Assembly: GCA_024762925.1 (NCBI GenBank)
Contig: JANTGM010000040.1
Coordinates: 10,001 to 46,652 of the forward strand
Source: Kofleriaceae bacterium
GTDB taxonomy: Bacteria; Myxococcota_A; Polyangia; Haliangiales; Haliangiaceae
Length of the DNA stretch: 36,652 bases
Reading direction: 5' to 3'
Part shown: in pieces, positions 1 through 36,652 of the stretch
How the letters are laid out: each line of letters opens with the position of its first letter
Position numbering within the stretch: position 1 is the first letter of the stretch
The notes under the pieces: generated by a model
Database searches by the model: none
Told to the model about the DNA's origin: nothing
Seen by the model: only the letters and a program-made list of their open reading frames with translations
Translations under genes and position numbers: made by a program

Positions 1-1047
1 TTCCGTTTCCCTAACATCCTGCGCTATCGTACCTGGACGCTTCAGCGACTCTACGAGTCTCTTGACATGCCACCACGTGTGCAAGCCATCTTGGCTGGCC
101 AATCTGGCGACTACCTCCTGCCGCCAAACGAAGTTTCGCTTCTGCTTCATGTCGCACTCGTGAGCAACTACGATCGCGGTGCATACTATCCGACAAACCA
201 CTTCTCGAGCCTTGTTGAAGCCCTCGCCAACGCTGTCAAGCAGGCACCAGGCTCGGCGGTATTCCTCAATACGACAGTGACGGAAATCGAAACAAATGGA
301 ACCCGCGTACAAGGGGTGCGCACGTCCGATGGAAAACGCTTCACGGCTCGGCGCTACATATCAAACGCCGATCCAACACAAACCCTAGCGCTAGCAACGG
401 GCATAGACGTGCCCCATCGCGAGAAGCGGCGTTTCACCTACGAATACTCATCAAGCAACTTTACGCTCTATCTCGGAGTTCGTGATCTCGACCTCCGGGA
501 GTATGGCTTTGGCAACCACAACGTTTGGCACTACCCACACGAGGACATCAATGCCATGTACCAAGTCCAAGGAAAAGCCAACGACCTGTCAAACCCTTGG
601 CTCTTCTTGTCGACTCCTACTCTGCATTCTGGACGACCTGGATTGGCTCCCGAAGGGCATCAGATCTTGGAGGTGGCCACAAGCTGTAGCTACGAATACT
701 TCTCAGAGTTGAAGCGCAAGGATCGAAAGGCCTACACACGGGCCAAGGTGCAAACGAGAGATCGAATTCTCTCAATCATCGAGAAAAACTACGTTCCCAA
801 CCTTCGAAACCACTTGGCGATGAAAGTTGCAGGGACTCCAACAACCAACGAGTTCTATGTGCGAGCGCCAAGAGGCAACGCGTACGGCTCAAATCTCACA
901 CCCGCGAATATGTTCCCTCGAGTTTCCAATCAGTCTCCTCTGGCGAATCTGTGGATGGTCAATGCGTCGGCTGGCTATCCGAGCGTTGGTGGCACGGTCG
1001 GAGCTGGCATTCGGCTCTACGAGCAACTCGAAGGTGACGCTATCTGA
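1..1047 (+). CDS. FAD-dependent phytoene desaturase / retinol saturase-like oxidoreductase, 3' part
   Basis: The frame is open from the first base of the window, so the N-terminus with the Rossmann GxGxxG FAD-binding motif lies upstream and is missing. The visible 348 codons match the C-terminal two-thirds of the CrtI/RetSat-type NAD(P)/FAD oxidoreductases. A substrate-domain block near the start reads AGQSGDYLLPP. It is followed by the hydrophobic, Tyr/Gly-rich strand AYYPTNHFSSLVEAL, a second FAD-contacting segment (RYISNADPTQTL), and the terminal FAD motif NASAGYPSVGGTVGAG. These enzymes desaturate or saturate polyenes such as carotenoids or retinol. The substrate cannot be told from this part, and no carotenoid genes are visible nearby. 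The stop TGA is about 100 bp before polA on the same strand. The family is fairly sure; the exact reaction is unknown. Confidence 0.8.
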   Translation, partial: FRFPNILRYRTWTLQRLYESLDMPPRVQAILAGQSGDYLLPPNEVSLLLHVALVSNYDRGAYYPTNHFSSLVEALANAVKQAPGSAVFLNTTVTEIETNGTRVQGVRTSDGKRFTARRYISNADPTQTLALATGIDVPHREKRRFTYEYSSSNFTLYLGVRDLDLREYGFGNHNVWHYPHEDINAMYQVQGKANDLSNPWLFLSTPTLHSGRPGLAPEGHQILEVATSCSYEYFSELKRKDRKAYTRAKVQTRDRILSIIEKNYVPNLRNHLAMKVAGTPTTNEFYVRAPRGNAYGSNLTPANMFPRVSNQSPLANLWMVNASAGYPSVGGTVGAGIRLYEQLEGDAI

Positions 1048-1148
1048 GATAATCTCTTGTTAGCGATGTCGAGTGGCACCTCGCCCAATCTGCTGCTTGC
1101 AGGTGGCGGCAAATTGGGATTCGGCCCAGCTCGCGTTACGCTAGGCGA

Positions 1149-3815
1149 ATGGCTCCAACGGAACGACTGATTCTCGTCGATGGCTCGTCTCTGATCTATC
1201 GCGCCTACTACGCGATTCCTGCCAACTTCTCAACATCGAAGGGACTGCCCACCAATGCGATCTATGGGTTCGCGAATATGTTCAAGAAGGTGCTGTCAGG
1301 CAAGACGCCAGAGTTTGGAGCAGTCGTCTTCGACGCGCCTGGCAAGACGTTTCGTTCTGAGAAATATCCCGAGTACAAATCGCATCGTCCGCGAATGGAC
1401 ACAGAACTTAAGCAGCAGCTTCCGTGGATTGACAAGCTAGTGCTGGCACACCAGTTTCCACTCCTGCGAGTGCCTGGCTACGAGGCTGATGACATTATTG
1501 CAACCTTGGTTGAACAAGCCAATACAGCCAACATCGAGGTGCATATCATCTCTGGTGACAAAGACTTTGCCCAGCTCATCTCAGAGCAGGTTCGCATGGT
1601 CGACACACTAAGGGATGTTGTCTATACACCAGATCTTGTGCACAAGAAGTGGGGAGTGCCTCCACGACAGTTTGTCGATTGGCAAGCCATGGTTGGCGAC
1701 AAAGCGGACAATATTCCAGGCGTCCCGGGCGTTGGTGCCAAAGGCGCGGCACAGCTCTTAGAGCGTTTTGGTGACCTCGATACGATTTTGGCTAGCACTG
1801 ACGAACTGAAAGGGCGACAGAAGAACAACCTTGTCGAGTATGCCGAACAAGCCCGACTAAGCCGCGAGCTTGCGACTCTCGATCGGAAGACTCCGCTTGA
1901 GCAATCTCTCGATGACTTGCGCCTCAAGCTTCCTGAGCCCAGCGCCCTGAATGCTCTGTATATGGAGCTTGAGTTCTACTCGCTCCTGTCCGCGGATGCT
2001 GCCGCTCATGAGCAAGGTCCCGACGAGGACTGTGACTATGGCGCCATTCGGAGCGAGCCGGAACTAGAAAAACTCGTAAAACGTCTCACAGGGCAGGACA
2101 AAGTAGCAATTCTTCCACTCTTCGACCTTCCTTCCCCCGTCACAGGAACTCTGGCTGGCTTGGCCGTTTGCTATCGTGCGAAGGAGGCAACCTACATTCC
2201 CATTGCCGGGCCCGACGGCTTGGGCGTGAATGCACTACGCTTCTTGAAAGGCTGGCTTGAAGACGCGGCATGCCCAAAGATCTGCCACAATGCCAAGGAA
2301 CTCTGGGTGTGCCTGCAACGCCTTAACATCGACCTTCAAGGCGTTGTTGGAGACACAATCCTCGAGTCCTTCTTAGTCGATCCAACTCGGCTCATTCCGC
2401 ATCGCATCGACCAGATTGTGAAGGACCTCCTGCACACAACCGTTCCACCAGCAAAGCACATCCTAGGTTCTGGCAAGAAGGAACGCCGTTACACCGAACT
2501 GCCCACAGAGGAGATCCAAGAATGGAGCGGGCAACAAGTCGATGCGGTTTTCCAGTGCTGGCCAAAGATACGAGAACGTCTGATTCTTGAAGATCAGCAA
2601 CGGTACCTCGAAGACATCGACCTGCCCCTCTCTTGGCTACTTGGATCCATGGAGCTCGCTGGCATCCTCGTTGATCCGCAGAGTCTCGCAACCATGGGCG
2701 AAGAATTCGCAAAGCGTCTGGCCGCCTATGAGGCAGAGATTTTCGCGCATGCAGGTCGCTCGTTCAACATTGCCTCGACCAAGCAATTGAGCACGGTGCT
2801 CTTTGAAGAGATGAAGCTGCCCGTCATCAAACGTACAAAGAGTGGCTACTCCACCAAGGCTGAAGTGCTGGAGCGACTCACAGACAAGCACGACATCGCG
2901 AAGGTGCTACTCAAGCATCGCAAGCTCGCGAAGTTAATCAACACATACACCGACGTCTTGCAGCGCGAAGTCAATCCCAACACAGGCCGAGTTCACGCTA
3001 CGTTTCAGCAAACGGTTGGCGCAACAGGCCGACTGATCACAACGGATCCAGACCTGCAACGGACGCCCGTCAAGACACCAGAAGGGCGTCGCATCCGAGA
3101 GACATTTATTGCGAAGCAAGGTCACCGCCTCATCTCTGCGGATTGGAGTCAAATCGAGTTGCGCCTGTTGGCGCACTTCACAGATGACGCGCTTCTGGTG
3201 GAGTCCTTTGCCAACAACCTCGATGTGCATGCGAGAACCGCGAGCCAGCTCTTCAAATGCGAACTGGACGAGATCACTCGAGACCAACGTCGCATCGGAA
3301 AGCTCGTTAACTTCGCCACCATCTACGGGCAAGGCTCTACAGCACTAGGACAAATTCTGGGCGTTCCCAAGAAGGAAGCGCAGAGCTACATCGCGGGCTA
3401 CTTCGAAGCGTATAGCGGAGTGCGCACTTGGCTCGACGAGACTATGGAGGCAGCGCTTGAATGTGGCTTCGTCACAACGCTTCTGGGACGTCGCCGCTAC
3501 ATCCCAGAACTCTCAAGCAACAGCTTCATGATTCGTCAAGCCGGGGAACGGATCGCCGCCAACACCCCCATACAAGCCTCTGCGGCCGACATTTGCAAAG
3601 TCGCAATGCTAGACATTGCACGCGAGATGAAAGCACGCGAAATGGGGGCCACAATGCTCTTGCAGATCCATGACGAACTCGTCTTTGAGTGTCCTAACTC
3701 TGAAGTTGAGGAACTCAGCGCGCTCGTGAAGGATAAGATGGAAGGTGTGCACCCTCTGAAGGTGCCTCTTGTCGCTGACGTGGGTGTTGGAGCAAACTGG
3801 TCAGAAGCGCACTAA
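1149..3815 (+). CDS. polA: DNA polymerase I, proofreading site degenerate
   Basis: This is an 888-residue family A DNA polymerase for Okazaki fragment maturation and repair. Residues 1-290 are the 5' nuclease domain with the acidic motifs VPGYEADD, SGDKDF and GDKADNIPGVPGVG. Residues ~300-500 form the 3'-5' exonuclease fold. The polymerase domain follows, with motif A (SADWSQIELR, Asp665), motif B (RRIGKLVNFATIYG) and motif C (IHDELVF, Asp842), all intact. In the exonuclease fold, my alignment to E. coli places leucines at D355 and E357 (the DxE of exo I) and at D424 (NAKEL where E. coli has NLKYD); only the D501 equivalent is kept. The protein should therefore polymerise and cut flaps but not proofread, as in Taq polymerase. 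The ATG is chosen because the family N-terminus starts right after it; the upstream ribosome-binding site is weak. Confidence 0.97.
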   Translation: MAPTERLILVDGSSLIYRAYYAIPANFSTSKGLPTNAIYGFANMFKKVLSGKTPEFGAVVFDAPGKTFRSEKYPEYKSHRPRMDTELKQQLPWIDKLVLAHQFPLLRVPGYEADDIIATLVEQANTANIEVHIISGDKDFAQLISEQVRMVDTLRDVVYTPDLVHKKWGVPPRQFVDWQAMVGDKADNIPGVPGVGAKGAAQLLERFGDLDTILASTDELKGRQKNNLVEYAEQARLSRELATLDRKTPLEQSLDDLRLKLPEPSALNALYMELEFYSLLSADAAAHEQGPDEDCDYGAIRSEPELEKLVKRLTGQDKVAILPLFDLPSPVTGTLAGLAVCYRAKEATYIPIAGPDGLGVNALRFLKGWLEDAACPKICHNAKELWVCLQRLNIDLQGVVGDTILESFLVDPTRLIPHRIDQIVKDLLHTTVPPAKHILGSGKKERRYTELPTEEIQEWSGQQVDAVFQCWPKIRERLILEDQQRYLEDIDLPLSWLLGSMELAGILVDPQSLATMGEEFAKRLAAYEAEIFAHAGRSFNIASTKQLSTVLFEEMKLPVIKRTKSGYSTKAEVLERLTDKHDIAKVLLKHRKLAKLINTYTDVLQREVNPNTGRVHATFQQTVGATGRLITTDPDLQRTPVKTPEGRRIRETFIAKQGHRLISADWSQIELRLLAHFTDDALLVESFANNLDVHARTASQLFKCELDEITRDQRRIGKLVNFATIYGQGSTALGQILGVPKKEAQSYIAGYFEAYSGVRTWLDETMEAALECGFVTTLLGRRRYIPELSSNSFMIRQAGERIAANTPIQASAADICKVAMLDIAREMKAREMGATMLLQIHDELVFECPNSEVEELSALVKDKMEGVHPLKVPLVADVGVGANWSEAH

Positions 3816-3829
3816 AGCAACTAGCGATC

Positions 3830-4090
3830 CATGCAAAGACGCTTCGCCGTCATGGCGTCAGGGCACGATCCCAAGCTTGTCTTCGCTCCTCTGCCCCGTT
3901 TTCTTGCACCAGTCACTTCGCTGCATGAGCCATAGGAACGATGGCTTGATCCAAGTCATTCGCTGCATCGAAACGGCGAGACGAAGGTCTGGGCCTCAAC
4001 AGCAGCATCAGCAATTCGGTCGTTATAGGCCTGATACAGAACAATGCTATCGCGATCATAGTCTGCACGAATCTGGCGCTGCGATGACAT
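3830..4090 (-). pseudogene. DUF4291 family gene remnant, frameshifted and truncated
   Basis: The 371-bp gap between polA and astB holds a broken minus-strand gene. From the ATG at 4090 one frame reads [20 protein letters not shown] and continues through [20 protein letters not shown], then stops. The next frame continues directly with [20 protein letters not shown]. Together these match the N-terminal signature of DUF4291 proteins (RADYDxDTIVVYQAY, then [15 protein letters not shown]). One frameshift separates the halves. Only ~85 of the usual ~190-200 residues remain, and the 3' end decays towards the polA stop. The right-hand boundary near 3830 is approximate. DUF4291 function is unknown. 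The family assignment rests on remembered consensus. Confidence 0.7.
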
Positions 4091-4186
4091 GGCAAGAGCC
4101 TACCGCCAAACCAGTTTTGCCACCAGTTTCATGCAGAGGCTGCCTCATCTTGTTCCGATGAGTCGCTTCAAGGTACGGTGGCGCGT

Positions 4187-5536
4187 ATGGCCGGCGATAC
4201 CAATGCAGTGGAAGTCAATTTCGATGGGCTCGTCGGGCCAACTCACAACTACGCGGGCCTCTCTTTTGGCAACGTAGCCTCAAAGAAGAACGCCACCGCG
4301 GTTTCGAACCCAAAAGAAGCGGCTTTGCAAGGGCTTGCCAAGATGAAGGCGTTGCATGATCTTGGGCTTTCTCAAGGTGTCTTGGCGCCACAAGAGCGGC
4401 CTGACGTACACACCTTGCGGCGCCTGGGGTTCTCCGGAACCGACGCAGATGTGCTCTCCGCAGCGCATGTGCATGATGCGAGACTGCTTGCCACATGCTC
4501 ATCTGCCTCGAGCATGTGGACGGCAAATGCGGCGACGGTCTCGCCAAGTGCAGATACCGCAGATGGAAAGGTGCATTTTACGCCGGCAAACCTAGTCAAT
4601 AAGTTTCACAGGTCGATTGAGCACATCGTCACCGGCCGCATTCTTAGGTCCACGTTTGCAGACACTAGGTACTTTTCTCATCACCATGCCCTACCCTCGG
4701 TTGAGCAGTTTGGAGATGAAGGAGCCGCAAACCACACCCGCTTCTGTCGAGACTATGGAGATGCGGGCGTTGAGTTCTTTGTCTATGGACGCCACGCCTT
4801 CGATGACTCCAAGCCCGCGCCGAAGCGCTACCCCGCTCGGCACACGGTCGAGGCGTCTCAGGCCATTGCCCGCCTGCATCAACTCAGCGAGAAGCGCGTC
4901 GTTTTTGCTCAGCAAAACCCCGATGTAATTGATGAGGGTGTCTTTCACAATGACGTTATCGCGGTAGGAAATCGCGACGTCTTGCTTTGCCACCAGGAGG
5001 CGTTCCTAGACCAGGCAAGCGTCTTGGCCGAGCTTCGGTCACGTATGGAGACCGAGCTCCGCGTGATCGAAGTGCCCACCACTCGGGTCTCCGTTCCGGA
5101 CGCAGTTAGCAGCTATCTCTTTAACAGCCAGCTTCTGAGCGTTGGCAGCGAGACCCACCTTGTTGTTCCCAAGGAGTGTCGATCAAACATGGACGTTTGG
5201 GCCTACCTCGAAGCGTTGCGCGATGGCGATTCACCCATCGATGAGATTCAAGTCTTCAATCTCACGCAAAGCATGAGCAACGGCGGCGGCCCTGCCTGCC
5301 TTAGACTAAGAGTTGTTCTTAGCCAAGAAGAACTCGCAGCTTGTAATCAGAACACACTCATGAGCGACACTCTCTATGCAACGCTCGTCGAGTGGGTTGG
5401 TCAGCACTATCGCGACCGCTTGCATGAAGCAGATCTGTGCGACCCAAAGCTCTTGCACGAGTCGCGGACCGCTCTCGATGCCCTTACCGATATTTTGGGG
5501 CTAGGATCGGTCTATCCATTCCAACAATGCTCGTAG
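4187..5536 (+). CDS. astB: N-succinylarginine dihydrolase
   Basis: The product hydrolyses N2-succinylarginine to succinylornithine, CO2 and ammonia in the arginine succinyltransferase (AST) pathway. About 449 residues align end to end with E. coli Ast[21 protein letters not shown] at the N-terminus, GDEGAANH (catalytic Glu), [19 protein letters not shown] (catalytic His), [12 protein letters not shown] (nucleophile near Cys371) and LGSVYPFQ at the C-terminus. The start is ambiguous: GTG at 4178 has an AAGG 4-5 bases upstream, while ATG at 4187 gives an N-terminus closer to E. coli AstB and is used here. No astA, astC, astD or astE neighbour is visible, so the gene stands alone. The aldehyde dehydrogenase at 16.8 kb is of another subfamily and does not look like AstD. 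Confidence 0.96.
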
Positions 5537-5858
5537 AAGCGAGTCCAAAGGATCGCGTTTCTCCCGACAGATGGTCGCCCTAAACCAGATGGAACGTATG
5601 GCTCAAGCGGCGAGTACCGATAGGGTTTCACTCCGAGAGAACGAACTCTCCGGTTGCGAGACTGTGCAAGGCGCGCGGCGTGAGCCGTGCACTAGGCCTC
5701 CCCTGGCCAAAGCCAGGCGTTCTACAAACCTAGGGTGACTGGGGGAATTCCCTACGATCCTCGATGTTGGATGTGGCGGAATCCGACAGAACTTGGATTA
5801 ATTCCCTGCCAACCCTTCTTCCCTGGTCGGCACGTTCTTTGCTTTTTGAGGGCGGACC
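5537..5858. other. Intergenic region with small hairpins
   Basis: No gene is recognised in these 322 bp. There is an imperfect hairpin at 5633-5653 (CCGAGAG ... CTCTCCGG around AACGAA, one bulge) and a 5-bp hairpin at 5703-5716 (CTGGC-caaa-GCCAG). Neither has a T-tract. The stretch 5640-5697, which ends in GCACTAG, faintly resembles the reversed end of the IS630-type elements at 7.8, 10.1 and 15.7 kb, but too weakly to call. Confidence 0.4.
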
Positions 5859-6323
5859 ATGAAAGCAATATGGTCTGCAATCTTGCCTCTACTCCTCCCT
5901 CTCGCTGCCTGCTCAGAGGCCCCACTAAGTGAGGGTCGCTACTTCTTTTCGCTCTCTGTCGATCCTGCGTCGACCTGCCCAGCGGTCATTCTGTCATCTT
6001 GGACGGAGGAAGTTGTGATCGACGTGTTCCTCGAGAATGACGAACAATGGTCTGGGGAGGAGCTCAACTCACAGGCCAAACTGGAAGGCTATTTCGTGGA
6101 TGAGGGCGCCATCGGACGGGGCTATTCGGAGCAACGTCTCAGACGTGACGACTCCTCCCTTTCAGACATCCACCTTGAGGGAGAATGGGAATTAGAACTC
6201 TACAATCGACACGAGGGGTGGGTAGAAGGCAGCATCCTAGTTTCATACAGCTGGTACGATGCGCTCACGGAGGTTTCGGATGCTTGCATCTTGGAGTTGG
6301 ACGTAGAGGGAGGCCAGCCCTAG
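5859..6323 (+). CDS. Small putative lipoprotein
   Basis: This 154-residue protein belongs to no family I recognise. Its N-terminus is a classic lipoprotein signal: positive MK, a Leu/Pro hydrophobic stretch, then the lipobox LAAC with Cys18. It should be exported and lipidated. The mature part is acidic (many Glu/Asp), with alternating hydrophobic patterns that suggest a small beta-sandwich. Two further cysteines (STCP near residue 39, and DACILEL near the C-terminus) could form a disulphide. The ATG at 5859 has a GAGG Shine-Dalgarno 7 bases upstream. A strong stem-loop follows the stop directly. Confidence 0.72.
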   Translation: MKAIWSAILPLLLPLAACSEAPLSEGRYFFSLSVDPASTCPAVILSSWTEEVVIDVFLENDEQWSGEELNSQAKLEGYFVDEGAIGRGYSEQRLRRDDSSLSDIHLEGEWELELYNRHEGWVEGSILVSYSWYDALTEVSDACILELDVEGGQP

Positions 6324-6381
6324 GCTTCTCACTTGCTTGGACATCGAAGCCGAGGACAAGACTTCGCCTCAAGTGAGCAGC
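6324..6381 (+). terminator. Long inverted repeat after the lipoprotein gene
   Basis: GCTTCTCACTTG (6324-6335) pairs with CAAGTGAGCAGC (6370-6381), 11 of 12 positions. The enclosed 34 bases contain a nested pair (CTTG/CAAG and CGAAG/CTTCG). It begins right after the stop codon, which fits a transcription end or mRNA 3' stabiliser. There is no T-tract, so intrinsic termination is not certain. Confidence 0.45.
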
Positions 6382-6687
6382 GCTGATTTCATCCGTGTGA
6401 TTTTCTTCCAGAGCTTGATATCAGAGGCCTCTCCCCCTAAGAGCAAAGCAATTTCGCATGTACCCCCAACATAAGAACAATTCTTACAAAACTGGACTCA
6501 TTCAAGAAATGACACGTTCGAAACTCGATCATTCCGCAGCACGGCGCAATGCTATAGGTATGGTTCTAACTCTGTATGATGCGCCGACTTGGCTAACCAG
6601 CGCAGCACCTCCCGCAGCTCGAGGAACTCGGCAGACGACGTTGACCGCCGCATGTCGTTCCGAACTTTCTAGAGGTACCGACCGGGC
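6382..6687. other. Leader region upstream of the hydrolase gene
   Basis: No coding signal was recognised in these ~306 bp. A perfect 15-bp inverted repeat, TAAGAA-CAA-TTCTTA, lies at 6472-6486 in an AT-rich stretch about 200 bp before the hydrolase start. It could be an operator half-site pair or a small hairpin. No convincing -35/-10 pair was identified. Confidence 0.35.
6472..6486. promoter_or_regulatory. Perfect short palindrome, candidate operator
   Basis: TAAGAA and TTCTTA are separated by CAA, giving a perfect dyad in the AT-rich part of the intergenic region between the small lipoprotein gene and the hydrolase gene. Dyads of this size are typical of dimeric repressor sites, but a dyad this short can arise by chance and no regulator gene is adjacent. 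Confidence 0.2.
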
Positions 6688-7782
6688 ATGACAAACTCTG
6701 GATTCTTGCACGGCGCCACAGCGGCCCTCGCCCTCGCCCTCGTCTCTCCCTCGTGTGGAGGGCAGTCGAACGGAACGGCCGGTTCGGATGCGAGCTCGCC
6801 GGATCCAGCAGATGCGGCTGTCTCCCCTTCGGAGGATGCCGCTGCACCCTGGCAATACGGCGATAACGGCAGCTACACCGCTGTTGAGGAGACCTTTGCC
6901 AACCCACAGTGGCCTGCCGCCGGTGGAGACGCTCTCGATGTGCACATCTTCCTCCCGGATGGGCGCCAGACGCCTGCCCCCGCGCTCTTCTTCAGTCACG
7001 CTTATGGAGCGAGCGACCCTGGAATCTACCAAGACCTCATCGAACATCTCGTTTCCCACGGCTTTGCCGTCGTTTTCTCACCCTACCCAACGCTCCTCTC
7101 CGGACCAACCGTGACAACAGGTCAGGCAACTCGCTACAAGACCCTGTGGGGCGGCTTCGCAGAAGCGAGCAGACTCTATGCTTCGCGGCTAGATCTGACG
7201 CGCGTAGGGTTTCTGGGGCATTCCTTTGGCGGTGGCGCAACGCCTGCGATGGCGCATCGTGGCCTGGTCACAGAGGGCTGGGGCACGAGCGCCGCCTTCC
7301 TCTTCATCACTGCTCCCTGGTATTCGTTTGAAATCGCTAACACCAACGTGGCGCTTTCCAACAAAACTCTCGCTGAGCTTCCGGATCTTGTTCGCACAAT
7401 CATTCAGGTGTACGAAGAAGATGATGTCAACGATCACCGTATGGCCATCGACCTCTACGAGAACCTCACGCTACCAGACGCTCAGATCGCCTATCACAAC
7501 GTGCTCGCCAATGACGACTACCCGACGAATCACGCGGTCCCGGCATCGGCAATTACCGACGACGCCGTACTCGATGGTCTCGACCAGGCTGCCGTCTGGA
7601 GACCCCTGGACGCGCTCATCGATGCGAGCTTTGGCATCAGCACCCCCGAGGCTGCTGCTGAACTGGTACTGAGCGTCGGTCCCATACCTCCTTACCTTGA
7701 TGTTCCGGAGATGCCTACACCGGTGCAGGCCGAAGGCTTCTATCGCTTTCCCTGGTCGAGCATCCAGAACCTACGAGACTAG
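6688..7782 (+). CDS. Secreted alpha/beta hydrolase, probable lipoprotein
   Basis: This 364-residue protein has an export signal (hydrophobic ATAALALALVS) followed by SPSCGG. Cys23 may be a lipobox, although Ser at -3 is atypical. A Ser/Asp/Ala/Pro-rich linker (~24-52) follows, as is common in envelope lipoproteins. The rest is an alpha/beta hydrolase of the chlorophyllase/dienelactone hydrolase/PET hydrolase-like type: an oxyanion region (LFFSHAYG), the nucleophile elbow GHSFGG with Ser179, and later acidic and His candidates (YEEDDVNDH, and DDYPTNHAV). It probably hydrolyses an ester outside the cytoplasm; the substrate is unknown. The stop codon TAG lies inside the CTAG end of the repeat element that starts at 7779, so the original C-terminus may have been altered by that insertion. 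Confidence 0.83.
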   Translation: MTNSGFLHGATAALALALVSPSCGGQSNGTAGSDASSPDPADAAVSPSEDAAAPWQYGDNGSYTAVEETFANPQWPAAGGDALDVHIFLPDGRQTPAPALFFSHAYGASDPGIYQDLIEHLVSHGFAVVFSPYPTLLSGPTVTTGQATRYKTLWGGFAEASRLYASRLDLTRVGFLGHSFGGGATPAMAHRGLVTEGWGTSAAFLFITAPWYSFEIANTNVALSNKTLAELPDLVRTIIQVYEEDDVNDHRMAIDLYENLTLPDAQIAYHNVLANDDYPTNHAVPASAITDDAVLDGLDQAAVWRPLDALIDASFGISTPEAAAELVLSVGPIPPYLDVPEMPTPVQAEGFYRFPWSSIQNLRD

Positions 7783-7889
7783 CGCGCGACCCATGGACAT
7801 TGATTCCTTGCCAGTGAACGAACTCCCGTCAGCCTCGGCGATGATCGATCGGCCCGATCGTCGATCGACCATTCTGGCCCCAACACTAG
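7779..7889. mobile_element. Short MITE-like element A with CTAG ends
   Basis: This 111-bp stretch is bounded by CTAG at both ends. Its left end, CTAGCGCGCGACCCATGG followed by ACATTGATT, is nearly the same as the left end of the IS630 remnant at 10118. The interior has a GC-rich hairpin, CGATCGG-C-CCGATCG (7846-7860). The right end (CACTAG) is only loosely an inverted copy of the left. It is best read as a decayed non-autonomous derivative of an IS630-type element, a group that targets TA within CTAG. The TAG stop of the hydrolase gene is part of the left CTAG. Confidence 0.5.
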
Positions 7890-7995
7890 CGAGGCGAGGG
7901 CCCCTGCCCGACGCTTGAATTCCCCCCCCTAACCATCAAGAGCTCAGGGCTCGCATTGCTAGACCGAGAATCGAGCTCAGGCGTATGAAGTGCCC

Positions 7996-8853
7996 ATGCC
8001 AAGCTTCACCACAATCTTCTGCCTGTTCTTTTCTGGGGCCATGAGCACCATGCTTGGATGTTCTTCGACCAGCAGCTCAAAGGATCGGAGCCACATGTCC
8101 GCGCGCGAAACTCAAGCAGAGAAATGGCCGTCGGGGCCGCTGACACCTGTGGCGTCTCACCTTGGTAGCGACGACGAAACTGGAGCACGCATTGCTGAGA
8201 TCCTGCAAACGGCGGACATCAAGTCTGCCCAGGCCGGGTCGCTAGGTTATACGACGAGTGTCGAGGAGAAGGACGCGGAACGTGCCCGGGCCATTCTGCG
8301 AGATGCGAAGGTTCAAGAGAAGCTAAAGCTTGATGTGATCGATGCAGGTGCTGCAACGAGCGGCTCTGCCAGCCCCGAATATCTCAAGCGGCGTACGCCT
8401 CAGCTCTTCATCCAACAGGGTGATCGCATTGAGGAAGCCCCAGACGCAGATCACGCTGTGGCTCGCAGGTATCCGAGCTACGAGAACAAAGGACCTGTCG
8501 CCGACGGCATGCGCGTTACTCTTCTAAGCGAGAAGCTGGTCTACCATGTCAACGAGCCAGTTCGAGTGATCCACGTGTTCGAGGCTACCGAACCTGGTAT
8601 CGACATCCACATCATGGGGCCCAAAATAGCCTATGAGGAGTTTGTGGACGGGGTACTAAGGACTATGAAACCGCCTATGGCGGAGTATCCATGGGTGGGC
8701 GTCTATGATGGAGCAGTCCTCCCGAGCCCCAACGTGGACTACAACTATGAAATCAGCTCCTATACCTTCGGTGAGGCGGGAGAGCATACAATTCAATGGA
8801 AGCCAGGAGAATTGGAGTCGAACGTTTTGGTGATCAAAATCGTCAAGAGATGA
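7996..8853 (+). CDS. Putative lipoprotein of unknown function
   Basis: The protein is ~285 residues. The N-terminus MPSFTTIFCLFFSGAMSTML is hydrophobic and ends at a plausible lipobox MLGC (Cys22), then a Ser/Thr-rich linker. An alternative GTG start lies 6 bases upstream (7990). The mature part has a charged helical segment (EKDAERARAILRDAKVQEKL, ~residues 90-110) and a C-terminal half that looks like a beta-sandwich. In that half, residues 170-285 include VTLLSEKLVYHVNEPVRVIH and a closing GEAGEHTIQWKPGELESNVL, similar in style to Ig-like or CARDB-like domains. I do not recognise the family. It is convergent with the next gene. Confidence 0.7.
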   Translation: MPSFTTIFCLFFSGAMSTMLGCSSTSSSKDRSHMSARETQAEKWPSGPLTPVASHLGSDDETGARIAEILQTADIKSAQAGSLGYTTSVEEKDAERARAILRDAKVQEKLKLDVIDAGAATSGSASPEYLKRRTPQLFIQQGDRIEEAPDADHAVARRYPSYENKGPVADGMRVTLLSEKLVYHVNEPVRVIHVFEATEPGIDIHIMGPKIAYEEFVDGVLRTMKPPMAEYPWVGVYDGAVLPSPNVDYNYEISSYTFGEAGEHTIQWKPGELESNVLVIKIVKR

Positions 8854-8965
8854 CTTAAGTGCTCGCAAAACGAATCAGCGTACGCGGTGCGCCAAGGTAT
8901 CTACGAGCTGACAACGTGCGGTGCTGCATGCGTCTCGGTGGCCATTCGCAGGAAGAGCCGAGAAG

Positions 8966-9919
8966 CTACCCCTCGTTGACCACACCTGCCTTCAGTGCCA
9001 ACCGCCTGTAGGCTTCCTTGAGACGTGAGAGCTCGTTGGTCTTTGCCTCCAACAAGCGGCGCTTGGCACCGATCTGATCGTCGAGTTCTCGACTGCGCAT
9101 GTGGGAATCTAGCGAACCATTCGCGCGCAGATCTTCTTGGTTCCGTTCGAGGGCGGCAAGCTCCTCTTGCAGCGCACTTCGCTCTGCGTTGATGACTTCG
9201 CGCTTCTGGAAGTTTGTTTGTGCTGCTCGTCCCTCAAAGAAGCGCCGTCCCTTGGCGATGCTGGCTGCATGCTCTTTGCTCAAGGCCTCGATCTCGTTTT
9301 CGTAGTCCACCAGGCTCGGTTCGTCAGGAATCTCAGTCTTGGCCTGGGCCAGCAGGGACCTGCTGTCACGGTTGCCAAAGAAGAGAGCAAGGGGCTCACT
9401 GGCCTCAGAAAAACTCTTAACCGCCTTGGCCAGGCCCTGGGTAGTCCAACTCGCTTTCTGACTGGCAACGCCCTGGTTGCAGAGAGGCTCGTATCTGCTG
9501 GCGATCTCGCCATAGCTCGTGCCCAGTTTTGTGGCATTCATGCAATGACTGGCGCAGGTGCCATAGCCACCGATTCGCTCCCCCTCGAGTGTTTGCTTCT
9601 GTGTCTCATCCTGGGTGTTGGCCAGGACCAGGTCGGCGTAGCGGCCATTGATGTAGCCTTGCAGGCAGAGACCGGCATAGTAGTCGCCGTTTCCAGCACG
9701 GAAGCTCTTGCCCTCAAGCTTGCGGGCATCAGCGGTCAGAGTCGCGTCACCAATCTGCTCCACCTTGGACATCGATTTGCCATCGACGAGCGTATGAGTG
9801 CCAATGCTAGTCAGTCCAAAGCATGCTGCCATCAGTGGCGAGAACAGAAAGGCATGGATAGACCTGGGAGACCATTTGGGTACGTTAAGATGCGCTAGGG
9901 GATTGGTGAGTTTCTCCAT
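8966..9919 (-). CDS. Uncharacterised envelope protein with C-terminal coiled coil
   Basis: This minus-strand gene encodes ~317 residues from the ATG at 9919. The frame is open further upstream, but that extension does not look like protein. A hydrophobic segment (residues 21-38, IHAFLFSPLMAACFGLTS) can act as a signal; MAAC with Cys33 is a borderline lipobox. The middle region has several Gly/Tyr/Cys clusters (NGDYYAGLCLQGYINGRYAD; GYGTCASHCMNATKL; YEPLCNQG) whose cysteines could form disulphides. From about residue 200 the chain is highly charged and heptad-like (ERSALQEELAALERNQEDL ... KRRLLEAKTNELSRLKEAY), a coiled coil. I do not recognise the family. No clear Shine-Dalgarno is seen at 9919. 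Confidence 0.6.
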   Translation of the reverse strand: MEKLTNPLAHLNVPKWSPRSIHAFLFSPLMAACFGLTSIGTHTLVDGKSMSKVEQIGDATLTADARKLEGKSFRAGNGDYYAGLCLQGYINGRYADLVLANTQDETQKQTLEGERIGGYGTCASHCMNATKLGTSYGEIASRYEPLCNQGVASQKASWTTQGLAKAVKSFSEASEPLALFFGNRDSRSLLAQAKTEIPDEPSLVDYENEIEALSKEHAASIAKGRRFFEGRAAQTNFQKREVINAERSALQEELAALERNQEDLRANGSLDSHMRSRELDDQIGAKRRLLEAKTNELSRLKEAYRRLALKAGVVNEG

Positions 9920-10117
9920 GTATCGACTAGAGGCATCATACGTTCGTATATCGCTCCTTTTCGTGCAGCCACGGCCTGTCTCCGACGTTTGATGGAGATG
10001 CAAGCTGTGAGCAACACGGTGTGCGGCAAGAAGGCTGTGGTCAGCTCAGAACTCGCAATACTGCGCCTTGAGCCAGCGAGTGTTGTCTGAAAACGAGCGT
10101 ACCGTCCTCGCGGCAAG

Positions 10118-10575
10118 CTAGTGCGCGATCCATGGACATTGATTCGTGATCGCGAAGTCAGCTCGTTTGCTGGCGAGGCGGGACTAATCGCCAAGTCAAC
10201 TGTCCGGGGCGGAGTGGGCTCACGGGAATTTCGTCGCTTTGTTGAGCGGCAGCTCATCCGGGTGCTGCGACCAGGACATGTGGTTTGCATGGACAATCTC
10301 AACGCCCACAAGAACAAGCAGGTCCGTCAGCTGATCGAGGGCGCAGGCGCCACCATTTCTGTTCCTCCCGCCCTACAGTCCCGACTTCAACCCAATCGAA
10401 GCCGCATGGGCGAAGATGAAGCATCTCATTCGTAAATACTCTGCGACGTGCCTCGGCAGTCTCCGCCAAGCTATCTATCGGGCTTGCGCGAAGATTCGCC
10501 CTTCCGACATCAGAGGCTGGTTTCGGTACTGTGGATATGCTGCCTGATTTTCTATGCCTATGATCCAGACACGAG
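10118..10575 (+). mobile_element. IS630-family insertion sequence remnant (internally deleted)
   Basis: The left end is CTAGTGCGCGATCCATGG followed by ACATTGATT. The right end (10552-10575) ends CCAGACACGAG, which resembles the right end of element 15715-15876 (ATCAGACACTAG). Between them is only the C-terminal part of an IS630/Tc1-mariner-type DDE transposase. Complete IS630 elements are ~1.1-1.2 kb, so at least half is missing: the HTH domain and the first catalytic Asp are gone, and the left terminus is joined close to the DDE core. The element is not autonomous. Confidence 0.72.
10175..10547 (+). pseudogene. IS630 family transposase, C-terminal fragment with frameshift
   Basis: One frame reads FRRFVERQLIRVLRPGHVVC then MDNLNAHKNKQVRQLIEGAG, the second-Asp block of the IS630 DDE domain. 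Near 10350 the match jumps frame and continues as FLFLPPYSPDFNPIEAAW (third catalytic acid, Glu) through to a WFRYCGYAA C-terminus with TGA at 10545-10547. The N-terminal DNA-binding domain and first Asp are absent, and the frameshift separates the remaining two catalytic acids. Programmed frameshifting is known for some IS elements, but with the N-terminus missing this copy is dead either way. Confidence 0.78.
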
Positions 10576-10581
10576 TGCCTG

Positions 10582-10866
10582 ATGTTCATCGCTCGCTTGC
10601 CCCAGCACTCTACGGCAAGGTTTTCGGGACGCCGAGATGTGCCGCAGATCGGGACTCAGACGACCGAAGAGGTGAGATACACGTTAGTCGTGGGTTCGGG
10701 CGTCGCGGTCTACATCTGCCCGGTGGATGGCGCGTGGTTTGACCGAGGAGAACGTTTTCATGCCACCGGTTTCGTCCAGGAGCGCAGACGCCAGGAAGGG
10801 AACCAGGAGGCCGCTCGCGCTGTCCTCGCAGTCACTGCCCACGGTCGCTTCTTCAAGCGTTCCTAG
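10582..10866 (+). pseudogene. Possible zf-TFIIB-like protein gene remnant
   Basis: Immediately right of the IS630 remnant a plus-strand frame contains [17 protein letters not shown], followed by a charged segment ([15 protein letters not shown]). This resembles the C-terminal knuckle of the TFIIB-type zinc-finger proteins common in delta-proteobacteria (CPxxGxWFDRGEL followed by a helix). Only one Cys-containing half is visible and the upstream part is lost at the IS630 boundary. It overlaps the 3' end of the nagD frame on the other strand. It is either a truncated convergent gene or a chance match. Confidence 0.35.
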
Positions 10867-11631
10867 CGAGGCCACCGACTCGATGATGTGGGAGGGCTGG
10901 TAGGAGAAGCGCTGCACGTCTTCTCGCCGAGTGACACCGCTGAGCACCAAGATGGTCTCCATGCCTGCTTCGATGCCACCAATGATGTCGGTGTCCATTC
11001 GGTCGCCGACCATGACCGCATTCTCGGAGTGCACGCCAAGGTAGTTGAGGGCGGTGCGCATCATGAGTGGATTGGGTTTGCCCACGAAGAAAGGGGTGAC
11101 GCCAGAGGCTTTCTCGAGGAGCGCGGCCATGGCTCCACATGCGGGTTCGATGCCCTTCTCCGAGGGGCCAGAGGCATCCGGGTTGGTGGCGATGAAGTGG
11201 GCACCGCCAGTGAGCAGGCGTACCGCGCAGGAGATTTGATCGATGTTGTACGCGTGAGTTTCTCCGAGGACCACGTACTCGGGATCCTGATCCGTGAGGA
11301 CCCAGTCGATGCCGTGAAGGGCCTCGGTGAGTCCGCTTTCTCCGATGACGAAAGCCGTGCCCCCTTTGCCGCGCTGGCTGTGTAGGAACATGGCGGTGGC
11401 CATGGCCGAGGTAAAGATTCGGTCTTTGGGGACTTCCAGGCCGAGCTTTTGAAGGCGATGACTGAGATCCCCTGGTGTGTAGACCGGGTTGTTGGTGAGC
11501 ACCAGGAAGGAATGCCCCTCTCGGCGCAGGGCTGTGATGAATTCAGGGGCTCCCGGGATGACAGTCCGGCCGCTTACGAGCACACCATCCATATCGATGA
11601 TGTAGCTCTTCTTTGTCGTTTCGTTCTTCAT
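10684..11631 (-). CDS. nagD: NagD-type HAD-IIA phosphatase with C-terminal extension
   Basis: The gene encodes 315 residues from the ATG at 11631. Motif I is DMDGVL (nucleophile Asp13, acid/base Asp15); motif II lies in FLVLTNNP; the HAD-IIA cap contains [22 protein letters not shown]; motif III is the Lys of VGKPNP; motif IV is [12 protein letters not shown]. The match to E. coli NagD runs to about IIESVASLG (near 10855). NagD is a cytoplasmic phosphatase with activity on nucleotide and sugar phosphates; the in vivo substrate is uncertain. After the family's usual ~250 residues there is a ~55-residue tail with no similarity to the family. This tail is antisense to the zinc-finger-like remnant and lies next to the IS630 scar, so the original stop may have been lost. 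It is divergent from the DUF2252 operon. Confidence 0.9.
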
Positions 11632-11775
11632 GTGTGGCCAGTTTGACCATCGCCTGCGACAGACCTCGGGCGCTCTCGTGTCAGACCGGTAACGTCTGTA
11701 AATGAAGAGAAATTGACACTCAAAGTTCACACAATCGTTGCGGCTTTGTCGGGAGGCTCGGCGAGAGTACCCGCC

Positions 11776-13158
11776 ATGAAGCACCTGGCCCTACTCCTGG
11801 CAACAATGGCAGCATCTGCCTGCCAGGTCGAGGAGAACGCGAATCGCGCAGCCTGGCTTCACGCTACCTTGGTGGCGGATCGCTTTGGCGACTTGCAGCG
11901 CAACCCAGAGCTCGTCGCAGCCCAATTCGATCGCATGCAAGAGGATCCTTACTCGTTCCTGCGGGGCACGCTTCCGCAGTACCGCCGGGACGTGACGGAA
12001 CCTTTCTCCATAAACTCGGAGACCCACTTTCTCACCGAGGCGAGCAGCCGTATTCAGCTCGTCGGCGATCCGCACATCGAGAACATCGGCACGTATCAGA
12101 ATCGTTCTGGTGAAATCGTGGTCGAGTTCAACGACTTCGACTCTGCGATCTACGGTCCGTATCACGCCGATGTCTGGCGACTGGCCTTGAGTTGGTACGC
12201 CTTTGGTGCTTCCACCACCTTCAGCAAGACCGAACCGCAAGATTGGCTCGCGGCGGGTGAGCAGGTGGCTCGCGGCTATGCCGACGAAATTCTGGCGATG
12301 GCCGCCGGAAGCGAGACGCCGCCTCTCACCGATAGCGCTGTCTTCGAAGACCTGGTTGAAGAGGCGCAGGAGAATGGAAATGAGCTGGCGGACCTCAAGG
12401 AATTTACCGTCGTCGACGATGATGATCTTCGTCGATTCGATCGGGAAAACCCTGAGATTCTCTCTCTCAATGCTCCCATTACGGCCTGGATCAACGAGTC
12501 GATCCCCACTTGGCTGTCCATTCTTCCCGACGAGGGCCGTGAGCTCGGTGCTCTCAAGGACGTCTCTCGCCGACTTGGCTCCGGCGTTGCGAGTCTCTTC
12601 CTCCAGCGCTACTACCTGCTCTTCGAAGGAGCCAGCGAATCCCCCGATGACGACCTTCTCATCGAGTGGAAAGAGACCCGTGACCCCTGCCTCATCGGCA
12701 CTGGAATCGTCGAGGCTGCTCGCCTCTTCACCAGCAACGCCCAGCGCGTCACGGTGCTGCAACGTCGCGCTCATGCCGACCCGATGACCGACCCCTACTC
12801 CGGGTGGCTTGGGGAAGAGCCCTGGTCGTTTCGGTCGCGGCGCAATAGCGGCTTTCATCAAGGCATCGGCCGCAATCGCATCCAGCGGCGGCTGCGGAAT
12901 GGCCTTTGGGGCCGCGAAGAGCTCGAGGCCGCAGGCTACGCAACCGGGCAGCTCCTCGCCCGGACCCACGCCCGGCCACAAACGATGGATGAAACCTCCG
13001 CTCTCGATGCCATAGCAGACGTCCTCGAAGGACGCACAGATGAATTCGTTGCCGAGGCTCGCGAACGCATCAATCTCATGGGGCCACAGCTGGTAGATGA
13101 TTTCCGACTCTTTAGCATCTTGCGCGAGCAACACGGTCCTGCTCTGGATCTGCGATGA
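11776..13158 (+). CDS. DUF2252 family lipoprotein
   Basis: This 460-residue protein starts with a lipoprotein signal ([15 protein letters not shown], Cys16 in lipobox ASAC). The mature part matches DUF2252: [10 protein letters not shown] (family SPFAFFRG), then [11 protein letters not shown] (residues 96-105, family GDaHlgNFG) and [13 protein letters not shown] (118-129, family NDFDE..PGP), followed by the helical [13 protein letters not shown]. These two motifs correspond to the catalytic loop and the metal-binding Asp of aminoglycoside-phosphotransferase-like kinases, and the key D, H, N and D residues are kept. DUF2252 members that I know of lack a secretion signal, so an exported member is notable because ATP is not expected outside the cytoplasm. 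It is first in a four-gene operon and shares ATGA with the next gene. Confidence 0.85.
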
Positions 13159-14231
13159 AGCATCTCGCAGTCATTGCCCTTCTCCTGTGGCCGTCCCTGG
13201 CGATTGCAGACGAACTCGCACCGGCTGAGCCTGAACCTGCTGCGCTGCAGCCTCTTGGCGAAGTTTCCGCAGAGTTCGCCAATGCATCCGTCGGTGGCCA
13301 GAAGAACAACGCCTTCGAAATCCGCCGAGCCGAGTTTGGGCTGATGCGTCGTGGCCCGCACCTTCTTGGGGGAGAGATCATTCTCGAAGCCATTCGCTCT
13401 GCCGGTACTCAGAGTTTTTCGGGTATCGATGGAGATTCCTTGCTCATGCGTCTCAAGCGCGCCTGGGGCTATGCCCGACAGGACGTGGGCCCTGTCGTCG
13501 TCGAAGGACGCTTTGGTTTGTTGCCCACGCCCTGGGTCGAGGCGACAGAGGATGACTCTCGCCTTCGCTACCTCGAACAGCTCACCGCCGAGCGTCTGGG
13601 GATGTATTTCACCACCGACCTTGGAGCCGTTGCATCGGTGACCGCCCTTGGGGGTCGTTTGCAAGTTCAGGCTGGCGTGTTCAATGGCGAGGGACGCAAC
13701 CAGACCGAGCAGAACAACGGCAAGAACACCCAGCTGCTCATCAGCGGAACCGCTGTCGAACACGATATTGCTGGAGAGCCCCTTCGCCTGCGCCTCTACG
13801 CCGGTGGACAGGAGGGCTCGTTTGGCCCCAGCGCCGCAGCTGCCCATCGACTCTCCGTGGGCATCAGCGCCTTGCATCACAATCTCTCCGCAGGCTCGGA
13901 GTTGCATCATGCCTACGGCGTCGGCGATGTCTCCAGCCGCGATAGCCGAGGGCTCGGCCTGTGGATGCGCGCTCGCTGGAAGGCACTCAACGTCCTCTTT
14001 CGCTACGACAATCATCGCGAGGATCTGCAGCGCGAAGAGACAAGCTCGCATCTTCTCCTAGGGGGCCTCTTTGGAGAGCGGGAGATCGATTCGTCGCTAG
14101 TGCGACTGGGCCTGGCGGGGCGCTACGAGAAGGCCGATACCAACGCCAGCCCGCTTCCAGGGCTCGCCAGTGCCGGCACCATCAAGTCGGTTCTCCTCAT
14201 GTTCTCCGCTCGCTTCGGAAGGTGGCCCTAA
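13155..14231 (+). CDS. Outer-membrane beta-barrel (porin O/P-like) protein
   Basis: The 358-residue protein has a Sec signal peptide ([20 protein letters not shown], cleavage after AIA). The remainder is a run of amphipathic beta strands with Gly-rich turns. EIRRAEFGLMRRGPHLLGGE near the start recalls the phosphate-selective porin O/P family, as does the stretch of alternating strands and the predicted pore residues RYLEQLTAERLGMYFTTDLG. A barrel in the outer membrane is likely; the last residue is Pro rather than Phe. The start overlaps the DUF2252 stop by 4 bases (ATGA), and the stop overlaps the next start by one base (TAATG), so translation is coupled on both sides. Confidence 0.78.
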   Translation: MKHLAVIALLLWPSLAIADELAPAEPEPAALQPLGEVSAEFANASVGGQKNNAFEIRRAEFGLMRRGPHLLGGEIILEAIRSAGTQSFSGIDGDSLLMRLKRAWGYARQDVGPVVVEGRFGLLPTPWVEATEDDSRLRYLEQLTAERLGMYFTTDLGAVASVTALGGRLQVQAGVFNGEGRNQTEQNNGKNTQLLISGTAVEHDIAGEPLRLRLYAGGQEGSFGPSAAAAHRLSVGISALHHNLSAGSELHHAYGVGDVSSRDSRGLGLWMRARWKALNVLFRYDNHREDLQREETSSHLLLGGLFGEREIDSSLVRLGLAGRYEKADTNASPLPGLASAGTIKSVLLMFSARFGRWP

Positions 14232-14797
14232 TGCTTGCTCGGCCTCCCTCGGTTCTCCATCCTCTGGGCGCTTTCAGCTCTACGTTGCTCAGGGCCTCAC
14301 TTGCCCCACTCACTCTCGTGCTGCTGTCGTCCTGCAGCCTGTCGGTAGACGATGATCCAAAGGGCTTCGACACGCCTCTCGACGCGGCTCCTGATGCGCC
14401 GTCGCGGGCAGAGCTTATCATCAACGAAGTTGCCCCCAGCGGTCGACCCGACGATTGGTTCGAGGTCTACAACGGAACCTCTGAGGCCATTTCGCTCCAG
14501 CCCTATGGATATAGCGATAGTGCCGATCGGCCTCCGGTGGGCTTTGGGCGGAATGTCACCCTGGCCCCAGGCGAATACTACGTCGAGTTTCTCACCGACA
14601 ATCACCCCGGCTTTGGCCTCGGCTCGGAAGAAGCCATCTTGCTCTACCACCGCACCACTCTCATCGACGAGATGGCCTGGCTCGAGTCCGATGGAATTGA
14701 GGATGGCTCTCTTTCTCGCTACCCCGACATCGTCGGAGCCCCCCTTGTCACCACCTCACCCACCCCAGGCTTTCCCAACGAGGCAGACGTTCCGTGA
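14231..14797 (+). CDS. Lamin tail domain (LTD) lipoprotein 1
   Basis: The product has 188 residues: a signal with lipobox LSSC (Cys35), an Asp/Pro/Ala spacer (DTPLDAAPDAPS), then one lamin tail domain (~residues 60-185). The LTD hallmarks are in order: ELIINEVAPSG, DDWFEVYNGT, LAPGEYYVEF, LGSEEAILLYH, IDEMAWLESDG, SLSRYPD and TPGFPNE. Bacterial LTDs are Ig-like beta-sandwiches on secreted or surface proteins, often linked to binding or nuclease partners. The start is the ATG at 14231, overlapping the porin stop by one base; the stop overlaps the next start (GTGA). No catalytic domain is present, so a structural or adhesive role is likely. Confidence 0.85.
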   Translation: MLARPPSVLHPLGAFSSTLLRASLAPLTLVLLSSCSLSVDDDPKGFDTPLDAAPDAPSRAELIINEVAPSGRPDDWFEVYNGTSEAISLQPYGYSDSADRPPVGFGRNVTLAPGEYYVEFLTDNHPGFGLGSEEAILLYHRTTLIDEMAWLESDGIEDGSLSRYPDIVGAPLVTTSPTPGFPNEADVP

Positions 14798-15609
14798 AAC
14801 CTTCTTTGCTACTTATTCTTATGGCGGCGATTCCGGCTTGCTCCAATGCGTCCGATACCGATCCGGATGCCAGCCCGTTCTTTGCGGACGCCGAGCCGTC
14901 TCCCACCGATGCCACTCCCAAGATCGATGCCGAGCCAGAGAGGGACGACGATGCCGGTGAGGTGCCCGTGTCTCTTCGCATCAACGAGGTGCTCAAGAAC
15001 TCTCCGGGACCAGACGATACCCACGAGTTCATCGAGGTATTCGGTGGTGCCAACCTGAACCTGAGTGACTTCTCTCTTGTCGTACTGGAGGGTGATATCG
15101 ATTCGGGTAGCACCGTCGGTGTGGTCGATATGCTCATCGACCTGGGGACGACCAATGGCGATGGCTTTTACGTCACCGAGTTTTTCGGAGACGAAATCGA
15201 AAACGGCAGCCTGACGATTCTTCTGGTCCGTGGCCTCGACCCGGAAACCGTGGAAGGGGCCGACCTGGATACCGACGATGATGGCCAGCTCGATACAACT
15301 CCATGGCAAGAGCTCGTCGATTCCGTGGCCCTTATCGACGATCCTCTCAACCCTGGCTACTCACCAAATCTTCTCACCGATGACCTTGGCGGCGAAGATG
15401 AGGAGTTCGTCGGAGCCTCTCGCTTTCCCGATGGCATGAACACCGGTGCGGTGACGGATTGGGTTCGCGCCAATAGCGAAGGTGTCGGCCTTGAAGATCT
15501 TCTGGGCGCAGGCGGTGCTGAATGTGATGGATGCGGCGATACGCCGGCTCGCCCCGGTCGCGCGGTCATCACACCAGGCGCGAGCAACGAGATCGTCTCC
15601 GCGAAGTAG
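14794..15609 (+). CDS. Lamin tail domain (LTD) lipoprotein 2
   Basis: This 271-residue protein starts at GTG 14794, overlapping the previous stop by 4 bases. It has a signal with lipobox IPAC (Cys16), a long acidic spacer (residues ~18-55, rich in Asp/Ala/Pro/Glu), then an LTD-like fold beginning SLRINEVLKNSPG and HEFIEVFGG. The EGADLDTDDDGQLDTTPW insert resembles calcium-binding Asp-rich loops seen in such secreted proteins. It differs clearly from the first LTD protein, so it is not a recent tandem copy. It ends the four-gene operon, about 105 bp before the element at 15715. Confidence 0.82.
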   Translation: MKPSLLLILMAAIPACSNASDTDPDASPFFADAEPSPTDATPKIDAEPERDDDAGEVPVSLRINEVLKNSPGPDDTHEFIEVFGGANLNLSDFSLVVLEGDIDSGSTVGVVDMLIDLGTTNGDGFYVTEFFGDEIENGSLTILLVRGLDPETVEGADLDTDDDGQLDTTPWQELVDSVALIDDPLNPGYSPNLLTDDLGGEDEEFVGASRFPDGMNTGAVTDWVRANSEGVGLEDLLGAGGAECDGCGDTPARPGRAVITPGASNEIVSAK

Positions 15610-15714
15610 CGTCCTTTGGCCAGGAGCGGAGTCGGGTAGCAGCTCGCAATTGCGCAGGCCTGAATCGGTTCTTGTGCAAATCTCGAGGTTGTCGGGCTCC
15701 AACACGTCTAGTAG

Positions 15715-15876
15715 CTAGTGTCTAGGTTCATTGACATTGGTCATCTGAAACGAAGAGAGTTCGTTTGCAGGCAAGGCGGGAAGAGGGAGCTTGCTGGGGC
15801 AAGCGACCGATGAGCAAAGCGGCCAGGGAGCGAAGAGTGGAGTTTGCTTAGTCAATGTCAATGCATCAGACACTAG
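15715..15876. mobile_element. 162-bp MITE-like element C with terminal inverted repeats
   Basis: The left end is CTAGTGTCT, 5 bases, then CATTGACATTG (15715-15739). The right end, read on the other strand, is CTAGTGTCT, 4 bases, then CATTGACATTG (15853-15876). These are clear imperfect terminal inverted repeats ending in CTAG, the target preferred by IS630, where TA is duplicated. The interior is non-coding and includes a perfect GCTTGC-TGGG-GCAAGC hairpin (15789-15804). Its termini resemble those of the IS630 remnant at 10118-10575, so it was probably mobilised by a related transposase. Confidence 0.75.
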
Positions 15877-16077
15877 CCTGGGGGTTTGTCTTAGTGCCAA
15901 CCTGCTCGTTCACCATATGAATTCCGCTCCCCTAGCTGGTGACCAATTCACACAGGCACAATTGCTGGCGAAAAGGCGTGGCTCTTCGTTCCTAGCGACC
16001 ACTTTCGCACTACTATCACCGTAGAGAGCCGCGGTCTTAGCGGCGGATGGATGCCTTGCCTGCGGACGGAACATACG

Positions 16078-16830
16078 ATGTTGACAGGTAGCTTGCTCGC
16101 CGCCTCGGTGCTCTTCCTCGTCTCGATTGGAACGGCACTGCTCTCAACCGCGACAGGCATGGGGGGCGGGGTGCTGTTCTTCCTCTCCATCCTCCATTTC
16201 TTCCCATTGGCTGTGACCATTCCGGTCCATGGCTGCGTGCAGATGTTTGCCAACATCATGCGTACCTTCGCTCTCCGAAACCATCTGATTGCAGCGATGT
16301 ACCTGCCATACCTTGTTGGTGCCGTTGTCGGGGTGCTGTGCGTCCTCCAGGTGCTCGAGCATGTGCAGAACGACATCATTCCCTACAGCATCATTCTCGC
16401 CCTCATCATCTACTCGGTCTTCAAGCCTTCGCGAATGCCCGACATCAGGATACCGCTTTGGTCTTTTGGCATCGTGGGTCTCTTTGCCGGCTTTCTCGCG
16501 ATTCTAATCGGCGCCGTAGACCCATTCCTTTCCCCCTTCTTTATTCGCGACGACTTCACCAAGGAGCAAGTCGTCGCCAATAAGTCGTTCATGCAGTCGG
16601 CGATTCACATTGCAAAGGTGCCCGTGTTTTTGCAAATGGGATTCTCGTACGGAGAGTATGCCCTGCTCATCGGCCTGTTAATCACAGGCAGCTTCTTGGG
16701 AATTTTCCTTGGCGTTCGCGCACTGAGCAAGATCAACAGAAGAGTGTTCTTGATTTCGTTCAAGACAATCTTGGTTCTCGTTGGCATTCGAATTTCGTTT
16801 CGTCTTTTTTCGCTTTTCACACAAGGGTAG
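16078..16830 (+). CDS. TauE/SafE family sulfite/sulfonate exporter-like membrane protein
   Basis: This 250-residue integral membrane protein has about eight hydrophobic helices. The N-terminal repeat contains STATGMGGGVLFF, the Gly-rich motif of the TauE/SafE (formerly DUF81) family. The second half repeats it in weaker form (FLAILIGAVDPFLSPFFI). Family members export or move sulfite, sulfoacetate and other sulfur-containing anions. The ATG at 16078 is chosen because the hydrophobic N-terminus starts there; a further upstream start (16051) would add an unlikely leader. The stop is 16 bp before the aldehyde dehydrogenase start, so the two are probably co-transcribed. A safE-like role is inferred from this pairing and is not proven. 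Confidence 0.88.
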   Translation: MLTGSLLAASVLFLVSIGTALLSTATGMGGGVLFFLSILHFFPLAVTIPVHGCVQMFANIMRTFALRNHLIAAMYLPYLVGAVVGVLCVLQVLEHVQNDIIPYSIILALIIYSVFKPSRMPDIRIPLWSFGIVGLFAGFLAILIGAVDPFLSPFFIRDDFTKEQVVANKSFMQSAIHIAKVPVFLQMGFSYGEYALLIGLLITGSFLGIFLGVRALSKINRRVFLISFKTILVLVGIRISFRLFSLFTQG

Positions 16831-16846
16831 TTTCGGAGCAGCACCA

Positions 16847-18223
16847 ATGAGTACCAGTAGCACCTTTAGCGTATCCAATCCCTACGATGGCTCTACCATC
16901 GGAACCTTTCCCTTTGCCGAAGAGGATGAAGTCCAACGCAAGCTTGGGATGCTCACAAAGGGCAAAGCGATCCTTTCGTCGTTCTCCGCACACGAGCGCA
17001 GCACAGTCTTGTCAAGACTCGCCGATCGCATGGAAGAGAAAAGCGAGGAGTTTGCCGCACTCATCACAAAGGAAATAGGTAAGACGATACGTGATAGCCG
17101 CATCGAAATGGTGAGGGCATCCAACACGATTCGCTGCTCCGCCAACGAGGCCAGGGCGGTCGTTGGGGAGGTACTGGACTCTGACGCCTACCCTCCCCAG
17201 CGAAGCAAATGGGGTATCGTGCATCGAAGACCACTCGGAACAATTCTGGCTATCACACCATTCAATTTCCCCATCAACCTCTCCGTGCATAAGATCGGGC
17301 CCGCCTTTGCTTCTGGCTGCCCGGTCTTTTTCAAGCCCAGCCCGCAAAACTACCTCTCGGGAAAGATGCTCACCGAGCTTTGTCATGAAGCCGGCATGCC
17401 TGAGGAGGCGATTCAGTTTTGCATGCCTGACATTCCGGAGATAACAAAGGTGATCGCTGGAGATCAGGTTCAGATCATCAGTTTCACAGGCGGTGTGCCT
17501 GCGTCGAAGGCCATTGCGCGTAACGCAGGAGGCAAGAAACTCCTCTTCGAACTCGGTGGTAACGATCCACTCATCGTCATGCCAGATGGCAACGTGGAGC
17601 TCGCGGTGCAGGCCGCGATCAACCAACGCTTTGGAACAGCAGGTCAGCGGTGCACTGCCGCAAAACGCGTTTTCGTGCACGACTCGGTCTATGAAGACTT
17701 TCGAGAGAAGCTGGTCGCCGCAACAAAGGCGCTGATCGTCGGAGACCCAATGGCTGAGGAGACGTTTGTCGGTCCAGTCGTAAGCGCGCAGGCAGCGGCG
17801 ATCGTTGAGAAGCGCATCGCAGCGGCGATCGCTGACGGGGCGGTGTTGCTCACTGGCGGAACCCGTGACAGCAACCTAATCGCCCCAACCATATTGGAAC
17901 AGGTCTCGCCCGCATCAGAACTGGTAGCGGACGAGACATTTGGTCCAGTCATTCCTCTCTTCCGTTTCAAAGAGATCGATGAAGCCATTGACATCATCAA
18001 CGGGACGGGATTTGGCCTGCAATCGGGCGTCTTCACAAATGACCTAAGAACAATTCGCAAACTCTTTGACAAGCTAGAGGTCGGTGCACTGGCTGTCAAT
18101 GATGGCCCAGGATTTCGAGCGGAACACTTTCCCTTTGGCGGAATCGGTAACAGCGGCCTCGGGCGAGAAGGGGTTCGCTACGCCATGGAAGAGATGACAT
18201 ACCTCAAGACACTCGTCATGTGA
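16847..18223 (+). CDS. Aldehyde dehydrogenase (PhnY/SafD-like)
   Basis: The gene encodes 458 residues of a cytoplasmic NAD(P)-dependent aldehyde dehydrogenase. Visible are the cofactor region ITPFNFPINLSVHKIGPA, the Gly-rich SFTGG, the general base in FELGGND (Glu235), the nucleophile in GQRCTAAKR (Cys269) and the late motif ETFGPVIPLFRF. The RCTAAKR signature and overall pattern point to the phosphonoacetaldehyde/sulfoacetaldehyde/lactaldehyde branch, not betaine- or succinylglutamate-semialdehyde enzymes. With a TauE/SafE exporter 16 bp upstream, sulfoacetaldehyde to sulfoacetate followed by export is a reasonable guess, since the characterised Neptuniibacter SafD-SafE pair does this. No taurine aminotransferase is visible. 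ATG 16847 has GGAG upstream. Confidence 0.9.
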   Translation: MSTSSTFSVSNPYDGSTIGTFPFAEEDEVQRKLGMLTKGKAILSSFSAHERSTVLSRLADRMEEKSEEFAALITKEIGKTIRDSRIEMVRASNTIRCSANEARAVVGEVLDSDAYPPQRSKWGIVHRRPLGTILAITPFNFPINLSVHKIGPAFASGCPVFFKPSPQNYLSGKMLTELCHEAGMPEEAIQFCMPDIPEITKVIAGDQVQIISFTGGVPASKAIARNAGGKKLLFELGGNDPLIVMPDGNVELAVQAAINQRFGTAGQRCTAAKRVFVHDSVYEDFREKLVAATKALIVGDPMAEETFVGPVVSAQAAAIVEKRIAAAIADGAVLLTGGTRDSNLIAPTILEQVSPASELVADETFGPVIPLFRFKEIDEAIDIINGTGFGLQSGVFTNDLRTIRKLFDKLEVGALAVNDGPGFRAEHFPFGGIGNSGLGREGVRYAMEEMTYLKTLVM

Positions 18224-18234
18224 ATCGTGCCTTG

Positions 18235-18260
18235 GCCCCAAGACGACATTTTCTTGGGGC
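18235..18260 (+). terminator. Stem-loop after the aldehyde dehydrogenase gene
   Basis: GCCCCAAGA (18235-18243) and TCTTGGGGC (18252-18260) form a perfect 9-bp stem around an 8-base loop, 12 bases after the stop codon. This fits the end of the exporter/dehydrogenase unit. No run of T follows, so it may work as a weak or Rho-assisted terminator. Confidence 0.6.
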
Positions 18261-18710
18261 AGCGCGGATACTCACATCTTCTTTTCGCTGAATTGTCGCC
18301 CCGGCCGACGGCGCTACCGTTCACACAGAAATCGAATCCCTCCCAAGTGGCGTCTGGGCTGGGCAACTTCTCCCTTGAGGTTCCGGATGCATCGGCTCAA
18401 CTCGAGGGACTTCACGGTAAGGTGTGCGAAGTCGTACGCTACGTTCTAGGTGGCTACTGTGGGATCTTGTGAGCAACTGGCGAACCGGCTAGCCGGCTTG
18501 CAGACCCCGGCCAGACCAGTTCTCACGCCGCCAAGCTGGTCTCGTAGATCCAGACTAACTGTAAGAATGTCGCGGGTTTAGTCTCTAAATCCGTGTACAT
18601 CTCGCTGATTCCTGGAAAGGTCTTCTCAGCTTCTGAAAGGTGCTCTTCTGTAATTCTTCCTACCACACCCTCCCACTATACAAGGTGCGTGCCGAAATTT
18701 GCCCTGCCAA
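18261..18710. other. Intergenic region between convergent genes
   Basis: These 450 bp separate the dehydrogenase (+) from the BNR gene (-). Apart from the small minus-strand frame at 18523-18666 described separately, no gene or repeat is recognised. A plus-strand open frame at 18227-18472 has no recognisable features. Confidence 0.35.
18523..18666 (-). CDS. Possible small protein or gene remnant (47 aa)
   Basis: A minus-strand frame from GTG 18666 to TGA at 18523 reads ITEEHLSEAEKTFPGISEMY, then TDLETKPATFLQLVWIYETS and LAA. The amino-acid mix is balanced and helical, unlike the noise in surrounding frames. GGGAGG lies just upstream of the GTG, but only ~2 bases away. It sits 45 bp downstream of the BNR gene in the same direction and could be a last small operon gene or the tail of a decayed gene. 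No family is recognised. Confidence 0.25.
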   Translation of the reverse strand: MVGRITEEHLSEAEKTFPGISEMYTDLETKPATFLQLVWIYETSLAA

Positions 18711-19796
18711 CTACACGAAGCGAACTGCATAGACGGGCGGGAGATTGCCGCTCAAGAGCTGCCAGTTGTCACCCTGATTCGCGGTTGTCCACACCGAGCC
18801 TGTTGTTGATCCAAAGGCAAGCCGATCGCCGCTTTCATCGATGTCAAGAGCATGCCGAAAACACAAATCGTATGAGTGGCCCTGCGGCAACCCATCTGTG
18901 AGTACCTCGAAACTCTTGCCACCATCACGTGTTCGGGTCACAACAACATTGCCATCCACGGGCATGCGATGTTGGTCGCTTATTGCGGGAACGAACCATG
19001 CGGTATTCGCATCGCTTGGATGAACGGCGACCGCAAAGCCAAACGTCGAGGGCCCAGCAGACGCAATCTCCTGCCATGACTTCGCGCCATCACAGGTCCT
19101 CCAGATTCCGCAATGGTGTTGCGCCCACATCATGTCTGGGTTGGCCTCACAGGCCACAATCAGATGTGGATCCTGAATCGTCGGATCACCTGCTCGATCT
19201 GGCGGCATGAAATCTGCGCGCATTCCATCGGCGCAGACCGACCAAGTCTCACCAGCATCGCATGTCTCCCAAACGCCACCACAAGAGACCGCAATGAAGA
19301 CGTGGTTCGAATCCCGGGGGTCAACAACAATGGAATGCAGTGCGGGGTGATCCGCACCACCGCCAAACCAATTTGTCCGCTGTGGATGATTCCAAAGGCC
19401 TTCGCACAAGCTCCAGGTGGTACCGCGGTCAGAACTGTAGAACAGCCCACCAGGAATCGTCCCGCACCACAGTGCGCCTGGCCGATCGGGCCCAGCTGTG
19501 GCGAGCGACCAGATGCTCTTCAACGACCACGGAGTCTTGTCCTTCGCAGACTCAGGCTTCTCGGGATAACTCGGAGTACCAACCTCAGCCCAACTCTCTC
19601 CGAAATCTTCTGAACGATGTAGCTTGGGACCAAAGTGTCCGTGTTCGAGGGCCGCATACCAAGTATTGTCGCGATCGTCGCAAAGCGTTAGGGTCACCGG
19701 ATCCCCGAGAAAACTTGTCCTTGAAATTTCGAATCTCCCGCCCTTGTCCTGTGCGAGAAAAAGCCCTTTGCGTGTCGAGATAAGTAGCTTTTGCAT
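18711..19796 (-). CDS. BNR/Asp-box repeat beta-propeller protein
   Basis: This 361-residue protein has at least six Asp-box (S/T-x-D-x-G-x-T/S-W/F) repeats: HRSEDFGESWAEV, YSSDRGTTWSLC, ETCDAGETWSVC, RTCDGAKSWQEI, TRDGGKSFEVL and TANQGDNWQLL. This indicates a six-bladed propeller of the sialidase/VPS10/Ycf48 type. There is no signal peptide (MQKLLISTRKGLFLAQ is itself the first propeller strand), so the protein is cytoplasmic. The sialidase catalytic Arg triad is not obvious, so a scaffold or binding role is more likely than glycosidase activity. Its start is 8 bp after the stop of a MoaD/ThiS-like gene on the same strand. I recall similar pairs in other bacteria but cannot check this here. 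Confidence 0.85.
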   Translation of the reverse strand: MQKLLISTRKGLFLAQDKGGRFEISRTSFLGDPVTLTLCDDRDNTWYAALEHGHFGPKLHRSEDFGESWAEVGTPSYPEKPESAKDKTPWSLKSIWSLATAGPDRPGALWCGTIPGGLFYSSDRGTTWSLCEGLWNHPQRTNWFGGGADHPALHSIVVDPRDSNHVFIAVSCGGVWETCDAGETWSVCADGMRADFMPPDRAGDPTIQDPHLIVACEANPDMMWAQHHCGIWRTCDGAKSWQEIASAGPSTFGFAVAVHPSDANTAWFVPAISDQHRMPVDGNVVVTRTRDGGKSFEVLTDGLPQGHSYDLCFRHALDIDESGDRLAFGSTTGSVWTTANQGDNWQLLSGNLPPVYAVRFV

Positions 19797-19804
19797 TGCG
19801 TTCC

Positions 19805-20074
19805 TTAGCCGCCCGAAAGAGCTTGCATGACGTAGAGTTCGTCAGCCTCATTGACAGAATCGCTCAGATTGGTGCGATCTTCGATTTGCTGACCGTTGAG
19901 AAAGATATTCATGTGTTTGCGCAGAGAGCCATCATCCTCTAGCACATAGCCGCGAAGCCTAGGATTGCTTGCGCAAGCGGCCTCCAAGACTTCTCGCACG
20001 GTCGCACCCGCCAGCTCTTGGGTTTCGCAGCGAAGGTGTCGCTGTAGATTTGCCGTGAAGCTCAAGCTCGCCAT
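19805..20074 (-). CDS. MoaD/ThiS/CysO-like ubiquitin-fold protein ending in Gly-Gly
   Basis: The product has 89 residues from ATG 20074. The beta-grasp pattern is clear: MASLSFTANLQRHL (first strand pair), TVREVLEAACASNPRLRGYV (helix), RKHMNIFLNGQQI (strands as in CysO HRFVNIYVNDEDV), DSVNEADELYVMQALSGG. The C-terminal SGG is the thiocarboxylate-forming tail of sulfur carriers (MoaD, ThiS, CysO) and of ubiquitin-like modifiers. The usual partners (E1-like MoeB/ThiF, MoaE, CysM, JAB peptidase) are absent; its neighbours are a BNR propeller downstream and a histidine kinase 70 bp upstream. The role is thus open: sulfur donor to an unknown enzyme, or a small modifier. Confidence 0.85.
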   Translation of the reverse strand: MASLSFTANLQRHLRCETQELAGATVREVLEAACASNPRLRGYVLEDDGSLRKHMNIFLNGQQIEDRTNLSDSVNEADELYVMQALSGG

Positions 20075-20144
20075 CGCGCCAAGAACGCTATGCGCGCGCC
20101 ATGGCGGTAGCAAGGCCTATCGACACTTCGGCGCTCGCCACTCC

Positions 20145-21419
20145 CTAGGAATCGCGTTTTGGCGCCAACCCTCGAGCAGAGCGCTTGTTCGGCTCAACAT
20201 TTTTCCATGTGAGCTGTACGGAAGCGCCTCCTTTGGGAGAGTCAACGATGTGCAACTTGCCCCCATGAAGTCGCATGATGCGAGAAACGATTGCCAACCC
20301 CAAGCCAGTTCCCTTGGTCTTCTTTGCAGAGAGGCGAACGAAGGGCTTTATCACTTTGGGTCGGTCAAGCTCGGGAATTCCATCCCCTGTGTCTTGTACA
20401 TCAATCACGCATTCGTTCTCGAAGACTCGAATGTCGATGTAGATCGTGTTGCCGCCGTAGGCCATCGCGTTCAGCACCACGTTGCTTGTTGCACGATCAA
20501 AAAGCTTCTGGTTGGCTGTAACGCGAGCACCTTTGTCACTCGTGATTACAACTTCGATGTCTTCTCGCACTGCGGTGACTTCATCGGCAATACGCGAGAC
20601 CGAATCCAAGACTTCAATCTCCGTCGTCTTTAGCTCGGGGCGGTCTTGATGAAACTCATCGAACCCAACATAGGTTAAGAGTTCTTCGAAGAGCTTATCA
20701 ACCTGCTCGAGGTCGCTAACAAGTCCTGAGGTCTCCTTTGGCAGCGCATCAGAAACCTTGCGCTCAATGCTCTCAACTCGGAAGTGCATGCGGGAGATGG
20801 GAGTCCGCACTTCGTGGGCCACCGTTCTCAAGAGGTCACGTTCATCGTGAAGAAGTTGTCCAACCCGATCCGCCAAGAGGTTTAGGGAGGAACCGATACC
20901 ATCGAGCGGATCGGCCTCGTTCCTCTCCGCCCGCGCGCTAAAGTCGCCATTGTGCATTCGAGCAGCAACCTCTTCGAGCCCGCGAATGCGCTTGAACGCT
21001 GCAAGACTAATGAACAGCGCCATTAAGCAGGAAATGACAATTGCCAAGCCAATCACTGTGGGAAGCCGCGTTGCGTAGCCAAATGGCAGTGGCCCAAAGA
21101 CGACTTGGCCTGGATTGTCAGGCACCCGCGCAACTACGAAGAGTCGTCCAGATCGAGATTCGGTTCGTGTCTGCGCCCTACCGCTCGAGGCCTCGAGCGA
21201 AACGCCATAGCCAAGCTTCTCGCTCAATTCTTCTGCGTAGTCTCGCCGCTCGGCGGGAGGAGTTTCGGAAATTCTCTGAGCGTATCCCTCGGCGTGTCCA
21301 CGCAACAGATCCAAACTTGTTTCATCCGCCGAACTATCAAGGAGCATCCGCGTGATCAGCAGTGTCATCAGAACCGCCGTCGCGATCAGAATCGCGAGTT
21401 TGGCAAAGAAGTTGATCAA
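20145..21419 (-). CDS. RstB/PhoQ-like sensor histidine kinase
   Basis: This 424-residue protein is best started at TTG 21419, which overlaps the response regulator stop (TTGA); further upstream the frame lies antiparallel to regulator codons. TM1 spans ~4-26, a short extracytoplasmic domain ~27-117, TM2 ~118-141, then HAMP, HisKA with AHEVRTPISRM (phospho-acceptor His202), N box NVVLNAMAYGG, G1 DTGDGIP and G2 GTGLGLAI. The HEVRTPISRMHFRVE block resembles RstB. The signal sensed is unknown. The gene is translationally coupled to the regulator gene. The C-terminus carries a basic tail (KRSARGLAPKRDS). Confidence 0.92.
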   Translation of the reverse strand: MINFFAKLAILIATAVLMTLLITRMLLDSSADETSLDLLRGHAEGYAQRISETPPAERRDYAEELSEKLGYGVSLEASSGRAQTRTESRSGRLFVVARVPDNPGQVVFGPLPFGYATRLPTVIGLAIVISCLMALFISLAAFKRIRGLEEVAARMHNGDFSARAERNEADPLDGIGSSLNLLADRVGQLLHDERDLLRTVAHEVRTPISRMHFRVESIERKVSDALPKETSGLVSDLEQVDKLFEELLTYVGFDEFHQDRPELKTTEIEVLDSVSRIADEVTAVREDIEVVITSDKGARVTANQKLFDRATSNVVLNAMAYGGNTIYIDIRVFENECVIDVQDTGDGIPELDRPKVIKPFVRLSAKKTKGTGLGLAIVSRIMRLHGGKLHIVDSPKGGASVQLTWKNVEPNKRSARGLAPKRDS

Positions 21420-22114
21420 GCGTCGTTCTCCACAAAGAGATAGCCAACGCCTCGAACGGATTTGATCCAACGCGGCTTCTTTGCGTCGTCTCCAAGTTTG
21501 GTCCGCAAGCGTCCAATACGGACATCGATGGTACGTCCAAGGCCATCGTAGTCGGTTTGGCACACCTCTCGGCTCAACGTATCTCGGCTGAGTTGTTGCC
21601 CGGCATGTTCTTTCAAGTACGCAAGCAAATCGAATTCTGCGTCCGTGAGATCGAGTTCCTTGTTGCCGAGGCAAGCAACGCGGTTCACCGTATCGATGCT
21701 CAGCTCAGAAGTTGAAGCGCTTGGGCTACTCGCTGCCGTTGCCTCACTTCTTCGCAAGAGCGTGCGAACGCGGGCGAGCAATAGCCGTGGTTCTACCGGC
21801 TTGCCTAGATAGTCATCGGCGCCAAGCTCTAGGCCGACAATCTCATCCACCCACCCAGAGCGGGCCGTCAAAAGCAGAATGGGTTTTTGAAACCATGTCC
21901 GAAGGTCGCGACAAATCTGTAGACCATCTTTGTTTGGGAGCATGAGGTCGAGGATTACAAGCTCCGGATGCAATCTTCGGATCGCCTCCTCCGCCAAACC
22001 GCCATCGGCAATGATCTCCACCTCAAAGTCGCTATCTCGAAGATAGTCAGCAACAAGGTCGGCAAGTTCCTCGTCATCTTCGACGAGCACAATGCGTGAT
22101 GCGTGATTGGCCAT
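21416..22114 (-). CDS. OmpR-family response regulator (RstA-like)
   Basis: The gene encodes 232 residues. The receiver domain has Glu12-Asp13-Asp14, phospho-acceptor Asp56 (VILDLMLPNKDG), Thr83 and Lys105 (LGKP). A Ser/Ala linker leads to a winged-helix DNA-binding domain (LTDAEFDLLAYLKEHAGQ ... GRTIDVRIGRLRTKLGD ... RGVGYLF). It matches RstA in layout. It forms an operon with the overlapping kinase gene and probably regulates nearby envelope genes. A divergent outer-membrane-type gene starts 143 bp away, with an inverted repeat in between that is a candidate binding site. Confidence 0.94.
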   Translation of the reverse strand: MANHASRIVLVEDDEELADLVADYLRDSDFEVEIIADGGLAEEAIRRLHPELVILDLMLPNKDGLQICRDLRTWFQKPILLLTARSGWVDEIVGLELGADDYLGKPVEPRLLLARVRTLLRRSEATAASSPSASTSELSIDTVNRVACLGNKELDLTDAEFDLLAYLKEHAGQQLSRDTLSREVCQTDYDGLGRTIDVRIGRLRTKLGDDAKKPRWIKSVRGVGYLFVENDA

Positions 22115-22163
22115 GGTCGCGAGCTAGAGTGTCACTGAGAACAACTGCGGTCTAGTGCATGTT

Positions 22164-22193
22164 GCCAAGACTTGTGACCAAGGTCGTCTTGGC
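22164..22193. promoter_or_regulatory. Inverted repeat between divergent regulator and OMP gene
   Basis: GCCAAGAC (22164-22171) and GTCTTGGC (22186-22193) are perfect inverted copies separated by 14 bp. The spacer holds an additional CCAAG that pairs with CTTGG of the right arm. It lies between the response regulator start (22114) and the outer-membrane-type gene start (22258). It could be an operator or a leader hairpin. OmpR-type regulators more often use direct repeats, which lowers confidence. Confidence 0.35.
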
Positions 22194-22257
22194 CGGCAAA
22201 GTCTGGTTTCCGGTGCAATCTCCCGTCTTGCGCACGCGCGACAATTGCCACCGAGCA

Positions 22258-22868
22258 ATGAAGTACTCTTCACTAGCTGCTGCCGGTGTTCTTCTCGCCG
22301 CCATCTTTTGTGTACCAAGGACTGCAAGCGCCCAAGAAACCAACTACGCAGATCAAGCAGGAGCGTTCGCTCAGAACATTCCCTGGCAGCGCATTGGGCA
22401 AAGCGCTTTCGAACGCGCACGTCGCTCATTTGCCATTGGGCCATTCGGAGCTTTCGGGCGTTGGCGGCGGTGGCCGAGACCTCGATGGATCGATCTCTTT
22501 TGGCCTGGGCCTCGCCCGCTTTGACATCCCCATTGCCCCAGACCGCGCCGAGATCGAGGCAATTCTGAAAGGCCGTTTCCAGAAACTCTTCCTCGAAAAA
22601 CTCGGTGAAGCGATGCGTAGAAAACTTCGTGGTGGCAGCGTCGATGCCAAGCAAATCGCCAAGGACGCTTGGAACGATGTCTTGCAAGCCTATATTGCTG
22701 GACGCCGACACCGCGTTCTCGAGGACCCGGGTTTCCGCATTCACGTGGAGGGAAGGTAACGCTCGAACTCCCGTTGTTGATGCGTTCGCCCGAGTTGACC
22801 GTGGCTTTGGCGACCACAGTGAGCTGAGCCTCTCCCTGGGAGCGCGGCTCTTATTCGACGTCTTCTAG
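22258..22868 (+). pseudogene. Outer-membrane-type protein gene with two frameshifts
   Basis: Three successive frames join into one plausible ~203-residue protein. Frame 1 starts at ATG 22258 with a good signal peptide (KYSSLAAAGVLLAAIFCV ... TASAQE) and runs to about AIGPFGAFG (~22460). The next frame takes over with VGGGGRDLDGSISFGLGLAR and continues to RIHVEGR (~22756). A third frame gives ARTPVVDAFARVDRGFGDHS, then ELSLSLGARLLFDVF and a stop. The Phe-terminated final strand is typical of outer-membrane barrels. Both shifts are +1 and each is repaired by removing one base from a short run (GGG near 22460; AA near 22755). It is either a recent pseudogene or two sequencing errors. It is upstream of, and in line with, the exbB operon. 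Confidence 0.65.
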
Positions 22869-23026
22869 GTTGGAATCTATTGGAGCTCTGGCTCTCGAAA
22901 AACGTCATCAGCAGAGCAACCCACACAGCGCAACACTTTGTAATCAATCGTTTTTGTGCCTCCTCGGGATTGTAAGCGAACGTAACGCGCACAGACATCC
23001 ACCATGGTCTGCGGCAATGTGTTGGC

Positions 23027-23689
23027 ATGCATGAGAACGAAGAAGGTCTGGTCCCTACCCTCATGGAGCTGCCGATCTTTGAGGCCGAGTGGGTGCTCTG
23101 GGTGCTCATTGGTCTCTCCATCGCCTCGGTGGCAGTGATGGCCGAGCGCTACCTCTTCTATCGCAATCACGCCATCGACGTGGATGCAGTTCGCAAGAAG
23201 CTCTCCACTCTTCTGGGCAAGGGTGACTTGCAGGGGGCAGCAAAGTTCTTAGAAAAGTTCGACAGCCTCGAAACCAACACAGTCCTCTTTGGCTTGCGCG
23301 ACTATGCACGAGGACCTGAAGCCGTTGAAGACTTGTTAGGAGCTGCCGCTCGGAAAGAAAAAGCTCGGTACGAGAAGCGCCTGAGTTTCCTCGCAACGGT
23401 CGCCAGCAACGCGCCTTTCATTGGCCTCTTTGGCACGGTCTTGGGAATCATCCGAGCCTTCAAGGACCTTAGCGCGAATATGTCGGAAGCAAGTGGAGCC
23501 GTCATGGGTGGTATCGCGGAATCCCTCATCGCGACGGCAGTTGGTCTGCTTGTCGCCATCCCTGCTGTGATCGCCTACAACATGCTCAAGGGTCGCGTGA
23601 AGCGAATCACCGATGATGGCAACCTCATGACAGCGACTCTTCTATCGTCACTCAAGTCTGTGGCGGTACCAGAAGAAAAGGCGGCTTAG
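23027..23689 (+). CDS. exbB: ExbB/TolQ/MotA-type proton channel subunit
   Basis: The protein has 220 residues and three membrane helices: ~19-41 (VLWVLIGLSIASVAVMAERY), ~123-147 (TVASNAPFIGLFGTVLGII) and ~164-186 (LIATAVGLLVAIPAVIAYNM). The APFIGLFGTVLGI block and the polar Thr in the last helix are ExbB/TolQ hallmarks. With ExbD it forms the inner-membrane proton channel that energises TonB. The start is uncertain: ATG 23027 lacks a clear Shine-Dalgarno; ATG 23063 (MELPIFEAEWV) is an alternative. ExbB rather than TolQ is chosen because tonB and a TonB-dependent receptor follow in the operon. Confidence 0.93.
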   Translation: MHENEEGLVPTLMELPIFEAEWVLWVLIGLSIASVAVMAERYLFYRNHAIDVDAVRKKLSTLLGKGDLQGAAKFLEKFDSLETNTVLFGLRDYARGPEAVEDLLGAAARKEKARYEKRLSFLATVASNAPFIGLFGTVLGIIRAFKDLSANMSEASGAVMGGIAESLIATAVGLLVAIPAVIAYNMLKGRVKRITDDGNLMTATLLSSLKSVAVPEEKAA

Positions 23690-23691
23690 CC

Positions 23692-24102
23692 ATGGCTAGA
23701 AGCGTTTTCGACGATGACGATGACGTCATTGCATCAATCAACATTGTTCCCTTTGTGGACATCGTCTTGGTGCTGCTCATCATCTTCATGATCACATCTT
23801 CTGCGATTTCCAAGGCGAGTATTCGCGTCGACTTGCCAACAGCCGCGAGTGCGGGAAGCGCAGTTGCCAGCACGCTCAATGTCGTTCTCACCGCTGAAGG
23901 AGAGGTCTTCCTCAATGGCAAACCAACGACACACAAGGCCTTGGGGGCCCATGTCGCTCGCGCCTCGTGGAAAGACAAGGATCTTCAAGCAGTCATTTCT
24001 GCGGACACGAGCATCGACTATGGTCGAGTTATTAAGATTATCGACGTGGTGAAGAATAATGGCGTGAAGAGCTTTGCTCTCAACATTCAGCGCGAGATCT
24101 AG
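23692..24102 (+). CDS. exbD: ExbD/TolR biopolymer transport protein
   Basis: The 136-residue protein has an acidic N-terminus (MARSVFDDDDDVIASINIVP), one membrane helix containing the proton-carrying Asp (VPFVDIVLVLLIIFMIT), and a periplasmic domain ending in FALNIQREI. The length and layout are typical of ExbD. It starts 2 bases after the exbB stop, so translation is likely coupled. It functions as the periplasm-facing partner of ExbB in harvesting proton motive force for TonB. Confidence 0.94.
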   Translation: MARSVFDDDDDVIASINIVPFVDIVLVLLIIFMITSSAISKASIRVDLPTAASAGSAVASTLNVVLTAEGEVFLNGKPTTHKALGAHVARASWKDKDLQAVISADTSIDYGRVIKIIDVVKNNGVKSFALNIQREI

Positions 24103-24105
24103 GTC

Positions 24106-25140
24106 GTGAGTGTGAGCACCCAGAAGGGCGAAGCAGCGCCCATCAACTACGCAGAGGCTCGACACCTTGAGCGCGAGGCTGTGCGTAAACGGATTCACGA
24201 GCAAGTTCTGCATCCGATCGATACCCCCTCGCTTTTGCGCGATCCGCTCTTTCACCCAACCTCTCCACTCGACTCGACGATTGGCAGTCTCAAGCTGCTC
24301 TTTGCCGCCATTGCGGTTCATGGATTCATCATCTTGGTGTTTGCTGCGGTCAATGATTTGATGGGCGAGCAAGGAGCCTACAAGCCGCCAGAGCGGGTCG
24401 TTGTACGGGTCATCGAGACGCAGCCACCAGTCCAACCTCTACCGCTACCGGTCGAAGAAGACACCACCGAAGTAGTCGCACCACCACTGCAACCTGACTT
24501 TGTTCCGAAAGACATAACGCCACCAAAGCCCAAGACAGCGCTGCGCAAACGCCCCAAGAAGCCACGCATCGTTAAGAAACCGGATCCACCACCAACGCGG
24601 CCCGACACTGCTCCAGCACCACCACGACGACGTATTGCCGGACTCGACTTTTCCTCAACCACAACTGGCGGAACGGGTCCAGCCTTTGCGACGGGCACAA
24701 CCCGCATGGGTGAGACTGAGACAACTGCGGTTGAACCGAATGTGGCAAAGCAAGAGCCTGATGGCGAAGAAGGCGGAGTGGCCAATGGCAAAAGCTCGGG
24801 AACAGGAACGTCAGCCACTCGCGAACAGCGCACCGCCTCCAACATTCCAACTCGCGACTCCGTCTTCATAAAGCCAAAGCGAAAGAAGCCGAGCAAGCCG
24901 CCATATCCACCTACCCTCAAAGCACGTGATATCGAAGGGGATGTGCAAGTGCGGGTGAGGATCAATGCGAAGGGCAAAGTGACCAAAGTCGACGTTCTCA
25001 AAGGGTCGGGCCACAAAGCTTTCGACGACGCCGCGCGCAGTGCTGCAAGCATGGAGACTTTCACGCCAGCAACGCGCGACGGAAAGGCCGTCAGTTACAC
25101 GCTCTCGTACAGCTACCGATTTAGAATTGAGGAGAACTAG
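24106..25140 (+). CDS. tonB: TonB energy transducer with long cytoplasmic N-terminus
   Basis: The protein is 344 residues from GTG 24106 (3 bases after exbD; a second GTG at 24112 is possible). Residues 1-60 are polar and presumably cytoplasmic; E. coli TonB has only ~12 there. The single TM is ~63-83 and keeps the conserved His72 (AIAVHGFIILVF). A Pro-rich linker follows (QPPVQPLPLPVEED; PPKPKTALRKRPKKPR; PDPPPTRPDTAPAPPRRR), then a Gly/Thr-rich stretch. The TonB C-terminal domain (~255-342) includes KPPYPPTLKARDIEGDVQVR, VLKGSGHKAFDDAA and FTPATRDGKAVSY. It links ExbBD to outer-membrane receptors; the receptor two genes downstream is the obvious partner. Confidence 0.93.
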   Translation: MSVSTQKGEAAPINYAEARHLEREAVRKRIHEQVLHPIDTPSLLRDPLFHPTSPLDSTIGSLKLLFAAIAVHGFIILVFAAVNDLMGEQGAYKPPERVVVRVIETQPPVQPLPLPVEEDTTEVVAPPLQPDFVPKDITPPKPKTALRKRPKKPRIVKKPDPPPTRPDTAPAPPRRRIAGLDFSSTTTGGTGPAFATGTTRMGETETTAVEPNVAKQEPDGEEGGVANGKSSGTGTSATREQRTASNIPTRDSVFIKPKRKKPSKPPYPPTLKARDIEGDVQVRVRINAKGKVTKVDVLKGSGHKAFDDAARSAASMETFTPATRDGKAVSYTLSYSYRFRIEEN

Positions 25141-25141
25141 G

Positions 25142-26104
25142 ATGCCTAGACATCAAAGTGTCGCCACAGCGCTCTGCTTCGTGCTTGCAGCTGCAAGTGC
25201 ATGCACCATTCGTGACGATTCCACGAGAGCCAATCAAATAGAAGGGCTGCGAGTTTTGGCACTTGCATCCGAACCCGCGGACCTTGTACAGGGTGAGACA
25301 ACGACCATCAGCGCACTGGTCTTTGATGAAGAAGAGCGCGCAGTTCGCTACCAGTGGTCTTGGTGCATATCTCGGGGAAGTTCTGAGGAGGGCTACCAGT
25401 GCAACATCTCCGAGGCAGACTTGGAATCGGCGTGGAGTGAACTTGAGACGGGCGTCGAGTTACCAGCGTACGACCTTGGAACGGGCGAAACGGCATCGTT
25501 TGAGATGTTCTTTGAACCACAGCAAGCCCTGGGGCTGTGTGAAATCTTGAGTCGAGATGCGGCAGAGCCGGACCTCCAACTCTTTACGTGCCTATCAACG
25601 CTAGGGCTCAGCATTGAGCTTCGCGTAACAGCGGGATCCGATCAGATTGTAGCCATCAAAGACATCCCCATCTTGATAGAGGGAAATGAGAGAAACCAAA
25701 ATCCCGTCATCGGCCCCAACTTCGAGCGAACGCTTCGCAATGGACCCCGGCTTGAAGACACCGATCCCTTTCGACTTGAGGGAATCTACGATGTCGTTGC
25801 AGATGTCGATGCATCGCAGAGTGAGACCTTCTTGCCAGCAGCGCGAGATGGCCTTCCGCCGCCAGAGCCAAGGGGCGAGTCGCTGTTCTTGAGTTGGTTC
25901 GTGACGGTTGGATCGACCCATCGCAAAGGAGAGCAAAGAACGTCCTACTTCGATGAGGGATCAATCGAGTCACTCACGGAGAACACATGGGATATGCCCT
26001 TTGAACGAGAAGACTCAAGCGCACGACTCTTCTTGGTGCTTCGCGACGAGAGAGGCGGAACGAGTTGGGCCGAACATACGTTCGCACTGGAAGAGGCGCG
26101 ATAG
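25142..26104 (+). CDS. Lipoprotein of the TonB operon, unknown function
   Basis: This 320-residue protein starts at ATG 25142, one base after the tonB stop. The signal (ATALCFVLAAASAC) ends in lipobox ASAC with Cys21. The mature part looks beta-rich, with an Ig-like N-terminal section (IEGLRVLALASEPADLVQGE, TTTISALVFDEEERAVRYQW), four or more cysteines (WCISRG, GYQCNIS, GLCEILS, LFTCLSTLG) and a C-terminal strand block ending RLFLVLRDERGGTSWAEHTF. I do not recognise the family. Its place between tonB and the receptor gene suggests a surface or periplasmic accessory of the uptake system, for example a substrate-capturing lipoprotein; this is inference. Confidence 0.8.
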   Translation: MPRHQSVATALCFVLAAASACTIRDDSTRANQIEGLRVLALASEPADLVQGETTTISALVFDEEERAVRYQWSWCISRGSSEEGYQCNISEADLESAWSELETGVELPAYDLGTGETASFEMFFEPQQALGLCEILSRDAAEPDLQLFTCLSTLGLSIELRVTAGSDQIVAIKDIPILIEGNERNQNPVIGPNFERTLRNGPRLEDTDPFRLEGIYDVVADVDASQSETFLPAARDGLPPPEPRGESLFLSWFVTVGSTHRKGEQRTSYFDEGSIESLTENTWDMPFEREDSSARLFLVLRDERGGTSWAEHTFALEEAR

Positions 26105-28780
26105 ATGCCCGGCCGTAGTACCAGCATACTCGCGCATCTCAGTGGCGTGGTGTTGCTCTTGGTGATGACCACCAAACTCTCGCACGCACAAGACGCGCCC
26201 ACAGATCCAGCCCCCGAAGAGCCGCAAGCCGACGAGAAGCTCACACCACCACAGTTGAAGAAGGATGTGCAGCCGGTCTATCCCACTCGTGCCAAGGAAG
26301 AGGGCATTGCGGCCGAGGTACTGCTTGATGTTGATATCGACGCAGCGGGACGGGTAGAACGCGCAGCTGTTGTGCAGGGTGCCACAGCGCAAGGATATGG
26401 TTTCGATGAAGCGGCGATTGCCGCAGCAAAGCAACTCCTCTTCGAACCTGCCCGTGTTGGAAACCAAGCAATTCCGGTGACGATCAGCTATCGCTTTCGC
26501 TTTGTACCCGACGTTGTGGAAGAGCCGACCGTCGCCGTACCGGTCCCCGAGGCACCACCACCGCCAGCTCCAACCGGCGAACTTAGTGGCCGTCTAATCG
26601 AGCGCGGAACTCGCCTTCCCATCATTGGCGTGCGTGTAACGATCTTTCGCGGCGCGGGCGACAGCGCAGAGGGGTTCGAGACCGAGACTGACGACACGGG
26701 CACCTTTCTCTTCAAACAACTCGGCGTGGGGACATGGCGAATCCTTGCGGATCCAGAAGGCTACTACCCTCTTCGCGTTGAGGAGGGCGTATCGGAGAAT
26801 CAACGCACAAAGGCGAGCTACCGCATCGAGAAACAATCCTACAACAGTTATGACGTAATCGTTGAAACCAGCCAGGTTGCGCGCGAAGTGAGCCAAGTTA
26901 GCATCAGCGCAAAACAAGCCGAGAGAATCCCAGGGACCTTTGGCGACGTCCTTGCCGTAGTTCAGAACTTTCCCGGTGTGGCGCGAACCCAAGGGGCCGA
27001 CGTCGTGGTTCGCGGCTCGGCTCCCGAAGACACCAGAGTCTACGTCTCTGGCATTGACGTTCCGATCATCTATCACTTTGGTGGGCTGCGCAGCGTGCTT
27101 CCCGTTGGCATGGTTGAGCGCATCGACTTCTACCCTGGCAACTTCTCGGTGGAGTACGGACGCGCAACTGGTGGCATCATCGATGTCGACCTCAAAGATC
27201 TATCTCCCAAGAAACTTGGTGGCTATGCCGACGTAAGCATCCTGGACACAAGCCTCTACTTGGAAGTGCCAATCAACGACAAAGCTGCCATCGCGGTTGC
27301 TGGCAGACGGAGCTACATCGATGCCATCTTGGGGCCGCTCTTGCCAGACGATGGCACAACCTTCGTCTTGCCGCGCTACTACGATGGACAGGTGCTCGCA
27401 TCGTATCGACCAGCTCCCGCTCACCGTCTCGAGACCTTCTTCTTCTACTCCGATGACAAGTTTGAGGTGCTCTTCGAAGAGCCCGTTGGTGATGAGCCGA
27501 ATAGCGTGCCGATTACCGATATCGGCTACACAGTAGATTTTGCGCGAGCCATTACGAGCCACCACTACATTCCCGACAAGAAGCTCTCAAGCGAACTCAA
27601 GCTCTCCGTTGGGCGTGACCGCCTAAATTTCAACCTCGGCGAAACGTTTTTCATTCGTCTCGAAAACCTACAAGTCCAACTGCGAGAGACTGCCAAGTAT
27701 CAACTCTCGGATACGCTCACTCTCCGGGGAGGTCTCGATTACTTGCTGGCGCATGTCGACTACTCGATTCGCGCTCCTGTAGTCGACCCAAGCGATGATG
27801 ACGACAATGGCCCACCAAGACTCGAAGAAGAAGACTTCATCTTCAGTGAAGCAACGGGGACCTCGCATTCCACCGCGGGCTTCATACAGACTGAGTACAC
27901 CCCCATCGAGCAGCTCTTACTCATTCCAGGGCTTCGCCTCGATCACTTCTCCCGAACAAGCCAGTTTGCCGTCTCGCCACGGGCTACCGCGAGACTCAAC
28001 CTGAATCCGTTGTGGGCGCTCAAAGCGGGTGTTGGACTCTTTGTCCAGGAAGCGCAATTCGAAGAGTCTGACCCCGCATTTGGCAATCCTGATATAGAGA
28101 TCGAGAAGGCCATGCACTACTCCTTTGGTGCAGAGTACCGACCCAAGAAGCACATCAAGCTCGAGCTAACAGGCTTTTACAAAACGCTACGCGATCTTGT
28201 TGTAGCCACTGATGACGTTCGTGAGGTTGATGGTGTGAGCGAGCCACTTCGTTACAACAACAACGGGGCTGGCCGTGTAGTTGGCTTGGAAGTCTCCGCG
28301 CGACATGAGCTCGCAAAAGGCTTCTTTGGCTGGGTCGCTTACACGTTGAGCAGAGCGGAACGCAAGGATGATGGCGATACTAACTATCGTCTCTTCGACT
28401 ACGATCAGACCCACATTCTCACGGTCATTGGCAGCTACAAGCTTCCTCGCAACTGGGAGGTCAGTAGTCGCTTCCGGCTCGTCTCAGGAAATCTCTATAC
28501 GCCCTATGTTGGCGCTGTTTACAGCTCCGATGATGACACCTACCTAGGCATTCGAGGTCCAACGAACTCAGCAAGGGTTGGCGCCTTCAATCAAATCGAC
28601 TTTCGCATCGACAAGAAGTGGATTTACGACACTTGGATGCTCAACGCATACCTCGACATTCAAAACGTAGCAAACCGCACCAACCCAGAAGGCATCAACT
28701 ACAACTTTGACTTCTCGGAAACAGAAGTTACCAGTGGGCTACCCATTGTTCCGGTCCTTGGCCTTCGAGGGGAATTCTAA
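26105..28780 (+). CDS. TonB-dependent receptor with N-terminal TonB-C-like domain
   Basis: This 891-residue outer-membrane receptor begins directly after the lipoprotein stop. It has a signal peptide (1-28, ending SHAQ), then a TonB C-terminal-type domain at ~50-133 (QPVYPTRAKEEGIAAEVLLD, VDIDAAGRVERAAVVQG, FDEAAIAAAKQLLFEPA, VTISYRFRF). A Pro-rich linker follows (~140-157), then a carboxypeptidase regulatory-like domain (~158-235), the plug (~265-370, FGDVLAVVQNFPGVARTQGA, VVVRGSAPEDTRVYVSGIDV, VEYGRATGGIIDV) and a 22-strand-type barrel. The barrel ends in Phe (VLGLRGEF). The substrate is unknown. The TonB-C-like domain in the receptor itself is unusual outside Myxococcota-type bacteria; it may mediate binding within the periplasm or self-gating. 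Confidence 0.93.
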   Translation: MPGRSTSILAHLSGVVLLLVMTTKLSHAQDAPTDPAPEEPQADEKLTPPQLKKDVQPVYPTRAKEEGIAAEVLLDVDIDAAGRVERAAVVQGATAQGYGFDEAAIAAAKQLLFEPARVGNQAIPVTISYRFRFVPDVVEEPTVAVPVPEAPPPPAPTGELSGRLIERGTRLPIIGVRVTIFRGAGDSAEGFETETDDTGTFLFKQLGVGTWRILADPEGYYPLRVEEGVSENQRTKASYRIEKQSYNSYDVIVETSQVAREVSQVSISAKQAERIPGTFGDVLAVVQNFPGVARTQGADVVVRGSAPEDTRVYVSGIDVPIIYHFGGLRSVLPVGMVERIDFYPGNFSVEYGRATGGIIDVDLKDLSPKKLGGYADVSILDTSLYLEVPINDKAAIAVAGRRSYIDAILGPLLPDDGTTFVLPRYYDGQVLASYRPAPAHRLETFFFYSDDKFEVLFEEPVGDEPNSVPITDIGYTVDFARAITSHHYIPDKKLSSELKLSVGRDRLNFNLGETFFIRLENLQVQLRETAKYQLSDTLTLRGGLDYLLAHVDYSIRAPVVDPSDDDDNGPPRLEEEDFIFSEATGTSHSTAGFIQTEYTPIEQLLLIPGLRLDHFSRTSQFAVSPRATARLNLNPLWALKAGVGLFVQEAQFEESDPAFGNPDIEIEKAMHYSFGAEYRPKKHIKLELTGFYKTLRDLVVATDDVREVDGVSEPLRYNNNGAGRVVGLEVSARHELAKGFFGWVAYTLSRAERKDDGDTNYRLFDYDQTHILTVIGSYKLPRNWEVSSRFRLVSGNLYTPYVGAVYSSDDDTYLGIRGPTNSARVGAFNQIDFRIDKKWIYDTWMLNAYLDIQNVANRTNPEGINYNFDFSETEVTSGLPIVPVLGLRGEF

Positions 28781-29679
28781 TGCACATGCGATTCATCTCC
28801 CCTCTATTGGTGTTCGGTATGGCGACCGCATCGGCGCAGGCGCAGTCTTCAGAACAACTCCCAGTTCCAACCGAACCACGTCCCATCGATGAGACGTCGA
28901 CAGAGCCGGATGCACACGAGCCCGTCGCTCATGAGTCAACACCAATCGTCGACACGACATCTCCCTCAGAGTCACGCACCGACGTGACTCCTAACGAACA
29001 GGAGTTGTTCACGCCTGCGACCACCAAGCCTGTTGCGAAAACATCGTTAGACGCCCCAACCAAGGGTGCAGAGAAAATCCGTGAAGAGCCTGCAGTAGCG
29101 AAGCAGAAGGCCAAGAAAAGCGATTCCGCTCTCGCGAAACCCTCGCCCCGTCAAGGCCACTACATTTCCCTTGGCTTTCATGGAACGAGTGCGATCGCAA
29201 ACGATCGTGATCGTGGGCGGCGCGGGCCTGCCTTTGGAACCGGCTACTCACTGCGCTTGGGGGAGCGCATTATGGACCGATTGGATCTGGGACTAGCGTT
29301 CGCATATGCCAGTGTTGGCGGTGATGACCCTTGGAGTTTTGGTCGCCTTACCGTGCACGCACAGGGCTACATCACCGAAAAAACCTTCGCTCATCTAGGC
29401 TTTGGGTTTGGCGCGGCAGGTGGGGCGGATCCAGAGGACCCGGACTTTTCCCGGGGACGCTTTGGCGACGTCTACACCGCAGGCGCTGGTCACAACTTCT
29501 ACCTCTCCGATGCAGGGAGAAGCGGAGGTTGGATTGTCTCGCCTACCATAACCATGGAGTATGGACGCGATGACACATTTCCCAACGCGGGTCTTTGGGT
29601 TGGTGTTGAGATTAGTCGTTGGTGGGGAATCCCGCGCAACCAACTCGACCTTGACTTCGACGAAGCCTACAAACGGTAG
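28780..29679 (+). CDS. Small outer-membrane beta-barrel protein of the TonB operon
   Basis: The protein has 299 residues: signal peptide (MHMRFISPLLVFGMATASAQAQ), a long Pro/Glu/Thr/Lys-rich periplasmic segment (~24-125, including REEPAVAKQKAKKSDSALAK), then an OmpA/OmpW-like eight-strand barrel (~126-299: HYISLGFHGTSAIANDRDRG, LDLGLAFAYASVGGDD, FAHLGFGFGAAGGADPED, NAGLWVGVEISRWWGIP). The last residues DEAYKR follow the final strand. The ATG overlaps the receptor stop by one base (TAATG), making it the last gene of the coupled operon. The basic, Lys-rich periplasmic stretch could contact peptidoglycan or the TonB apparatus. No exact family is recognised. Confidence 0.8.
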   Translation: MHMRFISPLLVFGMATASAQAQSSEQLPVPTEPRPIDETSTEPDAHEPVAHESTPIVDTTSPSESRTDVTPNEQELFTPATTKPVAKTSLDAPTKGAEKIREEPAVAKQKAKKSDSALAKPSPRQGHYISLGFHGTSAIANDRDRGRRGPAFGTGYSLRLGERIMDRLDLGLAFAYASVGGDDPWSFGRLTVHAQGYITEKTFAHLGFGFGAAGGADPEDPDFSRGRFGDVYTAGAGHNFYLSDAGRSGGWIVSPTITMEYGRDDTFPNAGLWVGVEISRWWGIPRNQLDLDFDEAYKR

Positions 29680-29756
29680 CAAGCCCCCTCGGAGCGACAC
29701 ATAAGAGCGGTTGGAGGCTGCGCTTGGGGCTTTCTCCGCCGTTACACTCAAGGGAG

Positions 29757-32700
29757 ATGTCACTGTCATCCCAGCGTTTGCGCGAGTTGCCATACCCGGC
29801 GCAAATCTCCGCGATTGATGCGGAGCTTGAGGCCGGGCGAGTCGCGGAGCTGCTTGCTGAGCTCTGCTCGTATCGCGATCACCAACCACTCGCTTACGCC
29901 TTAGCTTCACTTGCGAGAAACGGTGTCCTTGAAGAAATCGACCCCACACTCATCACTGCACTGCTCGACATACCGGATATCGGATTGCGACGAGTCCTGC
30001 AAGGCTTAGACGAAGTAGAGACACCGAGGTCCTTCACAATGGCCCTTGCCGATGGGGCGTGGCAGCTCGGGCTAGAGCGCATTGCGGCCGTTGCAATGAT
30101 TGACCGCTGGCTGAAGAATACGGCACCGCGTGACCGTGCGGAGCGTGCAGCGGCTGGGCTTGCTTTCTGTGAAGAGCAACTCTCGAAGGGAGCTGTCGAG
30201 CAACTGCCTGCAAGTCATCTCATGCGCCTTCCAGGCACAGCGTTCTCCTCACTCGCCGATCGCGCGCGCAAAGCGGGCTGTCTTGAGCCGTGGCTCGCAT
30301 GCCAGAGACAGTTCGCGCAACAAATGCTAGAGATGCTCGAAGCACAGCCTAAGTCTCTTAGCCAGGCGAATGCAGAAGAACTCTTAGCCAGACAGGTGTA
30401 CACCGACCCAGGCCACTTTCTCGTAGAGCTCTTGCAGAATGCTGACGATGCTGGCGCAGAGCTGTGGCAAGTGGAAGTCTTCGATGATCGGATCGAAGTG
30501 GAACACAATGGGCCCCCCTTCGACGCCCTCGACGTTGTGGGCATCCTCTCGATCGGGCAAACTACTAAGAGCAAAGAACAGATCGGCTTCTTTGGCGTGG
30601 GCTTCAAGTCTGTCTACGAAATCTGCGAACGACCTCAGCTGTACTCTGGCGTCTTCAATCTTGAAATCGCCGATGTCTCGATTCCGAGGCCCCTCCGCCC
30701 AATCGATACACTCCCCGATGGACATACCAGGCTTGTCTTGCCGCTGCGCCGTGGACCAGACGCGAGCATTTCACCAAAACAGCTCTTCCAAACCCTTGCC
30801 GAACTCCCCGCTGAAGTCGTGCTTACCCTCAACTCAGTACGCGAGCTCAACCTGCGCTACGGCCCCCAAATCCGGCATGTGCGCGGCCGTAATGAGCCCA
30901 GTGGACGCTTTCGAATTGAGGACGGCGAAGCCAGCAAGCGCTACGTTGTAGAACGCACCGACGCACAGTATGACGTTTCCAGAGGCGCACATCGCGCGAG
31001 CCACACACCTGTCTTGGTTGCCATCCCACTAGATCAAGAGGGCCTACCCTCACCAAGCATTGGCGCCGCAACCATCTTTAGTTATTTGCCAACACGTGAG
31101 CGCTCTGGGCTGCGTGTATTGGTTCACGCGCACTTTGACCTGCCTGTCGATCGAGAGCGGATCGATCTAAGCTCCGAGTGGAATCAATGGGCACTAGGAA
31201 AGGCTGGGGTTCTTCTTGCCAAAGCCATCGCGCGCCTGTGCCACGAAAAGGCACAAGGCGACAAAGCTGCAGACAAGGTACTTGATGCGTTGCCGGGCAT
31301 CGTCTCTCTGCCGAGCGAGCTCAATCATCCCGCGTTTGAAGCGGTTGGTAGCCAGTTGCACGGGCTGGCATTTCTTCCTGGCGCGAATGGAGAACGCCAT
31401 CCCGCCACCAACGCTCTTCTATGTGAAGATGCTCGATTGCGTGACGCTTTCTCGACCGTGCCACTACAGGGAGGTCGCCACGTACTGAGGGCCATTGGTG
31501 AACGCGCTGCTGAAGTTGCCCGTTGGCTGGGTGCGGTGGACCTAGAAATCTCGGCAGTCGTCGATGAAATCGTAAGACACGCAAAGCACTTACCTGAGGG
31601 GGCGTTGTTTGCTCCTCCTTGGGACTCACAGCTAGCGAATGTCGCAGTAGCCCTAGCAGACTCCTCCGTTCCCTTGGATGTGCTGCGCGCTGTGGCCTGC
31701 CTACCAGACTCTGGTGGACGCGCTCGCGCCCCTGGCGAGCTGCGTCGCGCAACAGAGGAACTAAGAGTATTCCTTAGGCACCTCCAACCTCTGGTGCGCA
31801 CAGACTTGGAAGCACCAAAGTGCTCCTCGTTTCTCGACACCTTGGGTGTTGCCACCTCCACGGTTCGCGATCTTGTTTCGCTCTGCGCAGAACCCAAGCC
31901 CGCACAGCAGCTGATCGACAAAGTAGGTGTGCAGGCGCTGCTTGGATTCTTGCAGACAGCCTCCCCCGCCGAGCTGGAGCTTATTGACTTCGCGGCCATC
32001 GTTCCGAATGACAGGCATTCGCTGAGTGCCATTGGGGACGTTTGGATTACTGGTTCGACCCCCCTTGCTGGACTTGTTCGCAGAATGCCAGTTCGGCCGC
32101 CTCTCGTTGCGCAGGACACAGAAAAACTCCTAGCCCCATCCCTCCGTGCTCTTGGGTGTCGAACGCTTGACACCACGGCGTTGCTAGACTGTCTGGAGAA
32201 CGAGAGTCTTCGGATTGAAGGCGAGAGTCTCTCCGCCCTCCACACGGCTCTCGACAGCACTTCAAACGACATCACTCCCAATGTCGCCAAACGCCTAGCG
32301 CAGACTTGCATCTTTCCTGTCCGCGATGCCAGTCCCCGGCCGCTGGTGGGGGAAGCAGTCGCGAGAATCCCACACGACGAAGAGCTAGCTCAGCTTTGGC
32401 CAGATCAGCCTTGGCTCGAAGCAGATGTCGCAGCTCTGCCCTACATTCGCACCCTGGGAGCTCCAGTGATTGGTCCCGAGGACTTGGCAACTTCGTTGCT
32501 TAGCCAACCTGTTGGCCAGCAGCTGCGAGCAATTTTCTCTTATCTCGCACGCCACGCTCTGGCTCTTTCCACACAAACGATTGAGGACTTGGTGCAAGCG
32601 GCGATTTGGCCCGATATACAGGGAAAGCTTCGTCCGCTCGATGAACTCCGCAGCCCCGCCGAGCACCCATCGGTGGCGGCGCTTTACGAGTGCTGGCCCC

Positions 32701-35498
32701 GCGCCATGACTATGGACCAAGACAACTCGCCCGGCTCTGCACTTCACTTGGCAAGCGCACTCCGGGTAGCACATCGCATTGTGGCCCCTGACTTCGCAAC
32801 AGCTATTGAAGACCTGCAAACGGCCAGTGCTGTGGATCGTGGGGCCTACCGCAGTGACAAGGAACTTGAGCTAGGCAATCCGCACGTAGACCAGGTCGTA
32901 GCAACGCTACTAAACGATGCGGCTCAAGCGTTACCCAGAACAGTTCTTACTGGCATTTGCGAGGCGCCGATATTCCTTTGCCGTGATGGCGAGCGCAGAC
33001 GATTGGGAGCCGCGAATGCGGGCCAGCGAGGCCGCGCACTTCGGGTCCCAAAGCTCCTCGTCGCAGTGTTTGAGTCCTTTCGGTTCAACGTGCTTGAGCC
33101 CGAGTCTGCACAGAAGCTAGAGCCACTGCTCGATGCACTTCTCTTGCGCCCTGCCACGTTGGTTGACCTAGTTCGCGAGGCACATGTTGGCGAACACGAG
33201 CTGCAAGAGGAATCAGCGGCACAGTTTCGGCAAGCCCTCTGCCGCGACATTGCAAGCCTGGACAAGACGCTCCGAGCCGAGATTTCAGAAATTGCGATGT
33301 GGCCATGCAACGGTGCCCTTGTTCCAGCAAACCAGGTGGTGCGCGGTCGCTCCTTGGACGCGCTACTTGAGAACGTCGATCTCAGTCGCGCTGCACTAGG
33401 TCTCCACGAGGCTGCCCTGCTCGAACCCGTTGCCGAGAACGAGGCCGAGATGCTCTGCACACACGTGCAATTCGCCTCGCCTGTACAGCTCTTGGCCGAG
33501 ACCGTGCAACGCATCGCGCTTGTCGGTGCCCCTCTATCCTCCCAACACGACGCTCTGGCAGACACACACAGAGTTGCCCGCTTGGCTGCAGCCTTAGCAA
33601 GACACCACTCAGAGCCATGGACGCTGCCAATCTCCGTTAATGCAGTTGGTGAGCTTGTCGCGCAGCCGCTCCTGCTCGCCACAGAGGATGAGTTGTGTGC
33701 TTGCGCCGGCTTGCCTCTGACTGAGGAATTGGCTGATGCAGATTGGTCCCGCATCGTTGGGGAACACGACACGCATCTGCAGTCTCTTGGCACTCGGCGC
33801 TTACTCGACGCGATGCGCGATGTGTCGGGCGATTCGCAACAAGCCGATTCGCACCAGGCTCTCCACAGCATCGAAGCTCGGGCAGCATTCTACCGATGGC
33901 TTAGACTGCATGCCGAAGAAATCTCACGGGATGATCAGAGCCTTGGCCTATTGGGCAAGAGCGCTGTCATCCTTTCTGAGGAAGGAGTCCTTCGAACTCC
34001 TCGCGATCTACTTTTTGACTCCTCGCTCCCCGAACTAGGCATCGACTGGAACCCGTCTAGGGAAATTACTGAACCCCTACAAGACTGGCTACGTTCGAAC
34101 TACCGCCCAGCATCGAAACAGCTGAGACCAATTGTTGATCATATGCTGGAAGCGATTGATGCGGCTGCCGACAACGGAAACGCAGACCGCCTCGCCAACG
34201 TCCTGCAACATCTCGCGAAGATCCTTCGAGCCGGCCACGACTCCGACGAGCTGGAGACACTGGCAAAGCGCTTTAAGCTGCGCAAACGACTGCGCGTTGA
34301 GACGGAAGATGGACAGTTTGCGTATGCCAGGCGCCTCTTGGCTGCCGAACCACTCGACGCCGACCTCGTCCCTCGCTTTGCCCTTGCGCCACCTCTGAGT
34401 GCCGCGCATCGGTATCGTCAACCGCAAACACTCAGACTCCTACGGGCAGCAGGTGCGGCCGATGAACTGAGCGTGGCAGCATTGCGCAATTACCTACAAG
34501 GCAATGAACGCTGCAACGGAAACGACTCCGATCTGGCGCTTGCATGCTATGTCGGAAGTGCGGCTCATCGACAGCCATCACTTCGAAGTGACCTCGACCT
34601 ACGTCGCCGCTCGTGGCTGCCAGATGCGTTGGGAGAGCTGCGAGCACCCAATACGCTGTACTGGCAGACCCCGGAACTTGAAGCGCTCATTGGTCACAAT
34701 CCGCGTCTCTACCTGCACCCAGAGTTTGTCTTACGCGCTCCTGAATCACGCAAGTGGCTACCGCTGCGGAACGCCAAAGATGCAGCAATTTCGGATATTG
34801 CGACCCACCTAAGGACAAGCGCTGCGAAGGGGCAACCTGCCGGGGCCAACGCGTTGGCATGGTTGGACATGCAAATCGCGGAGAATCATATTGCCGCAAA
34901 AGAGGTTCGCGCTGCACTCGCCGATGTGCGCATGCTCGTTGACGACCATGGACAAATGCGTCGCGCTTCAGAACTTGTGGTATCCGGTGGCAAGAGACTA
35001 TTCGGAGAGCGACGAGGAAACTGGTCGGAAGGCATGCAGCTTCCGCGTCTTGCCGAGGCGCTGGGAATTTCCAGGCGTCCACAGGCCAAGGATATTGTGG
35101 CGTTCTTCGCGCAAGTGCATCGCGAGTTCGTGGCGTATCCGGAGGTCCTTCAATCCGATACAGCGCTTCTCGAAACGCTCCCTCGATGCCTCGACACACT
35201 CATCGAACTGGGCGGCCGCAGTCCGCGACAGCTCCCCGCCACTGCCATCAAGCACGGCGTGCCGGTCTTGGTAGTCTTGCCTTCACCGGGACAGCGAATC
35301 AGCCTGCCTGAGCACGAAGCCGAGGCAGAATTCGTGCTGCTTGTACCAGCACTCCTGATGCTCCTGCTTGAGGACACCGCGCTCTTTATCCTTACGGGCT
35401 GCCTTACCCACCACGATTCGGTCCCGAATAGGCTCACTCGTCTCCGGGTGCTTCAGCTCTCGCTCGTAAGATCGAGACTCCCCCTTGTACGTGTTTGA
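29757..35498 (+). CDS. Giant sacsin/Hsp90-like GHKL ATPase, C-terminus apparently chimeric
   Basis: The gene encodes 1913 residues from ATG 29757. TTG 29724 is a real alternative, with GGAGG 6 bases upstream. Residues 1-200 are helical. The sacsin-type Hsp90-like ATPase follows: N box HFLVELLQNADDAG (Glu224, Asn228), DRIEVEHNGPPF in place of DxGxG, TTKSKEQIGFFGVGFKSVYE (276-289, the G2 lid), then a barrel/helix region to ~400. The remaining 1500 residues are Leu/Ala-rich helical repeats, with no nuclease or protease motif that I recognise. The protein is cytoplasmic. Large ATPases of this kind are found in bacteria as chaperone-like or defence-related proteins, but the role here is unknown. 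From about 35310 the frame is antisense to a plasmid-type gene, so the last ~60 residues are probably foreign. Confidence 0.85.
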   Translation: MSLSSQRLRELPYPAQISAIDAELEAGRVAELLAELCSYRDHQPLAYALASLARNGVLEEIDPTLITALLDIPDIGLRRVLQGLDEVETPRSFTMALADGAWQLGLERIAAVAMIDRWLKNTAPRDRAERAAAGLAFCEEQLSKGAVEQLPASHLMRLPGTAFSSLADRARKAGCLEPWLACQRQFAQQMLEMLEAQPKSLSQANAEELLARQVYTDPGHFLVELLQNADDAGAELWQVEVFDDRIEVEHNGPPFDALDVVGILSIGQTTKSKEQIGFFGVGFKSVYEICERPQLYSGVFNLEIADVSIPRPLRPIDTLPDGHTRLVLPLRRGPDASISPKQLFQTLAELPAEVVLTLNSVRELNLRYGPQIRHVRGRNEPSGRFRIEDGEASKRYVVERTDAQYDVSRGAHRASHTPVLVAIPLDQEGLPSPSIGAATIFSYLPTRERSGLRVLVHAHFDLPVDRERIDLSSEWNQWALGKAGVLLAKAIARLCHEKAQGDKAADKVLDALPGIVSLPSELNHPAFEAVGSQLHGLAFLPGANGERHPATNALLCEDARLRDAFSTVPLQGGRHVLRAIGERAAEVARWLGAVDLEISAVVDEIVRHAKHLPEGALFAPPWDSQLANVAVALADSSVPLDVLRAVACLPDSGGRARAPGELRRATEELRVFLRHLQPLVRTDLEAPKCSSFLDTLGVATSTVRDLVSLCAEPKPAQQLIDKVGVQALLGFLQTASPAELELIDFAAIVPNDRHSLSAIGDVWITGSTPLAGLVRRMPVRPPLVAQDTEKLLAPSLRALGCRTLDTTALLDCLENESLRIEGESLSALHTALDSTSNDITPNVAKRLAQTCIFPVRDASPRPLVGEAVARIPHDEELAQLWPDQPWLEADVAALPYIRTLGAPVIGPEDLATSLLSQPVGQQLRAIFSYLARHALALSTQTIEDLVQAAIWPDIQGKLRPLDELRSPAEHPSVAALYECWPRAMTMDQDNSPGSALHLASALRVAHRIVAPDFATAIEDLQTASAVDRGAYRSDKELELGNPHVDQVVATLLNDAAQALPRTVLTGICEAPIFLCRDGERRRLGAANAGQRGRALRVPKLLVAVFESFRFNVLEPESAQKLEPLLDALLLRPATLVDLVREAHVGEHELQEESAAQFRQALCRDIASLDKTLRAEISEIAMWPCNGALVPANQVVRGRSLDALLENVDLSRAALGLHEAALLEPVAENEAEMLCTHVQFASPVQLLAETVQRIALVGAPLSSQHDALADTHRVARLAAALARHHSEPWTLPISVNAVGELVAQPLLLATEDELCACAGLPLTEELADADWSRIVGEHDTHLQSLGTRRLLDAMRDVSGDSQQADSHQALHSIEARAAFYRWLRLHAEEISRDDQSLGLLGKSAVILSEEGVLRTPRDLLFDSSLPELGIDWNPSREITEPLQDWLRSNYRPASKQLRPIVDHMLEAIDAAADNGNADRLANVLQHLAKILRAGHDSDELETLAKRFKLRKRLRVETEDGQFAYARRLLAAEPLDADLVPRFALAPPLSAAHRYRQPQTLRLLRAAGAADELSVAALRNYLQGNERCNGNDSDLALACYVGSAAHRQPSLRSDLDLRRRSWLPDALGELRAPNTLYWQTPELEALIGHNPRLYLHPEFVLRAPESRKWLPLRNAKDAAISDIATHLRTSAAKGQPAGANALAWLDMQIAENHIAAKEVRAALADVRMLVDDHGQMRRASELVVSGGKRLFGERRGNWSEGMQLPRLAEALGISRRPQAKDIVAFFAQVHREFVAYPEVLQSDTALLETLPRCLDTLIELGGRSPRQLPATAIKHGVPVLVVLPSPGQRISLPEHEAEAEFVLLVPALLMLLLEDTALFILTGCLTHHDSVPNRLTRLRVLQLSLVRSRLPLVRV

Positions 35499-35705
35499 GA
35501 CGAAAAGCGGCATCGACTCGGTGTACAGCTCAGCTCGGAATGGCCGGGTGGCCACATTGGGCATCGGGACGATATTGCAGCGCCCATCCTCAACCTGCTG
35601 AGCAAGATCAGCCTGCACTGCAGCCTCCTGGCGCTGTGCCTCTCCCTGACGGGCTCGCTCACGGGCAGCCTCGCTCTTGGCTGCAAGGTCAATAAATTCA
35701 CTCAT
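35283..35705 (-). pseudogene. Truncated plasmid replication initiator-like gene
   Basis: From ATG 35705 (AGGTG a few bases upstream) the frame reads MSEFIDLAAKSEAARERARQ (helical, basic), then NIVPMPNVATRPFRAELYTE, MPLFVSNTYKGESRSYEREL and KDKERGVLKQEHQECWYK. The MPLFV...YERE and ERGVLKQ.HQ patterns recall RepA/TrfA-type initiators, which start this way before their winged-helix domains. The frame ends after ~140 residues (RepA-type proteins are ~280-350), and its last ~15 codons run into the sense strand of the ATPase gene. It is thus a 5' fragment cut at the junction near 35.3 kb. Its position downstream of a ParA/RHH module supports a plasmid origin. The family call is tentative. Confidence 0.5.
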
Positions 35706-35716
35706 GTACACACCTG

Positions 35717-35754
35717 AACCAAACCGGTTCGAACCGGTTCAAAGCAAACCGGTT
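35717..35754. repeat. AACCGGTT palindrome cluster (iteron or partition site)
   Basis: Three copies of the perfect palindrome AACCGGTT lie at 35722-35729, 35732-35739 and 35747-35754, spaced 10 and 15 bp. The first two join as GGTTCGAACC. The cluster sits between the ribbon-helix-helix gene, whose last codons it includes, and the rep-like start. The 14-mer AACCAAACCGGTTC (35717-35730) recurs in the same orientation upstream of parA at 36624-36637. It is probably the RHH protein's binding site, acting as operator and centromere, or as replication iterons. Confidence 0.7.
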
Positions 35755-35975
35755 TTCTTCCCATGGGCCTCAAGCGCCGGAATCAGCAGGCGCTGTAGCG
35801 TCTTCTGTATCGAGCGGTCCTCCTCTTTGGCAATCCGCTTGAGCAAGTCATAGGAGCCCTCTTCGATCCGAATCGTGAAAGAGCGAGTCTTGGCCGGAGC
35901 AGACTCCGGCCCTCTCACGAAATCAACGACGCTGGGGTCGCTAGAACTAAGCTGTGTGGCGCTGAACTTCGACAT
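35739..35975 (-). CDS. Ribbon-helix-helix (ParG/CopG-like) partition or repressor protein
   Basis: The product has 78 residues from ATG 35975, with AAGGAG 9 bases upstream. The flexible N-terminus (MSKFSATQLSSSDPSVVDFV) is followed by an RHH fold: strand TRSFTIRIEEGSY, helix YDLLKRIAKEED, helix SIQKTLQRLLIPALEAHGKK. A mobile tail plus RHH is the layout of ParG, the centromere-binding partner of ParF. It overlaps the parA stop by 29 bases, so translation is coupled. It probably binds the AACCGGTT palindromes on both sides of the operon and represses it. Confidence 0.8.
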   Translation of the reverse strand: MSKFSATQLSSSDPSVVDFVRGPESAPAKTRSFTIRIEEGSYDLLKRIAKEEDRSIQKTLQRLLIPALEAHGKKTGLL

Positions 35976-36609
35976 CAAATAACTCCTTCACTAGTGTGGC
36001 TACCTCAACCCGCGCCTTTGTCCACCGAGGGTATTCCAGGACACCGAGCCCCATCCTCTGAGCCTCCCGATAGGGCGAGCGCTCATAAATCACAGAATCC
36101 ATCACCCTGAGCTGAGGTGCCGAATCCGCCAAAAACTCGCGGGCATCGTCTGCGTCGGTGTTCTTGCGCCCAACAGGCGCCCGACTCACGAGCGCACACG
36201 CCTGTAGCCCGGGGTTTATCCCCTTCGCCCCAGACACCAGCTCGCCGATGTGCGGCATCGTCTCAAGATCTGCCTGACTAGGCTGCACGGGAACGACGAA
36301 CTGATCTGCAACGAGCATCCCGGTTCGCAGCTCGTCACGGTCGGCGCCGCATACATCAATAACGACATCCCCGTAGCGGCCTGCCAGATCGCGGACTGGG
36401 TCAATTAGATTCCCGCGAGCCTGCAGGCAGTGGATATTTTTGACGGTCTCTATCGAGCGTCGTCGCGCCATCCACTTGGCCGTTGTTCCCTGCACGTCAG
36501 TGTCGAGCAGAACGATGTCTCGCCCCTCCCTGGCCAGCGCAACCGCAACATTCTGGGCAAGCGTTGACTTCCCTGTGCCGCCCTTTTGGGCTCCGAATAA
36601 GATGATCAT
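35947..36609 (-). CDS. parA: ParA/ParF-type partition ATPase
   Basis: The protein has 220 residues from ATG 36609 (MIILFGAQKGGTGKST); an upstream frame extension would overlap the palindromes and is unlikely. The deviant Walker A motif KGGTGKST (both Lys), Walker A' DTDVQGT and Walker B VVIDVCGAD are present, with no N-terminal HTH, so it is a type Ib, ParF-like ATPase. It segregates low-copy plasmids by moving on the nucleoid. The RHH gene follows with a 29-bp overlap, and palindromes lie directly upstream. It is of the type found on plasmids and integrated elements rather than the chromosomal parAB system. Confidence 0.92.
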   Translation of the reverse strand: MIILFGAQKGGTGKSTLAQNVAVALAREGRDIVLLDTDVQGTTAKWMARRRSIETVKNIHCLQARGNLIDPVRDLAGRYGDVVIDVCGADRDELRTGMLVADQFVVPVQPSQADLETMPHIGELVSGAKGINPGLQACALVSRAPVGRKNTDADDAREFLADSAPQLRVMDSVIYERSPYREAQRMGLGVLEYPRWTKARVEVATLVKELFDVEVQRHTA

Positions 36610-36623
36610 AAACCCTCGAATCA

Positions 36624-36652
36624 AACCAAACCGGTTCACTCCGGTTCGAACC
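36624..36652. repeat. AACCGGTT palindromes upstream of parA
   Basis: AACCAAACCGGTTC (36624-36637) is an exact copy of 35717-35730. It is followed by a degenerate CCGGTT (36641-36646) and the palindrome GGTTCGAACC at the very end of the window. The array may continue beyond the window. It lies just upstream of the parA ATG, as expected for the operator/centromere of a ParF-ParG type system. Confidence 0.65.

What the first reader, a model, noticed from the sequence alone, without database searches (positions are those of the whole stretch)
11776..15609. Four-gene coupled operon: DUF2252 lipoprotein, porin, two lamin-tail lipoproteins
All three junctions overlap (ATGA, TAATG, GTGA), so the products are made together. 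All four are exported: a kinase-fold lipoprotein, an outer-membrane barrel, and two LTD lipoproteins. I know of no described system with this make-up; it could be a surface modification or phosphate/polymer handling machine.
Basis: partly seen in the sequence, partly recalled or inferred. Interest (0 to 1): 0.62.

Follow-up and report, generated by a model that had tools for sequence, protein, structure and literature searches.

The report
Myxococcota outer-membrane kinase–porin–lipoprotein operon
Many bacteria related to the myxobacteria carry a linked set of three genes that should place an intact kinase-like enzyme, a membrane channel and a surface-type protein in the cell's outer envelope, where ATP is not expected; what they do together has not been worked out.

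Summary
Four coupled genes lie at 11776-15609: a DUF2252 lipoprotein, a 16-strand porin, an LTD lipoprotein and a second LTD-like lipoprotein. In the class, 54 of 64 strong porin matches have the DUF2252 gene next to them (5 more lie at contig ends, 5 lack it). In other classes 31 of 32 strong loci do. The fourth gene is a local extra. DUF2252 is a kinase-like fold with its lobes in swapped order. In 66 of 66 module copies the catalytic residues (D98, H100, N103, D120, D122) are kept, and 65 of 66 have the lipobox cysteine, so a competent kinase is predicted outside the cytoplasm, where no ATP is expected. My best model is a capture-channel-enzyme relay at the outer membrane: LTD lipoprotein binds, porin conducts, kinase modifies. 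A surface-decoration kinase of CotH type is the main rival. Substrate and phosphate donor are unknown; weak neighbourhood evidence points to phosphate/polyphosphate. I found no described system with this make-up (three held papers name DUF2252; the two I read in passages assign no function).

The parts
11776..13158 (+). Gene 1: DUF2252 lipoprotein, permuted protein-kinase-like fold; catalytic D98/H100/N103, D120/D122, Gly loop 268-273, K299
   Evidence: Pfam DUF2252 E 5.5e-45; model pLDDT 91.8; conservation
13155..14231 (+). Gene 2: 16-strand outer-membrane porin
   Evidence: Model pLDDT 84.8, 16 strands; Foldseek best OprP E 1e-9; VIA Z 22-24 to VhChiP, Omp32, PorB, OmpF, OprP
14231..14797 (+). 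Gene 3: LTD lipoprotein
   Evidence: Pfam LTD E 8.6e-9; orthologues in 56 of 66 module loci
14794..15609 (+). Gene 4: second LTD-like lipoprotein, not part of the conserved core
   Evidence: No Pfam/NCBIfam hit; hhalign prob 93.8 to gene-3 alignment over 87 columns; only itself matched at E<=1e-4 in the ORF set of the fetched loci
13155..13158 (+). ATGA stop-start overlap of genes 1 and 2
   Evidence: Sequence; same 4-nt overlap in 44 of 66 loci
14794..14797 (+). GTGA stop-start overlap of genes 3 and 4 (genes 2 and 3 share base 14231)
   Evidence: Sequence

Best explanation
A conserved outer-membrane module that works as a capture-channel-enzyme relay. SHOWN by computation: three co-inherited, coupled genes; a lipoprotein kinase fold with intact catalytic residues and swapped lobes; a 16-strand porin; a lipoprotein with one to five LTD modules on a flexible linker. 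INFERRED: all three sit at the outer membrane; the LTD lipoprotein binds a ligand or polymer at or near the surface, the porin lets it (or its breakdown product, or the phosphate donor) through, and the DUF2252 lipoprotein, tethered next to the pore, transfers a phosphoryl or nucleotidyl group to it, so that it is trapped, marked or activated. The donor would have to be imported nucleotide or polyphosphate, since the envelope has no ATP of its own.
For: Gene order: 54 of 64 strong porin places in the class have gene 1 adjacent, 5 more are at contig ends; 31 of 32 in other classes. Coupling: 4-nt overlap g1-g2 in 44 of 66; g2-g3 overlap of 1 or 4 nt in 25 of 56. Co-inheritance: distance-matrix correlation g1-g2 0.93, g2-g3 0.84, g1-g3 0.81, 0 of 500 permutations as high (shared ancestry alone also gives this). 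Catalytic residues 66 of 66, K299 58 K and 8 R, Cys 65 of 66. Model pLDDT 91.8; kinase N-lobes (CDC7, PI3K, GSK3, PIM1) align to residues about 226-358, after the catalytic loop. Porin fold. LTD in 10 of 10 gene-3 proteins scanned, 1-5 stretches each. The 40 residues after the gene-3 Cys are 86% D/E/S/T/P/G/A/Q/N against 58% in gene 1.
Against: No substrate, donor or activity is known. Sequential fold search of gene 1 gave no hit below E 1.6 and VIA Z at most 4.1. Porin selectivity is not resolved: OprP, chitoporin and general porins tie. In genus g76 three genomes keep the porin (two with the LTD gene detected) without gene 1, and G004 and G159 have the porin alone; in genus g5, G012 and G021 have gene 1 with no porin. 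10 of 66 loci have no detected gene 3; three of these end at the contig edge and L037 has a lipoprotein there with no LTD match. Location at the outer membrane is inferred only.
Confidence: 0.38

Rival explanations
1. Surface decoration: the gene-1 kinase phosphorylates envelope proteins (for example the LTD lipoprotein) or a surface glycan, as CotH kinases are thought to do; the porin supplies nucleotide or anchors the complex.
For: Secreted CotH-like kinase next to a polyphosphate-polymerase-domain gene in the Streptococcus Pel locus, where mutants of SIR_1592 and SIR_1594 change Pel level and aggregation (PMC12345266, passages). LTD copy number varies 1-5 like a surface scaffold.
Against: Gene 1 is not CotH by Pfam; I know of no CotH system with a porin (recalled); no ATP source; porin plus LTD persist without gene 1 in part of genus g76.
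Confidence: 0.3
2. Phosphate or polyphosphate handling: the porin is anion-selective and the kinase fold uses or makes polyphosphate or phospho-compounds at the envelope.
For: PPX within 6 kb in 3 of 59 genomes (0.16 expected from 109 matches), PPK in 2 of 59 (0.09 expected from 58); four genomes in all, Poisson 1.3e-4 uncorrected. Foldseek rank 1 is phosphate porin OprP. Phosphonate-binding-type gene overlapping gene 1 in L135; AP-superfamily, PhoX and metallophosphoesterase neighbours.
Against: PPX and PPK were noticed before being tested, with thousands of possible families; 55 of 59 genomes show no such neighbour; none of 21 porins matches the Pfam OprO/P family; the window itself has no PPX or PPK neighbour; no control for the phosphatase counts.
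Confidence: 0.15
3. Gene 1 is a ligand-binding pseudokinase: it senses a nucleotide or sugar at the envelope and gates or recruits the porin.
For: No ATP in the envelope (general knowledge; PMC11986105 passage); K299 is R in 8 of 66.
Against: All catalytic-Asp and Mg-ligand-equivalent residues are kept in 66 of 66, unusual for a pseudokinase.
Confidence: 0.12
4. Mere neighbours: the operon is conserved by common descent, without a joint function.
For: Porin or kinase sometimes occurs alone.
Against: Flanks are not conserved between genera while the three genes are; identities to the window copies are 22-37%, so the order outlived most of the sequence.
Confidence: 0.05

Closest known systems
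CotH and other secreted protein-kinase-like enzymes
   Same: Kinase-like fold outside the cytoplasm; surface-type companion domains; polyphosphate genes nearby in some loci (PMC12345266)
   Different: Different family (DUF2252, swapped lobes), a lipoprotein, and paired with a porin
DUF2252 (PF10009)
   Same: Gene 1 is a member
   Different: Function of the family unknown; this clade is lipidated and operon-bound, while 12 of 32 non-module rows have no Cys at the lipobox column
Trimeric 16-strand porins (OprP, Omp32, VhChiP, PorB, OmpF)
   Same: Fold, VIA Z 22-24
   Different: 6-12% identity; no Pfam family for the window protein; conserved NGEG...GK loop motif; constant partner genes
SusCD-type uptake (recalled, not searched)
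   Same: Logic of surface lipoprotein plus channel plus envelope enzyme
   Different: No TonB-dependent channel or SusD in the core

Membership tests
DUF2252 (PF10009) | Pfam gathering score over the full domain | tested here: met
   154.5 bits, cut-off 22.3, residues 42-446
Protein-kinase-like (PKL) superfamily | Catalytic D...N five residues apart and a DFG-type Asp | tested here: met
   D98-x4-N103 and D120-F/L-D122 in 66 of 66 for the Asp/Asn positions; [quoted passage not shown]
Protein-kinase-like (PKL) superfamily | Overall fold match to a solved kinase | tested here: inconclusive
   Foldseek best E 1.6; VIA best Z 4.1 to CDC7, mainly N-lobe; expected if lobes are swapped
Canonical protein kinase order | Gly loop and Lys N-terminal to the catalytic loop | tested here: not met
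   Gly loop 268-273 and K299 follow D98/D120
CotH | Pfam CotH match | tested here: not met
   Only DUF2252 at E<=0.1
16-strand porin fold | 16-strand barrel with an inward loop 3 | tested here: met
   16 strands, helix 126-135 between strands 5 and 6; Z 22-24 over about 290 residues
Phosphate porins OprO/OprP | Sequence family membership | tested here: not met
   0 of 21 members match the OprO/P family at E<=0.1
Phosphate porins OprO/OprP | Arginine ladder and phosphate selectivity | not testable with these tools
   No coordinates or electrophysiology
LTD (PF00932), gene 3 | Pfam gathering score | tested here: met
   36.2 bits, cut-off 34.3
LTD (PF00932), gene 4 | Pfam gathering score | tested here: not met
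   No hit at E<=0.1; partial hhalign match
Bacterial lipoproteins | Lipobox cysteine | tested here: met
   Gene 1 Cys in 65 of 66; genes 3 and 4 by sequence
SusCD-type uptake | TonB-dependent channel plus SusD lipoprotein | tested here: not met
   Gene 2 is a 16-strand porin and genes 1, 3 and 4 have no SusD match in Pfam

The most novel reading that the evidence does not exclude
A phylum-wide phosphotransfer system at the bacterial outer membrane: a lipid-anchored, lobe-swapped kinase works beside its own porin with a donor that is not cytoplasmic ATP (imported nucleotide or polyphosphate), acting on a ligand held by LTD lipoproteins.
Probability: 0.3. Interest if true: 0.88.

Novelty: new variant of a known kind. 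Interest (0 to 1): 0.6.

Why it matters
Kinases need a phosphate donor, and the Gram-negative envelope is not supposed to have one. A kinase fold with intact catalytic residues, lipid-anchored outside the cytoplasm and bound to a porin in an operon kept across a phylum, makes two open questions testable: what DUF2252 does, and whether phosphotransfer happens at the outer membrane of these bacteria.

Tried and rejected
Single-sequence scan of genome contigs with gene 1 found nothing; the profile scan found 28 loci. PDB sequence searches gave nothing significant for gene 1 (best with the profile YihE 1zyl E 0.53, query 81-134 to chain 184-231) or gene 2. NCBIfam gave no hits. Foldseek of gene 1 was uninformative; kinases stand at the top only in the second look. 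No conserved fourth gene beyond the triad: recurrent flanking clusters were mostly antisense frames of gene 1 or within-genus synteny. Sigma-70 promoter and terminator scans were no better than shuffles. No tandem repeats in the operon. Literature: DUF2252 in 3 held papers (passages read in PMC9758233 and PMC13118837; the third, PMC12395122, seen only in the listing), COG4320 in 0, DUF2252 with porin in 0, 'circularly permuted kinase' in 0; lamin tail domain with CotH in one, listing only. Myxobacterial lipoprotein sorting: passages of PMC8689077 gave no sorting rule, so outer-membrane location stays inferred.

Rejected: 'found apart in relatives' (fails). Weaker porins (about 100 bits, 8 loci, L225-L232) have no gene 1 and are treated as a separate paralogous family; four weaker porins in the class (L187, L188, L191, L192) likewise; the other weak places were not examined.
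Full report
The observation. Searches confirm four same-strand genes at 11776-15609 with junctions ATGA, TAATG and GTGA. Pfam names gene 1 as DUF2252 and gene 3 as LTD; genes 2 and 4 have no Pfam or NCBIfam match. Genes 1, 3 and 4 carry lipoboxes and gene 2 a Sec-type signal by eye. The gene before (10684-11631, minus strand, HAD hydrolase) is divergent, and the next plus-strand gene (16051, TauE/SafE) starts about 440 bases after gene 4, so the run ends at gene 4.

Conservation in relatives. Searching 56 relatives gave 23 genomes with a gene-1 match. Neighbour checks showed the same order DUF2252-porin-LTD in near and distant relatives. A gene-1 profile matched 120 of 317 genomes of the class at E<=1e-15, and 28 named MAG loci in genome contigs, titled Myxococcota, Myxococcales, Polyangia, Kofleriaceae, Nannocystineae, Deltaproteobacteria, Proteobacteria, Pseudomonadota or plain 'bacterium'. 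After removing 11 duplicates, 98 loci had a gene-1 hit; 66 of them, the window included, have the porin downstream, and 56 of those 66 the LTD gene. At least 8 of the 32 others end within about 500 bases of gene 1.

The reverse test. With the porin profile, the class search gave 72 of 317 genomes at E<=1e-6. Of 64 places at E<=2.4e-25, counted by hand have gene 1 adjacent (G006 and G009 as fragments at contig ends, G148 and G206 in pieces), 5 lie at contig ends (G106, G228, G257, G258, G288), and 5 lack it (G004, G145, G146, G147, G159). In part of genus g76 (G145, G146, G147) the gene upstream of the porin is a peptidase-like gene by eye, and the porin-LTD pair persists in two of the three. 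In the phylum, 98 of 377 genomes match at E<=1e-10; of 32 strong loci from other classes that I read, 31 have gene 1 next to the porin. L216, the exception, has only about 1 kb of contig upstream. Eight weaker porins have none.

Coupling. The g1-g2 distance is -4 in 44 of 66, -1 in 2, other overlaps in 5, 1 to 70 in 10, unresolved in 5; g2-g3 is -4 in 18, -1 in 7, other overlap in 2, 1 to 50 in 28 and farther in 1, of 56. Start codons were chosen as nearest to a -4 overlap, which favours that class. Pairwise distances correlate (0.93, 0.84, 0.81), which shows inheritance as a unit but does not by itself show joint function. Flanks beyond the three genes are not shared between genera.

Gene 1. 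The alignment A2 of 27 sequences gave a confident model (pLDDT 91.8, pTM 0.91). In window numbering the catalytic motif G97-D98-P-H100-x-E102-N103 is followed by D120-F-D122; the glycine loop G268-x-G270-V-x-S273 and K299 come about 150-200 residues later. In a standard kinase the order is the reverse. [quoted passage not shown] The second-look aligner places kinase N-lobes on model residues about 226-358 with Z up to 4.1; this is weak, as expected for a swapped order, and the plain Foldseek search found nothing. Across module copies D98, H100, E102, N103, D120, D122, G270, S273 and R324 are kept in 66 of 66, the lipid cysteine in 65 of 66, K299 in 58 with R in 8. In the 32 other DUF2252 rows the core D/N/D residues are kept (31-32 of 32), while E102 (19 of 32) and the cysteine (20 of 32) are not.

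Gene 2. The model (pLDDT 84.8; residues 1-26 and 84-92 low) has 16 strands. Foldseek's first hit is OprP (E 1e-9), then VhChiP and Omp32; by VIA all 16-strand porins tie at Z 22-24, so selectivity cannot be read off. One of 21 members matches Pfam Porin_4 (E 4e-4), none OprO/P. A conserved motif NGEG...E.N.GK (residues 177-190) lies between strands 7 and 8.

Gene 3 and gene 4. LTD was found in 10 of 10 gene-3 proteins scanned, with one to five stretches. A low-complexity linker separates the cysteine from the domain. LTD is described as likely affording membrane association in some hydrolases (PMC5118699 passage) and occurs in a putative corynebacterial surface protein (PMC12021427 passage). 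Gene 4 looks like a diverged LTD lipoprotein. Extra LTD genes next to the core also occur in L071, L149 and L150.

Neighbourhood clues. PPX matches lie within 6 kb of the module in G008, G183 and G291 (3 of 59 genomes; 109 matches; 0.16 expected) and PPK in G008 and G181 (2 of 59; 58 matches; 0.09 expected); four genomes of four families in all. L143 (G181) has PPK 103 bases upstream of gene 1, and in L135 a phosphonate-binding-type protein gene overlaps gene 1. I noticed PPX before testing, so the P value is not corrected and should be read as a lead. Among 114 flanking proteins the commonest Pfam family is LTD (5), with PhoX 2, Metallophos 2 and Metalloenzyme 3; there is no matched control.

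Mechanism. The tight g1-g2 coupling, the porin and the multi-LTD lipoprotein fit a relay of capture, passage and modification. That is inference. The envelope is held to lack ATP (general knowledge; PMC11986105 passage), so the donor is the key unknown. The CotH precedent (PMC12345266 passages) shows that a secreted kinase fold can sit with a polyphosphate-polymerase-domain gene in a surface-polymer locus, which is why decoration is the strongest rival.

Verdict. A real, phylum-wide three-gene envelope module, for which I found no description, made of known folds in a new combination. The parts are well supported; the function is not.

Noticed in passing
window 15709-15880: About 165-bp element with imperfect terminal inverted repeats (by eye) just after the operon; 45 matches in the own genome including itself, up to 86% identical nearly full length: a MITE-like dispersed repeat.
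   Followed up: partly
window 10121-10435: Short ORF that looks like an IS630-type transposase remnant (DNLNAHKN motif recalled, not searched).
   Followed up: no
L180, L181, L182 (genus g76): Porin kept without DUF2252, with the LTD gene in two of three; the kinase seems lost in part of this genus while G148 and G149 keep it.
   Followed up: partly
L035, L036 (genus g5): DUF2252 lipoprotein without a porin, next to a divergent gene for a large TonB-receptor-like protein (about 970 aa, by eye); L032 and L033 have such a gene beside the full module.
   Followed up: no
L228:2013-5310: An LTD-matching protein directly upstream of a weaker porin paralogue with no DUF2252: a possible sister module.
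   Followed up: no
L143:3807-5894 and L037:6582-10000: Polyphosphate kinase 1 beside the module (103 bases upstream in L143; about 1.4 kb downstream together with PPX in L037).
   Followed up: partly
L135:7594-8400: Phosphonate-binding-type periplasmic protein gene overlapping the start of gene 1.
   Followed up: no

Follow-up and report, generated by a model that had tools for sequence, protein, structure and literature searches.

Whether a long open reading frame with an intact ATPase and no recognised effector domain encodes a complete, self-sufficient system or the remnant of something larger is the question raised by the window, by which we mean the whole stretch of 36,652 nucleotides analysed here, carried on contig C40. 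The frame at 29757-35498 is real (ATG start, 1913 residues, no internal stop in the translation), and the original prediction saw in it a candidate undescribed single-gene anti-phage system. The computational evidence favours, at a probability of about 0.7, a different reading, in which the frame holds the leading portion of a giant bacterial sacsin-transglutaminase protein cut by a plasmid-like element, and the intact protein is an ATP-driven client processor. The features concerned are collected in Table 1.

Table 1. Coordinates of the disrupted gene, its domains and its surroundings in the window
Feature	Position	Strand	Basis
ExbB-ExbD-TonB, 354-aa ORF, TonB-dependent receptor, 299-aa ORF	23027..29679	+	Directly upstream; not conserved beside homologues
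Sacsin-transglutaminase gene, native portion (first ~1860 codons)	29757..35337	+	831 bits to G003; junction 35336-35340
N-terminal domain, ~195 residues, common to the family	29757..30340	+	Alignments; no Pfam match
Sacsin/Hsp90-like GHKL ATPase and region of the conserved DRER arginines R466/R468	30341..31200	+	Pfam, NCBIfam, alignment, PDB sequence matches
Repeat scaffold, eleven ~107-aa units	31434..34976	+	AlphaFold2; profile comparison between repeats
Non-native ORF tail of ~53 codons, reading the neighbouring plasmid-type gene in antisense	35338..35498	+	Sequence comparison
Plasmid-type gene, N-terminal 124 codons, cut at the junction	35338..35711	-	G122/G039 ORF comparison; no Pfam or PHROG match
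ParA-like partition ATPase in the adjoining element, reaching the contig end	35947..36639	-	Pfam; PHROG ParA-like partition protein, 1.4e-39

The sacsin/Hsp90-like identity of the ATPase was correctly recognised. Residues 215-306 match Pfam SACS (E 2.7e-12, 47.4 bits vs a cut-off of 32.8) and residues 220-295 match NCBIfam P_loop_sacsin (E 3.4e-22, 78.7 bits vs a cut-off of 50), so the protein scores above the curated cut-offs for the sacsin N-terminal ATP-binding-like family (NF047352 / PF25794). The ATPase motifs are also intact, as predicted, every mappable residue of the sacsin ATP-binding list (PMC9880540) being found: E224, the catalytic Glu, followed by N228, D231, N251, F255, D259, K271, the GxxGxG glycines G277/G280/G282, F283 and T324. 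These residues are kept in 29 of 29 aligned sequences or nearly so, and R466 of the DRER motif, which is invariant in the same alignment, appears to be the counterpart of sacsin Arg474, the catalytic arginine. The closest PDB sequence matches of the region are the sacsin SR1 crystal structures 5v44-5v47. Membership of the Hsp90/HtpG family is rejected on full-family scores, the HSP90-family model giving no match for the window protein and 20 bits, vs a cut-off of 455, for the homologue in genome G003 (locus L062).

Beyond the ATPase, what had been described as about 1500 residues of unassigned helical sequence proves to consist largely of eleven tandem repeats of ~107 residues. Each unit combines helices with a single beta hairpin (at residues 649, 747, 853, 951, 1073, 1180, 1293, 1405, 1513, 1621 and 1726; unit spacing 98-122 residues) in an AlphaFold2 model of residues 560-1740 with a mean pLDDT of 88.1 and a pTM of 0.44, the latter being expected for a long flexible solenoid. 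Profile comparison supports homology between many pairs of repeats, with probabilities of 90-98% especially among the first six, while later units match more weakly and unit 7 is an outlier. Of the structure prediction and fold search proposed for this region, the latter gave weak HEAT/ARM-type matches of the solenoid in the PDB (TM about 0.1), and assignment to a known fold was rejected.

The architecture recalls animal sacsin (SACS; SIRPT/SRR repeats; PMC3629688, PMC9880540), with which it has in common an Hsp90-like ATPase, the same ATP-binding residues and long repeat regions thereafter. However, animal sacsin carries three SIRPT/ATPase modules together with DnaJ and HEPN domains, whereas the family described here has one ATPase module and a C-terminal transglutaminase-like enzyme; a Pfam search of the family for ubiquitin-like, DnaJ and HEPN domains gave no match, and the animal architecture was rejected.

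The C-terminal enzyme is the feature by which intact relatives differ from the window ORF. A family scan with one genome per species placed 36 loci in this branch before dropping sharply to ATPase-only relatives. The alignment comprised 28 of the 36, all full-length at 2193-2985 aa, with members in Myxococcota and other 'Deltaproteobacteria', Planctomycetota, Obscuribacterales, Eremiobacterota and unplaced MAGs; among the hits is one from a named strain, Paraliomyxa miuraensis SMH-27-4 (locus L080). The family is sparse, with about 10 carriers among 282 genomes sampled from the phylum, and in the tree, where phyla cluster but are partly mixed, the window sequence is sister to the G003 homologue (support 100). 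Every full-length homologue extends into a beta domain and a transglutaminase-like domain, and the Cys-His-Asp triad is kept in 28 of 28. For G003, the C-terminal 515 residues contain a Pfam Transglut_core match and are modelled as a beta domain plus a transglutaminase fold (pLDDT ~95 for the latter), whose best PDB fold match is TgpA (6g49, E 4.5e-8); this likeness emerged from fold comparison only, a sequence search of the transglutaminase part against PDB chains having given no match. The triad of the transglutaminase-like superfamily (PF01841) is present in the homologues, as well as in a piece on contig C195 discussed below, whereas the window ORF itself lacks this domain.

TgpA of Pseudomonas aeruginosa, reported in PMC3507681 to act as a transglutaminase in vitro, is a membrane protein whose enzyme domain lies in the periplasm, whereas the present enzyme is fused to an ATPase and lacks a clear membrane segment. 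Kyte-Doolittle analysis of the homologues revealed no convincing hydrophobic segment, so a TgpA-type membrane-anchored periplasmic enzyme was rejected and the family enzyme is probably cytosolic. At a separate locus, L076 (G102:C647, 9911-18523), a single in-frame TAG divides a family member into ORFs of 991 and 1879 aa, possibly another disrupted copy or a sequencing error. The open-access literature returned work on sacsin in animals and in HEPN and defence contexts, and on transglutaminase-like effectors in other settings; no description of a bacterial sacsin-transglutaminase fusion was found there, which is weak evidence of absence but agrees with the suggestion that the protein may be undescribed.

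Comparison with these relatives locates the break. The window ORF aligns with the G003 homologue at 831 bits, far above chance, across residues 7-1863, and the alignment ends near residue 1851-1863 (~1860, nucleotide ~35338); relatives of the same class have ORFs of 2193-2885 aa vs 1913 here. At the nucleotide level the junction lies at 35336-35340, and the DNA beyond 35336 is a plasmid-type gene on the minus strand. This second gene is itself incomplete, as its window piece ceases to match the G122 and G039 ORFs at its residue 124-125, while in those genomes the window piece and a piece from contig C28 are contiguous within one intact ORF (352 and 405 aa, stop to stop). Native homology ending at ~1860 and the plasmid-type gene ending at 124-125 together indicate two genes cut at one junction near 35338. 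A simple C-terminal frameshift was rejected, since the tail is the antisense of another gene and no downstream frame continues the family; the tail also contains the sole strongly hydrophobic stretch of the ORF, the native part having no membrane segment by Kyte-Doolittle analysis. The window ORF is thus the N-terminal ~1860 codons of a disrupted giant family member, not a complete protein. The missing effector is a result of the cut, as intact homologues end in the transglutaminase-like domain; with a plasmid-like element abutting and cutting the gene, the effector was lost rather than never present, the notion of an effector-less single-gene system is rejected, and the window copy is probably a pseudogene. 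A remaining activity of the truncated protein, as an ATP-driven holdase chaperone lacking its enzyme, is very improbable: the 5.6 kb frame without a stop and the intact ATP site are in its favour, but an open frame is also expected after a recent break, the triad is kept in every full-length homologue, and the ORF ends in antisense sequence with a hydrophobic segment.

The adjoining DNA had been called a plasmid module, and the plasmid-type ParA gene beside the ORF bears this out (Pfam, PHROG). The cut plasmid-type gene resembles a replication initiator by eye only; because Pfam, PHROG and PLSDB searches gave no match, a Rep identity was not upheld. Additional truncated copies of the ParA N-terminus lie beside AACCGGTT-type repeats at other places in the genome (window 36556-36652; C129 13675-13928; C224 1-97).

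Elsewhere in the same genome, C28 (locus L051) carries the halves of the plasmid-type gene at 494-871 and 16659-17462, ~16 kb apart and in circularly permuted order, as if the element had opened inside this gene on integrating. The gene is thereby broken at two sites of the genome (window 35336-35711 and C28), with breakpoints at most 46 bp apart. Positions 35336-35381 (46 bp) are 96% identical to C28:17417-17462, where the plasmid-type gene continues differently. C28 also holds an intact serine recombinase (7913-8578, PF00239), and C195 (locus L056) and C88 start, each at positions 1-312, at the same base inside copies of such a recombinase, which points to several related elements in the genome.

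A search of the window's genome with the C-terminal 515 residues of G003 identified C195:4469-5161, 48% identical to G003 2104-2335, a transglutaminase-like piece of 235 residues with Cys, His and Asp intact. Upstream of it, C195:4039-4484 matches C28:10765-11206 at 81% identity, and C195:3-307 matches C28:8255-8559, within the serine recombinase, at 90%, the fragment before the transglutaminase piece having the same order and orientation as in the C28 element. The succession of plasmid-type gene, ParA, recombinase and fragment agrees with a C28-related element lying between two sacsin parts, and we infer that C40 and C195 hold halves of one gene. No counterpart of G003 1823-2104 (~280 residues) was found in the genome, and the element is not assembled through. 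On C195 the beginning of an element gene runs in frame into the transglutaminase piece (4220-5191), and the resulting 324-aa ORF could encode a free-standing enzyme.

These contigs also bear on whether the junction is an artefact, C40 having been misjoined to a plasmid contig while the cell carries an intact gene, which would leave the family and its mechanism unchanged. Such an error is conceivable, since C40 stops at a repeat 1.3 kb beyond the junction, the last 97 bp of the contig also occur at the start of C224, and the common starting base of C195 and C88 implies that repeats did break the assembly. It is nonetheless unlikely: two contigs carry truncated gene parts beside element sequence in consistent order and orientation, the second copy, on C28, has its own break in this plasmid-type gene no more than 46 bp away, and the sequence common to C28 and the break, 46 bp at 96% identity, was judged too short and inexact for the usual bridge. 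A biological junction is likely.

Upstream, the statement that no partner gene lies in the same direction was mistaken, as exbB, exbD, tonB, a 354-aa ORF, a TonB-dependent receptor and a 299-aa ORF occupy the same strand, ending 77 bp before the ATG with no terminator-like site in the gap. Despite this closeness, the TonB operon was rejected as a partner, being absent beside homologues. The N-terminus of its receptor (26105-28780) is itself fused to a TonB C-terminal domain (PF03544), and ExbB, ExbD and a separate TonB lie alongside. Within the family, recurrent neighbours are confined to close relatives, save for protein kinases, whose distance from the gene varies; the branch homologues keep no partner gene, so the protein probably acts alone, as the idea of a single gene had implied.

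An anti-phage role for the intact protein, with the ATPase sensing infection and the transglutaminase-like domain killing the cell or destroying viral proteins, is improbable. It draws on the match of the ATPase to PADLOC TmtA models (3.3e-59), the occurrence of ATPase-only relatives in defence clusters, the patchy distribution of the family in the phylum, and the presence of transglutaminase-like peptidases among conflict-system effectors (PMC8195603, PMC3710099). TmtA proteins, ATPase-only bacterial sacsin proteins such as one of 1519 aa in G009, have the sacsin-type ATPase domain in common with the family; however, they are mostly of ~1000-1500 aa, lie in R-M/DISARM/BREX-like clusters and align solely through the ATPase part, to which the TmtA matches are confined, and TmtA membership was rejected for want of a full-length match. 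A known giant defence chain combining an NTPase with a transglutaminase-like peptidase follows the same single-chain plan, but it has helicase, HEPN, nuclease and wHTH domains, whereas the present family has a GHKL ATPase, a solenoid and no defence context.

Genome neighbourhoods separate the two groups. From gene names partly read from sequence, the G003 member presumably adjoins nadA and the rpsB-tsf-pyrH-frr region, L091 and L096 what we take to be IMP dehydrogenase (guaB), and the Eremiobacterota members presumably acyl-CoA dehydrogenase/enoyl-CoA hydratase genes. In counts of PADLOC family matches, which are not independent systems and carry no formal statistic, 140 neighbours of the branch matched 126 families at least once, generic kinases coming first with 2 members each, vs 581 families for 140 neighbours of the ATPase-only relatives, where DrmD, mad2, BrxHI, DpdE, methyltransferases and PglZ came first with 4-6 members each. 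The G009 protein, for instance, belongs to a cluster (L049/L050, G009:C146) that also contains nuclease-like genes and, next to it, a type IIG restriction-modification enzyme and a Snf2-type helicase. The proposed neighbourhood survey therefore divides: ATPase-only relatives lie among DISARM/BREX/R-M-type genes, whereas the branch lies mostly among housekeeping genes, in synteny common to related genomes and with no visible defence enrichment. The TmtA association with genes such as DrmD, BrxHI and PglZ is absent from the branch, where generic kinases (2 of 140 each) are the most that appears. Housekeeping contexts had been named beforehand as counting against a defence role, and they largely prevail here; the anti-phage link is unsupported, and on present evidence the defence link belongs to the ATPase-only branch.

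Returning to the client-processing reading, an intact member would be a single cytosolic chain in which an N-terminal domain of ~200 residues precedes an Hsp90/sacsin-type GHKL ATPase with the DRER arginines, followed by an extended solenoid built of helix-hairpin repeats of ~107 residues, then a beta domain and finally the transglutaminase-like cysteine enzyme. Analogy with Hsp90 and sacsin suggests that ATP binding would shut the N-terminal clamp; the solenoid would serve as the client-binding surface and present a client protein to the C-terminal Cys-His-Asp site, which might cut the client or modify a glutamine. Bacterial members of the transglutaminase-like superfamily are mostly thought to be peptidases. 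The modelled fold does not tell protease from transglutaminase, and cutting, cross-linking or deamidation would all be possible; client and chemistry alike are what we infer, and ATP coupling across domains ~1500 residues apart is assumed, while family, domains, triad, repeats, junction, C-terminal piece and contexts come from the computation itself. ATP-regulated client processing as the function is put at slightly less than even odds, and the architecture and the truncation are rated as more probable. In the window's genome, the plasmid-like element would abut and replace the gene from ~35338, the enzyme domain persisting on C195. The intact protein would then be a stress or quality-control machine, not an anti-phage system.

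More broadly, the window illustrates how a cut gene may be mistaken for an effector-less system. To our knowledge, the known bacterial ATP-dependent proteases are all AAA+-driven; a protease under the control of a GHKL ATPase, should the enzyme prove to be one, would be unlike them. More tentatively, the family may represent a single-chain class of ATP-dependent proteases or protein-modifying enzymes driven by an Hsp90/sacsin-type GHKL clamp rather than an AAA+ ring, in which a ~1200-residue solenoid would hold the client and a fused transglutaminase-like cysteine enzyme would process it. How sacsin, a protein of human disease, handles its clients is unsettled, and in a bacterial sacsin-type ATPase joined to a catalytic cysteine, exchange of that Cys for Ala may provide a client trap with which to probe the sacsin-type clamp.
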